From the NCBI RefSeq assembly GCF_003990445.1, contig NZ_REEZ01000012.1:1-64000 (forward strand): 64,000 nt of DNA, read 5' to 3'. Of this stretch, positions 1 through 64,000 are shown piece by piece. The first letter of the stretch is position 1; every line of letters starts with the position of its first letter. A program made the translations under genes and the position numbers. The notes beneath the pieces were generated by a model. The model saw only the letters and a list, made by a program, of their open reading frames with translations. It was not told the origin of the DNA and did no database searches. The DNA comes from Pararhodobacter zhoushanensis (GTDB lineage Bacteria > Pseudomonadota > Alphaproteobacteria > Rhodobacterales > Rhodobacteraceae).

Positions 1-2
1 TG

Positions 3-149
3 AAGCTCAGAGCGAAACTCGCTTCTCGGTCAGTGCTGGGGAACCGGCGAAATCAATGGGGCGGAGACGGCGCATACTCTCGAAGTGGCAGCTACCCATT
101 CTCACCGTCGCTGATCGGGGCGGTGCGCGGCTACGTCAGCGACTTCTGA
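3..149 (+). other. possible 3' end of an unrecognised ORF
   Basis: Frame 3 is open from the window edge to a TGA at 147-149 and ends in residues ...GAVRGYVSDF. It would be the tail of a gene running in from the left, just outside the tni element end. I recognise no family and another frame is also open here, so this is weak. Confidence 0.2.
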
Positions 150-170
150 ACCGCTAGAGCGCAACGCTGG

Positions 171-239
171 TGTCGCGTTGCCCTTAAATCTGAGACGAGA
201 CGCTTTCGGCATCGAGTTTTGCCCTTAATTGCGAGATTC
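171..239 (+). repeat. tni element left-end repeats
   Basis: The terminal TGTCGCG is followed by TTGCCCTTAAATCTGAGAC at 178-196 and a variant TTGCCCTTAATTGCGAGATTC-like unit at 219-239. They match the right-end units in inverse orientation, as expected for TniA (Mu/TnsB-type) binding sites. The tniQ stop codon lies inside the second unit. Confidence 0.8.
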
Positions 240-1016
240 GGCTGCCATCGCGCCTGTGCTTCTCGCGCGCCGTTGCGCAATGTGATCAACCGCAGCCAGC
301 AAGCGTGGCTCCTTCTCGAAGGCGCGCAAGAGAGCAACCCTTGCATAGTCGTCAATGCTATGGCTGACGAAGGCTGCTTTAGCCAAGGGACGAGATCGAG
401 CGGCTGCGATCGCGGCGAGGCAGAACAGCCTTAATTCCGATCTGGGGCTCTGGACAGCGAACGACGGCTCCCCGCGGAAGGTCTTAAGCGACATGGCAAA
501 GGTGACTGCACGCATTGCTCGCCGAAGTTGCTTGGGACTGTGTAATCGCGCAGCGCACTCGAGCATCCCTGCCCCGCGTCGCGCTCGGCCTATCAGCTTT
601 TCGGATATTTGCTCGTCACCGGTTTTGCCAAGGGTTTGCACAAGTCTCGTCCCGCAAACCTGACAGTCAAATGCCCAGGCCCGCCTCCAATGCCTGAGTG
701 AAAGGCCCTCCCTGGAGCATCGCAGGCAATGCTGGAATGGCATCTGGGCCGTCAGCAAGGCTTCTCCTGGCGTCATTGCCGGAAAGGTCAAAGACCGCAC
801 GACATCTGGGTCGACACGCGCGGCGTTGGCAATTTTCTCCGCCGCAGCCGCGTCGACGTTGAAATCCAAGGCGGTGCCATGCGCGGTATCGATTTTGATA
901 TGAACCAGCAGTTCCGCGTCATCACAATAGTTGGCCGTAGCCAGCCGAGACAACCAACCTGACAACAACTCGTCTGGCAGCGGTGCGACAGTCTTCGGCA
1001 GCGGGCGTGGCTTCAC
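225..1016 (-). CDS. tniQ: TniQ transposition protein, copy 1
   Basis: TniQ-family accessory protein of Tn5053/Tn7-like transposition, thought to help target selection and couple target DNA to the TniB ATPase. I take a GTG start at 1016 (263 aa): its GTGA overlaps the tniB stop. The same overlap and the same 263-aa length recur in copy 2, whereas the upstream ATG at 1064 is not conserved there. Visible features are PLPDELLSGWLSRLA near the N-terminus, as in other TniQ proteins, and a zinc-ribbon-like CLRC...CQVC pair in the middle, with a following basic region. The stop codon falls in a terminal repeat. It is translationally coupled to tniB. Confidence 0.85.
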   Translation of the reverse strand: MKPRPLPKTVAPLPDELLSGWLSRLATANYCDDAELLVHIKIDTAHGTALDFNVDAAAAEKIANAARVDPDVVRSLTFPAMTPGEALLTAQMPFQHCLRCSREGLSLRHWRRAWAFDCQVCGTRLVQTLGKTGDEQISEKLIGRARRGAGMLECAARLHSPKQLRRAMRAVTFAMSLKTFRGEPSFAVQSPRSELRLFCLAAIAAARSRPLAKAAFVSHSIDDYARVALLRAFEKEPRLLAAVDHIAQRRARSTGAMAAESRN

Positions 1017-1894
1017 ACTCCGGACTTCTCGAGCCGCCGATGGGCGTTCGCATGGCGCGACCAAACCGGCGTCCAGTTTGCGATTGCGTCATCGGTGATG
1101 CATTCATCACCTGTGACAATGGCGTCGATGGAAAGATCCTTGATCAGGGCGAAGATGCGCGAGGTCACCCCACCGGTCAGCGCAAGTATCTGCTTGAGTG
1201 ACTTGATCTTCAGATTGGATTTCTTCTCGAGGGGCATTGCCGCGATGAGTGTTTGGATCATGTCCGAGAACTCGGCATCGTCGCGCCAGTTTGGCAGGTG
1301 ATGTTCGTCCAGCCGCCTCGCAAGCTGGATATCACCACGGATGGCATCAACGGCCTCGCTGACCCCGAGGCAGACCAGCGACACTTCGAGTTCATTGCTG
1401 AGATACCGCAGAACATTGAGAAAGCGGCGCTGTTCGCGGTGGGTCCCGGCCAAGAGGTTGTGAACCTCGTCGATCATGATCATCCGAAGGCCAAGGTCGC
1501 GCAGGAGCGCGATGACGCGGACTTCGAGGGAAGCCACATTTTGAGCGCGGGCGCTCAGTGCCGTCGCCGGGGCGCCGACGGCGGCCAAGATGTGCAGGTA
1601 GAACCGCCGTTCGTCTGGTGCGGGCGGCGCTTGCAAGAGCAGCAGCGGTGTGTGGGTGATGCCTGAAGCCGGATCGTATTCTGGTGCGTATTCGCGCGAC
1701 AGGTTTCGAGCGATCATCGTCTTTCCGATCCCCGACGCGCCATGCACAAGCAGGCCAGGCATACGGGTTTGCCGTGGCGCTTCGATCATACCCTGCAAGC
1801 GGTCCAACACCTGTTCGGCCCGCGGAAAGCCGATCCAGATATCCGATTGAATGAGGGCGATCCGACCGTCTGCCTCAGTTGTCCGTGCCCTCAA
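1013..1894 (-). CDS. tniB: TniB transposition AAA+ ATPase, copy 1
   Basis: AAA+ ATP-binding regulator of a DDE transposase, the TnsC/MuB counterpart of Tn5053-type elements. It loads on target DNA and activates TniA. The 293-aa protein has a Walker A motif GASGIGKT around residue 53, a Walker B MIMIDEVHNLL around residue 138, and sensor-like arginines downstream. The start is TTG at 1894, one base after the tniA stop. This start is supported by conservation of the TGA-A-TTG junction in copy 2. It lies in the tniA-tniB-tniQ operon with overlapping or abutting genes. Confidence 0.9.
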   Translation of the reverse strand: MRARTTEADGRIALIQSDIWIGFPRAEQVLDRLQGMIEAPRQTRMPGLLVHGASGIGKTMIARNLSREYAPEYDPASGITHTPLLLLQAPPAPDERRFYLHILAAVGAPATALSARAQNVASLEVRVIALLRDLGLRMIMIDEVHNLLAGTHREQRRFLNVLRYLSNELEVSLVCLGVSEAVDAIRGDIQLARRLDEHHLPNWRDDAEFSDMIQTLIAAMPLEKKSNLKIKSLKQILALTGGVTSRIFALIKDLSIDAIVTGDECITDDAIANWTPVWSRHANAHRRLEKSGV

Positions 1895-1895
1895 T

Positions 1896-3530
1896 TCACC
1901 ATCTCTCTACCTTGAACAATGGGCGCGATGTATCACCCGTATCGACCGGACGCAGCCCTTCGGTTGTCGAGACAGCCGAGTTGGCGCCCTCCAATGCCCC
2001 TTTTCTTTCACGGGATCGGCGTTCGGCCTTCGTCAGGCCCCGGCTCTCTGCCTCGATCTGGCGTTGCTGGCGGATCAACTCAGCCAGAACCAACTCATTG
2101 GACCCTGACTTGCCAAGGGCGCGGGCCTTCCTCATGGCTTCGCGATATTCCCAGAGGGACGCGGGCGGAATTTCCAGGTTTCGGTATCGAGCTTCGACGT
2201 ATCGGCCATCTTCCAGTTCAACCCAGATCTTTGAGATATCGCGAGGATCATAGCGAACAACCACCTTTCCATCGCCGCGCCCAATACGGCCTGCAAGGGC
2301 ATCGGACCAGTACCGTATCTGGAACAGATGGATGCCGTCCCGCCTGACCTTGCGCAGTTCACTTGGCAGAAAGCTCACCCGAAAGGCTTCAGTCTCGAAG
2401 GGGATATCGCCCATCATTTGCTCTGAGAGCGCCTCCCATTTAGCGACGGGCGTACAGCCAAGACTTGAATGAATGCTGTTGTTGTATCGGCAAATTTCCA
2501 GAGCAAACCAATGATCGAATTCGTTCAAGGTCATCGCGGCCTGGCCTTCGGCGTCATAGTCGCCCTTGTCCGCGATTGAGGCTTGCGTTGTTCCCGGCAA
2601 CAGGTGAACGGCCCCCATCATCGTCCCGATCAACCGCTCGATGTGACCCCCGAAGTGAGGACTTCCCGGCGGCCGATAGACCAGATCGATCCCCCATTCC
2701 GCACATGCCGACCGAAAGGCCCGCGACCGGAAATCGCGGCCATTGTCGACATGAATGCTCTGCGGTTTGCCTTGTGCAGGCCAAGGTATATTGCACGCCA
2801 ATTCCGCCAGAAGTTCCACCTTGGGGGCTACCGCCTGTGTCAGGCAAAGCGCCACTGACAGACGCGAAGGTGCCTCGAGAGAGGTGTAATATCCGGTCAC
2901 CAACCGCGTTGCGACGTCGATCGCCAGCGTGACCCACGGTCGGCCAATTGGTTGGCGCTCAAAACTGTCGACAAGAATGATGTCCGCGGGCGTATGATCA
3001 ATTTGCACGAGCTCCAGTGGCTGACCGCCCTTGTTCTCGCCTGTGACCGGTGCAAATTTCTGGCGGGCCACCTTTGCCCCTTCTCGTGCCTTTGCAACTT
3101 CGCGGGCATCAATTGCATCCAGACGGCGCTGAACCGTCCGCCGTGTCGGCGGTTGCAAGCCCTGCTGCCAGCACGCACTGCGGATCTCAGTAACGACGCG
3201 CGAGAGGCTCGAACGCTCCCGGCGCAAGAAATGACGGCGAAGATGCTCTTCGATCACCGATTCAACTTTTCCGGATATCAGAGTTGTACCGGCCGGACGG
3301 CCCCGTTTCCGCGGAGTCAGCGCGCTGGTGCGCCCACCCTTTTCCGCCAGCCGCTTTATCCAACGCCAGACCGTCGCCCTGCTGACACCAAGCTCCCAAA
3401 CGGCGTCATTGATGCCACTTTCCAGGCTGCCAGTCCGATTGAGATATGCCTGAGCAAGAGGGCGCAGCACGGCAGCCCTGCGCGCCTCCTCAGCACCAGC
3501 GGCAACGGAGTCTTCGCGATCATCATCCAT
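1896..3530 (-). CDS. tniA: TniA DDE transposase, copy 1
   Basis: Mu/TnsB-type DDE transposase that cuts and joins the transposon ends. I start it at ATG 3530 (544 aa); a longer reading to 3593 would translate the end repeats. Order of domains: an N-terminal helix-turn-helix (VSRATVWRWIKRLAEKGG), a second HTH-like region, an rve integrase core with D in VQIDHTPADI, D in IHVDNGRDF and E in GGHIERLIG, then a Mu-type C-terminal beta-barrel. It is the first gene of tniABQ and looks intact, so this copy could be active. No good ribosome-binding site is visible at 3530. Confidence 0.88.
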   Translation of the reverse strand: MDDDREDSVAAGAEEARRAAVLRPLAQAYLNRTGSLESGINDAVWELGVSRATVWRWIKRLAEKGGRTSALTPRKRGRPAGTTLISGKVESVIEEHLRRHFLRRERSSLSRVVTEIRSACWQQGLQPPTRRTVQRRLDAIDAREVAKAREGAKVARQKFAPVTGENKGGQPLELVQIDHTPADIILVDSFERQPIGRPWVTLAIDVATRLVTGYYTSLEAPSRLSVALCLTQAVAPKVELLAELACNIPWPAQGKPQSIHVDNGRDFRSRAFRSACAEWGIDLVYRPPGSPHFGGHIERLIGTMMGAVHLLPGTTQASIADKGDYDAEGQAAMTLNEFDHWFALEICRYNNSIHSSLGCTPVAKWEALSEQMMGDIPFETEAFRVSFLPSELRKVRRDGIHLFQIRYWSDALAGRIGRGDGKVVVRYDPRDISKIWVELEDGRYVEARYRNLEIPPASLWEYREAMRKARALGKSGSNELVLAELIRQQRQIEAESRGLTKAERRSRERKGALEGANSAVSTTEGLRPVDTGDTSRPLFKVERW

Positions 3531-3553
3531 CAATATTTGCCACTGCGAACCCT

Positions 3554-3619
3554 GTCTCAGGTTTAAGGGCAAAAATATCGGAATTAAAGGCAAAATCTCA
3601 TATTTAAGGGCACAGGACA
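3554..3619 (-). repeat. tni element right-end repeats
   Basis: Three inverse copies of the end unit lie at 3554-3572 (reverse complement TTGCCCTTAAACCTGAGAC, nearly identical to the left-end unit), about 3577-3593 and 3595-3612, followed by the terminal TGTCC at 3619. The asymmetric array (two left, three right) is typical of Tn7/Tn5053-type ends. Confidence 0.8.
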
Positions 3620-3711
3620 GCCGTTGATTTCGTTGGATTTCTCATCTCACAATTATGGGCTACGCGACAGAAGGGGCTTTCCGGTATGGCGGATCGTATT
3701 GGCCTCCAGTG

Positions 3712-3726
3712 TTCTATATTGTAGAA
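3712..3726 (+). promoter_or_regulatory. candidate IclR operator (15-bp palindrome)
   Basis: TTCTA-TATTG-TAGAA is a perfect 5-bp inverted repeat with a 5-bp spacer, about 60 bp upstream of the iclR start. It sits where an autoregulated IclR protein would bind. Function is inferred from position and symmetry only. Confidence 0.45.
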
Positions 3727-3788
3727 AATGCGTACCGGAATTAGAGAATAATCTTTCACATTTCTTTCCGTCGAGTGAGGCGTGCAGC

Positions 3789-4616
3789 ATGACCGACGAA
3801 AGCCCCGATCTGCCCTACAATAAGGCAGGTCTTGACAAGTCCTTCTCGAAGGGGCTGATCCTGTTGCGGCACCTGGCAACCTGCGAGGCGCCGGCGGGCA
3901 TCAGCGACCTGTCGGCGGCTCTCGGCATGACCAAGAGCAACGTGCACCGCCTGTTGCAAACCCTTGCGGCGTATGGATTCGTTCACAAGAACGCCAAGTC
4001 CCGCTACAGCCCTTCGCTGCGCTACTGGGAGATGGGCTACGAGGTCTGGCTGCACTCGCGCGCGGGGCAAGTTGCGCTGAACGACGCGGACGGGCTCGCG
4101 CTCAAGGCGAACTGCCTCGTGCACATCACTTTGGCAGCCGAGGAAAGCCAGGAACTGATTCTCTATGATCGGATCGGTACGCCGATCGCCCATCCCATGC
4201 GCAGGCTTTGGCCCACGGGCACCCGCGTGCCGATCTGGCGAATCATCAACGGCTGGTCCGATTTCGTGGCCTTCCAGATCGCCTATATCGCCGCCAAGCC
4301 CGAGGTCGAGCTGACCTCGCGCCGCGATGAGATCAGCCGCCACCTGGAAGACAGCGGCCTGACCTACGAGGGTCTGGCCGAGCACGTCACCGCCGCCCGC
4401 GACCTGGGTTACGCCGAGAACCTCGGCAGCGGGCTGGAGAATATCGAGGGCACAGCATGCGCCTTCCGCGACGAGACCGGTGCGCCGGTGGGCGTGCTCA
4501 GCACGATCTACGACCGTGACGGCAGCCGCGACGGCCGGCGCGAGGATACCGGGCGGCTCAACCGCCTCTATGCCCATTCCATATCCCGATCCCTGGGCTT
4601 CCGGGATCCAAACTGA
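3789..4616 (+). CDS. IclR-family transcriptional regulator (1)
   Basis: DNA-binding regulator of the IclR family, usually an aromatic- or acid-responsive repressor or activator. The start ATG at 3789 follows GTGAGG; the 275-aa length fits the family. The N-terminal winged helix is near residues 18-75 (ISDLSAALGMTKSNVHRLLQTL), then an effector-binding domain. It is followed after 10 bp by the isochorismatase-type hydrolase gene, so the two probably form an operon and the regulator likely controls that enzyme. A palindrome at 3712-3726 may be its operator. Confidence 0.85.
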   Translation: MTDESPDLPYNKAGLDKSFSKGLILLRHLATCEAPAGISDLSAALGMTKSNVHRLLQTLAAYGFVHKNAKSRYSPSLRYWEMGYEVWLHSRAGQVALNDADGLALKANCLVHITLAAEESQELILYDRIGTPIAHPMRRLWPTGTRVPIWRIINGWSDFVAFQIAYIAAKPEVELTSRRDEISRHLEDSGLTYEGLAEHVTAARDLGYAENLGSGLENIEGTACAFRDETGAPVGVLSTIYDRDGSRDGRREDTGRLNRLYAHSISRSLGFRDPN

Positions 4617-4626
4617 GAGAAACTTC

Positions 4627-5250
4627 ATGGACGAACAAGCCTTCAAGGCCCGTGGATTCGGGCAGACCATCGGTTTCGGCCGCCGCTCGGCGCTGGTGGT
4701 GATCGATGTCATCAAGGGTTTCACCAATCCCGACCTGCCGCTGGGCGCGGACCTGTCGTCGCAGATCGTGGCGATCAACGCACTGATCGCCGATTTCGCG
4801 GCCCGCCGCGAGCCGGTGTTCTTCACCACCGTGCGCTACGACGAGCCGGATCTGTCTGACGCCGGGATCTGGCCACTGAAACAGGGCGGGCTGAAGACTC
4901 TGGCCGCCAGCGGCGATGGGGCCGAGCTGGACCCGAGGCTGAGCCTCGCGGCCGGAGAACGCACGCTGGTGAAGAAATACGCCTCGTCCTTCTTCGGCAC
5001 CGACCTGTCGAGCCGGCTGGTGGCCGAGGGTGTCGACACGCTCGTGATCACCGGGTGCACGACCTCGGGCTGCGTGCGCGCGACGGCGGTGGACTCGCTG
5101 CAGAACGGCTTCCGTCCGATCGTCGTGCGCGAGGCGGTGGGCGACCGCAGCCAGCCCGCACATGAGCAGAGCCTGCTGGACCTGCAGGCGAAATATGCCG
5201 ACGTGGTCTCGCTCGACGCGGCGCTGATGCGCGAGATGGCGGGCGCCTGA
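4627..5250 (+). CDS. isochorismatase-family amidohydrolase (N-carbamoylsarcosine amidase/maleamate amidase-like)
   Basis: A cysteine hydrolase of the isochorismatase fold, 207 aa. Visible residues are the Asp of ALVVIDVIKGFTNP, the Lys of LVKKYASSFFGT and the catalytic Cys in TGCTTSGCVRATAVDSL, with the common following stretch ending VVREAVGDR. This pattern is closest to N-carbamoylsarcosine amidases and maleamate amidohydrolases that split C-N amide bonds. Its substrate is unknown. Next to a phthalate pathway, an amide such as phthalamate is one guess, without direct evidence. It is co-transcribed with the upstream iclR gene. Confidence 0.8.
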   Translation: MDEQAFKARGFGQTIGFGRRSALVVIDVIKGFTNPDLPLGADLSSQIVAINALIADFAARREPVFFTTVRYDEPDLSDAGIWPLKQGGLKTLAASGDGAELDPRLSLAAGERTLVKKYASSFFGTDLSSRLVAEGVDTLVITGCTTSGCVRATAVDSLQNGFRPIVVREAVGDRSQPAHEQSLLDLQAKYADVVSLDAALMREMAGA

Positions 5251-5277
5251 ACGGCGCCCTGCCCCACCAACCCGCCT

Positions 5278-5307
5278 GCGACCCGGTCAGAAGCTCGACC
5301 GGGTCGC
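5278..5307. terminator. bidirectional hairpin between convergent genes
   Basis: GCGACCCGGT at 5278-5287 and its exact complement at 5298-5307 form a 10-bp stem with a 10-nt loop. It lies between the hydrolase and marR genes, which converge here, and overlaps the end of marR. There is no T-run, so it may be a weak terminator. Confidence 0.5.
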
Positions 5308-5808
5308 GGGCACCTTGATCCCCTGCTCGGCGGCGGCGTTCTCATCGGCCTCGAGATTCGTGATGATCGCCAGGAGACCCTTGCGCAGCACGCGCACCTC
5401 GTCCTCCTCCAGCCCCTTCAGCGAGATCAGGTTGACGTCATGCGCCATCGGCTCCAGCCGGTCGCGCAATTCCCAGCCCTTGGGCGTCAGGAATATCCGC
5501 AAAGTCCGCTTGTTGCCGTCCATCTTCTGCCGCGTGATCACGCCCTGCTTCTCCAGCTTGGTCAGCGCGGCATGCGCGGTGGGTTCGGTCAGATGCGCGC
5601 GCTGGCTCAGCTCGCGCTGCGACAACCCGTCATTGTACCAAAGGATGCGCAGGAAGATCCATTGGCCGAAGGTGATCCCCTCGTCCTGAAGGCGCATCTG
5701 CAGCGAACGGTTGAAAGCCCTGGCGGCGAGACGAACGAGACGCGCGAGGCGCTCTTTGGTCAGCTTGGGATCGAAGTCTTCATGCCCCGAGGGCGCGGTT
5801 TCATCCAT
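5287..5808 (-). CDS. MarR-family transcriptional regulator
   Basis: Winged-helix MarR repressor, 173 aa from the ATG at 5808 (a longer in-frame start exists at 5880 but adds an unstructured basic leader). The wHTH runs LSQRELSQRAHLTEPTAHAALTKL followed by the wing around DGNKRTLRIFLTPKG; flanking helices would give the dimer interface. I infer it is the master repressor of this island: a 12-bp near-palindrome upstream of it (5912-5923) recurs at four other promoters in the window. Aromatic carboxylates or CoA esters are common ligands in this family. Confidence 0.85.
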   Translation of the reverse strand: MDETAPSGHEDFDPKLTKERLARLVRLAARAFNRSLQMRLQDEGITFGQWIFLRILWYNDGLSQRELSQRAHLTEPTAHAALTKLEKQGVITRQKMDGNKRTLRIFLTPKGWELRDRLEPMAHDVNLISLKGLEEDEVRVLRKGLLAIITNLEADENAAAEQGIKVPATRSSF

Positions 5809-5911
5809 GTGGAACGGTCTCAATCGGCCAGAAACGAAAGCCCCGTCGCCAGCGCGATGCCGGCGGCGGGTCGCTTCCATTTGTGCTGATTTCCCGTGCA
5901 GGACGCAAGGG

Positions 5912-5923
5912 TTAGATGTCTTT
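5912..5923 (-). promoter_or_regulatory. MarR-box E (upstream of marR)
   Basis: The minus strand reads AAAGACATCTAA, matching the shared element (T/A)(T/A)AG(C/A)(T/C)ATCTA(A/T). It lies about 105 bp upstream of the marR start, consistent with autoregulation, and downstream of a TTGAAA-like hexamer. It is the weakest of the five copies. Confidence 0.45.
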
Positions 5924-5979
5924 TCAACCGTTTCGTGTCACCCGTTGCCCATCCACGACGCCCCGCATAGCCATTCTGT

Positions 5980-7740
5980 TCAGCCGTCCTGTTCCGCGGT
6001 CATGCCTTCGGCCATCTCCTTGACGTAGCCGCGCAGGATGCGGGCGTCGATCACCACCGACTTGCCCGCGCGCACCTGCGCCACGGCATCGGCCAGCGCG
6101 GCCTCGAAGGCGGCCACCGTCGCGACCGGGCCGATGCCCACCGCGCCCTGCGCCCGCGCGAGGCCGGCGATGTCGATATCCGGCTCGTCGATCGCCTGGC
6201 CGATATGCTTGTTCTCGACCGGGCGGTCGCGGTCGCGGGCGACGCGTTCCTGGTGGATCTCGTCGTTGAAGAACGAGCGGTTGTTGGCCACCACGATCAG
6301 CATCGGCACGCTCTGATGCGTCCCGGTCCACAGCGCGGTCGCGCCCATGATGAAATCGCCGTCGCCCAAAACCGCGACCGGCATGCGGCCCGTGTCCTTC
6401 AGTGCCAGCGCCGCGCCCACGACCATGCCGGGGCCCGAGCTGATGCCTGCGCCGCCGTCATAGCCCAGATAATCGAGCGGCCCGGTGAAATCGCAATGGC
6501 GACCGTCCCAACCCAGGGGCAGACGCACCAGCGTGTGCGGATCCTCGGCCAGCCCCGCGCGCAGCACATGCGAGAGCGCGTCGAGCGACAGCACGGCATC
6601 GGGCTCCTGCCCGTGCGGCGCGGGTGCCGTGCGGGGCGCGGGTGCGGCGGGTTCCAGCCCCAGCCGTTCGCACAGCGCCGCGACCAGCGCATCGGCCTCG
6701 GTCAGGATGGTGAGATCGCTCGCCACCACGTCCTGATGATCCATCGACCAGCCGTTCGTCAGCATCGGCTCGAGCGTGGCGTTGACCACCTTGGCCCCGG
6801 CGCCCAGCTTGCCCTGCGCCAGCGTGCCGGCCGGGTCCACCCAATCGAGGCACAGCACCAGATCCGCGCCCGACAGCGCCTCGACCGATTCAGCCGACAG
6901 GAAGAACCCGGGCGCGCCCGCGTGCAGTTTGTGGCGCGTCGGGAAGGCGGCGCCGGTCTTGATGTCGGTGATGACGCGGGCGCCGAAATACTCGGCCAGC
7001 GCCACGCGCCGCGCCCAGTCCCCTTCATCGCGCGAGACGCGGCCCATCAGGATCACCGGCGATTGCGCCTCGGCCAGCATGCCGGCCAGGGCCGAGACCT
7101 GCGCGGCACTCGCACCCGGGGCCTGAGGGGCTGCGAAACGCGCGGGATCGGGCAGCGCGGGCATGGCTTCGATGGCGGTTTCCTGCACCGTCACGTCGAA
7201 GCAGACATAGGTGGGCGCCATCGGGGCCGAGGTGGTAATCTGCATCGCCCGCATCAGCGACGACAGCGAGGCGGCCAGCGACGCCGGTTGATCATCCCAT
7301 TTCACATAGGGCCGCACCACCGCCGCCTGATCGCGCGAGGTATGCAGCCAGTCGATCCAGGGCCGACGCTTGGCCGCGTCGACCGGGCCGGTCGCGCCGA
7401 GGATCAGCATCGGCACGCGGTCGCACCAGGCGTTGTAGATGGCCATCGCGGCGTGCATCAGGCCCACATTCGCGTGCAGCACCACGGTCATCGGCTTGCC
7501 GGTGATCTTGGCCCAGCCATGGGCGATGGAAACCGCGTGTTCCTCATGCAGGCACAGCAGCATGTGCGGATCCTGGTTGCCGAGGTAGTTGACCATGCTG
7601 TCATGAAGGCCCCGGAAGCTCGAGCCGGGGTTGAGCGCGACGTAGGGCGTGTCGAGCCGGCGCAGCATCTCGGCGATGGCGTCGCTGCCGTAGAGCGTCT
7701 TCACCTCGCAGGGTGTGGGGCGGTCGGTTTCCCTGGTCAT
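5980..7740 (-). CDS. thiamine-diphosphate-dependent enzyme (benzoylformate decarboxylase/acetolactate synthase-like)
   Basis: ThDP enzyme of the acetolactate synthase/benzoylformate decarboxylase superfamily, 586 aa. The three expected domains are visible. The N-terminal Pyr domain carries the catalytic Glu in LCLHEEHAVSIAHGWAKITG. There is a central domain around residues 200-340. The C-terminal PP domain has the GDG...NN cofactor motif (VLGDGDFIMGA ... IVVANN). It is the last gene of the reductase-to-ThDP minus-strand operon. The standard phthalate pathway has no ThDP step, so the substrate is unknown; a 2-oxo acid formed downstream, or a related aromatic substrate, is possible. Confidence 0.8.
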   Translation of the reverse strand: MTRETDRPTPCEVKTLYGSDAIAEMLRRLDTPYVALNPGSSFRGLHDSMVNYLGNQDPHMLLCLHEEHAVSIAHGWAKITGKPMTVVLHANVGLMHAAMAIYNAWCDRVPMLILGATGPVDAAKRRPWIDWLHTSRDQAAVVRPYVKWDDQPASLAASLSSLMRAMQITTSAPMAPTYVCFDVTVQETAIEAMPALPDPARFAAPQAPGASAAQVSALAGMLAEAQSPVILMGRVSRDEGDWARRVALAEYFGARVITDIKTGAAFPTRHKLHAGAPGFFLSAESVEALSGADLVLCLDWVDPAGTLAQGKLGAGAKVVNATLEPMLTNGWSMDHQDVVASDLTILTEADALVAALCERLGLEPAAPAPRTAPAPHGQEPDAVLSLDALSHVLRAGLAEDPHTLVRLPLGWDGRHCDFTGPLDYLGYDGGAGISSGPGMVVGAALALKDTGRMPVAVLGDGDFIMGATALWTGTHQSVPMLIVVANNRSFFNDEIHQERVARDRDRPVENKHIGQAIDEPDIDIAGLARAQGAVGIGPVATVAAFEAALADAVAQVRAGKSVVIDARILRGYVKEMAEGMTAEQDG

Positions 7741-7775
7741 CTGTCTCTCTCCCGTTTCGGAATTCTTGTGTTATT

Positions 7776-8705
7776 TCAGGTGCGCACCAGCGCCAGCACG
7801 ATCACGCCTGCCATCGCCATCAGCGAAGCCAGCGCGAAGATCGGGCCGGGGCGATCCTCGGTGCGCAGGACCCAGGCGGCCAGCCAGGCCGCGAGGAACA
7901 TCTCGATCGTGCCGATGATCGCCACGGCGGTGACGGTAGTGAAACTGAGCGCCACGAATTGCGCGGTCTGGCCCAGCGATACGAAGGCGGCCGCCACCAG
8001 CTGCCAGCCGGTCGGGCGGCGGAACAGTTCGCTCAGGTGGCGGCGATAGGCGGCGCTGAACAGGGCTGCGACGGCGAACCACACGAAGGCGGCTACCGCG
8101 CCAATGAAGGCGCCGATCAGCGGATCGGGCAGCCAGCGCATGGCGAACTTGCGCGCCACGTAGGATCCGCCATAGCTCGCCGCCGACATCAGCGCCAGGA
8201 CACGGCCGGTGTTGCGCTCGCCGGCCGCTCGCCGGGCGTCCTCGTCATCGGCGACGATCTGGCCCCTGTTCGACAACACCACCAGCGCCACGGCGGCGAA
8301 GACCAGCACGAAGGCCAGCGCGCTGGCGATGGTCAGGCTCTCGCCCAGGAACAGGATCGCCAGCACGGCGGCGAACACCGGGATCAGCCGGCGGATGAGC
8401 CCGGTCTCGATGGCGCCGGCCAGCTCGATGGAGCGGAAGAAGAAGATCCGCCCCAGCACCGTGGCCAGCATGCCGGCGACGACGAAGATCGCCACGCCGA
8501 TCCAGAAGCCTGTGTCAATCGGCGGCAGCGACGGCCCCATGATCAGCCACAACCCGCCCGAGAACAGCGCCGTCAACACGATCGACAGCAGCACGGCATT
8601 GCCCCGCCCGCCCTTTTCGCGCGCGTTCTTGGTCGCGGCGACCGAGCCGAAGGCATAGCAAAAGGCGGCGAGGATGGCGAAGATCTCGCCGATAAAGGGG
8701 ATCAT
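7776..8705 (-). CDS. DMT/EamA-family membrane transporter
   Basis: A 309-aa integral membrane protein with about ten hydrophobic helices arranged as two EamA repeats, as in drug/metabolite transporters. The start is at 8705, inside the pht operon, between the unknown 147-aa gene and the ThDP enzyme. EamA proteins import or export small metabolites; here it may export a pathway intermediate or import substrate. No residue fixes the substrate. Confidence 0.85.
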   Translation of the reverse strand: MIPFIGEIFAILAAFCYAFGSVAATKNAREKGGRGNAVLLSIVLTALFSGGLWLIMGPSLPPIDTGFWIGVAIFVVAGMLATVLGRIFFFRSIELAGAIETGLIRRLIPVFAAVLAILFLGESLTIASALAFVLVFAAVALVVLSNRGQIVADDEDARRAAGERNTGRVLALMSAASYGGSYVARKFAMRWLPDPLIGAFIGAVAAFVWFAVAALFSAAYRRHLSELFRRPTGWQLVAAAFVSLGQTAQFVALSFTTVTAVAIIGTIEMFLAAWLAAWVLRTEDRPGPIFALASLMAMAGVIVLALVRT

Positions 8706-8727
8706 GGGGACCTGTCGTGTTTCGTGC

Positions 8728-9171
8728 TCAGGCCGGGGCCTGCAATTCCTGCAGCAACCTGGCTGAGGACATCACCTCGCGCAGCGGCAGGCTGTCCTGG
8801 ATCGCGTCCAGCTCGACCGAATAGCTCAGCCCTTGCCCGTCCCAGAACCACCAATAGACAATCTCGCCCTGCTTGTCGCGGATCGGCATGCGGAAGGTGG
8901 GGAACTTGCGCTCGTCCTCGGGCAGCGCGGCGCTGCCCGCCTTTTCATGCGCCAGCCCCAGCCGGTCCAGCGCCTGTTCCAGCGGGATCATCGCCGTCAG
9001 GCGCGGAGCCTGCGCGACATGCGCCTCCAGATCGGAGGGGCGGCTGTCGCTCAGCCCCCGGAACAGGCGCACGACGGGCGGGTAGCTTTCGTGCTCATGG
9101 GTCAGCTGGGCATAGGCGAGGCCCTGCTCCAGCCGGATCTCGACGATATCGCCGGGTTGGTAACGGCTCAT
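8728..9171 (-). CDS. conserved-looking protein of unknown function in the pht operon
   Basis: A 147-aa soluble protein. ATG 9171 has a strong GGAGG Shine-Dalgarno, and the gene starts 13 bp after the decarboxylase stop, so it is clearly an operon member. I do not recognise the family with confidence. The N-terminus (PGDIVEIRLEQGLAYAQL) reads like a small beta-barrel, vaguely reminiscent of Imm26-type proteins. The C-terminal half is rich in aromatic residues (YWWFWDG), then an acidic helix. There is no signal peptide, metal motif or membrane segment. A binding or accessory role for a pathway enzyme is possible. Confidence 0.75.
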   Translation of the reverse strand: MSRYQPGDIVEIRLEQGLAYAQLTHEHESYPPVVRLFRGLSDSRPSDLEAHVAQAPRLTAMIPLEQALDRLGLAHEKAGSAALPEDERKFPTFRMPIRDKQGEIVYWWFWDGQGLSYSVELDAIQDSLPLREVMSSARLLQELQAPA

Positions 9172-9184
9172 GGGGCCTCCTTGC

Positions 9185-10177
9185 TCACAGGCTGTAGGCT
9201 TCGAGGGTCGAGGGGTGGAACAGCTCGTCGACCTGCACCCGGCGCGGCGAGAGGCCCTGCGCGAAATGGTAGTCGAGGAATTTGTCGAGGACATGCGCAT
9301 TGGCGCCGACGCCATAGCTCCAGGGATCGGGGCCCATCAGCGCGCGGGCACGGTTCAGCGTGTCCTCGACGAAGGGCATCGTCACCTTGGTGGCCGAGGT
9401 GTCGTTCAAGGCCTCTTCGGCCAGCTTCTTCGACTCCGAGAACGCCTTGAGCAGCGCTGCGGGCAGAAAGGGGTATTCCTCGACCAAGGTCCGGCGCACG
9501 CCCAGAACGTGCATCACCGGGAAGATGCGGGTCTGGCGGAAATACTCCTCGGCCGCGCCGATGCTGTCGCGGAACAGGCGGCCGACATGGGGATGGCCCT
9601 CGGCAAAGCAGCGCGGCCAGCGCGGGCCGATGAAGCCGTCGATCTCGCCCGCCGCCAGCATGCCGTTCAGCGTGGCACCCTCGGGCGCCTGCTCGATGGT
9701 GATGTCGTCGGGCAGCGTCAGCGCGATCTTTTCCGGGCGGCCCGGCGTGTCCATGCCGCCGCGCACCCAGGTCACGTCCGAGGGTTTCACGCCGAAATGC
9801 TCTTCCAGGATGCCGCGCACCCAGACGTTGGCCGACAGCTGGTACTCGGCGATGCCGATGCGCTTGCCCTTCAGATCCTCGGGCCGGTCGATGCCGCGGT
9901 CGGTGCGGATATAGACCGAGGTATGACGGAACGCGCGGCTCAGGAACACCGGGATCGCGACGTAATGCGGGTTCCCGCGCGCGACCGAGATCGAATAGGA
10001 CGACAGCGACAGCTCCGAGATGTCGAAGGCCTCGTGCCGGAAGGCGCGGAAGAACATCTCTTCGGGCGACAGCAGCATCGGCACGGGATCGACGCCGTCG
10101 ATCTTGACCCGGCCGTCGACGATGGCCCGCGTGCGGTCGTAATTCCCCATGGCGAGGGAGAGTTTCAGATCGGACAC
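9185..10177 (-). CDS. pht5: 4,5-dihydroxyphthalate decarboxylase
   Basis: Converts 4,5-dihydroxyphthalate to protocatechuate, the last step of the phthalate upper pathway. The fold is that of a periplasmic binding protein, but there is no signal peptide, so the enzyme is cytoplasmic. The GTG start at 10177 is preceded by AAGGAGGAA and gives 330 aa, the usual length. Family features seen: LSLAMGNYDRTRAIVDGRV at the start, then the FDISELSLSSY and LKGKRIGIAEY segments. It follows the dihydrodiol dehydrogenase gene with its ribosome-binding site overlapping that stop. Binding-protein-like relatives with other roles exist, but the gene context is decisive. Confidence 0.88.
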   Translation of the reverse strand: MSDLKLSLAMGNYDRTRAIVDGRVKIDGVDPVPMLLSPEEMFFRAFRHEAFDISELSLSSYSISVARGNPHYVAIPVFLSRAFRHTSVYIRTDRGIDRPEDLKGKRIGIAEYQLSANVWVRGILEEHFGVKPSDVTWVRGGMDTPGRPEKIALTLPDDITIEQAPEGATLNGMLAAGEIDGFIGPRWPRCFAEGHPHVGRLFRDSIGAAEEYFRQTRIFPVMHVLGVRRTLVEEYPFLPAALLKAFSESKKLAEEALNDTSATKVTMPFVEDTLNRARALMGPDPWSYGVGANAHVLDKFLDYHFAQGLSPRRVQVDELFHPSTLEAYSL

Positions 10178-10188
10178 GTGTTCCTCCT

Positions 10189-11373
10189 TTACGTGATGCC
10201 GCATTGGCGCTGCAGATCCACCGGCTGGCCCGAGGCCGCCGATTCCAGGATCGCGTGACAGATTTCGAGGCTCGCGCGGCCCCAGGCGCCGGTCTGGGCG
10301 GGCGCGCGATCCTCGCGCACGGCGCCGACCAGCGCGTCGATGACAGGTCCGCGCGGGGCGGGGCCGAAGGGCACCTCGACGAAGCGGCGCTCGATGTCGC
10401 CGAAGACATCCAGCCCGGCAGGCGTCAGCCGCAGGTCGGCGCGGTCGCACAGCGCGATCACCGGGCCGAAATGCTCGTTGTTTTCCGCCTCGATAAGCCC
10501 GGCCCCGCTGCCGTAGGTGCGGGTCTGCTTGAGCGCGGCTTCGGCCTCGGCGTCGAGCCCCTGCAAGGCGCGACGCGCCTTGCCATAGGCGGCGGGGTCC
10601 TTGCGCTGGCCCAGCTCGCCCACATTATCCATCCAGACGTCGCTGTCGAAATGCGCGTAGCCGGAATAGGTCAGGCTGGCGAAGGATCCATTGGCAAAGG
10701 CGATGAGCGCGCTGAACGCGCCTTCCGTCGGGCGCGCGGGATCCCAGGCGCCGGTCATCGCGGTGACTCGGGTGGCAAGGCCACCGGCCAGCCGGCGCAC
10801 CACGTCGATCTGGTGGATCGCCTGGCTGAACAGGATGCCGCCGCCCTCTTCGGTGCGCAGTTCCTCGGGGCGCCGGGGGCGGTAGAGGAAATCGGTGTAG
10901 TTGAACGCCTGGATCATCCGCAGGGATCCCACCTCACCGCTCTCGATCAGGCGCGCCGCGGCCTCGACTGGCGGGTCGAAGCTGTGGCTGGGGCCTACGA
11001 TCAGATGCTTGCTCGAGGCCTCGGCGGCCGCGACCATGCGGTCGGCATCCGCCATCGAGATGGCGATCGGCTTGTCGACCAGCACATGCTTGCCGGCGGC
11101 CAGCGCGGTGCAGACGTGGTCGGCGTGCATCTGGTGCGGCGTGGCGATATAGACCGCCTCCACCTCAGGATCGGCGCAAAGCGGCACGATGTCGTCATAG
11201 GTCCGACCGCCGAACTCGGCCTCGAACGCCGCGCGGCTTTCGGCGCGGGGGGCGGCGGCGGCGACCAGTTTCACGCGCGGATCGGCGGTGAAGGTCGGGA
11301 TCATCAGCATGAAGCCGCGACCCAGCCCGACGACGCCTAGCCTGACGGGCATTTGCGCGGGCTCAGAGGTCAA
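10189..11373 (-). CDS. pht4: phthalate 4,5-cis-dihydrodiol dehydrogenase (Gfo/Idh/MocA family)
   Basis: NAD(P)-dependent dehydrogenase that re-aromatises the cis-dihydrodiol to 4,5-dihydroxyphthalate. 394 aa with an N-terminal Rossmann fold (LGVVGLGRGFML), the Gfo/Idh/MocA signature around VDKPIAISMADADRM with the conserved Lys, and a C-terminal alpha/beta domain with GGGILFSQAIHQID. Pht4 of Pseudomonas belongs to this family. Its start overlaps the reductase stop by 11 bp and it is followed at once by the decarboxylase, so the order matches the pathway. Confidence 0.85.
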   Translation of the reverse strand: MTSEPAQMPVRLGVVGLGRGFMLMIPTFTADPRVKLVAAAAPRAESRAAFEAEFGGRTYDDIVPLCADPEVEAVYIATPHQMHADHVCTALAAGKHVLVDKPIAISMADADRMVAAAEASSKHLIVGPSHSFDPPVEAAARLIESGEVGSLRMIQAFNYTDFLYRPRRPEELRTEEGGGILFSQAIHQIDVVRRLAGGLATRVTAMTGAWDPARPTEGAFSALIAFANGSFASLTYSGYAHFDSDVWMDNVGELGQRKDPAAYGKARRALQGLDAEAEAALKQTRTYGSGAGLIEAENNEHFGPVIALCDRADLRLTPAGLDVFGDIERRFVEVPFGPAPRGPVIDALVGAVREDRAPAQTGAWGRASLEICHAILESAASGQPVDLQRQCGIT

Positions 11374-12304
11374 GGACCAGCCTCCCGCCCGAACAGGCGC
11401 GCGAGACGCAGATCATGATCTTGTCGGCCTTTTCCTCGTCCATCAGCACCATGTCGCGGTGATCGGCCTCGCCCTCCAGGAGTCGCGTCTTGCAGGTGCC
11501 GCAGGTGCCGCTCTCGCACGAGCTGACGGTCGGGAACCCGGCATCGCGCATAGCCTCGAGGATCGAACGGTCGGCGGGCACGGTCAGCGTGATGCCGGTC
11601 TTCTTCAGCTCGACCTCGAAGGCCTCGTCATCGGCGCGCACAACGTCGACGGGCTTGAAATCCTCGAAGTTGACGCGGCCTTCCGGCCAATGGCCCGAGA
11701 TCGCCTCGATCTCGTCCATCAGGGGCTTTGGCCCGCAGCAATAGACATTCAGCTTCTGCGGCTCGGCAAAATGGTCCCAGAAATCGTAGATCTTCTCGGG
11801 GTCGCCCTCGTCGTGATGGGCCAGGACACGGTCGCCGTAAGCGGTGGTCAGGTCTTCCAGGTAGGCCGCCTCTTCCGCGCTGCGGCTGAGGTAGATGATG
11901 TTGAAATCCTTGCCTTCGCGCTCAAGATGCGCGGCCATGGCCGAGATCGGCGTGACCCCGATGCCGCCCGCGATAAGCAGGTAGCGCGGCGCGTCGGCCA
12001 TGGGGAAGTCGTTTTCCGGCGCCTCGACGTTCAGCTCGAACCCCTCGACCGCCTCGTCATGCATCGAGGCCGAGCCGCCCCGGCTGGCCGGCTCGCGCTT
12101 CACGGCGATCTTGTAATGGTCCGGCGCGGTGCCGTCGTTGACCAGCGAATAGCGCCGCATTGCCCCCGAGGGCGTCTCGACCGTGACATGCGCGCCGGGC
12201 GTGAATCCGGGCAGCGCGCCCTCTTCCATCGGAACCAGCGTGAATTCGGTGATCTGCGGGGTCAGCGCGCGTCTTGCACCGACGCGCATCCTGATGAGCT
12301 CCAT
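11363..12304 (-). CDS. pht2: phthalate dioxygenase reductase (FMN, NADH, plant-type [2Fe-2S])
   Basis: Electron-transfer reductase of the PDR/VanB family feeding the Rieske oxygenase. 313 aa, the normal length. The domain order is an FMN/flavin domain (RRYSLVND near residue 50), an NADH domain (IAGGIGVTPISAM), then a C-terminal plant-type ferredoxin with ligands Cys263, Cys268, Cys271 and Cys299. It is the first gene of the minus-strand operon and divergent from the oxygenase gene. The promoter between them has a perfect TTGACA -35 and a MarR-box in the spacer. Confidence 0.9.
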   Translation of the reverse strand: MELIRMRVGARRALTPQITEFTLVPMEEGALPGFTPGAHVTVETPSGAMRRYSLVNDGTAPDHYKIAVKREPASRGGSASMHDEAVEGFELNVEAPENDFPMADAPRYLLIAGGIGVTPISAMAAHLEREGKDFNIIYLSRSAEEAAYLEDLTTAYGDRVLAHHDEGDPEKIYDFWDHFAEPQKLNVYCCGPKPLMDEIEAISGHWPEGRVNFEDFKPVDVVRADDEAFEVELKKTGITLTVPADRSILEAMRDAGFPTVSSCESGTCGTCKTRLLEGEADHRDMVLMDEEKADKIMICVSRACSGGRLVLDL

Positions 12305-12339
12305 TCGCCCCTCCCAAAAAACGTGTATCTGCCCTTGTT

Positions 12340-12368
12340 CATTTAGATAGCTAAGTATATGTTGTCAA
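12340..12368 (-). promoter_or_regulatory. promoter of the reductase operon with MarR-box A
   Basis: On the minus strand TTGACA (12368-12363) is followed by a 17-nt spacer and TAAATG (12345-12340), 35 bp before the reductase ATG. The box TTAGCTATCTAA (plus-strand 12343-12354) fills the second half of the spacer and part of the -10, a classic place for repression. The plus strand also has TTGTTC and TATATG hexamers that could serve the divergent oxygenase gene. Confidence 0.7.
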
Positions 12369-12416
12369 GCATTCGAGATTGGCCTTCACGGGCCCGGGCC
12401 GCAGGAGGAGTACGAG

Positions 12417-13694
12417 ATGCTGACCCCCGAAGAGAACGAAGTCCTGACCCGCGTGACGGGTGACGCGCCGATGGCGAAACTGATGCGTCAGCACTGGACG
12501 CCGGTCTGCCTGATGGAAGAAGTGGCGGAGAACGACGGCAAGCCGCTGCGCGTCGAAGTGCTTGGCGAATCCTACGTCGCGTTCCGTGATACCAAGGGCC
12601 GTCTCGGCATGCTCGACGAGCTCTGCCCGCACCGCAAAGCCTCGCTGGTCTACGGTCGCAACGAGGATTGCGGCCTGCGCTGCCTGTACCACGGATGGAA
12701 GATGGATGTGGACGGCAACGTCGTCGCCATGTCGTCCGAGCCCGAGGGCAGCCCGCTGATGGACAAGGTCAAGGCCCGTTCCTACCCGGTGCGCGAATGG
12801 GGCGGTTTCGTCTGGGCGTGGCTCGGCGACAAGACCGACATGCCGGAGTTCCAGCCCCCCGCCTTCGCCCCAACCGAAGACACCCCGGTCGCCATCCTGA
12901 AGATCCGTGTCCCCGCCAACTGGGCGCAGATCCACGAAGGACAGATCGACAGCGCGCATTCCTCGTCGCTGCATTCATCAACGATGAAACCGGCCCGCGT
13001 GGAAAGTGCCGCAGCCGATGACAAATCGTGGTACCGCCCGTCGACCGACAAATCGCCGCGCATGCAGACCGAGACCACCAGCTACGGCTTCCACTACGCA
13101 GCGATCCGCAAGCCGATCAAGAACGCAGCAACGCATCATTACCTGCGCATCACCGAGTTCGTGGCGCCATACTACTCGCTGATCCCGCCCAACAACGCCT
13201 ACAAGGTCGCCAGCGTCATCGTGCCGATCAACGACGACGAGACTGCGTTCCACTTCCTCGCCTTCGGCGGCCCGAAAGTGCCCTCGACCGAGGAATGGCG
13301 CGCCTTCAACCACGCTGTTCCGGGCAAGGACCTGGATGAGAAGTGGCGCACGCTTCGGACGCTGGACAACGACTTCAAGCAGGACCGCGAGCTGATGAAG
13401 GAAGGCCACTTCACCGGCGTTCCGGGCATCCCGAACGAGGACATCATCATGTGGGTGTCGATGGGCAGCCGCGTGCAGCGCCATACCGACGTGCTGGGCG
13501 CCTCGGACCTCGCCATCGTCGAGTTCCGCCGACTGATGACCGACGCCGCGCAGAAGGTGGCCGAGGGCGGCCCGGCGATCGGCACCGCGAGCTTCGCGCT
13601 GCAGTCGCGCATCGCCTCGCACGAGGGGGTCTATCCCAAGGATGTCGACTGGCGCACGCTGGTCGCCCATGACCCGGCCGAAGCGGCCGAGTGA
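12417..13694 (+). CDS. pht3: phthalate 4,5-dioxygenase, Rieske oxygenase component
   Basis: Terminal oxygenase that adds O2 across C4-C5 of phthalate to give the cis-dihydrodiol. 425 aa, with a strong AGGAGGAG ribosome-binding site. The Rieske [2Fe-2S] ligands are Cys70, His72, Cys89 and His92. The mononuclear-iron ligands lie in the motif E174-x3-D178-x2-H181-x4-H186 (GQIDSAHSSSLH). The family (alpha-only, PDR-coupled oxygenases) also includes phenoxybenzoate, toluenesulfonate and isophthalate oxygenases. The adjacent pht4/pht5-like genes make phthalate the best call. It is transcribed alone and followed by a strong terminator. Confidence 0.88.
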   Translation: MLTPEENEVLTRVTGDAPMAKLMRQHWTPVCLMEEVAENDGKPLRVEVLGESYVAFRDTKGRLGMLDELCPHRKASLVYGRNEDCGLRCLYHGWKMDVDGNVVAMSSEPEGSPLMDKVKARSYPVREWGGFVWAWLGDKTDMPEFQPPAFAPTEDTPVAILKIRVPANWAQIHEGQIDSAHSSSLHSSTMKPARVESAAADDKSWYRPSTDKSPRMQTETTSYGFHYAAIRKPIKNAATHHYLRITEFVAPYYSLIPPNNAYKVASVIVPINDDETAFHFLAFGGPKVPSTEEWRAFNHAVPGKDLDEKWRTLRTLDNDFKQDRELMKEGHFTGVPGIPNEDIIMWVSMGSRVQRHTDVLGASDLAIVEFRRLMTDAAQKVAEGGPAIGTASFALQSRIASHEGVYPKDVDWRTLVAHDPAEAAE

Positions 13695-13729
13695 CGCGCT
13701 GGCGCTTTCCTCCCAAGGCGCACGCAGGG

Positions 13730-13763
13730 AAGGCCCGCACGAGCAATCGTGCGGGCCTTTTTT
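13730..13763 (+). terminator. Rho-independent terminator after the oxygenase gene
   Basis: A 13-bp stem AAGGCCCGCACGA closes on a GCAA tetraloop and is followed by a T-run. It also reads with an A-run on the other strand, so it may serve the convergent iclR gene as well. Confidence 0.9.
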
Positions 13764-13794
13764 CATGGTCTTGTTCAGAGTTGCGCGCGCCTCT

Positions 13795-14586
13795 TCAGAC
13801 GGTTTCGAGGCGCGCCGCCAGCTCCGCCGACGTCCGGCGCAGCAGCTCGGAGAGTTCATCCGCGCGGCGTGATATGCGCTCCGTCGGCCCATGAATCCCG
13901 ATGCCCAGCGGGCGTGCGTGCCCCGGCGGCACCGGGATCAGCGTCGACATCATAGACGCATCCCAATGCACCGTGCGGTGCGTCGGAATGTCCAGCAGGT
14001 CGCGCGCGTGCAGGATCGACACGTCGGTATCACGATTGGCGTCGAGCACCGCCTCGAAGGCCGCCTGGGGGTAGTCGCGCGGCGAGATCAGCCCCTCGGC
14101 CACGGTGCGGCGGTAGATCTGCAGCGCCACCGGCCGCGGCGCGCGCGCCAGCATCAGCCAGCCGGTGCCGTTCTGCACCATCAGCCGCCGGTCGCCCGCG
14201 CGGATATGGGTGTTGCGCCCCTCCTGCCGGTGCAGCGAGGTGACGTAATCGACATGCAGGTCGGCGGGCGCGGCCAGCACCACCGGCTCGCCCGCAGCCT
14301 CGCGCAGACGGCACAGGGCATCGAACAGCACGGTCTGCTCATAATCGTCGACCTGCATCCAGCCCGTCAACGTCTGCAGCCGGGGCCCGGGGAGATAGGC
14401 ATGGGTCGCGGGATCGAGCGTCATGTAACCCATGTCCAGCATTGTACGCAAAAGCGCGGTCAGGCTGGAAACCGGATAGCCGAGCGCGGCGCCCAGTTCG
14501 TGCAGCCGGGCAGGCTGTCGGTGACTGGCGAAGAACTCGAGGATCTCGAACACCCGCGCGGCGGATTTCACCTTGTCTGCGGTCAT
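13795..14586 (-). CDS. IclR-family transcriptional regulator (2)
   Basis: 263-aa IclR regulator, normal length. Winged helix near residues 8-65 (ARLHELGAALGYPVSSLTALLRTML), followed by a GAF-like effector domain. It converges on the oxygenase terminator and is divergent from the 3-hydroxyacyl-CoA dehydrogenase-type gene 338 bp away, which it may control. It is a different lineage from the IclR at 3789 (only the domain layout is shared). Confidence 0.85.
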   Translation of the reverse strand: MTADKVKSAARVFEILEFFASHRQPARLHELGAALGYPVSSLTALLRTMLDMGYMTLDPATHAYLPGPRLQTLTGWMQVDDYEQTVLFDALCRLREAAGEPVVLAAPADLHVDYVTSLHRQEGRNTHIRAGDRRLMVQNGTGWLMLARAPRPVALQIYRRTVAEGLISPRDYPQAAFEAVLDANRDTDVSILHARDLLDIPTHRTVHWDASMMSTLIPVPPGHARPLGIGIHGPTERISRRADELSELLRRTSAELAARLETV

Positions 14587-14924
14587 CTCTCCTGCCCTTC
14601 CGATTCACACGACTCGGCGACCCGTACCGACCAGCTCCGTCCTGTCCCAATCTAGGCGAATCGGCGCGCTGCGGAAAGGGTTCGCGACGCGGCCCCGGCG
14701 GATGTCCCGCAGCCGGCGCACGGGACTACGGGCAGAATTCACATCCTCGAAATATCCGCCGTGCGGGGCGGTTGGCGTTGACCGGAGGCCCGATTTCGCA
14801 AGGCTGTCGGCAAGGGAGACGGCGGGATGCGCGCGCGATGGCGCAGCGGCACGGCCCTCCCCGTTCATCCCTTTCGGCAGGCGGCCGGCACGCCCCGACC
14901 GCCCCTGACACCAGACGAGGTTCC
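14587..14924. other. divergent intergenic region (iclR2 / dehydrogenase)
   Basis: 338 bp without a credible gene. An inverted repeat GTCCCG (14704-14709) / CGGGAC (14721-14726) lies mid-region and could be an IclR operator. No MarR-box of the shared type is present, suggesting that this transcription unit is controlled separately. Confidence 0.45.
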
Positions 14925-15911
14925 ATGCCCGACACCGCCCCCTCCATCCCCCGCCCGCCGTCGTCCGGCACGATCTGCGTCGTCGGCGCGGGCTTCATGG
15001 GCTGCGTGATCGCCACGCTCTATGCCCACCACGGCCATGATGTCGCGCTGTGCGACATGAATACCGAGTTGCTGGCCAGCTTTGCCGAGCGCGCGCGCCC
15101 GATCGCCGCGACCTTCGCAGACGACCCGGCCGCCGTCGACGCGATGCTGGCGCGTGTGCGCACCGAGCCCTCGCTGGCCGAGGCCGTGAAGGGCGCATTC
15201 ATGGTGCACGAGGCGGTGCAGGAGAAGCTCGAGACCAAGCAGGCGCTGTTCGCCGAATTGGACGCGTTCTGCCCGCCCGAGGTGGTGCTGGCCACCAACA
15301 CCTCGTCGCTGTTGCTGTCGGACATCGGCGCCAAGGTGAACGGCAAGCAACGGATCCTGGGCCTGCACTATATCACGCCCGGGCACATCATCCGCTCGAT
15401 CGAGGTGATCCACGCCGATTTCACCCCGGCGTCGCTGGTGGAATGGGGCCGGGCCTTCGTCGAATCCATCGATCACGTGGGCGTCGCCTGCGGGGAGCGG
15501 CCGGGCTTCCTGATCAACAAGATCCAGTTCGCCATGCTGACCGAGATCTATCGCCTGATGGACGAAGGCATCGCCAGCCGCGACGATATCGACGCGGCCG
15601 TGCGGCTGAGCATCGGGCCGCGCCTCGCGCTGTGGGGGCCGCTGCTGACCGAGGATCTGATCGTGTCGAAGGCGACGGCGCTGGCCGTCACGGATTCGCT
15701 GTACCACCAGACCGGGGACGAGAACTACAAGGGCCGCAAGGCGCTGCGCGACCTGGTCGAGGCCGGGCACATGGGCGCGATCACCGGACGCGGCTGGTAC
15801 GAGTACGACGCGCCCTATGCCGAGATCGTCTTGGAGCGCGACCGCCAGCTGACAGACCTCCTGGAGTGGCTGCGGGAGCGCGACCCGGTGGGCCGGCTGG
15901 CGCCCCGCTGA
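14925..15911 (+). CDS. 3-hydroxyacyl-CoA dehydrogenase-type NAD-dependent oxidoreductase
   Basis: 328-aa cytoplasmic dehydrogenase of the 3-hydroxyacyl-CoA dehydrogenase superfamily. The N-terminal Rossmann motif is ICVVGAGFMGCVIA. The NTSSLLLSDI and GLHYITPGHI segments hold the usual catalytic Ser/His region, and the C-terminal helical domain contains ERPGFLINKIQ. The family includes 3-hydroxybutyryl-CoA, carnitine and gulonate dehydrogenases, so the substrate cannot be told. Start at ATG 14925 after GAGG. It is divergent from iclR2 and ends at a strong shared terminator. Confidence 0.8.
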   Translation: MPDTAPSIPRPPSSGTICVVGAGFMGCVIATLYAHHGHDVALCDMNTELLASFAERARPIAATFADDPAAVDAMLARVRTEPSLAEAVKGAFMVHEAVQEKLETKQALFAELDAFCPPEVVLATNTSSLLLSDIGAKVNGKQRILGLHYITPGHIIRSIEVIHADFTPASLVEWGRAFVESIDHVGVACGERPGFLINKIQFAMLTEIYRLMDEGIASRDDIDAAVRLSIGPRLALWGPLLTEDLIVSKATALAVTDSLYHQTGDENYKGRKALRDLVEAGHMGAITGRGWYEYDAPYAEIVLERDRQLTDLLEWLRERDPVGRLAPR

Positions 15912-15917
15912 GACACG

Positions 15918-15952
15918 AAAAAGGGGGCGGATGATCCGCCCCCTTTCCTTTT
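15918..15952. terminator. bidirectional Rho-independent terminator
   Basis: GGGGGCGG / CCGCCCCC stem with a short ATGAT loop, A-run before and T-rich stretch after, between the convergent dehydrogenase and aldehyde dehydrogenase genes. Confidence 0.88.
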
Positions 15953-15972
15953 GCCACAGTCCGGATAAAGGC

Positions 15973-17433
15973 TTACTGGCCGCCCAGGTTGATGTGGATG
16001 TTCTTCTCCTGCGTGAACGAGATCAGCTCGCCGATCCCCTCCTCGCGCCCGAGGCCCGACTGCTTGTAGCCGCCGAAGGGCGCACCCAGGAAGTGCCGCC
16101 CGACCTCGTTGATCCAGACGAAGCCGGCCTCCGCGCGGGCCGCCGCGCGATGCGCCGTGGCCAGGTCCTTCGACCAGATCGAGCAGGTCAGGCCCACGTC
16201 TAGGCCATTCACCTCGTCCATCATTGCCCCCTCGTCCGACCAGCGGCGCAGCACCAGCACCGGGCCGAAAATCTCCTCCCTGGCGACGCGCATGTCCGGT
16301 GTGACATCGGCGAAGATCGTCGGTTCGACGAAGCAGCCGTCCGCCATCGCGCCCTCGGTCACCGCGTTGCCGCCGGTGACGACGCGCGCGCCCTCTGCCT
16401 TGCCCGAGGCGATGTAGCCCATCACCCGATCGAAATGCTCGCGCCCGACCAGCGCGCCCATTGTCGTCGCGGGGTCGGTCGGCATGCCCGGCTTGAAGCG
16501 CGACACAGCCGCCGCCAGCCGCTCGACGACCGCGTCGTGCAGGTCGTCATGCAGGAAGGCGCGGCTGGTCGAGCCGCAGCTCTGCCCGCACCAGCTGAAG
16601 TTCATGCCCGCGACGATGGCGTTGGCCACCTTGTCGGGGTCGCTGTCCGGATAGGCGATCAGGGCGTTCTTGCCGCCCAGCTCCAGCAGCACCGGCTTCA
16701 GCGTGTCGCTGGCCGCGCGCATCACCGCGCGCCCGGCCCCCACCGAGCCGATCAACGTGACCTTGTCGACACCCTTTTGCGAGGCCAGCGCCGCGCCCGC
16801 CTCCGTCCCGCCGGGGAGCACGGTAAAGACACCCTTGGGCAGCAGGCCGTCGATCAGCTCGGCCAGCCTCAGCGCCGAGAGCGGCGCCTGCACCGGAGGC
16901 TTGATGATGACCGCGTTGCCCGCAGCCAGCGGTGCGCCCATCTTGCCGCCGCAGAACATCAGCGGGTGGTTGAACGCCAGGATCCGCGCCACCACGCCCA
17001 ACGGCTCGCGCAGGGTCATGTTGATGCGCTCGGGGCCCATCGGGATGGTGTCGCCCTTCATCTCGGTGACGAGGCCGGCAAAGAATTCCATCTGCGCCGC
17101 GGCGACACCCGCGTCGCCGCGCATTTCGGTATAGGGGTTGCCGCAATTGGCGGAATCCAGCAGCGCCAGCTCGTCGCCATGCTTGCGGATGATGGCGGCG
17201 ATCTCCTTCAGCACGCGCGCGCGCTCCAGGGGCGCCACGTCGCGCCATTCGCGGAAGCCCGCGCGGGCGCTGGCCACGGCCGCGTCCACGTCCGCTTCGC
17301 CCGCCGTGGCGACCTGCGCCAGCACCTTGCCGGTGGCCGGATCGAAGGTGGGATCGGTGCGGCCGGATTGTGCCGCGTGCCATGCATTGCCGTAGTAGAG
17401 CCCGAGGTTCGCGGGCAGGGTCGGTTCGAGCAT
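15973..17433 (-). CDS. NAD(P)-dependent aldehyde dehydrogenase
   Basis: 486-aa aldehyde dehydrogenase superfamily member (betaine/aromatic aldehyde dehydrogenase-like). The general-base Glu lies in LLELGGKNALI, the catalytic Cys in FSWCGQSCGSTSR, and the NAD-binding GSVGAGRAVM upstream. It lies 70 bp downstream of the dctM permease gene on the same strand, so it is probably the last gene of the dctPQM operon under MarR-box B. It could oxidise an aldehyde released from an ester alcohol or side chain; the substrate is not fixed by sequence. Confidence 0.85.
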   Translation of the reverse strand: MLEPTLPANLGLYYGNAWHAAQSGRTDPTFDPATGKVLAQVATAGEADVDAAVASARAGFREWRDVAPLERARVLKEIAAIIRKHGDELALLDSANCGNPYTEMRGDAGVAAAQMEFFAGLVTEMKGDTIPMGPERINMTLREPLGVVARILAFNHPLMFCGGKMGAPLAAGNAVIIKPPVQAPLSALRLAELIDGLLPKGVFTVLPGGTEAGAALASQKGVDKVTLIGSVGAGRAVMRAASDTLKPVLLELGGKNALIAYPDSDPDKVANAIVAGMNFSWCGQSCGSTSRAFLHDDLHDAVVERLAAAVSRFKPGMPTDPATTMGALVGREHFDRVMGYIASGKAEGARVVTGGNAVTEGAMADGCFVEPTIFADVTPDMRVAREEIFGPVLVLRRWSDEGAMMDEVNGLDVGLTCSIWSKDLATAHRAAARAEAGFVWINEVGRHFLGAPFGGYKQSGLGREEGIGELISFTQEKNIHINLGGQ

Positions 17434-17503
17434 GGAGCCCTCCTAGTCTTACAGATGGCGTCTCAGGAAAGGCGGGCGACCGGGGCCGCCGCGCCGAGGG
17501 TTG

Positions 17504-18814
17504 TCACAGCATCGACGGCAGCAGCGTCGACAGCCCGGGAACCAGTGCCAGCACGATCATGCCCAGCAGGTACAGCAGCACAAAGGGCCAGGCCGAGGAG
17601 AAGACCTTGCCGAGGCTGGCGTCTTCCCACGCGCTTTTCAGCGCGAAGAGCGTGTAGCCGAAGGGCGGGGTCATGCCCCCCACGGTGATGTTCACCAGGA
17701 ACAGTAGCCAGAACCAGATCGGATCGAATTGCAGTTCCTCGATGATCGGCAGGTAGATCGGGATGACGATCAGCATCAGCGCGATCTGGTCGATGAACAT
17801 GCACAGCACGAAAGGCAGCAGCATCAGCAGGATGAGCATCACCCAGCGCGACTGTTCCAGCCCCACGACCCATTCGGTCATCGCCGAGGCACCGCCGGTG
17901 AAGGCCAGCAGCTGGCTGAACAGTTTCGAGCTGGCCATGATGAACAGGATCATCGCCGCCACCTTGGCCGAGGAAACCAGCGACTCGCCGATCATCTTGA
18001 ACGACAGGTTGCGATAGATCGCGGCGATGATCAGCGAACCGATGACACCCATCGCGCCGGCCTCGGTCGGCGTGGCGATGCCGACCAGGATGAGCCCCAT
18101 CACCATCAAGATGATGATCGAGAACGGCACCACCCGCAGCAGCGCCCAGCCCTTGTCGGCCAGCGTGGCGCGGGTGCCGTCGTCGGGCTCGTCGGGCGCC
18201 AGCGACGGGTTCAGCCAGACGCGGATGAAGCAATAGCCCAGGAAGATCGCGGCGAACATCAGGCCGGGAATGATCCCGGCGATCAGCAGCCCGGCGATGG
18301 AGACGCCGGCCAGCGTGCCGATGATGATGACCAGCACACTGGGCGGGATCAGCGGCGCCAGGCTGGCGCCCGCCAGGATCGTGCCGGCCGACAGCCGCGC
18401 GTCGTAGCCGCGCGCGACCATGCCCGGCAGCAGCGAGCGGCCCAGCATGGCCGCCACGCCCATCGCAGCACCCGACAGGGTGCTGAACACCGTGGCCAGC
18501 AGGATCGACAGCACGTACTGGCGCCCTTTCACCCGACCGACCAGAGTGTCGATGGACCGGAGCAGCACCTCGACCGAGTTCGAGCGGAACAGGATCTCGC
18601 CCATCAGGATGAACAGCGGGATGGTGACCAGCGATTGCGTGGTCGTCGTCTCGTAGAGCGAGTTGACGAACATGCCGTAGCCCATCGGTCCCATGATGAC
18701 CGCGACGGCCAGCAGGTTGACCAGCAGGAAGGCCGCGAAGACGGGCAGGCCTACGGCCATGAAGCCCAGGAGCAGCCCCACGCCGGTCGCGACGGCGGCG
18801 ATACCTTCAACCAT
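17504..18814 (-). CDS. dctM: TRAP transporter large permease (DctM type)
   Basis: 436-aa, about 12 membrane segments, the Na+-coupled channel subunit of a tripartite TRAP transporter (inner membrane). Typical stretches such as PSVLVIIIGTLAGVSIAGLL and the C-terminal MTPPFGYTLFALK are present. It overlaps the dctQ gene by 8 bp. It acts with the DctP binding protein at 19431 to import a carboxylate; an aromatic acid such as phthalate is likely from context. Confidence 0.9.
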   Translation of the reverse strand: MVEGIAAVATGVGLLLGFMAVGLPVFAAFLLVNLLAVAVIMGPMGYGMFVNSLYETTTTQSLVTIPLFILMGEILFRSNSVEVLLRSIDTLVGRVKGRQYVLSILLATVFSTLSGAAMGVAAMLGRSLLPGMVARGYDARLSAGTILAGASLAPLIPPSVLVIIIGTLAGVSIAGLLIAGIIPGLMFAAIFLGYCFIRVWLNPSLAPDEPDDGTRATLADKGWALLRVVPFSIIILMVMGLILVGIATPTEAGAMGVIGSLIIAAIYRNLSFKMIGESLVSSAKVAAMILFIMASSKLFSQLLAFTGGASAMTEWVVGLEQSRWVMLILLMLLPFVLCMFIDQIALMLIVIPIYLPIIEELQFDPIWFWLLFLVNITVGGMTPPFGYTLFALKSAWEDASLGKVFSSAWPFVLLYLLGMIVLALVPGLSTLLPSML

Positions 18815-19316
18815 GGGTCACCTCGGGTTGGGAGTCGGTCTCGGAAAGCGCCTGGCCGAAGGCGAGGCGCAGAAAATACAGGCCGGAATTGGCCACGCCA
18901 TAGGTGATGAAGGCCACCAGGATCCATTTCGGAATGCGCACGGTGGTCAGGGTCGCCGTCCCGCGCGAGGCCAGGTGCTGCACCTCGCCGATGCAAAGCC
19001 AGGCAGCCCAGAGACAGGTCGCCGCCGCCACCAGGAAGCCCGCGCGCAGGATCACCTGGCGCAGCCGGCCGACCAGGTCGGGCAGGATAGTCACGGCCAC
19101 GTGCCCGCCTTCGCGGGTCAGCCAGGGCGCGGTGCTGAACACCGTGATCAGCAGCAGGAAGGAAACGAAATCGCTCGCCCAGAGGGTCGGCGCGCCGAAG
19201 GCATAGCGCGAGACGACCTCGAAGGCGTAGATGAGCACGATGGCTGCCAGCGCACCGACGCCGATGAAGAACATCAGCCGGGTCAGCACGTCCTGAAGCG
19301 TCAGGATCGGTCGCAT
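18807..19316 (-). CDS. dctQ: TRAP transporter small permease (DctQ type)
   Basis: 169-aa protein with four predicted membrane helices and the DctQ pattern VVSRYAFGAPTLWASDFV between the first two. It bridges binding protein and DctM. Start at 19316; it overlaps dctM at its 3' end and lies 114 bp after the dctP stop. Confidence 0.88.
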   Translation of the reverse strand: MRPILTLQDVLTRLMFFIGVGALAAIVLIYAFEVVSRYAFGAPTLWASDFVSFLLLITVFSTAPWLTREGGHVAVTILPDLVGRLRQVILRAGFLVAAATCLWAAWLCIGEVQHLASRGTATLTTVRIPKWILVAFITYGVANSGLYFLRLAFGQALSETDSQPEVTHG

Positions 19317-19430
19317 GGAGGGAAGCTCCTGGAACGGAAAGGCCGAAGAGAATGGGCCGAGAAGGAGGACCGGGGGACGGAAAGACGCGCGGCACCAAGC
19401 GGCCGCGCGTCGGAAGGGGCCGGGCCCCGA

Positions 19431-20432
19431 TCAGCCGTCGAGATCGGCTTCGGTCGCCAGACGGCGAATTTCCTCGATCGCCTCGCCCGATTGCGTGGCC
19501 GCGAGGTCCATCACGCCCGAGAACCAGGCCGAGCTGAGCGTGCCCGCCAGTTCCTCGGACAGCTCGGTCACGCTCATGCCCTCTGCTTCCAGGGCGGCGC
19601 TCTCTTCGGCGACTAGCGTGTCGAACAGGCCATTGGCTTCGATCTCGAACTCGCGCGCGGCGGTCTCGATCTCGGCCCGGGTTTCCTCGGACAGGTCGTT
19701 CCAGGTGTCAAGGTTCATCAACACCAGATGGCCGACCTGGCCGAAGGTCGGGCGCATCATGTAGTCGGCGACCTCGAACCAGCGGTAGGACAGAGCGCCG
19801 ATGGTCGGCCAGGCCGCACCGTCGATCACACCGCGTTCCAGCGCCGGGTAGATCTCGCCGCCCGGCAGCACCACGGGCGAGCCACCCAGTACGTTGATCG
19901 CCGGGTGGTAGATCGGCGTGCCGCGCACGCGACGTCCTTCGAGGCCGTTCTCGCCGACCGGCTCGTTCAGCATGATGTGGTAGCCATTCAGGTCGTAAAG
20001 CACGGCGATCAGCTTCAACCCCTGCTCCTGGTAATCGGCATCCACCGCGTCCCAAATTCCGGCTTCGCGCAAGGCCTCGGTATCGCCCGACAGGCCGTCC
20101 AGCGCCATTCCCACCGAAGTCTGGTTGAAGTGATAGGCACCATTGGTGAACAGCAGGTCGAACAGGCCGCGCGACACCGGGTCGAACTGCTCGAACGGGG
20201 GCACGGTCTCGGGGCCCATGACGTTGACGCCGAAGCCCTCGGTCACGGCTTCGTCGAGCGTCTCGATGAACGACGTCAGCACGTCGACCGCAACATAGCT
20301 GGAATCCCAGCCCGACAGCAGGCGGAAGTCGCGTGCCTCGGCGGCACCAGTCAGGCCCAGCGTCGCGGCCGACAGCGCCGAAGCGCCCGCAAGGGCACGC
20401 AGTTTGTTGGTGAATGTGGTGGATGAAGTCAT
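19431..20432 (-). CDS. dctP: TRAP transporter periplasmic substrate-binding protein (DctP type)
   Basis: 333-aa secreted binding protein with a signal peptide ending near AEA (residues 31-34). The family arginine-containing segment RRVRGTPIYHPAINVLGG and the GVIDGAAWP loop contact a carboxylate in relatives. It has a strong GGGAGGAG ribosome-binding site. It is the first gene of a dctP-dctQ-dctM-aldehyde dehydrogenase operon; MarR-box B lies about 85-95 bp upstream. Confidence 0.88.
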   Translation of the reverse strand: MTSSTTFTNKLRALAGASALSAATLGLTGAAEARDFRLLSGWDSSYVAVDVLTSFIETLDEAVTEGFGVNVMGPETVPPFEQFDPVSRGLFDLLFTNGAYHFNQTSVGMALDGLSGDTEALREAGIWDAVDADYQEQGLKLIAVLYDLNGYHIMLNEPVGENGLEGRRVRGTPIYHPAINVLGGSPVVLPGGEIYPALERGVIDGAAWPTIGALSYRWFEVADYMMRPTFGQVGHLVLMNLDTWNDLSEETRAEIETAAREFEIEANGLFDTLVAEESAALEAEGMSVTELSEELAGTLSSAWFSGVMDLAATQSGEAIEEIRRLATEADLDG

Positions 20433-20515
20433 GTCGCTCGCTCCTCCCGTAGCGTTCCGACTGCGCCGCCCCTGGGCGGACAGTCTGGTCTGGATTGGCT
20501 GCTCAACCTAAAGGG

Positions 20516-20527
20516 TAAGCTATCTAA
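20516..20527 (+). promoter_or_regulatory. MarR-box B (dctP operon)
   Basis: TAAGCTATCTAA differs at one base from the oxygenase-promoter box. It is upstream of dctP on the minus strand. No strong -35/-10 pair is visible here. The 189-bp gap between dctP and the small membrane protein gene holds nothing else I can identify. Confidence 0.6.
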
Positions 20528-20621
20528 GCTTATTTGGCGGAGAGCACCTTGTCTTGATTGCCGGCGGGATCATTGCGACATTTCACATATATGAAATCGT
20601 ACCGCCCTGCCCGTTCCGGCC

Positions 20622-20897
20622 TCAGCGCGCAGCCAGCCAGCGCCCCAGCTTCCTGTTCAGTAATGGCAGGATCAGCCCGACATTCAATCCGGTCAGCAGC
20701 AGCGCCACGATGAACAGCGAGACCGCCATTGGCATGCCCTGGGTGAAGGGCCGCGTGGCCAGCACCAGGACGATAAGCGCGGGATAGACGGCCAGCATGC
20801 TGACCGCCCAGCGCTTCCAGAACTTCGGTTGTTGCGGCGGCACGGCGGAGGGGCTCTGCGTCGTGAGTCGGTCGGCGGTCTGGGTCGGATGGGTCAC
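20622..20897 (-). CDS. small two-helix membrane protein (ABM-tail-like)
   Basis: 91 aa: a polar proline-rich N-terminus, then two membrane helices (AVSMLAVYPALIVLVLAT and VSLFIVALLLTGLNVGLIL) and a basic end. It resembles the membrane-anchor tail of antibiotic-biosynthesis-monooxygenase-type proteins but lacks the enzyme domain. It is the last gene of the TAXI TRAP operon, 78 bp after the permease stop, and may be an accessory to that transporter. Function unknown. Confidence 0.65.
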   Translation of the reverse strand: MTHPTQTADRLTTQSPSAVPPQQPKFWKRWAVSMLAVYPALIVLVLATRPFTQGMPMAVSLFIVALLLTGLNVGLILPLLNRKLGRWLAAR

Positions 20898-20975
20898 GTC
20901 GGTCTCTCTTGCAAAAGGACGCGCGGCCCGGAGGGGTCCGGGCCGCGCGATCTGTTAGGCTGCGCCAGAGTGGCA

Positions 20976-22883
20976 TCAGCCGGCGGCGTTCTGTTGCACG
21001 CTGGCCCGGCGCCCCGCCACCAGGTGACGCGCCAGCAGAACCGCCCCGATCGCGATGCCCGCCACCGCGAACAGCTGGAAGGGCGAGACAGCCGCAATCG
21101 CACTGCCCAGCATAAGCAGCCGCTCCGCCGGCGACACCGGCTTGCTGGCGAAGGCCTCGACCACGGTGGCCACGGCCAGCGTGGCAATCACGCCTCCTAC
21201 CACGGCCAGCGTATTCGACAGGGGGTCGGCCAGCAGCATCAGCGCCGGGTTCCAAACGAAGGCGAAGGGCAGCATGAAGCCGATCGAGGCCAGTTTCACC
21301 GAGGTGAAGGCGATCTTGAACGGGTCTTCATGTGCAATCGCCGCCGCCGACAGGGCCGCCACCGCAATCGGCGGGGTCAGCGCCGAGAGAACGGCAAAGT
21401 ACAGCAGGAACATGTGGCTCTGCAGCACCGGATAGCCCAGTTGCGCCAGCGCCGGACCGACCAGCACGGCAGCCAGGATGTAGGCGCTCGGGGTCGGCAT
21501 GCCGAGACCCAGGATGATCGTCACGACAGCGGCGATAACCAGCGTCAGGATCGGCTGCGAGTTGCTAATCACCAGGATCAGGTTCGCGGCCTTCATACCC
21601 AGCCCCGTCATCGACAGGCCCCCGATCACCAGACCCGCGGCGGCACAGGCGCCAGCCACCGGCAGGATGCGCAGCGTGGTCTCGCCCAAGCCCTCGATCA
21701 CCTGCCACGGCGACAGGCGCGTCGCCTTCAGCAGCGTCGAGGCGATGATGACACCCATCACGCCGATCCCGGCGGTGAAGGTCGGAGAATAGCCCGAGAG
21801 CAGCGCCACCACGATGCCGATGATCGGCAGCAGGAAGACCCAGCCCGTGCGGAACGTCTGCGCTACGGTCGGCATCTCGTCCTCGGACGGGCGCAGGTCT
21901 TCGCGCACGGCGCGCAGGTGGACCTGACTAAAGACGCCGAGGTAGTAGAGCAGTGCGGGCACCACGGCGGCGACGACCACCGCCTTGTAATCCACGCCGG
22001 TATATTCGGCGAGAATGAAAGCGGCCGACCCCATCACCGGAGGCATCGCGCTGCCCCCCGTCGAGGCCGCGACCTCGACCGCGCCGGCGAAGCGCGCGCT
22101 GTAGCCCAGTCGCTTCATCACCGGGATGGTGATCGAGCCCGTCGCCACCACGTCCGAGGTCGGGCTGCCCGACATCGTGCCGTAGAGCCCTGAGGAAATC
22201 ACCGCGATCTTCGCCGGACCGCCGCGGGTGCGCCCGGTCAGAAGCGCCGCGAGGTTGAAGAAGAACTCGCCCCCGCCCGCTTTCGACAGAAAAGTGCCGA
22301 ACATCACGAACAGGAAGACGTAGCTGGCGACCACCTGGATCGGCACCCCGAACACGCCATCCGTGGTGAAGACCAGGATATCGAGCAGGTAGGTGAAATC
22401 GTCGACGCCATGCCCGAAGGGCGGCGGCAGCAGGTAGCCGAACCAGTTGTACGCCAGGAAGGCCACGACCACGATGGTAAGTCCCATGCCCGTGGTCCGG
22501 CGCGTCGCTTCGAGGGTCAGGAGGAGTAGCGAGATGCCGAAGAAGAGCTGCGCGGGCGTGAACGGATCCAGCAGGCTGATGCGGTCCGCAATGGCGGTGG
22601 CGTTCACGAAGAAGAAGATGCCCGCTGCCAGGCTGAGCAGCGACAGGGCGATATCATAGAACGGGATGCGGTCGGGAGCGTTCGGCGTGGCACCGATCGC
22701 CGCGAACATGATCGCGTAGATCCCCGAAACGAAGAGGATGCCCAGAACTAGCGGATCCGAGATGGTGAAGAGGTTGGCGTAGATCACCCAGGCCGAGAAG
22801 ATCGCGGCCACCACGACGATGGCCCGTTGCTGGCCGGCCGCAAGATCCCTCCTGCGGCCGGTGGAGACGAGTGTCCCGATCAT
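20976..22883 (-). CDS. TRAP transporter fused 4TM/12TM permease (TAXI type)
   Basis: 635-aa inner-membrane protein in which the small (DctQ-like) and large (DctM-like) subunits are one chain, as usual for TAXI-class TRAP systems. Characteristic stretches are TMSGSPTSDVVATGSI and GGSAMPPVMGSAAFILAEY. The ATG overlaps the stop of the binding-protein gene (ATGA), so translation is coupled. The substrate is unknown; members transport small carboxylates. Confidence 0.9.
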   Translation of the reverse strand: MIGTLVSTGRRRDLAAGQQRAIVVVAAIFSAWVIYANLFTISDPLVLGILFVSGIYAIMFAAIGATPNAPDRIPFYDIALSLLSLAAGIFFFVNATAIADRISLLDPFTPAQLFFGISLLLLTLEATRRTTGMGLTIVVVAFLAYNWFGYLLPPPFGHGVDDFTYLLDILVFTTDGVFGVPIQVVASYVFLFVMFGTFLSKAGGGEFFFNLAALLTGRTRGGPAKIAVISSGLYGTMSGSPTSDVVATGSITIPVMKRLGYSARFAGAVEVAASTGGSAMPPVMGSAAFILAEYTGVDYKAVVVAAVVPALLYYLGVFSQVHLRAVREDLRPSEDEMPTVAQTFRTGWVFLLPIIGIVVALLSGYSPTFTAGIGVMGVIIASTLLKATRLSPWQVIEGLGETTLRILPVAGACAAAGLVIGGLSMTGLGMKAANLILVISNSQPILTLVIAAVVTIILGLGMPTPSAYILAAVLVGPALAQLGYPVLQSHMFLLYFAVLSALTPPIAVAALSAAAIAHEDPFKIAFTSVKLASIGFMLPFAFVWNPALMLLADPLSNTLAVVGGVIATLAVATVVEAFASKPVSPAERLLMLGSAIAAVSPFQLFAVAGIAIGAVLLARHLVAGRRASVQQNAAG

Positions 22884-23863
22884 TGCGACAGCCCTGCCTC
22901 ACTGTAGGCACGGGCGGCGCCGGGGTGGAACTCGAGCACGCTGGGCGTGGCGAGCAACTCGGGCGTCAGGGATTGCATGGCGCTGTGAACCGCGCGCACC
23001 TCGTCGATGTTGGTGATGAGGGCGTTGGTCAAGGCATAGGCGTCGTCGTCGCTCATCGCGTCGGTCGCGGCCAGCAGCGCCCCCAGCGTCACGGTGTTCA
23101 CGTCCGCCTGCTGGTTCGAATAGCTGCCAGCGGGAATGACCATCTGGCCGGTGCCGAAGCGCTCGTTGGTGGCGTCGATGACCTCCTGCGGGACCGACAG
23201 CAGCACAACGTCAGCATTCGTGTCAACCGCGCGAAACGACGAGTGGTTGATGAAGATGCCGTTGGTAATCATGTCGAGCCGTCCGTCCTGCAGCAGCTCA
23301 CCCTGCTCATTGGCGCCGGCGCGCACGAACTGGCCGCCAGCTTCGGCCAGGGATTCGTCGGTCACCCCCACCAGCTCGAACATCATCAGCGCGATGTTCG
23401 AGGTGATGTTCCCCGAGCGGTTGATGCCGATGCGGATCGGCGCGCCGCTGCCGGCGATGTCGTCCAGGCTGTCGATGCCGTATTGCTCGGCCATCGAGCG
23501 GTCGAGGAAGAAGTGCATCGGCGCCCAGTTGTACATGTAGCCGATGGCCCGCATGTTCGTGATCGGCCCGCGGAAGGGCTCTTCGCCTCCCAGCGCGAGC
23601 TGCGCCTCGGCGTCGTGCACCAGGCCCAGATCCGTGCGCCCGGCGCCCAGCAGGCCGATGTTGGCGAACCCGCCGCCCGTAGCCTGATAGGTCACCACGG
23701 CCGAGGTGTCCGCCACCTGCGCGGCGCGGTCGATGCCGGCGCCCAGCAGCGACCAAAGGCCGCCCGGGTTCCCGCCTGAAAGAGTGAGGTTGAGCGATTG
23801 GCCGTGACCAGCCGTCGCCGAGACGGCGAGGCCGGCAGCCATCGCGATTGCAGTGAAACGCAT
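22880..23863 (-). CDS. TAXI-family TRAP substrate-binding protein
   Basis: 327-aa secreted binding protein. I choose ATG 23863 because GGGAGG lies 8 bp upstream, while the ATG at 23869 is only 2 bp from it. Signal peptide up to about residue 21 (ATAGHGQ), then the TAXI opening LNLTLSGGNPGGLWSLLGAGI. It is the first gene of the operon binding protein, fused permease, small membrane protein. A TTGACA promoter with MarR-box C lies upstream. Confidence 0.88.
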   Translation of the reverse strand: MRFTAIAMAAGLAVSATAGHGQSLNLTLSGGNPGGLWSLLGAGIDRAAQVADTSAVVTYQATGGGFANIGLLGAGRTDLGLVHDAEAQLALGGEEPFRGPITNMRAIGYMYNWAPMHFFLDRSMAEQYGIDSLDDIAGSGAPIRIGINRSGNITSNIALMMFELVGVTDESLAEAGGQFVRAGANEQGELLQDGRLDMITNGIFINHSSFRAVDTNADVVLLSVPQEVIDATNERFGTGQMVIPAGSYSNQQADVNTVTLGALLAATDAMSDDDAYALTNALITNIDEVRAVHSAMQSLTPELLATPSVLEFHPGAARAYSEAGLSQ

Positions 23864-23955
23864 AATCATGTCCTCCCGTTTGGCCCTGCGTCGCGCCCCT
23901 CTCCCGTCCGACATCCGGAACACGGGGGCCGGATCGGTGGTTTGCGAAACATAGC

Positions 23956-23996
23956 TTAGACATCTATCTTTAAAGCCCTCGCTAGGAGATTGTCAA
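23956..23996 (-). promoter_or_regulatory. promoter of the TAXI operon with MarR-box C
   Basis: On the minus strand TTGACA (23996-23991) is followed after 17 nt by TTAAAG. The box TTAGACATCTAT (plus 23956-23967) sits just downstream of the -10, around the expected start of transcription, a position suited to repression. Confidence 0.55.
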
Positions 23997-24218
23997 CGAT
24001 TAGATACCAAAGCTTGCTATCCCCCCACTCAAGCTCGACGCGGAAGGCGTTACGGTCCCCCGCGGCGCTGGAAACCGGGTAATGCCGACACTCACGAAAG
24101 CAACATACATCATGACGAAGACCCTGTGCGGGCGGGCGCCCTCGCCCATCCTGCAGCAGCACTATTGCGCCTACCGGTGCTACGACGCCGAGGCGGGCCG
24201 CGCATTTCATGAGGATTT
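23997..24218. other. intergenic stretch up to the IS110-family element
   Basis: No gene, terminator or repeat is evident. It is the upstream flank of the TAXI promoter, ending at the 11-bp repeat that borders the IS. Confidence 0.4.
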
Positions 24219-25446
24219 GCGGCTTTGATGGTGTGCCCCCCCGACGGCATCGATGTGCCAAGGTGGGTCTGCAAGGATCCACAAAGGAGAGCGGTCATGT
24301 CGGAGATTATCACGGTCGGGCTCGATCTGGCGAAGAATGTGTTTCAGGTCCACGGTGCCGACGCTACGGGCCGGGCGGTGCTGCGCAAGAAGCTGCGAAG
24401 AGATCAGGTCTGGCATTCTTTGGACAGCTGCCGGCCTGCGTCGTCGCGATGGAAGCCTGCGGTGGCGCCCATTTCTGGGGGCGCGAGATCGGGAAGATCG
24501 GGCATGACGTGCGGTTGGTCCCACCCGCCTACGTGAAGCCATTCGTGAAGCGCCAGAAGAATGATATGGCTGATGCCGAGGCGATCTGCGAGGCGGCGAC
24601 GCGCCCGACGATGCGCTTCGTGCCGGTGAAGAGCGAGGAGACCCAAGGCGCGGCGATGGTCTTTCGCATCCGCGAGTTGCTTATCCGGCAGCGAACCCAG
24701 ACCATCAATGCCCTGCGCGGGCATCTGGGCGAGTTCGGAATGATCGTTCCGCAGCGCGCGGCCAACATGTCGAAGCTGATTGCCATTGTGGAAGACCCGG
24801 AAAGCGGTCTGCCTGCCGATGCCATCCCCACGCTCAAGGTGTTGGTGGCGTCACTCGCCCATCTCGGAGCGGAAATCGGCAAGCTCGATGCCGAGATCGC
24901 CCGGTGTGCCAAGGAGAATGAGGTGGCGCGGCGCCTGATGACAGTCCCGGGGATAGGTCCTCTGATTGCCACGGCCATAGCGGTTCTGGCTCCGCCCCCC
25001 GAGACGTTCCGCAAAGCGCGCGACTTCGCGGCCTGGCTCGGGCTCACGCCCCGTCAGCATTCCACAGGAGGCAAGCAGCGTCTCGGGGCCAACACGAAGA
25101 TGGGCGAACGGTCGTTGCGGCGATTGCTGATCATCGGGGCCAACAGCGTCATCATCAAGCGGCATGTTCATGCCGCTGCCCGGCCGGGCACATGGCTTGG
25201 CGAGATGCTGACGCGCAAGCCGCCGATGCTGGTGCGGGTCGCGCTGGCGAACAAAATGGCGCGGATCGTCTGGGCGCTGATGGCCCGAGGCGGCGCCTAC
25301 CAGTCTCCGACCGCTGCGGCGTAAGCCGTCACTGGTCGCGAGGACGTCGGAGCGGAAGAGGGCAAGGAGACGTTTGGCGCACGGTCGTGAGACGGGATCG
25401 GGAGAACCAGAGCGCAACAGAGTGCCATCGAGCACGCGGCTTTGAT
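24219..25446 (+). mobile_element. IS110-family (IS1111-like) insertion sequence
   Basis: About 1.2 kb, bracketed by an exact 11-bp direct repeat GCGGCTTTGAT at 24219-24229 and 25436-25446. Short sub-terminal inverted repeats ATGGTGT (24228-24234) / ACACCAT (25464-25470) are also present, so the exact end on the right is uncertain by about 25 bp. The 5' non-coding part is about 70 bp and the 3' part 120-145 bp. This layout fits the IS1111 group, whose guide (bridge/seek) RNA lies downstream of the recombinase gene. Confidence 0.7.
24297..25324 (+). pseudogene. IS110-family DEDD transposase, 1-nt frameshift
   Basis: The start is ATG 24297 with AAGGAGAG upstream. The N-terminal RuvC-like part shows the first Asp (VGLDLAKN). 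At 24410/24411 one base is missing (GTCTGG where GTCCTGG restores V-L-A-F-F-G-Q) and reading continues in another frame with the Glu of AMEACGGAHFW and the Asp pair of KNDMADAEAIC. The C-terminal Transposase_20 domain has VPGIGPLIATAIA and the serine-bearing PRQHSTGGKQRLG. Joined, it would be a full-length protein of about 340 aa. Either inactive or a sequencing error. Confidence 0.85.
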
Positions 25447-25578
25447 CTGGACCCGACCTGCGAACACCATACGGGCCCGCGGCGTGATGATGGCCGCAAC
25501 AGAGGCCGGATACATGTCAGCACCCGACACCGCGCGAAACTGATCCAGAAACCCTCTTGCGCAAGGGGCGGTTATACA
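25447..25578. other. spacer between the IS110-family and IS5-family copies
   Basis: The stretch holds the right sub-terminal repeat of the IS110-like element and otherwise no recognisable gene. With 25325-25446 it makes the 254-bp non-coding tail after the transposase, where an IS1111-type guide RNA would be sought. Confidence 0.4.
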
Positions 25579-26617
25579 TGTTGCGCAAATGCTGTGAAGG
25601 TTTCACCTTGCGAATCCAGTCTGTTAGTCAGGCTGCATGAGCAGACCCATACCCCCGACCTACAAGACCAGGAACTGGCCAGCCTACAATGAAGCAGTCA
25701 AGCGCCGGGGCTCGCTGACGATCTGGTTTGACCCCGAGATGAGCTGGGATGCCGCGCCGACAGGCAGGCGTGGCCGCCAGCAGACCTACAGCGATGCCGC
25801 TATCCAGACGTGCCTCTCGATGAAAGTGCTGTTCGGCATGGCGCTCCGGCAGACGACCGGGTTCGTCGAGAGCCTGCTACGGCTGGTCGGCCTGAACTGG
25901 ACGGTGCCCGACTTCAGCACGCTATCTCGCCGCCAGAAGACCTTGGCCGTGAACATCCCCTACCGCGGCTCCAAGGGGCCGTTGCACCTGCTGATCGACA
26001 GCACCGGGATCAAGGTCGAAGGTGAAGGCGAGTGGCACGCACGCAAGCATGGCGGCCCGAAACGGCGCGTCTGGCGCAAGCTCCACCTTGGGATCGATGA
26101 AGAAACGTTGGAGATCCGGGCCGTCGAAGTCACCGGGAGCCACATCGGTGATGCGCCCATCCTACCCACCTTCTCGACCAAATCCCGCAGGACCAGGAAA
26201 TCGGTAGCGTTACGGCTGATGGCGCCTACGACACGCGCAAATGCCACGATGCGATTGCAGATCGCGGTGCCCATGCCGTCATCCCGCCCCGCAAGAACGC
26301 GAAGCCCTGGAAGACGATCACCGCCGGAGCCGTGGCGCGAAATGAGGCCCTGCGCGCGGCGAAATACCTGGGCCGCGCGCTCTGGCGACGATGGAGTGGA
26401 TACCACCGCCGAAGCCGCGTCGAGACAAAGATGCATTGTATCAAGTTGCTGGGCCAGCGGCTCATGGCACGGGACTTCGATCGACAGGTCGCCGAACTCC
26501 AGGTCCGCATCGCCGTCCTGAACGGCTACACCGCGCTCGGAATACCCGTCACGGAAGCTGTGGGATAAGTCCGTCCGGGGAAAGGGGAACCTCGGCCTTA
26601 AGCCGATTTGTGCATCA
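25579..26617 (+). mobile_element. IS5-family insertion sequence (copy 1, decayed)
   Basis: Imperfect 22-bp inverted repeats (15 of 22 identical) lie at 25579-25600, beginning TGTTGCGCAAAT, and 26596-26617, whose complement begins TGATGCACAAAT. They enclose one transposase reading frame with a frameshift. The right end is only 6 bp from the TTGACA promoter of the secreted hydrolase gene. Confidence 0.65.
25637..26568 (+). pseudogene. IS5-family transposase, 1-nt frameshift
   Basis: The N-terminal part (25637 to about 26165) has the DDE first Asp in LLIDSTGIK. A base is missing in the C-run at 26165-26167, since adding one C gives L-P-H-L-L-D-Q-I-P. The rest, in the next frame, has VTADGAYDTRKCHDA (second Asp) and RSRVETKM (Glu). 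The joined protein would be about 310 aa and is homologous throughout to the intact IS5-family transposase at 30845, which supports the repair. It needs the missing base to be functional. Confidence 0.85.
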
Positions 26618-26623
26618 GAGCCC

Positions 26624-26651
26624 TTGACACTAATAATTAGCTATCTATGTT
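26624..26651 (+). promoter_or_regulatory. promoter of the secreted hydrolase with MarR-box D
   Basis: TTGACA at 26624-26629, 16-nt spacer, TATGTT at 26646-26651. The box TTAGCTATCTAT (26637-26648) overlaps spacer and -10. The layout is almost the same as the reductase promoter: TTGACA, then 7 (here) or 8 bp, then the box. Confidence 0.7.
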
Positions 26652-26717
26652 TTTCCCGGCGATGGTTCCCCGGAAGAGGAGCCGGATTTCATCGCTGCAT
26701 CAAACTGGAGGAAATTC

Positions 26718-28157
26718 ATGTCACGGACAGCCAATTTGGCCGGCCCGCGTTCGCGGACCGGAATGGTGGTGCTTTGCCTCGCTCTGACCGCGGGCTTCGC
26801 CCCGCTCGCGTCGGCGCAGGAGCAGCCCGCCTTCAACGAACATGCGGGAACCCTGCCGGACGGGACGGCATGGCTGATCCGCGTGCCCGAGAACTGGAAT
26901 GGTCGACTACTCAGGGATCTGGATTTCGCCAGCAACGTTTCGGTCGCGTCAGCGGTCCAGCGGTATGACGACCTGCTCGGTCGTGGCTATGCCTTCGCCG
27001 GGCTCGCCCGGCACCCGCTGCGCCTGTGGCAATACGATCCGCAGCGTGAAATCCTGAATCTACAAGCTGTTCAGGACATTTTCACGGACCTGGAGCGCGC
27101 TCCTGACATGGTGCTGCAATACGGCTGTTCTGGCGGAGGGCTCGACAGCCTCGCTTCGGCCGAGGATTACCCGGACAGGATCGACGGTGCCGCCGTGCTT
27201 GCCGCCCATACGCCGGTCTGGATCATGAGCAGTTTCCTGGATGGCTGGTTCGCCATGCAGACCCTGCTGGGCGAAAGCTATGAGGCCGCTGGGCACGGTC
27301 CGGCCAGCGATCTCGCCATCGTCGGCCTGCCCAATGCCGGAGCGGGTGGCGAGCGCAGCCTTGACGCGATCCGTGCGTCCTGGATGGCCGCCATCGAAAC
27401 GGCGGGCGAAAGCCCGGAGGGCCGCGCGCGGCTGGCGCTTGCCTTCGCCATCGGACAGTGGTCGCCGTGGATGGTCGAGGGGACCGAACTACCCGACACC
27501 GCGGATGCCGGCGCCATGGCCGACATGATCGTGGCCTCGGCGCTGCGCATCGGCGGTAATGTTGGCGGGTCCTCGCGGCTTCTGTTCGAAAACGCCGCAT
27601 CGGGGCAGCAACTTTCCGGGAACGAGGGGGTCGACTATGCCGCCTTCTACCAGAATGCCGCACCCGCGATGGCGCGGACGGTTGAGGCGCTCTACGAACA
27701 GGCCGGTTTGGACCTTCAGGCCGACATTGCCAGGATCGACGCCGCCCCCCGCATCGCGGCCTCGGATTATGCGCGCGATTTCTGGGCCGCAGACGGGCGC
27801 ACGACGACCGGCGATCTGCAGGTTCCGGCGATCCGCATCCACATGCTGGGCGACTGGGCCATTCCCTACACGCTGATGGAAGGCTACGGCGCGCTGGTGC
27901 AGGAGCAGGGTACCGGCGATCTGTATCGGCAGTCGCTGGTCCAGGGCACGGGCCATTGCGAGTTCACTGCTGCCGAAAGCACGGCCATCGTCGAGACCCT
28001 GGTCGAACGGATCGAAACGGGCGCCTGGCCCGAGACATCGCCCGAGGCGCTGAACGCCGCAGCCGAGGCGCTGGAAACCGGGAGCGCCCCCCGGTTCATC
28101 GAACACGGTGATTGGCGCGTGGCAGCCTATAACCGGCCCTGGGTTCCGGCAGAATGA
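26718..28157 (+). CDS. secreted CS-D-HC alpha/beta hydrolase (tannase/feruloyl esterase/MHETase-like)
   Basis: 479-aa exported esterase-type hydrolase. A signal peptide is clear (hydrophobic MVVLCLALTAGFAPL, cleavage after ASA at residue 33). The nucleophile elbow is YGCSGGG with Ser138 preceded by Cys137. The acid is probably Asp379 (MLGDWAIP) and the base His413 followed by Cys414 (GTGHCEF). This is the CS-D-HC signature in which the two cysteines form a disulfide, known from tannase, feruloyl esterase and MHETase. The insert between residues 165 and 345 would be the lid. It has a strong GGAGG site and its promoter carries the shared MarR-box, so I infer it releases an aromatic acid (perhaps phthalate from a monoester) for the pathway. 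Confidence 0.82.
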   Translation: MSRTANLAGPRSRTGMVVLCLALTAGFAPLASAQEQPAFNEHAGTLPDGTAWLIRVPENWNGRLLRDLDFASNVSVASAVQRYDDLLGRGYAFAGLARHPLRLWQYDPQREILNLQAVQDIFTDLERAPDMVLQYGCSGGGLDSLASAEDYPDRIDGAAVLAAHTPVWIMSSFLDGWFAMQTLLGESYEAAGHGPASDLAIVGLPNAGAGGERSLDAIRASWMAAIETAGESPEGRARLALAFAIGQWSPWMVEGTELPDTADAGAMADMIVASALRIGGNVGGSSRLLFENAASGQQLSGNEGVDYAAFYQNAAPAMARTVEALYEQAGLDLQADIARIDAAPRIAASDYARDFWAADGRTTTGDLQVPAIRIHMLGDWAIPYTLMEGYGALVQEQGTGDLYRQSLVQGTGHCEFTAAESTAIVETLVERIETGAWPETSPEALNAAAEALETGSAPRFIEHGDWRVAAYNRPWVPAE

Positions 28158-28163
28158 GCCGAT

Positions 28164-28190
28164 GGGGAACTGGCGCTGCGCCGGTTCCCC
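28164..28190 (+). terminator. hairpin after the hydrolase gene
   Basis: GGGGAAC (28164-28170) pairs with GTTCCCC (28184-28190) and the inner TGGCGC/GCGCCG extends the stem. No T-run follows, so termination strength is uncertain. Confidence 0.5.
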
Positions 28191-28503
28191 CACAGGTCCG
28201 GTGGCGCAAGTCATTGGTGGACCGTCGCCAACGCGCAGTGGGCATCTCTGGCGAGGGCAAGTGTTCCCATGTCTGGACGACCCCTGCTGCGCAAGCTGGG
28301 AATTGACGCGCCTATGCCGAAAGCAGTCATGTCTACGGCCTTTGTGGTGCGGTCTAGCCGCTGGCCCAGATGAAGTCCGCGGATCGGGTCCCAATCAAAA
28401 TTGCGCGCTTTCTGCGCCTTGACCCCCTGGGGTGTCCCGATCCCCGGTTCGACCGGTTTGTCATCTCTTCTCAGCTTCACGCATTCCGTCAGCGGTTCCG
28501 CGC
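28191..28503. other. non-coding tail of the IS110-family remnant
   Basis: 313 bp without a credible gene, downstream (on the minus strand) of the truncated IS110-family transposase. It probably contains that element's 3' non-coding end, where a guide RNA would be encoded in the IS1111 group. I could not define the end. Confidence 0.4.
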
Positions 28504-29033
28504 TCAGGAGACAGGGGCCGCGTAGATCTCGTTGCGGCGCAGGAGCGCCCAAGCGATCCGGGCAGTCTTGTTGGCGAGCGCGACCGCAACGACTTTCGGT
28601 CGCTTGCGTGCTTTAAGCCCAAGCATCCAAGCCTTGCCGGCATCGCCCTGCCTTGCAAAGCGAAGCACCGCAGTCGCGCCGGAAACGAGCAGTCGCCGGA
28701 TATATCCATCACCCTGCTTGCTGATCCCGGTCTGTCGATCCTTGCCACTGCTTGAGTTCGCCCGTGGCGTCAGGCCTAGCCAGGCCGCGAACTGTCGTGC
28801 CGAGCGGAACAGGCTCGGATCCGGAACATTTGCAGCAATTGCGCTGGCGGTGATCGGTCCGATACCGGGAATGGTCGCCAGTCGCCGGCTCGTCTCGTGC
28901 GTCCGGTGCCACTCGAGGATCCGTTTCTCCAGGGCCTCAGCCTGATCGGCAATCGCCTCCGCTTGGCAGATCAACGCATGGATGGCAGCCGCAGCATGGT
29001 CAGGCAACCGTTCCTGGTTCTCTCGGAAGTGGG
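28504..29033 (-). pseudogene. IS110-family transposase, C-terminal remnant cut by a tni element
   Basis: The open frame reads through THFRENQERLPDHAAAAI into the Transposase_20 domain (TIPGIGPITASAIA, LTPRANSSSGKDR) and ends normally at 28504. Upstream it stops being IS110-like exactly at 29033/29034, where the tni left end (TGTCGCC) begins, so the N-terminal RuvC half was displaced by tni insertion and is not elsewhere in the window. It is a different lineage from the copy at 24297. Confidence 0.85.
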
Positions 29034-29100
29034 TGTCGCCTTGCCCTTAAATCCGAGACACGGCGCGTTTTCCGGCCTTTCTTGCCCTTAAATTTGAGAT
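29034..29100 (+). repeat. left-end repeats of tni copy 2
   Basis: TTGCCCTTAAATCCGAGAC at 29041-29059 and TTGCCCTTAAATTTGAGAT at 29082-29100 match the copy-1 end units. As in copy 1, the tniQ stop codon (TAA) is inside the second unit. Confidence 0.85.
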
Positions 29101-29879
29101 GAGGTGGCTGAACCGCCGACGCGTAGTCGCATCCGCTGAGCAATCTGGTCGACGGTTGCAAGCAGTCGGGGCTCCTTATCGTAGGCGCGAAGCAGGGCAA
29201 CTCGTGCGTAGACGTCGATGTCCATGCTGCACAACGCAGCCTTTACCAGTGGACGTGATTGGGCGGAGGCAATGGCGGCAAGGCAGAAGAGCCTTATGTT
29301 CGGGCGGGGGCTTTGAAGCGCGAAGAAAGGGTCTCCACATAAAGCTTTGAGTCCCATCGCGAAGGTGACCGCCCGCATGGCTCGGCGTAGTTGACGCGCG
29401 CTGCCCGACACCGCGACACGCTCCAGGATCCGTGCCCCCCGGCGGGCACGATCAACCAGCTTTTCGGAGACCGCTGCGCCATTTTGCCTGTCGGCCTTTG
29501 GAAGAAGCCGGGCACCACAAATCTGGCAGTCGAACGCCCAGGCCCTACGCCAGTGCCTGAGCTCAAGGCCGCCATCAGCGCAGCTTGTGCAAGCCTGGAA
29601 CGGCACCTGTGCGGTCAACCGCATCTCTGCTTCCGGCATCGCCGCGAAAGTCATCGACGACACGAACGCTGGATCGAAGCGCGCCGCAACGGAAATCCTA
29701 TCCGCGGCCAGCATGTCGAGATCAAAATCAAGGGCTGCAGCATATTTTGCGTCGATCCCGATATGGGCGAGCAGGTCTGCTACCTCGCAATGATTGGAAG
29801 CGGCCAGTCGCGATAACCAACCAGAAAGCAACTCGTCCGGCACTGGCGTCACCGATATCGGCAGCGGGATACACGTCAC
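29088..29879 (-). CDS. tniQ: TniQ transposition protein, copy 2
   Basis: 263-aa TniQ, same length as copy 1 when started at the GTG (29879) that overlaps the tniB stop. PVPDELLSGWLSRLA and a zinc-binding-like CTSC...CQIC pair are conserved. Its partner TniA is gone, so it could act only in trans with the copy-1 transposase, whose end repeats are nearly the same. Confidence 0.85.
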   Translation of the reverse strand: MTCIPLPISVTPVPDELLSGWLSRLAASNHCEVADLLAHIGIDAKYAAALDFDLDMLAADRISVAARFDPAFVSSMTFAAMPEAEMRLTAQVPFQACTSCADGGLELRHWRRAWAFDCQICGARLLPKADRQNGAAVSEKLVDRARRGARILERVAVSGSARQLRRAMRAVTFAMGLKALCGDPFFALQSPRPNIRLFCLAAIASAQSRPLVKAALCSMDIDVYARVALLRAYDKEPRLLATVDQIAQRMRLRVGGSATSSQI

Positions 29880-30754
29880 GCCCCAGATTTCTCGAGCCGT
29901 CGCTGAGCGTTTGCATGGCGCGACCAGACCGGTGTCCATTTTGCGATGGCATCATCAGTGACGCACTCGTCACCGCTGATGATCGCGTCGATGGACAGAT
30001 CCTTGACCAAGGCAAAGATGCGGGACGTCACCCCGCCAGTTAATGCGAGGATCTGCTTGAGCGACCGCACTTGCAGATTGGATTTCTTCTCCAGCGGCAT
30101 GGCCGCGATCAATGTCTGGATCATATCCGAAAACTCGGCATCATCGCGCCAATTCGGCAGGTGGTGTTCATCAAGCCGACGGGCCAGTTGGACATCGCCG
30201 CGAATGGCATCGACGGCTTCGCTGACACCGTAGCAGACCAAAGATGCCTCCAGCTCGTTGCTGAGATACCTCAAGACATTGAGGAACCGGCGCTGTTCCC
30301 TATGCGTGCCCGCAAGAAGGTTGTGGACTTCGTCGATCATGATCATCCGCAGCCCGAGGTCGCGCAAAAGGCCCACGACCCGAACTTCCAGCGAGGCAAC
30401 ACTCTGCGCCTTCAGGCTCAGCGTCGACGACGGGGCTCCGACGGCTGCGAGGATGTGCATATAGAACCGCCGCTCATCAGGAGCGGGTGGCGCCTGCAAC
30501 AGAAGTAACGGGGTGTGGGTGACGCCCGACTCCGGATCATACTCCGGCGCATAGCGTCGCGACAGGTTGCGGGCGATCATTGTTTTGCCGATGCCGGACG
30601 CCCCATGCACCAGAAGGCCAGGCATGCGGGTCTGCCGCGACATCTCAATCAGACCATGCAGCCGGTCCAGCACTTGCTCCGCTCGGGGAAAGCCGATCCA
30701 GATGTCCGATTGAATGAGGGCGATGCGGCCGTCGTCTTCAGTTTCTGCCCTCAA
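29876..30754 (-). CDS. tniB: TniB transposition AAA+ ATPase, copy 2
   Basis: 292-aa AAA+ ATPase with Walker A GASGIGKT and Walker B MIMIDEVHNLL, closely similar to copy 1 over its whole length. I start it at TTG 30754, one base after the tniA stop as in copy 1. The upstream in-frame ATG at 30838 would read through the tniA tail and IS5 sequence and is not credible. Transcription from the lost tniA side is cut off, so expression is doubtful unless the IS provides a promoter. Confidence 0.88.
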   Translation of the reverse strand: MRAETEDDGRIALIQSDIWIGFPRAEQVLDRLHGLIEMSRQTRMPGLLVHGASGIGKTMIARNLSRRYAPEYDPESGVTHTPLLLLQAPPAPDERRFYMHILAAVGAPSSTLSLKAQSVASLEVRVVGLLRDLGLRMIMIDEVHNLLAGTHREQRRFLNVLRYLSNELEASLVCYGVSEAVDAIRGDVQLARRLDEHHLPNWRDDAEFSDMIQTLIAAMPLEKKSNLQVRSLKQILALTGGVTSRIFALVKDLSIDAIISGDECVTDDAIAKWTPVWSRHANAQRRLEKSGA

Positions 30755-30755
30755 T

Positions 30756-30789
30756 TCACCAGCGCTCCACCTTGAACATGGGGCGCGAT
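30756..30789 (-). pseudogene. tniA: tniA 3' remnant
   Basis: The codons for ...MFKVERW and the TGA at 30758-30756 match the end of copy-1 tniA. Upstream the sequence switches to the IS5-family end. A few bases beyond the IS (31846-31856, GTGCATCACCC) resemble the next tniA bases, which suggests an insertion plus a deletion. Confidence 0.75.
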
Positions 30790-31844
30790 GGGCGTTGTTG
30801 CAGAAAGTCGGCCTGAGTTGTGAGTGCCCCTTTCCCATTCAGTTTCATGCCACGCGGACGACGTGGGCGGTGCCGAGCGCGTTGAAGCGATTGACAAGGG
30901 CGACCCGGATGTGGATTTCGGCGGTTTGGCGATCTGGATCCCGCGCGGCGATGCGCTCACCGAAGGCCTTCAGGCATCGCATCTTGGCCTCCACTCGGCT
31001 ACGGGCGTGGTATCCGGTCCACCGCTTCCAGAATGCCCGACCGTAGTGACGCGTGGCGCGCAGGGTTTCGTTGCGCGCCTTGGCAGCCGGGCAGTCCTCT
31101 TTCCAAGCTCGACCGTTCCTTCGGGTCGGTATGATTGCCGTGCCACCGCGTGCGATGACGGCGCCGTGGCAGCGGCGGGTATCGTAGGCACCATCCGCGG
31201 TCACGGTGCCGATGTCCTCGTCCTCGGGGATCTGGCCCAACAGGTCCGGCAGGACTGGGCTGTCGCCTTCCCGGCTAGGGGTGAACTCGACGGCCCGGAT
31301 ATCCGAGGTGGCGATATCCATCGCCAGATGCACCTTGCGCCATTGGCGGCGGCCCTGAACGCCATGCTTGCGGGCCTGCCATTCGCCGTCGCCAAGAAAC
31401 TTGATGCCGGTGCTGTCCACCAGAAGATTCAGCGGCCCTTCGGCACGGCGATAGGGGATCTGCACCTTGAGGGTCTTCTGTCTGCGGCACAGCGTCGAGT
31501 AGTCCGGAACGGGCCAGTCTAGCCCTGCCAGGCGCAGGAGGCTCGCGACCATTCCGGCTGTCTGCCTGAGCGGTAGCTTGAACAGAACCTTGAGCGACAG
31601 GCAAAACTGGATCGCGGCATTCGAAAAGACCGGCGGGCGCCCTGGGCGTCCCTCATGCGGCGCGTGCCAGGTCATCTCCTTGTCCAGCCAGATCAGCAGC
31701 GATCCGCGCTTCCTGAGCGCATCGTTGTAGCTGGACCAGTTCGTCGTGCGGTAGCGGGCGGGCTTGGGCTTGCTCATGCAGATCGTCTAACCGCATGGAT
31801 TCCCGATGTGAATCCTTCACCGACTGAGTTCTGCAACAACGCCC
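30790..31844 (-). mobile_element. IS5-family insertion sequence (copy 2, intact)
   Basis: Perfect 16-bp terminal inverted repeats GGGCGTTGTTGCAGAA at 30790-30805 and, inverted, 31829-31844 enclose one intact transposase gene (1055 bp total). It sits at the junction of the truncated tni element and the plasmid backbone. No clear target duplication is visible at the flanks. Confidence 0.88.
30845..31777 (-). CDS. IS5-family DDE transposase
   Basis: 310-aa complete transposase. An N-terminal DUF4096/HTH-like part (FSNAAIQFCLSLKVLFKLPLRQ by position 50-75) is followed by a DDE core: Asp in LLVDSTGIK, Asp in VTADGAYDTRRCHGA, Glu in RSRVEAKM. It is the intact counterpart of the frameshifted copy at 25637 and could mobilise related IS5 ends. 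Confidence 0.92.
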   Translation of the reverse strand: MSKPKPARYRTTNWSSYNDALRKRGSLLIWLDKEMTWHAPHEGRPGRPPVFSNAAIQFCLSLKVLFKLPLRQTAGMVASLLRLAGLDWPVPDYSTLCRRQKTLKVQIPYRRAEGPLNLLVDSTGIKFLGDGEWQARKHGVQGRRQWRKVHLAMDIATSDIRAVEFTPSREGDSPVLPDLLGQIPEDEDIGTVTADGAYDTRRCHGAVIARGGTAIIPTRRNGRAWKEDCPAAKARNETLRATRHYGRAFWKRWTGYHARSRVEAKMRCLKAFGERIAARDPDRQTAEIHIRVALVNRFNALGTAHVVRVA

Positions 31845-31896
31845 AGTGCATCACCCAAAAAAAGGGAAACGACGCCAGACCGAGAAGCCTGACGCC

Positions 31897-31975
31897 GCGC
31901 TAGAAAAAAACCCCTGAACACGGTTCTTCTAGCGCAGTGTCCGAACCCCTGCAACCAGCAAAGTGTTTTTGCTGG
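31897..31975. promoter_or_regulatory. structured leader with two long hairpins
   Basis: GCGCTAGAA (31897-31905) pairs perfectly with TTCTAGCGC (31927-31935), and CCAGCAAA (31955-31962) with TTTGCTGG (31968-31975). On the minus strand the first hairpin region ends in a run of seven T. The sequence style (CTAGAAAAA...CCCC...GGTTCTTC) resembles the terminator part of the repB-repC antisense RNA gene at 38711. A counter-transcript or attenuator for the gene at 32030 is a reasonable guess. Confidence 0.4.
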
Positions 31976-32029
31976 CAAGAATGTTGTTTGCTCTCGACAT
32001 GGCATCGTCTCTCTCAGGAGATACGACCA

Positions 32030-32871
32030 TGGAACCAACGACTGGCCTGATCCTAAGGCGGATCACGCAGACAGACCTCTCTGTTTCGGCGCACAAACTG
32101 GCCACGCTCATCCTCGACGGAATTGCGTGGAAGGACGGGTATAACGGCCTGCCCCGCGGCACGGCTGCCTTCACCCTGTCCTCTCTGGCAGCGAAGATGG
32201 GCGTCTCGCGCCAGTACCTGAGCGTTCTGCTGAGTGAGCTTGAAACTTCTGAACTGAAGCTTGAGCGCGAGAAGTCGAACGGCAAGTTCGCCCCCTGGCT
32301 CTTCCGCTTCGCGGCCTTTGACGACGGCGAACAGACCCACGATCTCGTGTCAGACGGAGACGACACATCACTATCTAGAGAAGAATCTAACAAAACTATA
32401 TTCACAGGACAGATCAACATTGACGGTTGCTCGAACGTGTTCCGAACATGCTGGGCCGAGCTGATCAAGGCCGCGAAGAGCGCCCTACCCTGCTGGAACG
32501 TCGATACGCAAGTGATCTGGGAACGCTTCCTTGCCTTCAACCGGGCCCGTGGGAACAGCAAGGTTCCGGCCGGTTTCCTGCTCGGCTTCATGCGCCGGTG
32601 GCGCACCTCGCTTGGAGAAGCGACGCGCCCACCGGCTCTCCCCGCACCACAGCCGGTTCAAGAGCCACGAGAGCGCGAGCTGCACGAACAGATCAAGGCT
32701 GCGCCAAGCTCGAACCGCCAGTTTCACGCGTCAGACCTGTGTCGCGTCATAGGGCAAGCGGCGTACGATGCGCGCATTGTCGCCGTGATCCGGCAGTTCG
32801 GTTGCCCGAGGTTCACTGCTACGCTTGCAGTCCACGGGCGTGCAGTCCTGGCGGGCGAAATCTCGCGGTGA
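32030..32871 (+). CDS. plasmid-borne winged-helix protein, function unknown
   Basis: 280 aa from ATG 32030, preceded by AGGAG (a longer in-frame start at 31963 would begin inside a hairpin). The N-terminal part contains a helix-turn-helix, FTLSSLAAKMGVSRQYLSVLLSEL, after SVSAHKLATLILDGIAW. The middle is polar, and the C-terminal part has a second helical unit with RQFHASDLCRVIGQAAYDARI. I do not recognise the family. The structured leader and backbone location make a plasmid replication or regulatory protein possible. Confidence 0.7.
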
Positions 32872-32929
32872 TGATGGATCGGGTGCCACAACTCTGGCCA
32901 GAACGTATTCAGTCAGGGCAGTTCTGGGA

Positions 32930-33499
32930 TCAAAGCAGGTCGGCGAATTGCTCCAGGTCGGCAACCGTGGCGACCAACCCCTGCTGTGTCAGGATCGCGA
33001 GATACTCGTCGACGCTTTTGAGCGGATTCTTGAGGCGCGCGCGAACTTTCCGCAGCGCGGAACAGACCAGACCGGGCGCGAGAGACAGTTGGTTCCGGAA
33101 AAAGTCGTCAGGGTGTTGGGTCTCGATGCCAAAGGGCGCAAGTGCCGCTGGTGGGAAGTCCTTCAGGTTCTGCGTGACGATCGCGTCACAGCGCCCAACG
33201 ATTGCCGCCGCCAGAACGTGCCGATCGTCAGGGTCCGGCAGTGTTAGGGCCGGCACCAATGCCTCGTAGCCGGTGACCAGACAGTCGCGTGTGGCCCTGT
33301 CCATCAAGTCGCGAGTTCGTTCCAGCGCGGCGCGCTCCCGATGAGGTTCATTGCGCAGAAGCGCATCAATCCACTCCCGATGGATATCGGCCGTCCACTT
33401 GGCCTTGAAAAGGTCTGTGACCGCCAACTGCATCAGTGCATCGCGCATCGGCGCGGGATAAAGGACGTTCGCATCGAACAGGACCGTGTACTGGCTCAT
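32930..33499 (-). CDS. PIN-domain ribonuclease toxin
   Basis: 189-aa PIN-domain protein, probably an RNase toxin. The acidic residues of the fold are visible: Asp in TVLFDANVLYP at the N-terminus, PDPDDRHVLAAAI in the middle, and Asp in VTQNLKDFP. The C-terminal third (RLKNPLKSVDEYLAILTQQGL) is an added helical part. Its start overlaps the stop of the upstream HTH gene by 4 bp, the usual antitoxin-then-toxin layout. Confidence 0.82.
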   Translation of the reverse strand: MSQYTVLFDANVLYPAPMRDALMQLAVTDLFKAKWTADIHREWIDALLRNEPHRERAALERTRDLMDRATRDCLVTGYEALVPALTLPDPDDRHVLAAAIVGRCDAIVTQNLKDFPPAALAPFGIETQHPDDFFRNQLSLAPGLVCSALRKVRARLKNPLKSVDEYLAILTQQGLVATVADLEQFADLL

Positions 33500-33960
33500 T
33501 TCGAGCGGTAGCCCATGTCCTGCTCTTGAGCGTCGGCGGCCAGTTGATCGAGCGCAGCTTCACGCTCGGTATCGATCGCGGCCTTGTAGGACATCACGTC
33601 TTCCATGCGGACGCGGCGATGCTTGCCGACCTTCCGATGCGGTATGGCACCATCCTCGAGCAGCTTGATCAGGAACGGACGCGAGACGTTCAGAACCTCA
33701 GCGGCCTGTACGGTCGAGAGTTCGGCGTTCTCGGGGATGATGGTGACCCCCCGCCCCGCTGCCATCGCCTCGAGGATCTCCATGAGCAGCGATACGGCGC
33801 CCGCAGGAAGCTCGATCGGCTCCATCTGCTCGGAGTCCGTCACACGAAGTTTCAACGGCGCGCGCGCCTGGGCGAAGCGTGACAATGCCTGGCCAGAGAC
33901 GCGCGCAATCGCTGCGTCCTGCGGCGTGGGCGGAAGATGTCGGTGTGCCAGCATGTTCAT
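33496..33960 (-). CDS. excisionase-like HTH antitoxin
   Basis: 154-aa DNA-binding protein with a MerR/excisionase-type helix-turn-helix at the middle (LSTVQAAEVLNVSRPFLIKLLEDGAIPHRKVGKHRRV). The start is ATG 33960, with GGAG 6 bp upstream. It is translationally coupled to the PIN toxin. The pair is expected to stabilise the plasmid and to be autoregulated; the upstream AT-rich stretch (33990-34020) holds TTGCAC and TATATG hexamers. Confidence 0.82.
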   Translation of the reverse strand: MNMLAHRHLPPTPQDAAIARVSGQALSRFAQARAPLKLRVTDSEQMEPIELPAGAVSLLMEILEAMAAGRGVTIIPENAELSTVQAAEVLNVSRPFLIKLLEDGAIPHRKVGKHRRVRMEDVMSYKAAIDTEREAALDQLAADAQEQDMGYRSK

Positions 33961-34109
33961 GGTGGTCTCCTCTCCGGTTTCTGTTCTCTACCACCATATA
34001 TGAAATAAGTGCAACAAATGCATTAAGTGTTGGTGAGTTTCTGCGCGCCCTGCCGCGTGCTCGCGGTTATCGCTGCTGTCGAGTGAGCGGGTGAGACCCA
34101 CGCTAACCT

Positions 34110-35177
34110 TCAGTTTGTCGCCTTCCACATCCTGAACCGCCCCTGTCCTGTCACCTCGCGGATCAGACCCCGCTCTTGCATCCATGCAAGGTTGCGCTGA
34201 ACAGCGGCGCGACTGGCACTCGTCAGGGCCTGGGCCATTGGCGCAGAGACGAGCGGCCATTCGGTCAGCACTGCGCGCAAGGCCGGCGGCGTCCTGCCCG
34301 AGAGCAATGTCATTTCGGCTTCCGCCCGCGCCGACCATGCCTCGATATCGTCAAGGTGCCGCACCGCGGTCAGGCACGCGGCTTCCATCCCGTATAGCCA
34401 GCGTTCCAGACGTTCGAACGGTGAACCACCGGCTCGTAGTCCCCCTGCCCCGCCCATGGCCAGAGGCGTGAAGACTGCGCCTCTTCCATCGCTGGCCGCG
34501 ATCCGCGCAGCTGCGACAGCCGCTTCCATACGGTCGTCGTGCTGCCCGAGCCCCGCGAGGCGCCAGAGGTGAAAGCCCGCGCAAGCGCGAGTGATCGGGT
34601 GCAGGTCCGTGGCCTGCCCCATCAGATCCAGCCAACCGCTCGCGCGATCCACGAACGGCTCGGTCTCATCACTGATGTTCTCGGGGTCGCGACGGTCGAG
34701 GAAGGCGGAAAGGTCCTGCTCCGGTCCCGGTCCACCCGTCAGTCGCCGAATCGCCCATCCGACTCGCGCCAGCGCCGCCGTGTCGTCCTGGACACCGGAC
34801 AGGCGCAGCGAGATCCAGAGCGCCAGCCGGTCTTGGCTGATGCGGTCACCGGTGTGCCAGCTCAAATCTGCGGCCTCCATCAGCGCAAGCCGATGCCGCC
34901 ATCCTTCCGGTCCGCGCTTCAACCGGTCGTCCAGCGCGCCGACGCGACCGGCCACACGGGCAAGACGCGCGGCCTGCCCGCCCTCTGCCTTCCGCCATTC
35001 GTCGAGGACCTCGGTTTCACGCGGTTCGGCCCGTGGTCCCGGCGGCAAATAGTCCGGCTCGTCGTCCATCGGACCGGGCAGAAACCACAGGTCGTCCTCA
35101 GACGCCTGTTCGACCTCCTCAGCATAAATGCCGAGCGCGTCGGATTCATCATACAATGCGGGGGTTCCAGGCCTCAT
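34110..35177 (-). CDS. DUF1612/HTH protein (RHE_PE00001 family)
   Basis: 355-aa protein of a family common on Rhizobiales and Rhodobacterales plasmids. The N-terminal acidic stretch (LWFLPGPMDDEPDYLPPGPR) is followed by a helical DUF1612 region with LALWISLRLSGVQDD and by a C-terminal winged helix (LVSAPMAQALTSASRAAVQRNLAWM). Its role is unknown. It stands alone, divergent from the recombinase gene. Confidence 0.75.
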   Translation of the reverse strand: MRPGTPALYDESDALGIYAEEVEQASEDDLWFLPGPMDDEPDYLPPGPRAEPRETEVLDEWRKAEGGQAARLARVAGRVGALDDRLKRGPEGWRHRLALMEAADLSWHTGDRISQDRLALWISLRLSGVQDDTAALARVGWAIRRLTGGPGPEQDLSAFLDRRDPENISDETEPFVDRASGWLDLMGQATDLHPITRACAGFHLWRLAGLGQHDDRMEAAVAAARIAASDGRGAVFTPLAMGGAGGLRAGGSPFERLERWLYGMEAACLTAVRHLDDIEAWSARAEAEMTLLSGRTPPALRAVLTEWPLVSAPMAQALTSASRAAVQRNLAWMQERGLIREVTGQGRFRMWKATN

Positions 35178-35355
35178 ATGCGCAAAATACAGCTATTTTG
35201 AGCTTTACCCAAGGGTTTTATCAGAGTGCGTTTGTACACCTTACATAGCACGCGCGCGCGATGGTCCGCGAGACCTCCCTGATCGCGCTCTGCGTATGGA
35301 AACCAAGGGCTTTCTGATGAACAGCGCCACAGAGCGCGCCCTTGCATTCATTTAC

Positions 35356-35367
35356 AAACGGTCGTTT
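35356..35367. promoter_or_regulatory. palindrome upstream of the serine recombinase
   Basis: AAACGGTCGTTT is a 5-bp inverted repeat around a GT centre, 25 bp before the recombinase start. It could be part of a res/crossover site or an operator. The rest of the 214-bp gap (35178-35391) shows no gene. Confidence 0.35.
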
Positions 35368-35391
35368 AGTAGCGATAGATAGAACTGCAAA

Positions 35392-36288
35392 ATGACTGTT
35401 TTGATGCCATTGATAGGCTACGCGCGCGTTTCGACCGAGGATCAAACCCCCCTGCCCCAGTCGCAGGCCCTGAAATCCGCGGGTTGCGCCGAGATCCATG
35501 AAGAACAGGCCTCGGGCGGCAATCGTGCGCGGCCGGTGCTGGCGCGGGTGTTGGAGCGCATCGGCAAAGGCGACACGCTGGTGATCGTGCGGATCGACCG
35601 CCTTGCGCGATCCCTGTCGCATCTGCTGGAGGTGATCGAGCGGCTGGAGGCCAAGGGCGCGTACTTTCGTTCCATTCAGGACCCGATCGACACCGGATCC
35701 CCGCAGGGCAAGTTCACGTTGCAAGTGCTGGGGGCCGCGGCCGAGTTCGAGCGCGCACTAATCCGGGAACGCACCAAGGCCGGCCTTGCCAGCGCGCGCA
35801 CAAAGGGCCGCGTGGGCGGCAACCCTGGACTGCGGGCCAAAGACCCTGCTGCTCTTCGCAAAGTACGGCTGGCGCGACAAGACGGCTACATGGAGCGTCT
35901 GAACGAGACGGCACAAGATTGGGTGCCCCATGTGCGCCGGTTGCGACCCGACTTGGCCTGGGAAGACGTGGTGCGCATCATCAACGGCCCCTTGCCCGAG
36001 GCGCGTCGCTGGACCCAAAGCCGTCTCTTGCGCGCTGTGAAGGCCTATGTCGGCGACGGCTTCCTGCCGGCCGAGGTGCTAGCCCGCGCCGGGCGCCGCG
36101 AAACCGACGACCGTCTGCCCGCCATCGTCGCCGGCATCAAGGGCGCGGACCCCGACATCACGCTTCAGGCGATCTGTACCCGGCTGGAAGCGATGCGCGA
36201 ACGCACACCACGCGGGCGGACAAGCTGGCAGCCTTCTTCGGTCAAGATGCTACTGGAGCGGGCTGAGAGGCTGGGGCTGCTCGATTGA
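35392..36288 (+). CDS. serine recombinase (resolvase/invertase family)
   Basis: 298-aa site-specific recombinase. The N-terminal catalytic domain has the nucleophile Ser in IGYARVSTEDQ, and the conserved RIDRLARSL and EFERALIRERTKAGL segments. The usual resolvase HTH is replaced by a longer C-terminal part (residues 165-298) with repeated helix motifs (WEDVVRIINGPLPEARRWT and similar). On a plasmid it most likely resolves multimers. Confidence 0.88.
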   Translation: MTVLMPLIGYARVSTEDQTPLPQSQALKSAGCAEIHEEQASGGNRARPVLARVLERIGKGDTLVIVRIDRLARSLSHLLEVIERLEAKGAYFRSIQDPIDTGSPQGKFTLQVLGAAAEFERALIRERTKAGLASARTKGRVGGNPGLRAKDPAALRKVRLARQDGYMERLNETAQDWVPHVRRLRPDLAWEDVVRIINGPLPEARRWTQSRLLRAVKAYVGDGFLPAEVLARAGRRETDDRLPAIVAGIKGADPDITLQAICTRLEAMRERTPRGRTSWQPSSVKMLLERAERLGLLD

Positions 36289-36492
36289 GATTCCCGAGAA
36301 TCGCCCATCCGATTCTGCCGACTGATTTCTGTACGCACTCACAATACATCTTGTGGTCACTACGTAGTTGGCAACGAGGTGTTGAAGTAGAGCGAGAGCG
36401 CAGTCGCCCAAGACGCTGATTTTTAACAGTTTACCGTCGACAGAAATCGGTGCCTTCAACGCCCCCAGGCCGCTCAACGGTTTGGTCTGGAT

Positions 36493-36501
36493 TTATCCAC
36501 A
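36493..36501 (+). promoter_or_regulatory. DnaA box upstream of repA
   Basis: TTATCCACA is a perfect match to the DnaA consensus, about 45 bp before repA. Only one was noticed, so it is not an origin by itself. The 227-bp gap 36289-36515 also contains the AT-rich repA promoter region. Confidence 0.4.
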
Positions 36502-36545
36502 ATATCTGTTAAGCTTTGCAAAACAATAAAGACTTGAGGGCAGTG

Positions 36546-37727
36546 ATGAACGGGATACGGGCCTCCCAGAGATTTGAAGTCATGTCCAAGCGGCTTGGTA
36601 GTCGGTTGCGTGAACATGCGCAGGAAACCTTCCCACCAGACGCTCAGAAGGGCCTCCGCCGCTTCGCCATGCGGGAAGCGGCTGAACTTCTTCGCATTAA
36701 TCAGAACACCTTCCGCCATCATGTGTCAAACCTCGAAGGCTTCCCCGAAGGTGTTCTGGAGGGCGGCAACCGCCGTAGCTTCTCTGCAGAGGAGATGGTC
36801 GAGGCACAACGCGTACTTCTCGAGACTGGAAGGATCAAGCCAGAAGAACACCCGCACAGAAGACCGGGAGAGGCTTGTCAGGTCTTGACGATCTTCAACC
36901 TGAAGGGTGGTTCGGCAAAGACGTCATCTGTTGCCCATGTAGGACAACTACTAGGTCTGCGCGGCTACCGGGTCTTGCTGATCGACCTCGACAGCCAGGC
37001 AAGCCTGACAAACCTGTTCGGGGTTACTCCCGAGCTCGATCCGGATATGCCGACTTCATACGATCTTATCCGATCCGATGATCCACTGCCCGCAGCAGAG
37101 ATCATTCGCAAAACGAACTTCCCGACCGTGGATCTGATCCCGGCATCCATGGACATCATGGAGTACGAGTTCGAGGTCGCCCTGAGCTTCAGACACGGCG
37201 CCACCACGTTCCATAGCCGCATCCGGGAAGCGCTTGAGCCCGTCCTCAACCGATATGATGTGGTGATATTTGACACCCCGCCGCAGCTGAACTTCTCGGT
37301 AATCTCTGCCCTCTTTGCATCGACCGGGGTCCTGATCCCGCTCAACGCGTCGATGCTCGATGTCATGTCGCTGGCGAGCTTTCTGGGCATGGCGAGCAAC
37401 CTGATGGGCGTCGTCGAGGCACACGCCCCGGAACATGGACTGAACTTCGTGCGCGTTCTGATCACCCGCTACGAAAATACGGATGGTCCGCAGGTGCAGA
37501 TTTCATCTCTGCTTCGGACAGTCCTCGGGGATGCCGTGCTGTCTGCCGAGTTCCTGAAATCAACAGCCGTGGGTGATGCTGCGAACACCCAGCAGAGCAT
37601 CTTCGAGGTCGAACCTCGCGACGTGAATCGGAGAACTTACGAGCGCGCGATCGAGTCCGTCTCGCGCGTGACCGACGAAGTCGAACGCGAAATCCTGAAA
37701 GCATGGGGGCGTAGCCATGGCGCGTAA
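36546..37727 (+). CDS. repA: RepA, ParA-type partition ATPase of repABC
   Basis: 393-aa RepA, the ATPase that moves plasmid copies apart and represses the repABC operon. The N-terminal HTH region (FAMREAAELLRINQNTFRHHVSNL) is followed by a deviant Walker A NLKGGSAKTSS, a Walker A' VLLIDLDSQASL and Walker B VVIFDTPPQLN. ATG 36546 follows GAGGG; a TTG at 36516 would add ten residues. It is the first gene of repA-repB-repC and overlaps repB by 11 bp. Confidence 0.9.
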   Translation: MNGIRASQRFEVMSKRLGSRLREHAQETFPPDAQKGLRRFAMREAAELLRINQNTFRHHVSNLEGFPEGVLEGGNRRSFSAEEMVEAQRVLLETGRIKPEEHPHRRPGEACQVLTIFNLKGGSAKTSSVAHVGQLLGLRGYRVLLIDLDSQASLTNLFGVTPELDPDMPTSYDLIRSDDPLPAAEIIRKTNFPTVDLIPASMDIMEYEFEVALSFRHGATTFHSRIREALEPVLNRYDVVIFDTPPQLNFSVISALFASTGVLIPLNASMLDVMSLASFLGMASNLMGVVEAHAPEHGLNFVRVLITRYENTDGPQVQISSLLRTVLGDAVLSAEFLKSTAVGDAANTQQSIFEVEPRDVNRRTYERAIESVSRVTDEVEREILKAWGRSHGA

Positions 37728-38640
37728 AGTCTTCGGGGACTCACTCAAGAACGCGATGGGCAAAACGCCGCCTTCGGACGAGGATCTGGATGTGAAGCGA
37801 ACGAGCCCGACCGTAGCTCGCGCACAAGCATCCGTGCTCGAAGAGGATAAACACGCCACGCGGCTGATCGACCCGACCGCCATACGGATGTCCGCGGTCA
37901 TGGACCGCATCGATCCAAGCGATGGTCTGGATGAGCTTGTCTCGTCGATCCGCGAGCACGGTCAAAAGGTTCCAGTGCTGGTTCGCCGAACCCAGGACGG
38001 TGCGCTTGAGATCGTCTATGGACGCCGTCGGCTTCTCGCTTGTCGCCAACTTGGTCAGAAAGTGCGCGCCACGGTCATGGAGATGACCGACGAGGAAGCT
38101 CTCATTGCCCAAGGCGTAGAGAATAATGCGCGCCAAGACCCATCGTTCATCGAAAGGGCTCTGTTTGTCGCCGGGATCATTCGAGAACTTGGGAAAACCG
38201 ACGAAACGCGCAAAAACGCTCAAACGATCGCGTATCGGGCACTTCAGATCGATGAATCGCTCGTCTCGCGGATGAACCGTATCGCTACGGGCATCCCGAT
38301 GGAACTGATCCAGGCTATCGGACCTGCACACGGCGTTGGTCGACGGGTTTGGGAAAAGCTTTTCAGGCTGTGCGAGAAAGACGTCGCGAGAGCCCGAGAA
38401 GTTGCCGGCGAAATTCCTCGCAACATACCGGGCCCCGACCGTCTCGAAGCGGCGGTTACCTTGCTGACAGCCAGCAAACCGTCGACGCAGAAGACACATC
38501 CCAGCGAGCGCGTGAAGATCGGCCGAAAGGGCAACCGCATCACCATCGATGTGGACGCTGATCTTGTCCCTCGCGTTGAGGAGGCAGTCCGAAAACTGGT
38601 CACGGAGCTTCTTGACCGCGGTCAAGACAGGCCAGAGTGA
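37717..38640 (+). CDS. repB: RepB, ParB-type centromere-binding protein of repABC
   Basis: 307-aa RepB. ParB/Srx-type N-terminal domain with the CTP-box region VYGRRRLLACRQLG and QGVENNARQDPSFIERA, then a HTH (QTIAYRALQIDESLVSRMNRI) and a C-terminal dimer part. It should bind the parS palindromes, one of which lies inside its own 3' end. Confidence 0.9.
   Translation: MARKVFGDSLKNAMGKTPPSDEDLDVKRTSPTVARAQASVLEEDKHATRLIDPTAIRMSAVMDRIDPSDGLDELVSSIREHGQKVPVLVRRTQDGALEIVYGRRRLLACRQLGQKVRATVMEMTDEEALIAQGVENNARQDPSFIERALFVAGIIRELGKTDETRKNAQTIAYRALQIDESLVSRMNRIATGIPMELIQAIGPAHGVGRRVWEKLFRLCEKDVARAREVAGEIPRNIPGPDRLEAAVTLLTASKPSTQKTHPSERVKIGRKGNRITIDVDADLVPRVEEAVRKLVTELLDRGQDRPE
38611..38626. promoter_or_regulatory. 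parS-like palindrome 1
   Basis: CTTGACCGCGGTCAAG, a perfect 16-bp palindrome of the repABC centromere type, inside the last codons of repB. Confidence 0.8.
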
Positions 38641-38651
38641 CGACCCCGTGT

Positions 38652-38667
38652 CTTGACCGCGGTCAAG
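38652..38667. promoter_or_regulatory. parS-like palindrome 2
   Basis: The same 16-bp palindrome; symmetry extends to 20 bp (38650-38669). It lies 25 bp after site 1, between repB and the antisense RNA gene. Confidence 0.8.
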
Positions 38668-38710
38668 ACATCAAAAGCAACGAGCAGAAAACGAAAGGAG
38701 GACCGGCTAG

Positions 38711-38766
38711 AAAAAGAAAGACCCCCCGAAAGCGGTGCTTCCGAAGGGCCTCAATCAGTCTCGACA
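38711..38766 (-). ncRNA. antisense ctRNA between repB and repC (incompatibility RNA)
   Basis: Small counter-transcribed RNA that limits repC expression in repABC plasmids. On the minus strand a promoter TTGAAA-17 bp-TATCAA (38800-38772) is followed by about 55 nt and a terminator hairpin around CGGAAGC-ACC-GCTTTCG (38727-38745) with a long T-rich run to about 38711. Size, place and orientation all match known repABC ctRNAs. Confidence 0.82.
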
Positions 38767-38771
38767 CCTGA

Positions 38772-38800
38772 TTGATACCCCCAAAACGAATCGATTTCAA
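38772..38800 (-). promoter_or_regulatory. ctRNA promoter
   Basis: TTGAAA (38800-38795), 17-bp spacer, TATCAA (38777-38772) on the minus strand, facing away from repC. Confidence 0.75.
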
Positions 38801-38843
38801 CACCGCTCGCGGTGAACGGGGAAGCTTTTTCTTCCGAAACACC

Positions 38844-39977
38844 ATGAGACATGCAACTGAAACAACAACCGCCCTGGCGGAACGGACATCTCTGCCCTGC
38901 CCTAACCCCTATGAGCTTCTGGGCCCGGTTCGCGTTCTGAGGAAGGAGCTCGGTCTCACAACCAATGACCTCGCCGTTCTGACCGCGCTCATTAGCTTCC
39001 TACCCCGCAAAGAACGTGAGATTCAGGACAGCCAGCGACTTACGCTCACTGTCGTGTTCCCATCGAACGCTTCTCTGTCTGAGCGCGCCAATGGACTCGA
39101 TGAGAGAACACTTCGACGCAGCTTGGGACGACTCTCAGCTGCTGAACTGATCGAACGCAAGAACTCAGCAAATGGCAAACGCTTTCCGCTGCGGTATGGA
39201 GGCGTTATCAGAGATGCCTTCGGTATCGACCTGAAGCCCTTAATCCAGAGGTACGGCTCGCTCGCGACGCAAGCCTTGCAACTCACCGAAGAACGCGAGC
39301 GCTTGCGCTCACTGAAGGCTGAGGCGTTGGCCCTAAGAGCTTCGCTACTCCAACAGACACGCTTCGATGAAGCAAAGCTCTCTACCCTCAACATGATCAG
39401 AAATGTCCTGCGTCGAGCAACATTAACCGTTGATGCAGTCCTGAGCGTTATCTCGGAACTTAGAGCCCTCGGAGCCGATACCGACGCAAGCTACGGTGAA
39501 CACCATGCCACAGGAAAAGCTCGTACCGAAGATAATTTACAAGCTGTCGAACACCGACCTCATACACCAAGTTCCAACGATCTGCCCGCCACAAACGGAC
39601 AAAATGTCCGGCACATAGAGTCTATAAAAAAAGATATTAAAAAGATTGCTCCCTCTACGGTCAATCGCGGTGAACAACCCGCACAAGCCAAACCCACGAT
39701 GAACCGAGACCCAGCACGCATGGCATGGGAAGACTTCACCCATGTTGCGGGATTTTTCCCAGAACCGCCGCGTACAGGAGAAGCCCTCACCCGCATTCTA
39801 TACGACCTCGGTCGATTGCTTAGAATAAGCCAAGACGAACTGCGGCATGGCATCCAAAAAGCTGGCGCGGGAAAACTGCTTCTCGTCTTCGACTACCTGA
39901 TAGCAAGAGCAGACACGATCAAACACCCTGACGCCTATTTCGAAAGGATCCTACGCACACAACTTGCTCCCACATGA
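38844..39977 (+). CDS. repC: RepC replication initiator
   Basis: 377-aa RepC, the replication initiator of repABC plasmids, which acts in cis at an origin inside its own gene. The N-terminal part shows CPNPYELLGPVRVLRKELGLTTNDLAVL and FPSNASLSERANGLDERTLRRSL (winged helix). The central part is coiled-coil-like (LTEERERLRSLKAEALALRAS) and the C-terminal domain has IAPSTVNRGEQ onward. Start at ATG 38844 after the ctRNA region. Confidence 0.9.
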   Translation: MRHATETTTALAERTSLPCPNPYELLGPVRVLRKELGLTTNDLAVLTALISFLPRKEREIQDSQRLTLTVVFPSNASLSERANGLDERTLRRSLGRLSAAELIERKNSANGKRFPLRYGGVIRDAFGIDLKPLIQRYGSLATQALQLTEERERLRSLKAEALALRASLLQQTRFDEAKLSTLNMIRNVLRRATLTVDAVLSVISELRALGADTDASYGEHHATGKARTEDNLQAVEHRPHTPSSNDLPATNGQNVRHIESIKKDIKKIAPSTVNRGEQPAQAKPTMNRDPARMAWEDFTHVAGFFPEPPRTGEALTRILYDLGRLLRISQDELRHGIQKAGAGKLLLVFDYLIARADTIKHPDAYFERILRTQLAPT

Positions 39978-39981
39978 ACTT

Positions 39982-39997
39982 CTTGACCGCGGTCAAG
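39982..39997. promoter_or_regulatory. parS-like palindrome 3
   Basis: A third exact CTTGACCGCGGTCAAG, 5 bp after the repC stop; symmetry extends over 39980-39999. It places the rep cassette between parS sites at both ends of repC. Confidence 0.8.
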
Positions 39998-40090
39998 AAC
40001 GATGATGAGAGGGAAAGGAGTGTTGGTTTGAGGGTGACGGGAAATGAGATCGGGAGAGTGGCTTCCGACGCCCGTCGTGGAGAAGATCTG

Positions 40091-42267
40091 ATGACCAAAG
40101 CCGTCCAGAAAATCACCCTGTCCCCTTCACGGGATATCCCTTTCGACAAGCTGGTGCTGAGCCAGTCCAACGTGCGGCGCATCAAGGCTAGCGTCTCCGT
40201 CGAGGAACTGGCCGAAGACATCGCCCGCCGTGGCCTCTTGCAGAGCCTGAGCGTACGGCCTGTGTTGAATGATGATGGCACCGAAACCGGCAAATTCGAA
40301 ATCCCGGCCGGGGGCCGCCGGTTCCAAGCATTGTCCTTTCTGGTGAAGCAAAAGCGTTTGGCGAAGACCACGCCCATTCCCTGCATCGTCCGCGATGCTG
40401 CGTCAGACATCCTGGCCGAGGACGATTCCTTGGCCGAGAACATGCAGCGCGTCGCCCTGCACCCGCTCGATCAGTTCCGCGCGTTTGTGGCGCTGCGGGA
40501 CAAGGGTCAGAGCGACGCAGAGATTGCGGCCGCCTTCTTCGTGACGCCGCAGATCGTGAAGCAGCGCCTCAAACTCGCTTCCGTCGCCCCTGCCCTGCTT
40601 GAGGTCTACGCCGAGGATGGCATGACGCTGGAGCAGCTCATGGCCTTCACTGTGAACCCCGATCACGCGCGTCAGGTTCAGGTCTGGGATGTGATCCATT
40701 CATCCTGGAACAAGGAGCCATTCCAGATCCGACGCATGCTGACAGAGACCTCGGTCCGGGCGTCAGACCGGCGTGCGGTCTTCGTGGGTGTTGAGGCCTA
40801 CGAAGCAGCGGGCGGCACGATGCTGCATGATCTCTTCCAGGGCGATGACGGTGGGTGGCTCGAGGACCCAGCCCTGCTCGATCGGCTGGTGACGGAAAAA
40901 CTCCAGGCCGAGGCTGAGACGGTTGCGGTTGAGGGCTGGAAGTGGATCGAGGTCGCACTTGACCTGCCCTACGGCTACAGCCACGGCCTGCGGTCCCTGG
41001 CCGGTGATCCGGCGCCAATGACGGATGACGAAGGTGCGGCCCATGCCAAGCTGCTCGCCGAGTATCGGGCGCTGGAAGAGGAATACGCGGATCAAGATGA
41101 ATTGCCTGACGAGATCGACACGCGGCTTGGCGTGTTGGAAGCGGAGATGGAAAAACTCGAGACCCGGCCGTTGATCTTTGATCAGACCGAGGTCGGACGG
41201 GCAGGGGCGTTCGTCACGCTCGACCGCTACGGCGCGCTGGCAGTCTATCGCGGCTATGTGCGCCCAGAGGATGAGCCCGTTAGGAGACCGCGGTCCATGA
41301 TGGTACTGATCCTGCGGTGGCGGGGCAGGGGGATGATCGTGATCTCACCGATGGCCATGGCAGTGTCGCTCATGTCGGAACCGTCATCATGTCGGGTGGC
41401 CATCCGATCGGAGCTGACTTGCCGGAGGATGAGGATGACGGGGCGCTGAAGCCACTGCCCGAGCGGTTGGTCATGGAACTGACCGCCCACCGGACGCTGG
41501 CACTGCGTGAAGCGATCGGACGCTCGCCGGATGTCGCGCTGACGCTGCTGCTTCTGAAGCTGGTGACGGACACCTTCCGCACCTCCTCTGCTTCGGGCAG
41601 CTGTCTCGAGGCATCCGTGCGTCACGTCTACATGTCGGCGCAGGCGCCCGATCTGAAGGACAGCGTGGTGGCAAAGCTGGTCGACGAGCGTCACGCTGAA
41701 TGGGAAGCCGATCTGCCGCTTGGCGACGATGCAGCACTCTGGGACTATCTGACGGTCCTCGACCAAGGCAGCCGTCTGGCCCTGCTGGCGCATTGCCTCA
41801 GCTTCGGCGTCAACGCGCTGCATGAGAAGGTGAATCCTTACGGAGCAGGCATCTCTGCAGGCGGTCTGACCCGGCGAATGGCGCATGCCGATCTCGTGGC
41901 GCGCGCGACAGGTCTCGATATGGTCGAGGCGGGCTGGGAGCCGACGGTGGACACCTATCTCAACCGCGTGCCCAAGGCCCGCATCCTCGAGGCCGTGCGG
42001 GAGGCGAAAGGGGAGGGGACTGCCCAACTCCTCGATCACCTGAAAAAGGGCGAGATGGCCAGTGAGGCAGAGCGCTTGCTGAAGGGCAGCGGCTGGTTGC
42101 CCGAGGTCCTGCGCCGGAACGATCTCGTGGCGCTGGACGGTGAGGACCATGCCGAAGGGCAGGGGGCGGATGTCGAAGTGGCTGACAGCGTCAGTGAAGC
42201 TGACCTTCCTGCATTCCTGACGGATGACCTGCCTGCTGAAGGTGCGTCGATGCTGGCCGCGGAATAA
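40091..42267 (+). pseudogene. large ParB/RepB/Spo0J-family protein, 1-nt frameshift
   Basis: ATG 40091 with GGAG upstream. The N-terminal ParB domain (SVEELAEDIARRGLLQSLSVRPV, PAGGRRFQAL, DSLAENMQRVALHP) and HTH (DAEIAAAFFVTPQIVKQRLKLA) are intact to about 41280. There CCCGTTAGG breaks the frame: one extra base before AGG (PV-x-ETAVHDG) joins it to the second frame, which runs to 42267 with LPERLVMELTAHRTLALREAIG and the LSFGVNALHEKVNPYGAG part. The joined length of about 725 aa is normal for this plasmid family. As written the product is truncated at 41449 with a nonsense tail. Confidence 0.85.
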
Positions 42268-42278
42268 CGTGATCCAGC

Positions 42279-42299
42279 GGGGGGCGGAGATACCGCCCC
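42279..42299 (+). terminator. hairpin after the large parB
   Basis: GGGGCGG (42281-42287) pairs with CCGCCCC (42293-42299), followed by TAATTA rather than a clean T-run. Confidence 0.55.
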
Positions 42300-42336
42300 T
42301 AATTACCATATAATGTAACAATATCAATAAGATGAG

Positions 42337-42350
42337 TGCGATTACTCGCA
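42337..42350. promoter_or_regulatory. small palindrome before the 157-aa gene
   Basis: TGCGA-TTAC-TCGCA, a perfect 5-bp inverted repeat, 17 bp upstream of the start; a possible operator. Confidence 0.35.
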
Positions 42351-42366
42351 TTCGGAATGAGGAATC

Positions 42367-42840
42367 ATGTCTGCAACAACCATCATCGACACAGCCCCCC
42401 TCGGGGCGCTGATCCGCTACACCGACGGCAGCCCCAAGCCGCCAGCACGCTTCACGAAGAAGCTCGCAGCCTGGGAGCGCTCTAACGGCGTCGGCCGCCT
42501 TGTGAAAAAGGAACCACCCCGACCTTACCCGACATGGACGGCACCCGCGTCGTTCACGCTGCATGAGGGCAATTTCGCCTCTGACGGGGTTATCCTCGTG
42601 ACCATCATGCGCAGCCATTCGGCTGACAGCGCCCTGGTCTTCGAGGTGGCCGAGGAGCCGAAGCCCGGGCAGGTGCGCGTGCTCCTCGACTTCGGCGGCA
42701 ACACCGAGCTGCTGCATCTGGCGGAATCCATCACCGCGGCCGAGCTTTGGATCGCCAAGGAAGGATACCGCAACGCGCGACTTGAAATCGTCACTGATGA
42801 AGAGGGCGAAAGGGCAGGGGGCGCGGACCTGGCCGCCTGA
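42367..42840 (+). CDS. conserved plasmid protein, function unknown
   Basis: 157 aa, soluble, no recognised domain. The N-terminal half is basic and proline-rich (SPKPPARFTKKLAAW), the C-terminal half looks beta-rich (GQVRVLLDFGGNTELLHLAESI). It follows the large ParB gene on the same strand and is closed by a terminator. Such proteins often accompany the large ParB on Rhodobacterales plasmids; no function can be given. Confidence 0.7.
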   Translation: MSATTIIDTAPLGALIRYTDGSPKPPARFTKKLAAWERSNGVGRLVKKEPPRPYPTWTAPASFTLHEGNFASDGVILVTIMRSHSADSALVFEVAEEPKPGQVRVLLDFGGNTELLHLAESITAAELWIAKEGYRNARLEIVTDEEGERAGGADLAA

Positions 42841-42853
42841 GCCCAACTGAAAC

Positions 42854-42882
42854 CGAGGGGCCCGCCCCAGCGCGGGCCTCTC
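42854..42882 (+). terminator. terminator after the 157-aa gene
   Basis: GGCCCGC / GCGGGCC stem within GAGGGGCCCGC...GCGGGCCTC. It is GC-rich with no long T-run. Confidence 0.6.
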
Positions 42883-43227
42883 AACCATCACAACCTTGTC
42901 CTTTGAGTTCGCGGGGCACCAAAGGAACCATCCCCAAGGAAGGACGTCTTCAACCAAGAGCCTGCCCGGGAGGCTGGCGGCGTTAGAAGCATCAGCGGGA
43001 CAATCGGCTCCTGACGTTGGGGGATCATCCCCCGCTCGCCACCCCCTTCCTTGCCCCGAATTCTGTCTTCGAGATCAACCCGCGAGGGGTCGGACTACGG
43101 GCAAGCCCGTGCCGCCGGGCGGATTCGGACGAGCCGAACGCACCCGGTGATGTCAGCCAGTATTCGGGCCTTCGAGATCCTGTCGCGCGGGGAATGGTCC
43201 CCCGCCTCCAAGACAGGAGCCAAACTG
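42883..43227. other. long leader before the 54-aa gene
   Basis: 345 bp without a convincing gene. A hairpin GGGGGAT/ATCCCCC lies at 43019-43033. Short frames in several registers overlap and none has family features. It may be an untranslated leader or a remnant. Confidence 0.4.
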
Positions 43228-43392
43228 ATGTCCCGCAAAGATGCACACGCCTTCGCAGCCTCCCTCGCCGCCACGCTCATGGTCTCGATCGTCGTCTTTC
43301 AGACAGGGGATGGATCCTATGGCGCCGTCCCCGCCGATGAAATCGACGGAGACGAGGTTCAGGTGCTGGTTGAGATTGACCCGTGGGCTTAG
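43228..43392 (+). CDS. small hypothetical protein (54 aa)
   Basis: Starts MSRKDAHAFAASLAATLMVSI and ends DGDEVQVLVEIDPWA. The first half is a possible short membrane or signal-like helix, the rest acidic. It has only a weak Shine-Dalgarno. The stop codon lies in the loop of a perfect 8-bp hairpin (CCGTGGGC 43381-43388 / GCCCACGG 43393-43400), which may end the transcript. Function unknown; the coding call is tentative. Confidence 0.45.
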   Translation: MSRKDAHAFAASLAATLMVSIVVFQTGDGSYGAVPADEIDGDEVQVLVEIDPWA

Positions 43393-43519
43393 GCCCACGG
43401 TTACCTCGGAAGGCTCACGCGGAGGCGCAGACGCGCCGCTTGATGCGTCGTCGCGCATTGACATCCACACCACCGGTGCAAGCTAGGACTGTGTCTGTTT
43501 CGCTAGAGCACTCGTGCGA

Positions 43520-46500
43520 TCAGTGACCTTCATTGCCCGCTGTATTGTTCTGTTTTCTTGGCCGAACATCCTCAAGCGCTGCGTAGAATGCGGGCAACAC
43601 CAACAGGATCAGGACCGTTGCCGCCAGCAACCCGAAGACAACCGAGATCACCAGTGGTTTGAGCGTCTGGGCCTGGGTCGAGGTTTCCAGCAGCAAGGGC
43701 GCCATGCCCATGATCGTGGTCGAGACCGAGACGAAGATCGGGCGAAACCGCGACCGTACGGCCTCTCCGGCAGCCAGTGCGGCGGACAGTCCCTCGACGC
43801 GCCGGGCGTTGATGACGCCGACCAGCAGGATGGCGTTGTTCACCACGATGCCCGCAAGCGACGCTGCGCCCACCAGCGACGGCATGGAGATGTTGTAGCC
43901 CATCAGGACATGGCCCCAGATGACGCCCAGAAACGCCAGCGGAATGGTGATCATCACGATCAGTGGCTCGATATAGCTTCGGAACTGGAAGCTGAGCACC
44001 AGGTAAATGCCCACAAGCCCGATCAGGAACCCGCGCAGGATCGAGGCGACGGTTTCCGCCGAATTGGCGGCTTGGCCGCCGATGTCAAAGGTCAGGCCGG
44101 GGGTGGTTGCCACCAGATCGGGCAAGAAGCCCTCGGCCAGCCGCGCGGTGATCGCGTCGGCGTTGCCGATTCGACCGTCAACATCGGCCGCCACAGTCAG
44201 CGTCCGCAGACCGTTGCGCCGCGTGATGCTGCCCCAGCCGCGTGCCTCGATAACTTCCGCGATGCTGGAGAGCGGCACGGTGCCTCCACCGGGCAGGGCG
44301 ATCTCGAAGACGCTGAGGTCAGCGCGGGTGGCACGGTCACCATCGGCCAGCCGTACTTCCAGATCCCAAACCAGATCGCCGCGCCGGATTTCGGCCAGTT
44401 GCGTGCCAAGAAATGCCCCTCGGAGTTGCCCGGCCACGTCCGTCGCGGTCAACCCTAACGCCTCGGCCCCCTGCGACAGGCTCAGCCGCAATTCGGGTGC
44501 GCCCGGGCGCAGATCTGGGATCGCGTTACGCACACCGGCATAGGTTTCAAGCTCCGCCAGCGTGGCGCGGCCAGCCGCCTCCAGCGTGGCGAGGTCGGGA
44601 TGGCTCAGGCGCAGCTCGACCGCGATGCCCTGCGGACCGATCCCCGGCTCGGTCAGGATCAGCGAATTCACACCGGGCAGGGCGCCGATTTCTTCGCGCC
44701 ACAGCGTGACGATATCATCGAGAGTGCTGGAGCGGGTCTCGGCTCCTAGGAGGTCCACCGCGACGGTGGCGACATGGGCGCCGGTCTCGCCTGCCGACAG
44801 GTTGCGGCCCAGCCGGGTGATGCGACGGATCACAAGCGGTTGCGCCTCGGGCTGTTCCGGTGACAGGTGCGAGTTCACACGGTCCAGCGCCGCCTCGACC
44901 TGCGCGACCGCCTCGGCGGTGCGGGCAAGCGGTGTGCCCGCTGGCAGCATCAGCCGCGCCTCCAGCACATCGCCGTCGATCTCGGGCATCGCCTCGCGCT
45001 TGACGACACCGCCGCCCAATGCGCCGACGGTCAGGATCAGCGCGCCGATGGCCAGACCGGCAACCAGCCAGCGGCCCCGGATCGCGGTATCGGCCAGACG
45101 GCCCATGCCTTCGCGCAAGGCGTCGAAACCCGCATCAAAGCGGATGCGGAACCTAGAGGGTTTGGTTTCCTTCATCCCGCCTTTCAGGTGGTGTGGCAGG
45201 ATCAGGAAGGCTTCCACCAGCGAGGCGGCCAAGGCGGCCAGCAGAACGACCGGCAGAACCTCGAGCACCGCGCCCAGTTCGCCCGCCAGAAAGGCGAGCG
45301 GCAGGAACACCGCAAGGGTGGTCAAGAATGACGAGATGACGCCGGGTGCCACGGCCGCCACTCCCGCAGCCACGGTTTCCACAGTGGCGCCCTTCGCGGC
45401 ATGAACCGCGATGGAATCCGCGATCACGATGGAATCGTCCATCACGATCCCGATCGCCATCAACAGCGCCACTAGTGTCATCATGTTCAGGCTGAGCCCT
45501 GTCAGCGCCATCCAGACGAAGGCCCCAGCAAAGGCCACGGGCAGGCCCATTGCGGCCCAAATCGCAAAACCGGGTCGGAAAAACAGGCTCATGACAGCGA
45601 CGACCAGCACAAGGCCGATCACCCCGTTCTGCACCAGCATCACCAGCCGGTCACGGATGATGGATGTCACGTCCTGCACCACCTCGACCATGATCGTGTC
45701 GGGCAGGCGTGCGGTTTCCTCGGCCACCAGCGCCGCGACCCCGTCGAGCACGCGCAGCGCGTCGGCATCAAGTGCCTTGGCGACGTCGATCACGATGGCC
45801 GGGGTGCCATCGACAAAGGCGCGGTCCTGCGGCGGCTCGAAGCCTTCTTCGATCACGGCTACATCACCTAATGTCAGGGTCGCGCCATTCGGCAGGACCA
45901 GCACGGGGATGGTCGCAAGGGTGATTGCCGTATCGCGCTCGGCGGTGAAACGCAGGGTCAGGTCAGCGCCTGGACCCTCCAGCGTTCCGGCGGGCAGGTC
46001 GATGTTCTGCGCGGCGATGGCGGCGGCCAATGCGGCAGGCGTCAGGCCGTGGCTGTCGAGCACGGCGCGGTCTGTCGTGATAGACAGTGTCCGGGCACCC
46101 AGACCCCCACGGGTCACTCGGGCAACGCCTGGCAAGGCGGTCAGACGGTCGGACAGGCCGTCGGCGTAAAGATCCAACTCGCCCAGCGGCAGATCGCCCG
46201 AGATGGCGACCGAGGTGACCGGATCGGAGCGGTGCAATTCGCGGACGACGGCAGGGTCGGCACGGTCGGGGAAAGTGTCGATGGCCGAAACCTCGGTGCG
46301 CAGTGAGTTGACGAAGCGCAGTGGGTCATTGCCGGGCGCCATGGTCGCCACGGCGCGCGCGCGGCCGGTCTGTGCAGTGCAGGTGAAGGTTTCCAGTCCC
46401 TCGACCCCCTGCACACCGTCCCAGAGCGGCGCGCAGATGGCGGTTTCAACATCCTCGGCGGCGGCACCGCGATAGGGCACCGTGATCTCGGCCTCGACAG

Positions 46501-46618
46501 CGAGGAAATCGGGGAAGGTTTCGCGCAAGAGACCCGGCGCGGCAAAGACGCCGGCCGCAAGGAACAAGAGCAACAGCAGGTTGCCCGCCGTCGGGTGGCC
46601 GGTGAACCAGCGGATCAT
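43520..46618 (-). CDS. RND-family efflux pump permease
   Basis: 1032-aa inner-membrane proton/solute antiporter (AcrB/MdtB-like; the N-terminus MIRWFTGHPTAGNLLLLLFL fits the family). The two large periplasmic loops and 12 helices are apparent. The proton-relay Asp pair is in GIVMDDSIVIADS. Its ATG overlaps the adaptor stop (ATGA). It works with the adaptor at 46615 and an outer-membrane channel encoded elsewhere. Confidence 0.92.
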   Translation of the reverse strand: MIRWFTGHPTAGNLLLLLFLAAGVFAAPGLLRETFPDFLAVEAEITVPYRGAAAEDVETAICAPLWDGVQGVEGLETFTCTAQTGRARAVATMAPGNDPLRFVNSLRTEVSAIDTFPDRADPAVVRELHRSDPVTSVAISGDLPLGELDLYADGLSDRLTALPGVARVTRGGLGARTLSITTDRAVLDSHGLTPAALAAAIAAQNIDLPAGTLEGPGADLTLRFTAERDTAITLATIPVLVLPNGATLTLGDVAVIEEGFEPPQDRAFVDGTPAIVIDVAKALDADALRVLDGVAALVAEETARLPDTIMVEVVQDVTSIIRDRLVMLVQNGVIGLVLVVAVMSLFFRPGFAIWAAMGLPVAFAGAFVWMALTGLSLNMMTLVALLMAIGIVMDDSIVIADSIAVHAAKGATVETVAAGVAAVAPGVISSFLTTLAVFLPLAFLAGELGAVLEVLPVVLLAALAASLVEAFLILPHHLKGGMKETKPSRFRIRFDAGFDALREGMGRLADTAIRGRWLVAGLAIGALILTVGALGGGVVKREAMPEIDGDVLEARLMLPAGTPLARTAEAVAQVEAALDRVNSHLSPEQPEAQPLVIRRITRLGRNLSAGETGAHVATVAVDLLGAETRSSTLDDIVTLWREEIGALPGVNSLILTEPGIGPQGIAVELRLSHPDLATLEAAGRATLAELETYAGVRNAIPDLRPGAPELRLSLSQGAEALGLTATDVAGQLRGAFLGTQLAEIRRGDLVWDLEVRLADGDRATRADLSVFEIALPGGGTVPLSSIAEVIEARGWGSITRRNGLRTLTVAADVDGRIGNADAITARLAEGFLPDLVATTPGLTFDIGGQAANSAETVASILRGFLIGLVGIYLVLSFQFRSYIEPLIVMITIPLAFLGVIWGHVLMGYNISMPSLVGAASLAGIVVNNAILLVGVINARRVEGLSAALAAGEAVRSRFRPIFVSVSTTIMGMAPLLLETSTQAQTLKPLVISVVFGLLAATVLILLVLPAFYAALEDVRPRKQNNTAGNEGH

Positions 46619-47913
46619 TGCGCGGCCTCAACGGGGGTCAGGGCCATGCCGGGGATGGCCGGGGCGATGTCGTCGATCACGACCCGGTCGCCGGGGGCGA
46701 GGCCTTCGGTGATGACGACGCGGCTGTCTTGCGCGAAGGCAGCTGTGACGGGGCGCAGTTCCAGCAGGTCATCAGCACCGGCAACCCGCACCATGCCGCC
46801 ATGCATGGCTGCTTCGGGGATCGCGATGACGCTGGCTATGGACGCGCCCGAAAAGGCGATCTGCACCTGTGTGTTGGGTACCAGTGGCAAACGTCGAGGC
46901 GGGTCCGCGCCCTCATAGGGATCATCAACACTGACCACGACTGGCACGGTGCGTGCGCGGGCATCTAGCGCGCCCTCGATCCGGGCCACTCGAGCGGTCC
47001 AGATCTGCGTCGGGTCGGACAGCGGGCTGAGCGTCACATCGATCAGTGTGGGTGGACCATCGCGCATCATGTCGGCAAGGGCCATGTCCTCTATCGCATC
47101 TCCGATCAGGCGGCGAAAGCTGTCGATCGGCAGATGCGCCACGACCTCGGCCGCTGCGATCCCGTCGCCGCGGATCACGACCTGACCGGGAGCGACGGTC
47201 TGGAAACGCTCTGCGTTCACCTCGGTCACGCGCAGATCGAAGGGGGACGTCAGCACAGTGCGGTCCAGCGACCGGCGCGCACGGTCGATGGCGGCTTGTG
47301 TCCGCGCGACCTGTGCCACGATCCGCGCCTCGCGGGGCGGGATCAATGCCATCGCGTTTTCCAGTTCCGCGACCGTCCGGCGGGCTAGAAGCGTGGCACG
47401 CTCGGCCTCGTCGACGCGTGATTGCGGGACGGTGCCCTGTTCGGCCAATGTCCGGGTGCGCGTCAGATCGGCCTCGGCCAGCGCGAGGCGCGCGCGTTCC
47501 AGATCGAGGATGCGGGCCGTGTTGGCCGCCTCGGCGGTCAGTTGTGCGCTTTCGGCGGCAAGCGCCGCCAGATCGGCCTGAGACTGCGCGAGCGCCAGTT
47601 GGTAATCGGCGGGGTCGATCCGCAACACCTCGGTCCCCTCGGGGATCAGGCGACCCGGTTCTAGATCGGGATGGCGCCAGATCACCTCGCCTTGTACCTC
47701 CGCCACGGCGACCCAATTGTCGGCGGCGCGCAGGTTGCCCCAGGCCGTTGCGGTCGGGCGGATATCCTCAACCGCGACGGTCATTACCCGGACGGGCAGG
47801 GCGGGCGCGCGCCCGTCAATCTGCGCGGGGCCGGGGGCCGAGGCGATCATCCAGACCGCTGCGGCGATCCCAAGAGCTATAGGCGGCAAGGCAAGGAGGG
47901 GGGCGAGGCGCAT
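46615..47913 (-). CDS. RND efflux periplasmic adaptor (HlyD/MFP)
   Basis: 432-aa membrane-fusion protein with an N-terminal signal/anchor (LLALPPIALGIAAAVWMI). It has the lipoyl-like half WVAVAEVQGEVIWRHPDLEPGRLI, a long coiled-coil hairpin (residues about 105-210, rich in Ala/Leu/Glu/Arg) and a beta-barrel C-terminal part. It lies between the cytochrome b561 and pump genes; the 5-bp gap and 4-bp overlap show one operon. Confidence 0.9.
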   Translation of the reverse strand: MRLAPLLALPPIALGIAAAVWMIASAPGPAQIDGRAPALPVRVMTVAVEDIRPTATAWGNLRAADNWVAVAEVQGEVIWRHPDLEPGRLIPEGTEVLRIDPADYQLALAQSQADLAALAAESAQLTAEAANTARILDLERARLALAEADLTRTRTLAEQGTVPQSRVDEAERATLLARRTVAELENAMALIPPREARIVAQVARTQAAIDRARRSLDRTVLTSPFDLRVTEVNAERFQTVAPGQVVIRGDGIAAAEVVAHLPIDSFRRLIGDAIEDMALADMMRDGPPTLIDVTLSPLSDPTQIWTARVARIEGALDARARTVPVVVSVDDPYEGADPPRRLPLVPNTQVQIAFSGASIASVIAIPEAAMHGGMVRVAGADDLLELRPVTAAFAQDSRVVITEGLAPGDRVVIDDIAPAIPGMALTPVEAAQ

Positions 47914-47918
47914 GGGAC

Positions 47919-48416
47919 TCAGCCCTTTGCCCGACGCATCCGCGCCAGCGTCCCGTCACGCAACACGAATTGGTGGTAGAGCGCGCCGACCACATGCAGA
48001 GCGACCAATGCCAGCAGCACAATCTTCAACACATTGTGCCCCTGTGCTGCGGCCTCGACCCCGCCGAACCACGCGAAGGACCCGCTGAGTGGCATCAGGA
48101 TCATCAGCGCGTAAAGCCCGACATGGGTGAGCTTTGCGAGAATGCTTTGTACCTTGCTGGCTTCGATGGCCGGGGGCACCCCACGCCGGGCGCGCAGGGT
48201 CAGCCGCCACAGCGCGAAGATCATCACCAGCGCGCCGCCCGCCACATGGGCCAGCACGAGCGGGTCAAAGCCCGCGTCCAGCCCGTCGGTGATGCGGTCC
48301 CACGCAGCCGACATCGCGTCCTTGAAGATGTATTGCTGCGCGATCAGCGCGAAGACGAGCCAATGCAGCGCGATCTGCAGGCGGGAATAGCCGGTGGGGG
48401 CGGGTTTGGCGGGCAT
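47919..48416 (-). CDS. cytochrome b561-type membrane protein
   Basis: 165-aa, four membrane helices with histidines placed for two b hemes (LQIALHWLVFA, LVLAHVAGGAL, AKLTHVGLYALM, ALHVVGALYHQF). The family moves electrons across the membrane, often to or from quinol or periplasmic partners. Here it is the first gene of the RND operon and faces the tetR gene, an unusual association. Confidence 0.85.
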   Translation of the reverse strand: MPAKPAPTGYSRLQIALHWLVFALIAQQYIFKDAMSAAWDRITDGLDAGFDPLVLAHVAGGALVMIFALWRLTLRARRGVPPAIEASKVQSILAKLTHVGLYALMILMPLSGSFAWFGGVEAAAQGHNVLKIVLLALVALHVVGALYHQFVLRDGTLARMRRAKG

Positions 48417-48480
48417 GGCGGGGGTCCTTTCGGTCAGGGTGCGCGACTCGGGATGGAGGTTGCGGTTGTCAACAGTATAT

Positions 48481-48500
48481 GTTAGTTAGTTATCACTAAC
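48481..48500. promoter_or_regulatory. TetR operator in the divergent promoter
   Basis: GTTAGT-(8)-ACTAAC, with an inner TTAGT-TATC-ACTAA, between the b561 and tetR genes, just before the tetR start. A TTGTCA hexamer at 48466-48471 gives a plausible -35 for tetR. Confidence 0.65.
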
Positions 48501-48512
48501 AAGAGGTGATAC

Positions 48513-49136
48513 ATGTCTGACCGTCAAAGCGCGCAAGACCGTAAGGCGCAGATCGTGGTCGAGGTACTGCGACTGGCCGACGAGATCGGACCCGACCGGC
48601 TAAGCACCACAGATGTCGCGCGTGCCATCGGTCTCAGCCAGCCTGCAATCTTCCGGCATTTCCCCACCAAGGGCGCGCTCTGGTTGGCGGTGGCCGAGGA
48701 TATCGCGGATCGATTGCAGGGGGACTGGGCCGAAGCAGAGGCTGAGGCCAGCGGGCCGCGCGCACGCCTGAAAGCGCTGATCGGGGCGCAACTGACGGCC
48801 ATATCTAGGACGCCTGCGCTGCCGTCGATCCTGTTCTCGCGCGAGTTGCAGGTGGAAAATGAAGCCCTGCGCGACGTGTTCCGGGGGCTACTGGCGGGGT
48901 TTCAGAGCCGCCTTGTTGCCGTGATCCGTGATCTTCAGACCGCGGGCGACATGAAGCGCGACGTCAGCCCGGAGGATGTCGCCATCCTGCTGACATCGCT
49001 GGTGAAGGGTGTCGCCATCCGCTGGACGCTTGGCGCGCGGGGCTTTGCGCTCCCGCAAGAGGGTTTGCGATTGTTCGACGTGCAGTTGGCGCTGCTGAAC
49101 GCTCAGGAGGACGTTTGCGATGAGAAAACACGATAG
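48513..49136 (+). CDS. TetR-family transcriptional regulator
   Basis: 207-aa repressor. N-terminal HTH near residues 25-60 (LSTTDVARAIGLSQPAIFRHFPTKGALW), the rest an all-helical ligand domain. It is divergent from the b561-adaptor-RND operon, with a palindrome between them, so it should repress the pump. Its end overlaps the small membrane protein gene by 17 bp. Confidence 0.9.
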   Translation: MSDRQSAQDRKAQIVVEVLRLADEIGPDRLSTTDVARAIGLSQPAIFRHFPTKGALWLAVAEDIADRLQGDWAEAEAEASGPRARLKALIGAQLTAISRTPALPSILFSRELQVENEALRDVFRGLLAGFQSRLVAVIRDLQTAGDMKRDVSPEDVAILLTSLVKGVAIRWTLGARGFALPQEGLRLFDVQLALLNAQEDVCDEKTR

Positions 49137-49512
49137 ACTGCTTCGCATCACGGGTGGAGTTGCGATTGCCTTCGGCCTTTTGACGGTTGTTTCGGGCGGC
49201 ACCACGCTGCTTGGTGCGCTCGAGATGGGGGCGGTCGTCCTGTTCGTCTTGTGGTTCAACACACTAGCTGGACTTGCCTATGTCGTCGCGGGCCTGGGCC
49301 TGTGGCAGGGGCGGCGATGGGCCTATCCGCTTTCTCTCGCGATCTTCGCCGCAACGCTGCTGGTCTTTGTGGCCTTCGGTCTGCATGTTGCCCAGGGCGG
49401 AGCCTTCGAGATGCGCACCGCTTACGCCATGACCCTGCGCAGCGCGGTCTGGGGCGCGATCGCGCTGGTGGCCCGGCAACTGCTGACCCGTCAGGCGCCT
49501 TCCGGCAGATAG
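49120..49512 (+). CDS. four-helix membrane protein, function unknown
   Basis: 130 aa with four hydrophobic segments (ITGGVAIAFGLLTVVSGG, GAVVLFVLWFNTLAGLAYVVA, YPLSLAIFAATLLVFVAFG, and a last one near the end). No recognised motif. The start overlaps tetR, so it is translated with the regulator and may be part of the efflux or stress response. It converges on nsrR with a 22-bp overlap. Confidence 0.75.
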   Translation: MRKHDRLLRITGGVAIAFGLLTVVSGGTTLLGALEMGAVVLFVLWFNTLAGLAYVVAGLGLWQGRRWAYPLSLAIFAATLLVFVAFGLHVAQGGAFEMRTAYAMTLRSAVWGAIALVARQLLTRQAPSGR

Positions 49513-49904
49513 ACGCAATCGGCCAGGGTGCTGCGGTTAAGGTCGTCGATGAAGGCCGCCTCGGCATGGGCCAGCCGCGCCTTCAACCGGCAGTGCGGGG
49601 TCAGGGTGCAGGTGTTGGCTCCGGCGGCAAAGCACTCCACCAGCGCCTGATCGGCCTCGAGCACCGCCACCACATCGCCCAGCCGAATGTCCTCTGGCGC
49701 GCGAGCCAGCATCGCGCCGCCCCCGCCGCCGCGCCGGGTTTCCAGAAGACCTGCCGCGGCAAGCGCCGAAATCACCTTTGCCAGATGGTTGCGCGAGATA
49801 CGGAACTCGGCAGCAAGGTCGGCAGCCGTGAAGGCGCGGTCAGGTGTGCCCGCCATGCGCATCAGCGCGCGAAGCCCGTAATCTGTGAAGGAAGTGAGGC
49901 GCAT
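49491..49904 (-). CDS. nsrR: NsrR-type Rrf2 nitric-oxide sensor
   Basis: 137-aa Rrf2-family repressor with an Fe-S cluster, from ATG 49904 (MRLTSFTDYGLRALMRMAG). The winged helix (FTAADLAAEFRISRNHLAKVISAL) is at residues 25-50 and the cluster ligands are Cys91, Cys99 and Cys105, the NsrR pattern. NO destroys the cluster and relieves repression. It is divergent from the hemerythrin gene with an inverted repeat between, so it should control the NO-stress genes to its right. Confidence 0.88.
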   Translation of the reverse strand: MRLTSFTDYGLRALMRMAGTPDRAFTAADLAAEFRISRNHLAKVISALAAAGLLETRRGGGGGAMLARAPEDIRLGDVVAVLEADQALVECFAAGANTCTLTPHCRLKARLAHAEAAFIDDLNRSTLADCVYLPEGA

Positions 49905-49919
49905 GGTCGCGATCCTGAT

Positions 49920-49971
49920 TTGGTATTTACAATGCGTATTACTGTGGTTTAATCGGTAAATCAAATACCAA
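49920..49971. promoter_or_regulatory. candidate NsrR operator region
   Basis: TTGGTATTT (49920-49928) and AAATACCAA (49963-49971) form a 9-bp inverted repeat around an AT-rich core with AATGCGTATT, between nsrR and the hemerythrin gene. NsrR sites are AT-rich palindromes, but the wide spacing here is unusual, so this may be two half-sites. Confidence 0.45.
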
Positions 49972-50011
49972 TTCGCTTAACTCAGACGACTCACCACAGA
50001 ATGGACGTGCC

Positions 50012-50497
50012 ATGGACGACGATGCCACCGCCGCAGTGCCGCAGGAAACCGGCGCTCTCATCGACCACATCCTGACCAACTATCACGCGATGCACAGGGT
50101 CGACCTCGCATCGCTGATCCCTCTCGCGAGCCGCGTCGAACAGGTTCACGCCGATGATCCAGACGTCCCAAAGGGTCTTGCCCGTGCCCTGGCCACGCTT
50201 GCGCGCGAGATGGAAGATCATATGACCAAGGAAGAGATGATCCTGTTCCCGGCCATGCGCGCGGGCGGCGGTGCGGGCATCGAACACCCCATTGCGGTCA
50301 TGCGCGCCGACCATGACGATCACGCTGAGACCATCGCGCGGATCCGCAAGCTGACGGGCGATCTTACACCGCCCGAACACGCCTGCGGGTCCTGGCGGTC
50401 GCTTTATGGCGGCACGGCGACGCTGCTCAACGAACTGGCCGACCACATCGCGCTGGAGAACGGCGTCCTCTTTCCCCGGTTCGAGTCTGCGAGATGA
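50012..50497 (+). CDS. hemerythrin-like di-iron protein (RIC/DnrN/YtfE-like)
   Basis: 161-aa four-helix hemerythrin-domain protein. Metal ligands are suggested by HAMHR, EMEDHMTKEE, HPIAVMRADHDDHAET and LADHIALENGVLFP. RIC-type proteins repair Fe-S clusters after nitric oxide damage; this one lacks the N-terminal ScdA part. It is the first gene of hemerythrin-5FCL-nnrS-nnrU, next to nsrR. Confidence 0.82.
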   Translation: MDDDATAAVPQETGALIDHILTNYHAMHRVDLASLIPLASRVEQVHADDPDVPKGLARALATLAREMEDHMTKEEMILFPAMRAGGGAGIEHPIAVMRADHDDHAETIARIRKLTGDLTPPEHACGSWRSLYGGTATLLNELADHIALENGVLFPRFESAR

Positions 50498-51201
50498 CCA
50501 AGGACGGGACATATGCCTCGCCGCCCTGCATGGCGGCAGAGGTTGATCCCGCGTATTTCGACCCGCTTGGTGTTGACCCCGAGCAGGCGCACGATGTTGC
50601 ACGCTGGCGCAGGGCCGAACGGGCACGGCTGGCCGGACTGAGGGAGGGCCTGGGCCAAGCCGGGCGGGCGCAGGTCTCAGGCAGGATCGCGGGGCATCTG
50701 GGGAGGGTGCTGGGCGACCGCGGGGTGGTGCCTGGTTGCGTCTTGTCCGGCTACTGGCCGATCAAGGGGGAACCCGACCTGCGCCCGGCCTTGGCCGATC
50801 TGCACCGCGCGGGCGTTACCGTCGCCTTGCCGGTGGTCGAGACGCGCGCCGCGCCACTGGTGTTTCGCCGCTGGAAACCCGAGACGAAACTGGTGCGCGG
50901 TGACTGGAACATTCCGGTGCCGCCGCCTGAGGCCGACGAACTGACGCCTGAAGTCATGCTCGCCCCCTGCCTCGGTTGGGATGGGGCATGTTTCCGGCTG
51001 GGCTGGGGCGGCGGCTATTTCGACCGGACGCTGGCCGCGCCGGTGCCGCGCCCTCTGACCATCGGCATCGCCCTCTCCGCAGCGTGTCTGCCGACGATCT
51101 TTCCGCAACCCCATGACATCCCCCTCGACCTCATCCTGACCGAGGACGGCGTCGCGGCAACAAGGCCAGAAGCAAGGCCCGAACCAAGGACACACAGATG
51201 A
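50494..51201 (+). CDS. 5-formyltetrahydrofolate cyclo-ligase
   Basis: 235-aa enzyme that converts 5-formyl-THF to 5,10-methenyl-THF with ATP. The C-terminal signature LGWGGGYFDRTLA and the middle GYWPIKGEPDL are clear. About 40 residues at the N-terminus (to HDVARWRRAERARL) extend the usual length. It overlaps the hemerythrin gene by 4 bp and nnrS by 4 bp. A folate enzyme in an NO-stress operon is notable. Confidence 0.85.
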   Translation: MTKDGTYASPPCMAAEVDPAYFDPLGVDPEQAHDVARWRRAERARLAGLREGLGQAGRAQVSGRIAGHLGRVLGDRGVVPGCVLSGYWPIKGEPDLRPALADLHRAGVTVALPVVETRAAPLVFRRWKPETKLVRGDWNIPVPPPEADELTPEVMLAPCLGWDGACFRLGWGGGYFDRTLAAPVPRPLTIGIALSAACLPTIFPQPHDIPLDLILTEDGVAATRPEARPEPRTHR

Positions 51202-52403
51202 CGACCACGACCGAGCAGATGCGCGCCTGGACCGGCCCTGCGATCCTGACCTTCGGGTTCCGCCCGTTCTTTTTCGGAGCAGCGGTCTGGGCCGTGCTGG
51301 CGATGGCGCTCTGGGTGCCGATGCTGTCGGGGCACCTGATGCTACCCACCACGTTTGACCCCGTTTCCTGGCACGCGCATGAATTCCTGTTCGGCTATCT
51401 GGGCGCCGTCGTCGCGGGGTTCCTCCTGACCGCCGTGCCGAACTGGACCGGGCGCTTGCCGATCGTTGGCTGGCGGCTGGGGATGCTTGCCGGCCTTTGG
51501 CTGGTGGGGCGTGTGGCGGTTGCGGTCTCAGCCGGTTTGCCAGATGTGTTGGTGGCCATGGCCGATCTGGCGTTTCCAGTTGTCTTTGCGTTCCTGATCG
51601 CGCGCGAGATCTTGGCAGGCAAGAACTGGCGCAACCTGATCGTGCTGGCGATGCTGGGGGTCTTCATCCTTGGGAACGCCCTGTTCCACTGGGAAGCGGC
51701 ACAGGGCGTTTACGCGGCCCAAGGCTACGGCCTGCGTCTGGGCCTTGGCGCGGGCATCCTGATGATCGCCGTCATCGGCGGCCGTGTGGTGCCGTCCTTC
51801 ACCCGCAACTGGCTTGTGAAACGGCGCAGCCGCGCGCTGCCTGCCGCACCGATGCAACCTTTCGACAAGGCGGCATTGGTGCTGCTGGCGCTGGCGCTTG
51901 TGCTGTGGGTCGCGTGGCCGCTTGGGGCTTTGACCGGGGTGGCCCTTGCGCTGGTAGGCGTGTTGCACGCCGTGCGATTGGCCCGTTGGGCCGGGCACCG
52001 GACGTTTGCGGAACCGCTGGTGATGGTGCTGCACGCGGGCTATGCCTTCGTGCCGCTGGGGGCCTTGGCGCTGGCGGCGGAAATCTTGGCTCCGGGTTCC
52101 TTCGGGATGGCGGGTGCGCAGCATTTCTGGATGGCGGGCGCAATCGGTTTGATGACGCTGGCTGTGATGACTCGCGCCACACTTGGCCATACCGGGCAGG
52201 AACTGAGAGCGGGAGCAGGGACTGTCACGATCTATCTGGCCCTGATCCTGTCCGTGATTGCGCGGGTCGCGGGCGGGGTATGGCCTGAATTCTCCGGCCT
52301 TTTGAACACTGTGGCGGGGCTGTTCTGGATCCTTGCTTTCGGCGGTTTCGCCGTCCTTTATGGTGCGCTTTTGCTGCGCCTGCCCGCCGCCAAACGTATC
52401 TGA
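51198..52403 (+). CDS. nnrS: NnrS family membrane protein
   Basis: 401-aa heme/copper-binding membrane protein involved in resistance to NO and nitrosative stress. About 12 helices and the conserved histidines in WHAHEFLFGYLGAVVAGFLL and WEAAQG...GGRVVPSFTRNW are visible. It is coupled to the upstream cyclo-ligase gene (ATGA overlap) and followed 11 bp later by nnrU. Confidence 0.9.
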   Translation: MTTTTEQMRAWTGPAILTFGFRPFFFGAAVWAVLAMALWVPMLSGHLMLPTTFDPVSWHAHEFLFGYLGAVVAGFLLTAVPNWTGRLPIVGWRLGMLAGLWLVGRVAVAVSAGLPDVLVAMADLAFPVVFAFLIAREILAGKNWRNLIVLAMLGVFILGNALFHWEAAQGVYAAQGYGLRLGLGAGILMIAVIGGRVVPSFTRNWLVKRRSRALPAAPMQPFDKAALVLLALALVLWVAWPLGALTGVALALVGVLHAVRLARWAGHRTFAEPLVMVLHAGYAFVPLGALALAAEILAPGSFGMAGAQHFWMAGAIGLMTLAVMTRATLGHTGQELRAGAGTVTIYLALILSVIARVAGGVWPEFSGLLNTVAGLFWILAFGGFAVLYGALLLRLPAAKRI

Positions 52404-52414
52404 GGCGCTTATCC

Positions 52415-53080
52415 ATGGGATGGTTTGAGTTCTACCTCGCCTATGTCGTCTTTTTCCTGTCGCATTCCTTGCCCGTGCGGGCGCCGCTCAGGCCCTGGCT
52501 TCAGGCGCGGCTTGGCGTTTCTGGCTTCACGCTGACCTACTCCGCCCTGTCACTTGCGGTGCTGGCATGGCTGATAGTGGCGGCAGGCCGCGCGCCGCAT
52601 GTGACCCTTTGGGATTGGGCGCCATGGCAGGTCCATGTGCCCCTGACGGTCATGGGACCGGTCTGCCTGATCCTTGCGCTGTCCATAGGGCGTCCAAATC
52701 CGTTCTCCTTCGGTGGCGCGCGCAACGACCGGTTCGATCCTGCGCGGCCCGGCATCGTGCGGTGGTCGCGTCACCCGCTGCTGCTGGCGTTGGCGCTTTG
52801 GGCAACGGCCCATGTCGTGCCGAACGGGGATCTGGCCCATGTGATCTTGTTCGGCACCTTCGCTGCCTTCGCACTGCTGGGAGGCCGACTGATCGACCGC
52901 CGGAAGCGCCGCGAAATGGGGGCAGAGTGGCAAAAAATGCGGGTGGTTATTGCAGGCGCGCCGTTTCTGTCTTGGCGTGCATCGGGAGAAACCGTTGCGC
53001 GGCTCGGCGTCGGGATCGTGCTTTATGCCACGCTCCTGTGGGCGCATCCCGTCCTATTCGGCGTCAGCCCACTTCCGTGA
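52415..53080 (+). CDS. nnrU: NnrU-family membrane protein
   Basis: 221 aa with six or so helices, NnrU pattern VVFFLSHSLPVRAPLRPWLQ at the start and PGIVRWSRHPLLLALALWATAHV in the middle. NnrU is linked to nitrite/NO reduction in denitrifiers and resembles isoprenylcysteine-type methyltransferase folds. Last gene of the operon, convergent with the small CMD-type gene. Confidence 0.85.
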   Translation: MGWFEFYLAYVVFFLSHSLPVRAPLRPWLQARLGVSGFTLTYSALSLAVLAWLIVAAGRAPHVTLWDWAPWQVHVPLTVMGPVCLILALSIGRPNPFSFGGARNDRFDPARPGIVRWSRHPLLLALALWATAHVVPNGDLAHVILFGTFAAFALLGGRLIDRRKRREMGAEWQKMRVVIAGAPFLSWRASGETVARLGVGIVLYATLLWAHPVLFGVSPLP

Positions 53081-53083
53081 CGG

Positions 53084-53410
53084 TCACTCCTTGATGTCTT
53101 CGATCCAAGTTTTGGCCGCTACCGCGCGGGGCAACCCGAGGGGACCGATGGCCAGCATTGCGACCTGTGTCATCGCTGCAGGTTCGATCCCCTCTGATCT
53201 AGCGCGCCGTGTGTGAGAGTGCACCGCGCCTTCGGATCCAGCGCCAATGGCAAGCGCGAGCTTCACGAGACGCCTTTCCCGGGGCGTCAGCGGGCCACAA
53301 TCTGCACTTGCCTTGCCCAAGGCGGCATAGGCCTTCCAGATATCAGGATACTCTTCGGCGAGGTCTCCGGCAGCGCCAGGCATGGATTTGGTCATCTGTC
53401 TGTCCTTCAC
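53084..53410 (-). CDS. carboxymuconolactone decarboxylase/AhpD-family protein
   Basis: 108-aa CMD-fold protein. The usual CxxC of AhpD is replaced (GSEGAVHSHTRRA retains only the His), so it is not a thiol peroxidase of the AhpD type. A second start at 53395 is possible. Its gene overlaps the end of narR by 4 bp, so the two are co-translated. Its role in nitrate regulation is unknown. Confidence 0.75.
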   Translation of the reverse strand: MKDRQMTKSMPGAAGDLAEEYPDIWKAYAALGKASADCGPLTPRERRLVKLALAIGAGSEGAVHSHTRRARSEGIEPAAMTQVAMLAIGPLGLPRAVAAKTWIEDIKE

Positions 53411-54105
53411 GTTGTAAAGTCATCAATCAGCGGGTTGGGTTTTGCGAAACGCTCGAGATCTGCTTGGTCCCCGATGGTGATACGAGTGCCTGTCACTGTC
53501 ACGCCGTAGGGCTGCAGGCCCTTGAAGGCACGGCTGAGGTTTTCCGGGGTCATGCCCAGCACCGAAGCCAAGCGGCGCTTCTCGAAATCGAGCTCGAAAA
53601 CAGCCCCACCCCCGGCGCGCTTTTGTTGCCTGAGCAAGTAATTCGCGAGCCGCTCCAGCGAGGTTCTGAGCTTGAGGTCCTTCTGCGACTTAATCACAGA
53701 GCGGTAGCACTGCGCCAGCTCGGTGACGATCGCACGGGCAAAGTTGCTGTCGGCGTCGAAGATCGCGCGCACGTCCTGACTGGGGATCAGCGCGATCCGG
53801 CTCTTCTCCTGCGTGCGGGCCGACATCAGGTAGGGCGCATCCTTGATGGTCGCAGCAAGAATGAACGTCGAAATGGGGCGGACAGTCGCCATGCTGGTAT
53901 CCCGGCCGTTCCAGGCCGAGAATAGATCGACTGAGCCCGAAAGGACGATGTGAAGAAAATCGCTCGGCTCACCTTCAGTGATCAATTCGATCTGAGCGGG
54001 GAAATTCTGCACGTAAGCACCCCGCATGAGGGCCGTGAAATGCGCATCCGCCATTTGCGAGAAGAGATCGAGCTTTCGAATATCCCGGTATTCTGAATCG
54101 GGCAT
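53407..54105 (-). CDS. narR: NarR-type Crp/Fnr-family regulator
   Basis: 232 aa from ATG 54105, which follows GGGAGA; the frame extends upstream to 54147 but without such a site. An N-terminal cNMP-like beta-barrel and a C-terminal HTH (RRLASVLGMTPENLSRAFKGL) are visible. It lacks the Fe-S cysteines of FNR: the only Cys is in LAQCYRSV. This matches NarR of Paracoccus, which activates narKGHJI in response to nitrate/nitrite. It is divergent from narK, with FNR-type boxes between. Confidence 0.85.
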   Translation of the reverse strand: MPDSEYRDIRKLDLFSQMADAHFTALMRGAYVQNFPAQIELITEGEPSDFLHIVLSGSVDLFSAWNGRDTSMATVRPISTFILAATIKDAPYLMSARTQEKSRIALIPSQDVRAIFDADSNFARAIVTELAQCYRSVIKSQKDLKLRTSLERLANYLLRQQKRAGGGAVFELDFEKRRLASVLGMTPENLSRAFKGLQPYGVTVTGTRITIGDQADLERFAKPNPLIDDFTT

Positions 54106-54152
54106 GTCGTCTCCCTCTGTCTTTCCACGGTTAACAAATATCATCAAATCAA

Positions 54153-54166
54153 TTGATAATTGTCAA
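54153..54166. promoter_or_regulatory. FNR/NarR-type box 1
   Basis: TTGAT-AATT-GTCAA, a nearly perfect FNR-family box, 48 bp upstream of narR; it can serve autoregulation or narK. Confidence 0.75.
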
Positions 54167-54266
54167 ACAATGAGTTGCCCTGCGCCGAACAAGCCTTGAT
54201 CTTTCACAGCGCGCCCAATGACATATTTCTGTAAGCCATTTATTTCGTTATACTTTTCCAAGTTTT

Positions 54267-54280
54267 ATGATCCAGATCAA
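54267..54280. promoter_or_regulatory. FNR/NarR-type box 2 (narK promoter)
   Basis: ATGAT-CCAG-ATCAA, one base from TTGAT-N4-ATCAA, about 82-95 bp before narK, the distance expected for activation by an FNR-family protein. Confidence 0.7.
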
Positions 54281-54361
54281 ACCATGCGCACCGATCCGGC
54301 GTCAGGTCTGGCACTGAACCCCATGCAGGGGTGACAGCGTTATTCTTGCCGGAGACCCGCC

Positions 54362-57085
54362 ATGCAGACCGTAGCAACAGCCTCGCGCGCCGATCAGACA
54401 CGCGCCTTGAGCCTGAGCACGATCGCCTTCACCGCCTGTTTCGCGGTCTGGACGATCTTTTCCATTATCGGTGTCGCCATCAAGGCCGAGCTTGGCCTGA
54501 ACGACACGCAATTCGGCCTGCTGGTCGCCACCCCGATCCTGACCGGTTCCATCACGCGCCTGTTTCTCGGCGTCTGGACCGAGAAATATGGCGGGCGGCT
54601 GGTGTTCTCCAGTCAGATGATCCTGACCGCACTGGCCACGTGGGCGCTAACGCTTGCGGATAGTTACATCATGTATCTGGTCGCAGCACTTGGCATCGGC
54701 CTGGCGGGCGGGTCTTTCATCATCGGCGTGGCCTATGTCAGCCGCTGGTATGACGCGGGTCATCAGGGCACGGCGCTTGGCATTTTCGGTGCGGGCAATG
54801 TTGGCGCAGCGGTCACCAAGTTCGTCGCGCCTTTCGTCATGGTCGCTTACGGCTGGCACGGCGTGGCCTATGTCTGGGCGGCGGGCCTCGCGATCATCGG
54901 CGTGCTGTTCTTCCTTCTGGCCAAGGACGACCCCGAACTGGTCGAACGCCGCAAGACGGGAGCGAAGGCCCCGTCGCTGGCGCAGCAATTCGCACCGCTG
55001 AAGAACCTGCAGGTCTGGCGCTTTTCGCTCTACTACTTCTTCGTTTTCGGCGCATTCGTGGCACTGGCGCTCTGGATGCCGCACTACCTGATCGACGTCT
55101 ACGGAATCGACGTGCGCTTCGCGGGTATGGCCGCGGCCTCGTTCAGCCTGTCGGCCTCGCTGTTTCGCGCCTATGGCGGCGTGCTGTCGGATAAGTTTGG
55201 CGCACGCAAGGTCATGTACTGGACCTTCGGCTTCTCGCTGCTGTTCCTGTTCATGCTGAGCTATCCGCCCACAGATTACGTCATCCGGGGCAAGGATGGC
55301 GCCATCGCCTTTTCAACCGAGATGGGTCTGTGGCCCTTCATTGCCACGCTCTTCGGCCTAGGCTTTTTCATGAGCCTCGGCAAGGCGGCGGTCTTCAAGC
55401 ATATCCCGGTCTACTATCCGAACCATGTTGGCGCAGTCGGCGGCCTTGTGGGCATGATCGGCGGCCTAGGTGGCTTTGTTCTGCCAATCGGCTTCGGCGC
55501 GCTTCTTGACCTCACTGGTATCTATACCTCGTGCTTCGCGCTCCTCTTCGCATTGGTCGCCATCGCGCTGACTTGGATGCACCTTTCTGTTCGAGCAATG
55601 GAACGTGCAGCCCATGGCGAGGTTCTCGACCAGCTGCCGCAACTGCCCGAAATGCAGGATGTCCACCACCCAGAGCGCACGGCCATGCCGCGCGTATTGG
55701 AGGATTGGCGGCCCGAAGACGCGCAATTCTGGGACGAAAAGGGCCGTGCCGTTGCGCGCCGCAACCTCTGGATCTCGATCCCGGCGCTGCTGCTGGCGTT
55801 CTCGGTCTGGATGGTCTGGTCGGTGGTTGTGGCGCGCCTGCCTGCCATCGGGTTCGACTTCACCCCTGGTCAGTTGTTCTGGCTGGCGGCCCTGCCCGGG
55901 CTGTCGGGGGCCACGCTCAGGATCTTCTATAGCTTCATGGTGCCGATCTTCGGCGGGCGGCTCTGGACGACACTCTCTACTGCGTCGTTGCTCTTGCCCG
56001 CCATGGGCATCGGCTATGCGGTGCAGAACCCCGAGACGCCCTACCTCATCTTCCTCGTGCTGGCGCTGCTCTGCGGCTTCGGCGGTGGCAACTTCGCCTC
56101 CTCGATGGCCAATATCGGCTACTTCTTCCCCAAGGCCGAAAAGGGCAATGCACTTGCGTTGAATGCGGGCCTCGGCAACCTCGGTGTCTCGGTCATGCAG
56201 TTCCTCGTGCCCATCGTCATCACGGCGGGCGTGTTCGGCGCACTTGGCGGCCAGCCGGTGACCATGTCCGATGGCGGTCAGCTGTGGATGCAGAACGCAG
56301 GCTTTGTCTGGGTGCCCTTCATCGTTGCGGCCACTGTCGCCGCCTGGCTGGGTATGAACGACATCGCCGATGCGCGTGCCAGCTTTGCCGATCAGGCCGT
56401 GATCTTCAGCCGCAAACAGAACTGGCTGATGTGTGTTCTCTACACGGGCACCTTCGGCAGCTTTATCGGATATTCTGCGGGCTTCCCGTTGCTGACGAGG
56501 CTGGCCTTCCCCGACGTGAACGCACTGAATTATGTGTTCCTCGGCCCGCTGGTAGGCGCGCTCAGCCGCGCCGGAACCGGCTGGATATCCGACAAGTTCG
56601 GCGGTGGGCGCGTCACCTTCTGGACTTTCGCTCTGATGATCGTGGCCACGTTCGGCGTGATCACCTTCCTCGGGCTCGGCTCCTTCATCGGCTTCTTCGC
56701 CTGCTTCATGGCGCTGTTCTTCCTGACCGGTGTCGGTAACGCCTCCACCTTCCAGATGATCCCGGTCATCATGAGCCGCGAAGTTCCGCGCCTGATGCCG
56801 CATCTCGGCGTAGAGGAACGCAAGCGGCAAATCGCCATGGAATCCGGCGCGATCGTGGCCTTCACGTCGGCCATCGCGGCTTACGGCGCCTTCTTCATCC
56901 CCAAGGCGTACGGCACGTCCATCGCGATGACGGGCTCCGCGGTCGGTGCGCTCTGGGCCTTCCTGATCTTCTACGTGATCTGCGTCGTCATCACCTGGGC
57001 GGTCTACACGCGCCCCGGCGGCCTGCTGCACGACATCGAACATGGCCGCGCCCCGCAAGGCGCTGCCGCACAACCCGCACAATGA
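54362..57085 (+). CDS. narK: NarK fusion: NarK1-NarK2 nitrate/nitrite transporter
   Basis: 907-aa fusion of two MFS nitrate/nitrite transporters. The first half (to about residue 430) and the second (about 465-900) each have 12 helices; both keep a nitrate-signature-like stretch (GAGNVGAAVTK; GLGNLGVSVMQ) and loop motifs. In Paracoccus, NarK1 acts as a nitrate/H+ symporter and NarK2 as a nitrate/nitrite antiporter. It is first in the narKGHJI operon; GGAGA precedes the ATG. Confidence 0.92.
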   Translation: MQTVATASRADQTRALSLSTIAFTACFAVWTIFSIIGVAIKAELGLNDTQFGLLVATPILTGSITRLFLGVWTEKYGGRLVFSSQMILTALATWALTLADSYIMYLVAALGIGLAGGSFIIGVAYVSRWYDAGHQGTALGIFGAGNVGAAVTKFVAPFVMVAYGWHGVAYVWAAGLAIIGVLFFLLAKDDPELVERRKTGAKAPSLAQQFAPLKNLQVWRFSLYYFFVFGAFVALALWMPHYLIDVYGIDVRFAGMAAASFSLSASLFRAYGGVLSDKFGARKVMYWTFGFSLLFLFMLSYPPTDYVIRGKDGAIAFSTEMGLWPFIATLFGLGFFMSLGKAAVFKHIPVYYPNHVGAVGGLVGMIGGLGGFVLPIGFGALLDLTGIYTSCFALLFALVAIALTWMHLSVRAMERAAHGEVLDQLPQLPEMQDVHHPERTAMPRVLEDWRPEDAQFWDEKGRAVARRNLWISIPALLLAFSVWMVWSVVVARLPAIGFDFTPGQLFWLAALPGLSGATLRIFYSFMVPIFGGRLWTTLSTASLLLPAMGIGYAVQNPETPYLIFLVLALLCGFGGGNFASSMANIGYFFPKAEKGNALALNAGLGNLGVSVMQFLVPIVITAGVFGALGGQPVTMSDGGQLWMQNAGFVWVPFIVAATVAAWLGMNDIADARASFADQAVIFSRKQNWLMCVLYTGTFGSFIGYSAGFPLLTRLAFPDVNALNYVFLGPLVGALSRAGTGWISDKFGGGRVTFWTFALMIVATFGVITFLGLGSFIGFFACFMALFFLTGVGNASTFQMIPVIMSREVPRLMPHLGVEERKRQIAMESGAIVAFTSAIAAYGAFFIPKAYGTSIAMTGSAVGALWAFLIFYVICVVITWAVYTRPGGLLHDIEHGRAPQGAAAQPAQ

Positions 57086-57149
57086 CCCAACCGCATTCCC
57101 TGGCGGCGCAGGTCGCCGCCCGGACCCAGACACCCGAAAGGACAGCCCA

Positions 57150-60100
57150 ATGAGCCATCTGCTCGACAAACTGAACTTCTTCCAGAGCAAAGAGCTGGAA
57201 CAATTCTCCGACGGTTGGGGTCAGACCACCCGCGAGAACCGCGACTGGGAGGACACCTACAGAAACCGCTGGCGGCACGACAAGATCGTGCGGTCGACCC
57301 ACGGGGTGAACTGCACCGGGTCTTGCTCGTGGAAGATCTACGTCAAGTCCGGGATCGTCACCTGGGAGACGCAGCAGACCGACTATCCGCGCACGCGGGC
57401 TGGCCTGCCCAACCACGAGCCGCGCGGTTGTGCGCGGGGGGCGTCCTACAGTTGGTATCTCTATTCCGCGAACCGGGTGAAGAACCCGCTGATCCGCGGC
57501 GCCCTGATGCGTGCCTGGCGCAAGATGCGCGAGACCATGACGCCGGTGGCCGCCTGGGCCGCAATCCAGAACGATCCGATCCTTCGGGCCTCTTATACCA
57601 AGACGCGCGGCAAGGGCGGTTTCGTTCGGGCAAGTTGGGACGAAGCGACCGAGATCGTCGCCGCCGCCAACGCCTATACCGCGAAAACCTATGGGCCCGA
57701 CCGGGTGTTCGGCTTCTCGCCGATCCCGGCCATGTCGATGGTCAGCTATGCTGCCGGTTCGCGCTACCTGTCGCTTCTGGGCGGCACGGCCATGTCCTTC
57801 TACGACTGGTACTGCGACTTGCCCCCCGCTTCTCCCCAGACTTGGGGCGAACAGACCGACGTGCCGGAATCTGCCGACTGGTACAATGCCGGGTTCCTGA
57901 TGCTTTGGGGCTCGAACGTGCCGCAAACCCGCACGCCTGACGCCCATTTCTATACCGAGGTGAGGTATCGCGGCACCAAGTCCGCCGTGGTCAGCCCCGA
58001 CTATTCCGAGGCGGCCAAGTTCGGCGACATCTGGCTGAACCCGCAGGCGGGCACCGATGCGGCGCTGGCGATGGCCATGGGCCATGTGATCTTACGCGAA
58101 TACCATCTGGACCGGCAGGCCGAATATTTCGAGGACTACGCCCGCAAGTACACCGACATGCCGATGCTGGTGCGGCTGGATGAAAAGGACGGCCACCTTG
58201 TGCCGGGCCGGATGCTGCGCGCCGATGATTTCGACGGCAATCTGGGCGAGGCGAACAATCCCGACTGGAAGACCGTGGCCTATGATGAGGCCTCGGGCCA
58301 AATCGTTGCCCCCAACGGGTCCATCGGGTTCCGCTGGGGCGAAGAGGGCAAGTGGAACCTCGAAGAGCAGGCGAAAGGGGCAGAGGCCAAGCTGCGCCTG
58401 AGCCAGATTATGGATGGCGACCACGACGAGGTTGTGGGCGTCGACTTCCCCTATTTCGGCGGTGCCGCGACGGGCGATTTCGTCAAATGTGACCACCCCG
58501 AGGTGCTGACCCGGAACATTCCGGCGCGCCGCGTGAAACTGGCTGACGGAAAGGAGGTACTCGTTGCCACAGTGTTCGACCTCTTCTGCGCCAATTACGG
58601 CCTCGACCGGGGCCTGGGCGGTGAGTGGGTATCCAAGGACTTCGACGACGACAGCCCTTACACCCCGGCCTGGGCCGAAAAGATCACCGGCGTCGAGCGT
58701 GAGAAGATCATCGCCGTCGCCCGTGAATTTGCGGGCAACGCCGAAAAGACCCATGGCAAGTCCATGGTCATCCTCGGGGCCGGTCTGAACCACTGGTACC
58801 ACATGGACATGAACTATCGCGGCATCATCAACATGCTGGTGATGTGCGGCTGCATCGGCCAGGAGGGCGGCGGCTGGTCGCACTACGTGGGGCAGGAAAA
58901 GCTGCGCCCGCAGACCGGCTGGCAGCCGCTGGCCTTCGCGCTGGACTGGAACCGTCCGCCGCGGCACATGAATTCAACCAGCGCGTGGTATGCCCACACC
59001 GACCAATGGCGCTACGAGACCCTGCGCGCGGGCGAAATCCTGTCGCCCACGGCACCCGAGGGCGATTGGGACATCAGCCTGATCGACTACAACATCCGAG
59101 CCGAGCGCATGGGCTGGCTGCCGTCCGCTCCGCAGCTGAAAACTAACCCGCTGGAGGTGTCGAAACAGGCCAAGGCGGCGGGTAAGGAGATCAAGGATTT
59201 CGTCGCGGAACAGCTGAAATCCGGCGATCTGGAAATGTCCTGCCAGGATCCGGACGCCCCGGAAAACTGGCCGCGCAACCTGTTCGTCTGGCGGTCGAAC
59301 CTGCTCGGGTCTTCGGGCAAAGGACACGAGTATTTCCTCAAGCACCTCCTGGGTACCGATCACGGCGTGATGGGCAAGGACCTGGGCGAGGAAGGCGGCG
59401 TAATGCCGAAGGAAGCCGTCTGGCATGACGAGGCGCCGAAGGGCAAGCTCGACCTGCTGGTCTGCATCGACTTCCGCATGTCCACGACGGCGGTCTATTC
59501 CGACATCGTTCTGCCGACCGCCAGCTGGTACGAAAAGGACGACCTCAACACCTCGGACATGCACCCGTTCATCCACCCGCTTCAGGCGGCGGTGGACCCG
59601 GCCTACGAGTCGAAGTCGGACTGGGAGATCTTCAAGTCGATCGCCCGCAAGTTCTCGGAAGTGGCACCCGAGGTGCTCGGCGTGGAAACGGACATCGTCC
59701 AACTTCCGCTGCTGCACGACACCCCCGGCGAACTGGCGCAGGCCCATGTGAAGGACTGGAAGAAAGGCGAATGTGACCTGATCCCCGGCAAGACCGCGCC
59801 CAACTATATCGCGGTCGAGCGGGATTATCCGAACCTGTACAAGAAGTTCACCTCGGTCGGTCCGCTTCTTGAAAAGCTGGGCAACGGTGGCAAGGGCATC
59901 AACTGGGATACCAAGGTCGAGGTCGGCCATCTGCGCGACCTCAATGGCGTGGTGCAGGACGAGGGTGTTTCCCAAGGCCACGCGAAACTCGAAACGGCTA
60001 TCGACGCGGCCGAGATGATCCTGATGCTGGCGCCCGAGACCAACGGCGAAGTGGCCGTGAAGGCGTGGGAGGAACTGGAAAAGCCCACCGGCCGCCACCA

Positions 60101-60904
60101 TGCCCATCTGGCGGAAGGCGCGCATCACACCAAGATCCGCTTCCGCGATATCGCCGCCCAACCGCGCAAGATCATCTCCAGCCCCACATGGTCGGGCATC
60201 GAGAGCGAAGAGGTCTGCTACAACGCGGGTTACACCAACGTGCACGAACTGATCCCTTGGCGGACGCTGACGGGTCGTCAGCAACTCTATCAGGATCACC
60301 TGTGGATGCGAGCGTTTGGCGAAGGTTTCGCCAGCTACCGCCCGCCGGTGGACCTCAAGACCATCACAGCCGCCGTCAACAACGACGCGGCCGAGGGCAG
60401 TCCGCATGTGGTGCTGAACTTCATCACGCCCCACCAGAAATGGGGCATCCATTCCACCTATACTGACAACCTGTTGATGCTGACGCTGAACCGGGGCGGG
60501 CCAGTGGTCTGGATGTCCGAGATCGACGCCCAGAAAGCGGGTCTCGTCGATAATGATTGGGTCGAGGCCTACAACATTAACGGTGCGCTGACGGCGCGGG
60601 TCGTGGTGTCGCAGCGGATCAAGCAGGGAACCCTGTTCATGTATCACGCTCAGGAAAAGATCGTGAACACGCCTGGATCAGAGAAGACCGGCAATCGTGG
60701 CGGCATCCACAATTCCGTTACCCGCGCCACGCTCAAGCCCACCCACATGATCGGCGGCTACGCGCAGCTGTCCTACGGCTTCAACTACTACGGCACCGTT
60801 GGCAGCAACCGCGATGAATTCGTCATCGTGCGGAAAATGAAGAAAATCGACTGGCTCGACACACCTGCAAGCCGGTCCGCAACCCACAAAGTGGAGGCAG
60901 CGGA

Positions 60905-60908
<4 letters not shown>
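57150..60908 (+). CDS. narG: respiratory nitrate reductase alpha subunit
   Basis: 1252-aa molybdenum subunit (cytoplasmic side) reducing nitrate to nitrite. Start ATG 57150 (MSHLLDKLNFFQSKELEQF). FS0 [4Fe-4S] ligands are His51, Cys55, Cys59 and Cys94; the Mo-binding Asp223 is in YCDLPPASPQTWGEQTDV. There is no TAT-type twin-arginine signal, as expected for NarG. It overlaps narH by 4 bp. Confidence 0.97.
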
Positions 60909-62430
<1,522 letters not shown>

Positions 62431-62431
<1 letters not shown>

Positions 62432-63150
62432 TGATGGATCGTACCCTCAAGGCGCTGTCGCTGACACTCAGCTATCCGAGCGTTGACCTGCAAGACGCCA
62501 TGCTCGAGATCGGGGCGGTGCTTGGCGCTGATCCCCGCATCGCGCCGGACACGCGAAAGGCCCTTCAAAAGCTGGCGGGTGACGTCGGGCAGGGCGACCT
62601 GTTCGATGTTCAGGAGAGCTATGTCATGCTCTTCGACCGCTCGCGCACGCTGTCGCTCAACCTCTTCGAGCATGTCCACGGCGAAAGCCGGGATCGGGGC
62701 GGCGCGATGGTCAGCCTGATCGAAACCTACCGGGAGGGTGGGTTTGAGCCCGCCACCACGGAACTGCCCGACCACCTGCCGGTGCTGCTGGAATTCCTGT
62801 CGACGCGTCCCTTTGCCGAAGCGCAGGAAACCTTGGCGGACGCGGCCCATATCCTTGACGCTCTGGCAGCCCGGCTTGTCCGACGCGAGAGTGGATATGC
62901 CGCCGCGTTCGCCGCTCTTTCCCAACTTGCCGGTGCGCAAGCCGATACGGATGCCGTGGCTGAGATGCTGGCCCAGCCCGATGACGATCCCACCGACCTG
63001 ACCGCCCTCGATGCCGTCTGGGAGGAAACCGAGGTCACCTTCGGCCCCGACCCCAACGCCGGCTGCCCGCAGGTCCGCGACATGCTGGCCCTGATGGACA
63101 AACCGGCTCTCAAAGCCTCCGCACCTACCAACCTGAACAGGAGCGCATGA
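62431..63150 (+). CDS. narJ: nitrate reductase assembly chaperone
   Basis: 239-aa NarJ/DmsD-type chaperone that inserts the Mo cofactor into NarG before membrane docking; it is not part of the mature enzyme. All-helical with the family stretch YVMLFDRSRTLSLNLFEHVHGESRDRG. ATG 62431 overlaps the narH stop (ATGA); an ATG 3 bp later is equally possible. Confidence 0.92.
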
Positions 63151-63151
63151 C

Positions 63152-63937
63152 ATGTTCGCCAATTTCGATATCAACTTCATGCTTTTTGGGGTCATGCCCT
63201 ATGTCGCGCTGACGATCTTTCTGGTGGGCTCGATCGCGCGGTATGAACGTGATCCTTTCACTTGGAAAAGCTCTTCGAGCCAGCTTCTGCGTCGCAAACA
63301 GTTGATCTGGGGCTCGATCCTTTTTCATGTCGGTATCCTGACGGTATTCTTCGGTCACCTCGTTGGTCTGTTCACGCCCATCTGGGTGCTGGATGCCATC
63401 GGCATTCCCTATGGGTTGAAGCAGTGGATGGCGGTCTTGATCGGCGGGCCTGCGGGCATCGCTGCGCTGATCGGCTCGACGATGCTTCTTCACCGCCGCC
63501 TCGTTGACCCACGTATCCGCGTTACCTCGACGGTGCCTGACATCCTGATCATGGTCCTGATCTGGCTCCAGCTGGCTATCGGTCTGCTGACGATTACCCA
63601 GACGCTTCAGCACATGGATGGGTCGGAAATGGTCCGCTTCATGACTTGGTCGCAAAGCGTTGTGACATGGAACATCAATGCCTGGGTGACGGTGGTTGAC
63701 GTGCATTGGCTTTACAAGCTGCATATCTTCCTTGGCCTGATCATCACGGCGCTCTTCCCCTTCACCCGACTTGTGCATATTTGGTCGGGTTTTGCAGCGC
63801 CTTTCCGCTACCTGCTGACGCGGCCGGGCTACCAGATCGTGCGCTCGCGCCGGACCCGTTCGCTTGAAGACCGCCGCCGCGCCTTTGACAAGCGACAGGG
63901 CAAAACCGGCCCCAAAATCACCACACCTGCGGAGTGA
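63152..63937 (+). CDS. narI: respiratory nitrate reductase gamma subunit (cytochrome b)
   Basis: 261-aa membrane subunit with five helices and two b hemes, taking electrons from quinol. The heme histidines are in ILFHVGILTVFFGHLVG and near VDVHWLYKLHIFLGLI and RLVHIWSGF. It has an AGGAG site two genes deep in the operon and is followed 2 bp later by the next gene. Confidence 0.94.
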   Translation: MFANFDINFMLFGVMPYVALTIFLVGSIARYERDPFTWKSSSSQLLRRKQLIWGSILFHVGILTVFFGHLVGLFTPIWVLDAIGIPYGLKQWMAVLIGGPAGIAALIGSTMLLHRRLVDPRIRVTSTVPDILIMVLIWLQLAIGLLTITQTLQHMDGSEMVRFMTWSQSVVTWNINAWVTVVDVHWLYKLHIFLGLIITALFPFTRLVHIWSGFAAPFRYLLTRPGYQIVRSRRTRSLEDRRRAFDKRQGKTGPKITTPAE

Positions 63938-63939
63938 CC

Positions 63940-64000
63940 ATGATGAATATTGCTCTGTTTCCAGATGTTGTAGTGAATAATGAGACCATCCCCTCGGCGG
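63940..64000 (+). CDS. partial gene, probable parvulin-type peptidyl-prolyl isomerase
   Basis: Begins MMNIALFPDVVVNNETIPSA and runs off the window. The VVVNNETIP start fits the N-terminus of PpiC/parvulin-type proteins that follow narI in many Rhodobacterales nar operons. Only 20 residues are visible, so the call rests on context. Confidence 0.5.
   Translation, partial: MMNIALFPDVVVNNETIPSA

Follow-up and report, generated by a model that had tools for sequence, protein, structure and literature searches.

A probably exported alpha/beta hydrolase gene shares an operator with phthalate genes and lies between tniABQ units in many, mostly marine, bacteria

Results

A 64,000-nucleotide stretch of Pararhodobacter zhoushanensis DNA (contig NZ_REEZ01000012.1, hereafter the window) was analysed around a gene for a hydrolase of 479 residues. 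The reading we prefer, to which a probability of about 0.68 is given, is that the product is an exported hydrolase acting on o-phthalate monoesters, that its gene is controlled through the MarR-dependent operator of the phthalate (pht) genes, and that this gene is carried as cargo of tniABQ units in marine Alphaproteobacteria. The features of the window are listed in Table 1.

Table 1. Features of the window that bear on the hydrolase gene, its regulation and its mobility
Feature	Position	Strand	Basis
MarR-family regulator, candidate operator binder	5287-5808	-	Pfam MarR; homologue in 26 of 28 genomes
4,5-dihydroxyphthalate decarboxylase (pht5)	9185-10177	-	annotation of a near-identical plasmid; conserved beside homologues
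4,5-dihydroxyphthalate dehydrogenase (pht4)	10189-11352	-	profile match, plasmid annotation, homologue neighbourhoods
Phthalate dioxygenase reductase	11363-12304	-	profile match, plasmid annotation, homologue neighbourhoods
Operator and -35 (TTGACA + TTAGCTATCTA) of the divergent pht reductase and pht oxygenase promoters	12343-12368	-	
Phthalate 4,5-dioxygenase oxygenase subunit (pht3-like)	12417-13694	+	Rieske and LigXa_C; plasmid annotation
Second TRAP transporter (large 17504-18814, small 18807-19316, DctP 19431-20432)	17504-20432	-	
TAXI-TRAP genes (fused permease 20976-22883, binding protein 22880-23863)	20976-23863	-	
Degenerate operator copy 5' of the TAXI-TRAP genes	23956-23966	-	
IS110-type transposase gene	24209-25324	+	
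Left junctions 25161, 26003 and 26086, where tniABQ units abut the segment in relatives	25161-26086		bases by eye
IS5-type transposase remnant, left of hydrolase	25637-26521	+	
Hydrolase promoter: -35 TTGACA (26624-26629) and operator TTAGCTATCTA (26637-26647)	26624-26647	+	
Ribosome binding site GGAGG, six bases 5' of the hydrolase ATG	26707-26711	+	by eye
Hydrolase gene (probably exported CS-D-HC, 479 aa)	26718-28157	+	ATG, intact reading frame; 21 near-identical copies elsewhere
Signal peptide coding part (residues 1-33)	26718-26816	+	by-eye reading
Cys137-Ser138 codons (Ser, nucleophile)	27126-27131	+	sequence and alignment A1
Asp379 codon	27852-27854	+	sequence and alignment A1
His413-Cys414 codons	27954-27959	+	sequence and alignment A1
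Right junctions after 28446, 28612, 29008 and 29287, where tniABQ units abut in relatives	28446-29287		bases by eye
IS110 transposase fragment	28504-29007	-	
TniQ	29088-29939	-	Pfam TniQ
TniB	29876-30838	-	Pfam TniB
IS5-like element ISRhba5 transposase	30845-31777	-	

A probably exported protein with an invariant CS-D-HC signature

The protein has the length given in the initial annotation, which had also placed Cys137-Ser138, Asp379 and His413-Cys414 correctly, and all five residues were invariant across the 15 rows of alignment A1. The rows of A1 were 61-77% identical to the window hydrolase except for L012, the one near-identical copy included (alignment A4 holds none). A2, a further alignment, lacks L012, L015, L019, L020, L021 and L029 of A1, and its L027 row begins at a non-start codon; L031 was a partial match at a contig end. 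The signal peptide claimed earlier was read by eye as a Sec-type leader with a basic start, a hydrophobic stretch and ASA followed by Q at 33/34. As read from sequence, the hydrolase is probably exported, the periplasm being its likely place.

The mature protein was computed at about 47.8 kDa with a pI of 4.4. Cysteines occur in the window hydrolase at residues 20 (within the leader), 137 and 414 only, and since the mature region of 13 of 13 homologues (near-identical copies excluded) held exactly the two motif cysteines, a Cys137-Cys414 disulfide tying the nucleophile and histidine loops together is very likely. A near-identical copy in Aurantiacibacter sp. 219JJ12-13 (L012:925-2304) showed a 19-residue in-frame deletion that takes out the leader's hydrophobic stretch; a second hydrolase copy in this genome (L020, 74%) has its leader intact.

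Family and predicted fold

The CS-D-HC catalytic signature of the tannase family was found in the hydrolase with its residues invariant in A1, but the protein reached only 15.6 bits against Pfam Tannase (PF07519), for which the cut-off is 29.8. Moreover, the CDxxDGxxDG-type Asp/Gly stretch, which is invariant in the three tannases of alignment A3 and which we take to be the Ca site of the lid, is absent, and further cysteines common to these tannases are missing. Comparison with the three tannases by hhalign gave a probability of 95.6, over 117 columns only. Membership of the tannase family by sequence was rejected on the Pfam score, the Asp/Gly stretch and the extra cysteines, and since the motif is kept, the hydrolase is one that works like a CS-D-HC esterase yet fails as a tannase-family member. 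The NCBIfam search with the hydrolase protein returned no match. Against DUF6351 (PF19878, 'Tannase-like family of unknown function') 13.6 bits were obtained, below the cut-off of 22.4.

The structure was modelled with the leader (pLDDT 66.7, poor) and as a trimmed mature domain (75.7, better, moderate). When the mature-domain model was compared with the PDB by Foldseek, MHETase chains took 19 of the first 21 rows and feruloyl esterase C the other two, the best E being 2.8e-8 with a TM of 0.40 at this moderate pLDDT; MHETase and feruloyl esterases B and C were the best Foldseek matches of both models. In the comparison with MHETase proposed in the initial annotation, Foldseek thus put MHETase first, and by VIA-align many alpha/beta hydrolases ranked level with one another for the mature-domain model. 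A PDB search with the single protein sequence gave one weak match (E 0.52), and the hits of the PDB profile search were alpha/beta hydrolases of a general kind, feruloyl esterase C appearing at E 0.41-0.55. The models support a CS-D-HC alpha/beta hydrolase whose nearest solved fold by Foldseek is MHETase, and to this extent the earlier family assignment stands; its placement in the tannase/MHETase family proper does not, the Pfam score lying below the cut-off. The 'small lid' found no support: in each model about 210 residues, most of them in helices, separate the strand that follows the nucleophile loop from the strand that precedes Asp379.

Among the more distant relatives, three cousins at 36-37% identity retain GCSGGG and HC in alignment A2, of which 12 of the 16 rows matched DUF6351 at E ≤1. 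In the farthest rows (L056, L062, L063 and L064) T, M, E or S takes the place of the Cys before Ser, and HC is kept. The phylogeny called for earlier was built, and the nine phthalate-clade rows formed a clade of their own apart from the cousins, with support of 100/99. No hydrolase relatives were found in viral contigs, and a class-wide sample of 385 genomes yielded the gene itself and three distant matches. The own genome also carries a gene matching PF07519 above the cut-off, with CSTG and HC (L066, G000:C7:37415-38770), possibly a second aromatic esterase of this genome.

Association with the pht genes

The link to the phthalate pathway, which the initial annotation had drawn from regulation and context, was upheld by the neighbours of diverged homologues, a conserved operator, co-occurrence in 26 of 28 genomes and an accompanying MarR gene. 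Homologues at 64% (L024), 62% (L026) and 63% (L028) adjoin pht5, pht4, the reductase and the oxygenase. The homologue in L027 (72%) lies near pht5 and a MarR gene, directly after TAXI-TRAP genes, that in L029 (62%) is accompanied by TAXI-TRAP genes and a MarR gene, and in L014 (76%) pht5, pht4, the reductase and MarR are on the same contig. Within 3-6 kb of the cousins no pht genes were found at the six loci checked, apart from one weak DctP match.

Genomes with the hydrolase, which are not independent in that many share one recent lineage of the gene, contained pht genes in 26 of 28 cases and a pht oxygenase of at least 53% identity in 25 (split into pieces in G310); in the 26th, G305, the rest of the cluster is present and the contig ends there. 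As background, 293 genomes of the order, including the own genome, held such an oxygenase in three and the hydrolase in three, the weak matches G133 and G131 being left out. The gene and its operator were also observed in Pararhodobacter marinus (L009/L032) and an Algiphilus MAG (L030), where no homologue of the pht oxygenase or of MarR was present. Maritimibacter alkaliphilus HTCC2654 (L021) carries both hydrolase lineages (100% and 75%) about 10 kb apart on one contig, and its genome has two pht oxygenase genes and two MarR genes.

These neighbourhoods bear on the substrate. Terephthalate-type esters such as MHET and other PET products, the substrates of MHETase, are suggested by the nearest solved fold; the neighbours and the regulon are of the o-phthalate type (pht3/4/5), however, no terephthalate gene is named in the annotated neighbourhoods (as far as annotations go), and a closer MHETase homologue, mle046, is already described on such plasmids in PMC7666164, so that this reading is given very little weight. 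Scarcely more probable is a plant or algal aromatic ester (feruloyl or galloyl), with a pht-type cluster serving a natural benzene-carboxylate: feruloyl esterases are among the nearest folds, and the oxygenase matches LigXa_C, phthalate as its exact substrate being putative, but genes for 4,5-dihydroxyphthalate dehydrogenase and decarboxylase are conserved beside the homologues and features common to the aligned tannases are missing from the hydrolase.

A reading that would share the whole pathway link is that the enzyme is an o-phthalyl amidase, which frees phthalate from N-phthalyl amides instead of or besides esters. Natural phthalyl amides are scarce and phthalate esters abundant, which weakens it. 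One record, from Marinibacterium anthonyi, annotates a 99.8% identical gene as 'o-phthalyl amidase'; this annotation is presumably automatic, and 17 further records with at least 99% identity read hypothetical protein. The name is that of an enzyme of Xanthobacter agilis (EC 3.5.1.79), whose sequence, according to PMC1940265, is given in a patent. We regard an amidase as unlikely, though it is the strongest of the competing proposals. An o-phthalate monoester is the most likely candidate substrate.

An operator shared with the pht promoters

The box said earlier to be common to the hydrolase promoter and the promoter of the phthalate dioxygenase reductase was verified at genome scale: the pattern TTGACAN{5,20}TTAGNNNNCTA occurred at exactly two sites in the own 4.83-Mb genome, those of these two genes, and the reversed-pattern control at none. 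In the window, TTAGNNNNCTA gave five matches (two of them both strands of one palindrome) against 0.44 expected, and 0 of 100 shuffles reached five.

Conservation was surveyed in distinct 220-bp upstreams of matches with at least 45% identity that started within the first 40 residues. A TTAG-N4-CTA box, often the full palindrome TTAG-N4-CTAA, was present in 19 of 20 hydrolase upstreams (six of the 20 being near-identical copies), 60-118 bases 5' of the aligned start, as well as in all 11 upstreams of the pht oxygenase and all six of the reductase (three near-identical in each set). It occurred in 1.3% of the overlapping 220-bp stretches of the window and in 2.4% across all fetched loci, real sites included, and in none of seven distant cousins. 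In the same survey the upstreams of the MarR gene, the TPP enzyme and dctP yielded no such box. For the dctP promoter a candidate with one mismatch at 20516 was dropped, the TTAGN4CTA form being absent there (0 of 6), and a box at 38992, inside an open reading frame, was taken as chance.

TTGACA with the box matched 71 times in the hydrolase genomes (27 of 28) and eight times, in seven genomes, in a sample of 149 genomes of the order; the reversed control is a rough one, exceeding the pattern in the random order genomes (about 115, counted by hand, versus 8) and not in the hydrolase genomes (16 versus 71). Two of those seven, G000 and G141, are the genomes in the 149-genome sample with a pht oxygenase of at least 72% identity. 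Among the 71 matches, 24 had an oxygenase gene no more than 500 bases away, a further 28 shared a contig with an oxygenase or MarR gene, and 17 of the remaining 19 were assigned by hand to hydrolase promoters (16 by locus position, one by sequence only). The hydrolase operator is thus shared with the pht promoters, as is expected of a member of the pht regulon.

A MarR homologue was detected in 26 of the 28 hydrolase genomes, at 58% identity or more in 20 and at 31-39% in six, and the two genomes that lack pht genes had none. Its distance from the pht oxygenase was 2.5-10.6 kb in 26 of 29 places, the other three being on separate contigs. This co-occurrence and proximity make MarR the likely regulator acting on the operator. 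The IclR2 gene (13795-14586) was disfavoured in this role because it was not found beside diverged pht loci, whereas MarR was present in L014, L024, L026, L027 and L029.

Mobility of the hydrolase gene

The initial annotation did not mention mobility. Of 29 matching plasmid records, 18 showed protein identity of 99% or more, as did 14 of 30 genome loci, and these copies cover about 14 genera by record name, plus the Algiphilus MAG, which may be mis-binned; the hosts of almost identical copies are many different, mostly marine, bacteria. Twenty-one copies, not counting the deletion copy L012, differed from the window gene at 1-5 of 1440 nucleotides. One difference, at nucleotide 1251, is silent and common to all 21 copies, so the variant there is private to the window.

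Two tniABQ units in direct repeat, each about 3.5 kb long, enclose the gene in Salipiger profundus, Thioclava and Phaeobacter inhibens; the two units are 100, 99.97 and 99.89% alike, respectively. The flanking units consist of tniA, tniB and tniQ (Pfam rve/Mu-transpos_C, TniB and TniQ) with inverted ends TGTC..GACA and are presumably Tn5053/Tn402-like. In Phaeobacter sp. G2 the 76% lineage is enclosed by another kind of tni unit, 3.66 kb long, whose two copies are 100% identical. Left and right tni junctions occurred in several combinations when relatives were compared with the window, and the outer left flanks all differed in the seven readable main-lineage loci. None of four composites (L036, L037, L039 and L041) showed a 5-bp target duplication at its outer ends.

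The window itself contains no complete flanking tni pair: the left unit is absent, and no long direct repeat was detected in 22001-36000. IS remnants lie on the left and TniB/TniQ with ISRhba5 on the right, so that the window looks like the layout preceding the tni insertions. A window-like layout was tied to the transporter end of the pht region in L006, L007, L011, L025, L038 and L042.

The pht oxygenase of 13 searched hosts of near-identical copies was 88-91% identical to that of the window in eight, 100% in three and absent in two. As identity was only 88-91% in eight of the 13, the hydrolase gene can move independently and, on these sequence comparisons, has also entered by itself cells that possess pht genes of their own, and it seems to plug into the resident pht regulon. 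Spread by whole plasmids alone was disfavoured because the tni junctions, the outer flanks and the pht oxygenase alleles differ.

With so many transposon junctions, and with the gene present in two genomes without the pathway, it could be asked whether it is a passenger carried by highly active transposons and has no selected function. This is very improbable, for the triad is kept in 15 of 15 A1 rows, the box in 19 of 20 upstreams, the gene co-occurs with pht genes, and the second lineage (76%) likewise lies between tni units, of a different kind.

Further structures were observed at some junctions. In L003 (around 43 and 3892) and L021 (around 8443) truncated tni ends border the core segment, with an inverted repeat (ACACAAAGTGAGGCAGAG-like) beyond them, which looks like insertion of a further element into the tni ends. 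Near 3900-3938 of L039 (Thioclava plasmid pLX01) the left tni unit abuts, by eye, an apparent serine recombinase part resembling 35392-36288 of the window. Tn5053-type elements prefer resolvase sites, of which the L039 junction in recombinase-like sequence is reminiscent.

Discussion

An exported, operator-controlled and mobile hydrolase of o-phthalate monoesters is the reading that we prefer. Phthalate monoesters, breakdown products of plasticisers, would enter the periplasm, where a serine hydrolase of the alpha/beta fold with a Ser138-Asp379-His413 triad would split them into phthalate and alcohol outside the cytoplasmic membrane. The TRAP/TAXI transporters would then import the released phthalate, and the dioxygenase, 4,5-dihydroxyphthalate dehydrogenase (Pht4) and decarboxylase (Pht5) would convert it to protocatechuate; the pathway through these three enzymes is established. 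The MarR protein encoded in the pht cluster would bind the TTAG-N4-CTAA operator at the hydrolase promoter, and the gene would have spread as cargo between tniABQ units, in part at least independently of the pht cluster. In denitrifiers, uptake of o-phthalate by TAXI-TRAP systems is described in a 2026 review (PMC13040137).

MHETase of Ideonella sakaiensis and feruloyl esterases B and C resemble the hydrolase in the fold match, the CS-D-HC motif, the leader peptide and, as proposed here, hydrolysis of an ester of an aromatic acid; the hydrolase differs from them in having two mature cysteines instead of many and in its o-phthalate context. From PF07519 it is set apart by its score below the cut-off and by lacking the CDxxDGxxDG-type stretch of the three aligned tannases. 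Two cousins at about 37% identity are annotated as DUF6351 and keep GCSGGG and HC, whereas the window hydrolase scores below the cut-off for that family, and the cousins lack the box (seven) and pht neighbours (six loci). With the o-phthalyl amidase of X. agilis the likeness is one of name, taken from the record of a single 99.8% identical gene.

The reaction proposed is that of the characterised phthalate-ester hydrolases, of which 27, including MehpH, PatE and EstG, are listed in the 2026 review. There they are described as known or predicted to be intracellular, with no signal peptides, and its table assigns them to other ESTHER classes, two rows bearing no class (PMC13040137). Neither this gene nor a secreted o-phthalate-ester hydrolase turned up in searches of the open-access PMC literature, including excerpts of PMC1940265, PMC7666164, PMC9977937, PMC8269228 and PMC13040137. 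For mobility the closest parallel is Mle046, a MHETase-like gene on conjugative plasmids of marine Alphaproteobacteria, which according to PMC7666164 is also a catabolic esterase gene with a 100% identical copy in another record and lies in a putative composite transposon bounded by Tn7-type transposases. Eight other ORFs travel with Mle046, and MHET is its proposed substrate, whereas the window hydrolase is a single gene that has a pht-regulon promoter, abuts tni units at several different junctions and occurs in many hosts.

Recent selection of the gene by plasticisers is inferred. A bolder version of the preferred reading is put forward tentatively, its chances being somewhat short of even: a single self-wiring gene, carried with its pht operator by a composite tni transposon, would come at once under the resident MarR in each new host that already possesses a pht cluster, would have swept very recently through about 14 genera, as its near-identity suggests, plausibly under pressure from man-made plasticisers, and would represent a first secreted family of phthalate-ester hydrolases. 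If true, a secreted class of enzyme would join phthalate-ester breakdown, in which the known enzymes are intracellular according to the review (PMC13040137). The gene would also illustrate from nature how a gene related to a pollutant sweeps through marine bacteria, and how mobile DNA can bring a gene into a host ready-made for a regulon that is present there.
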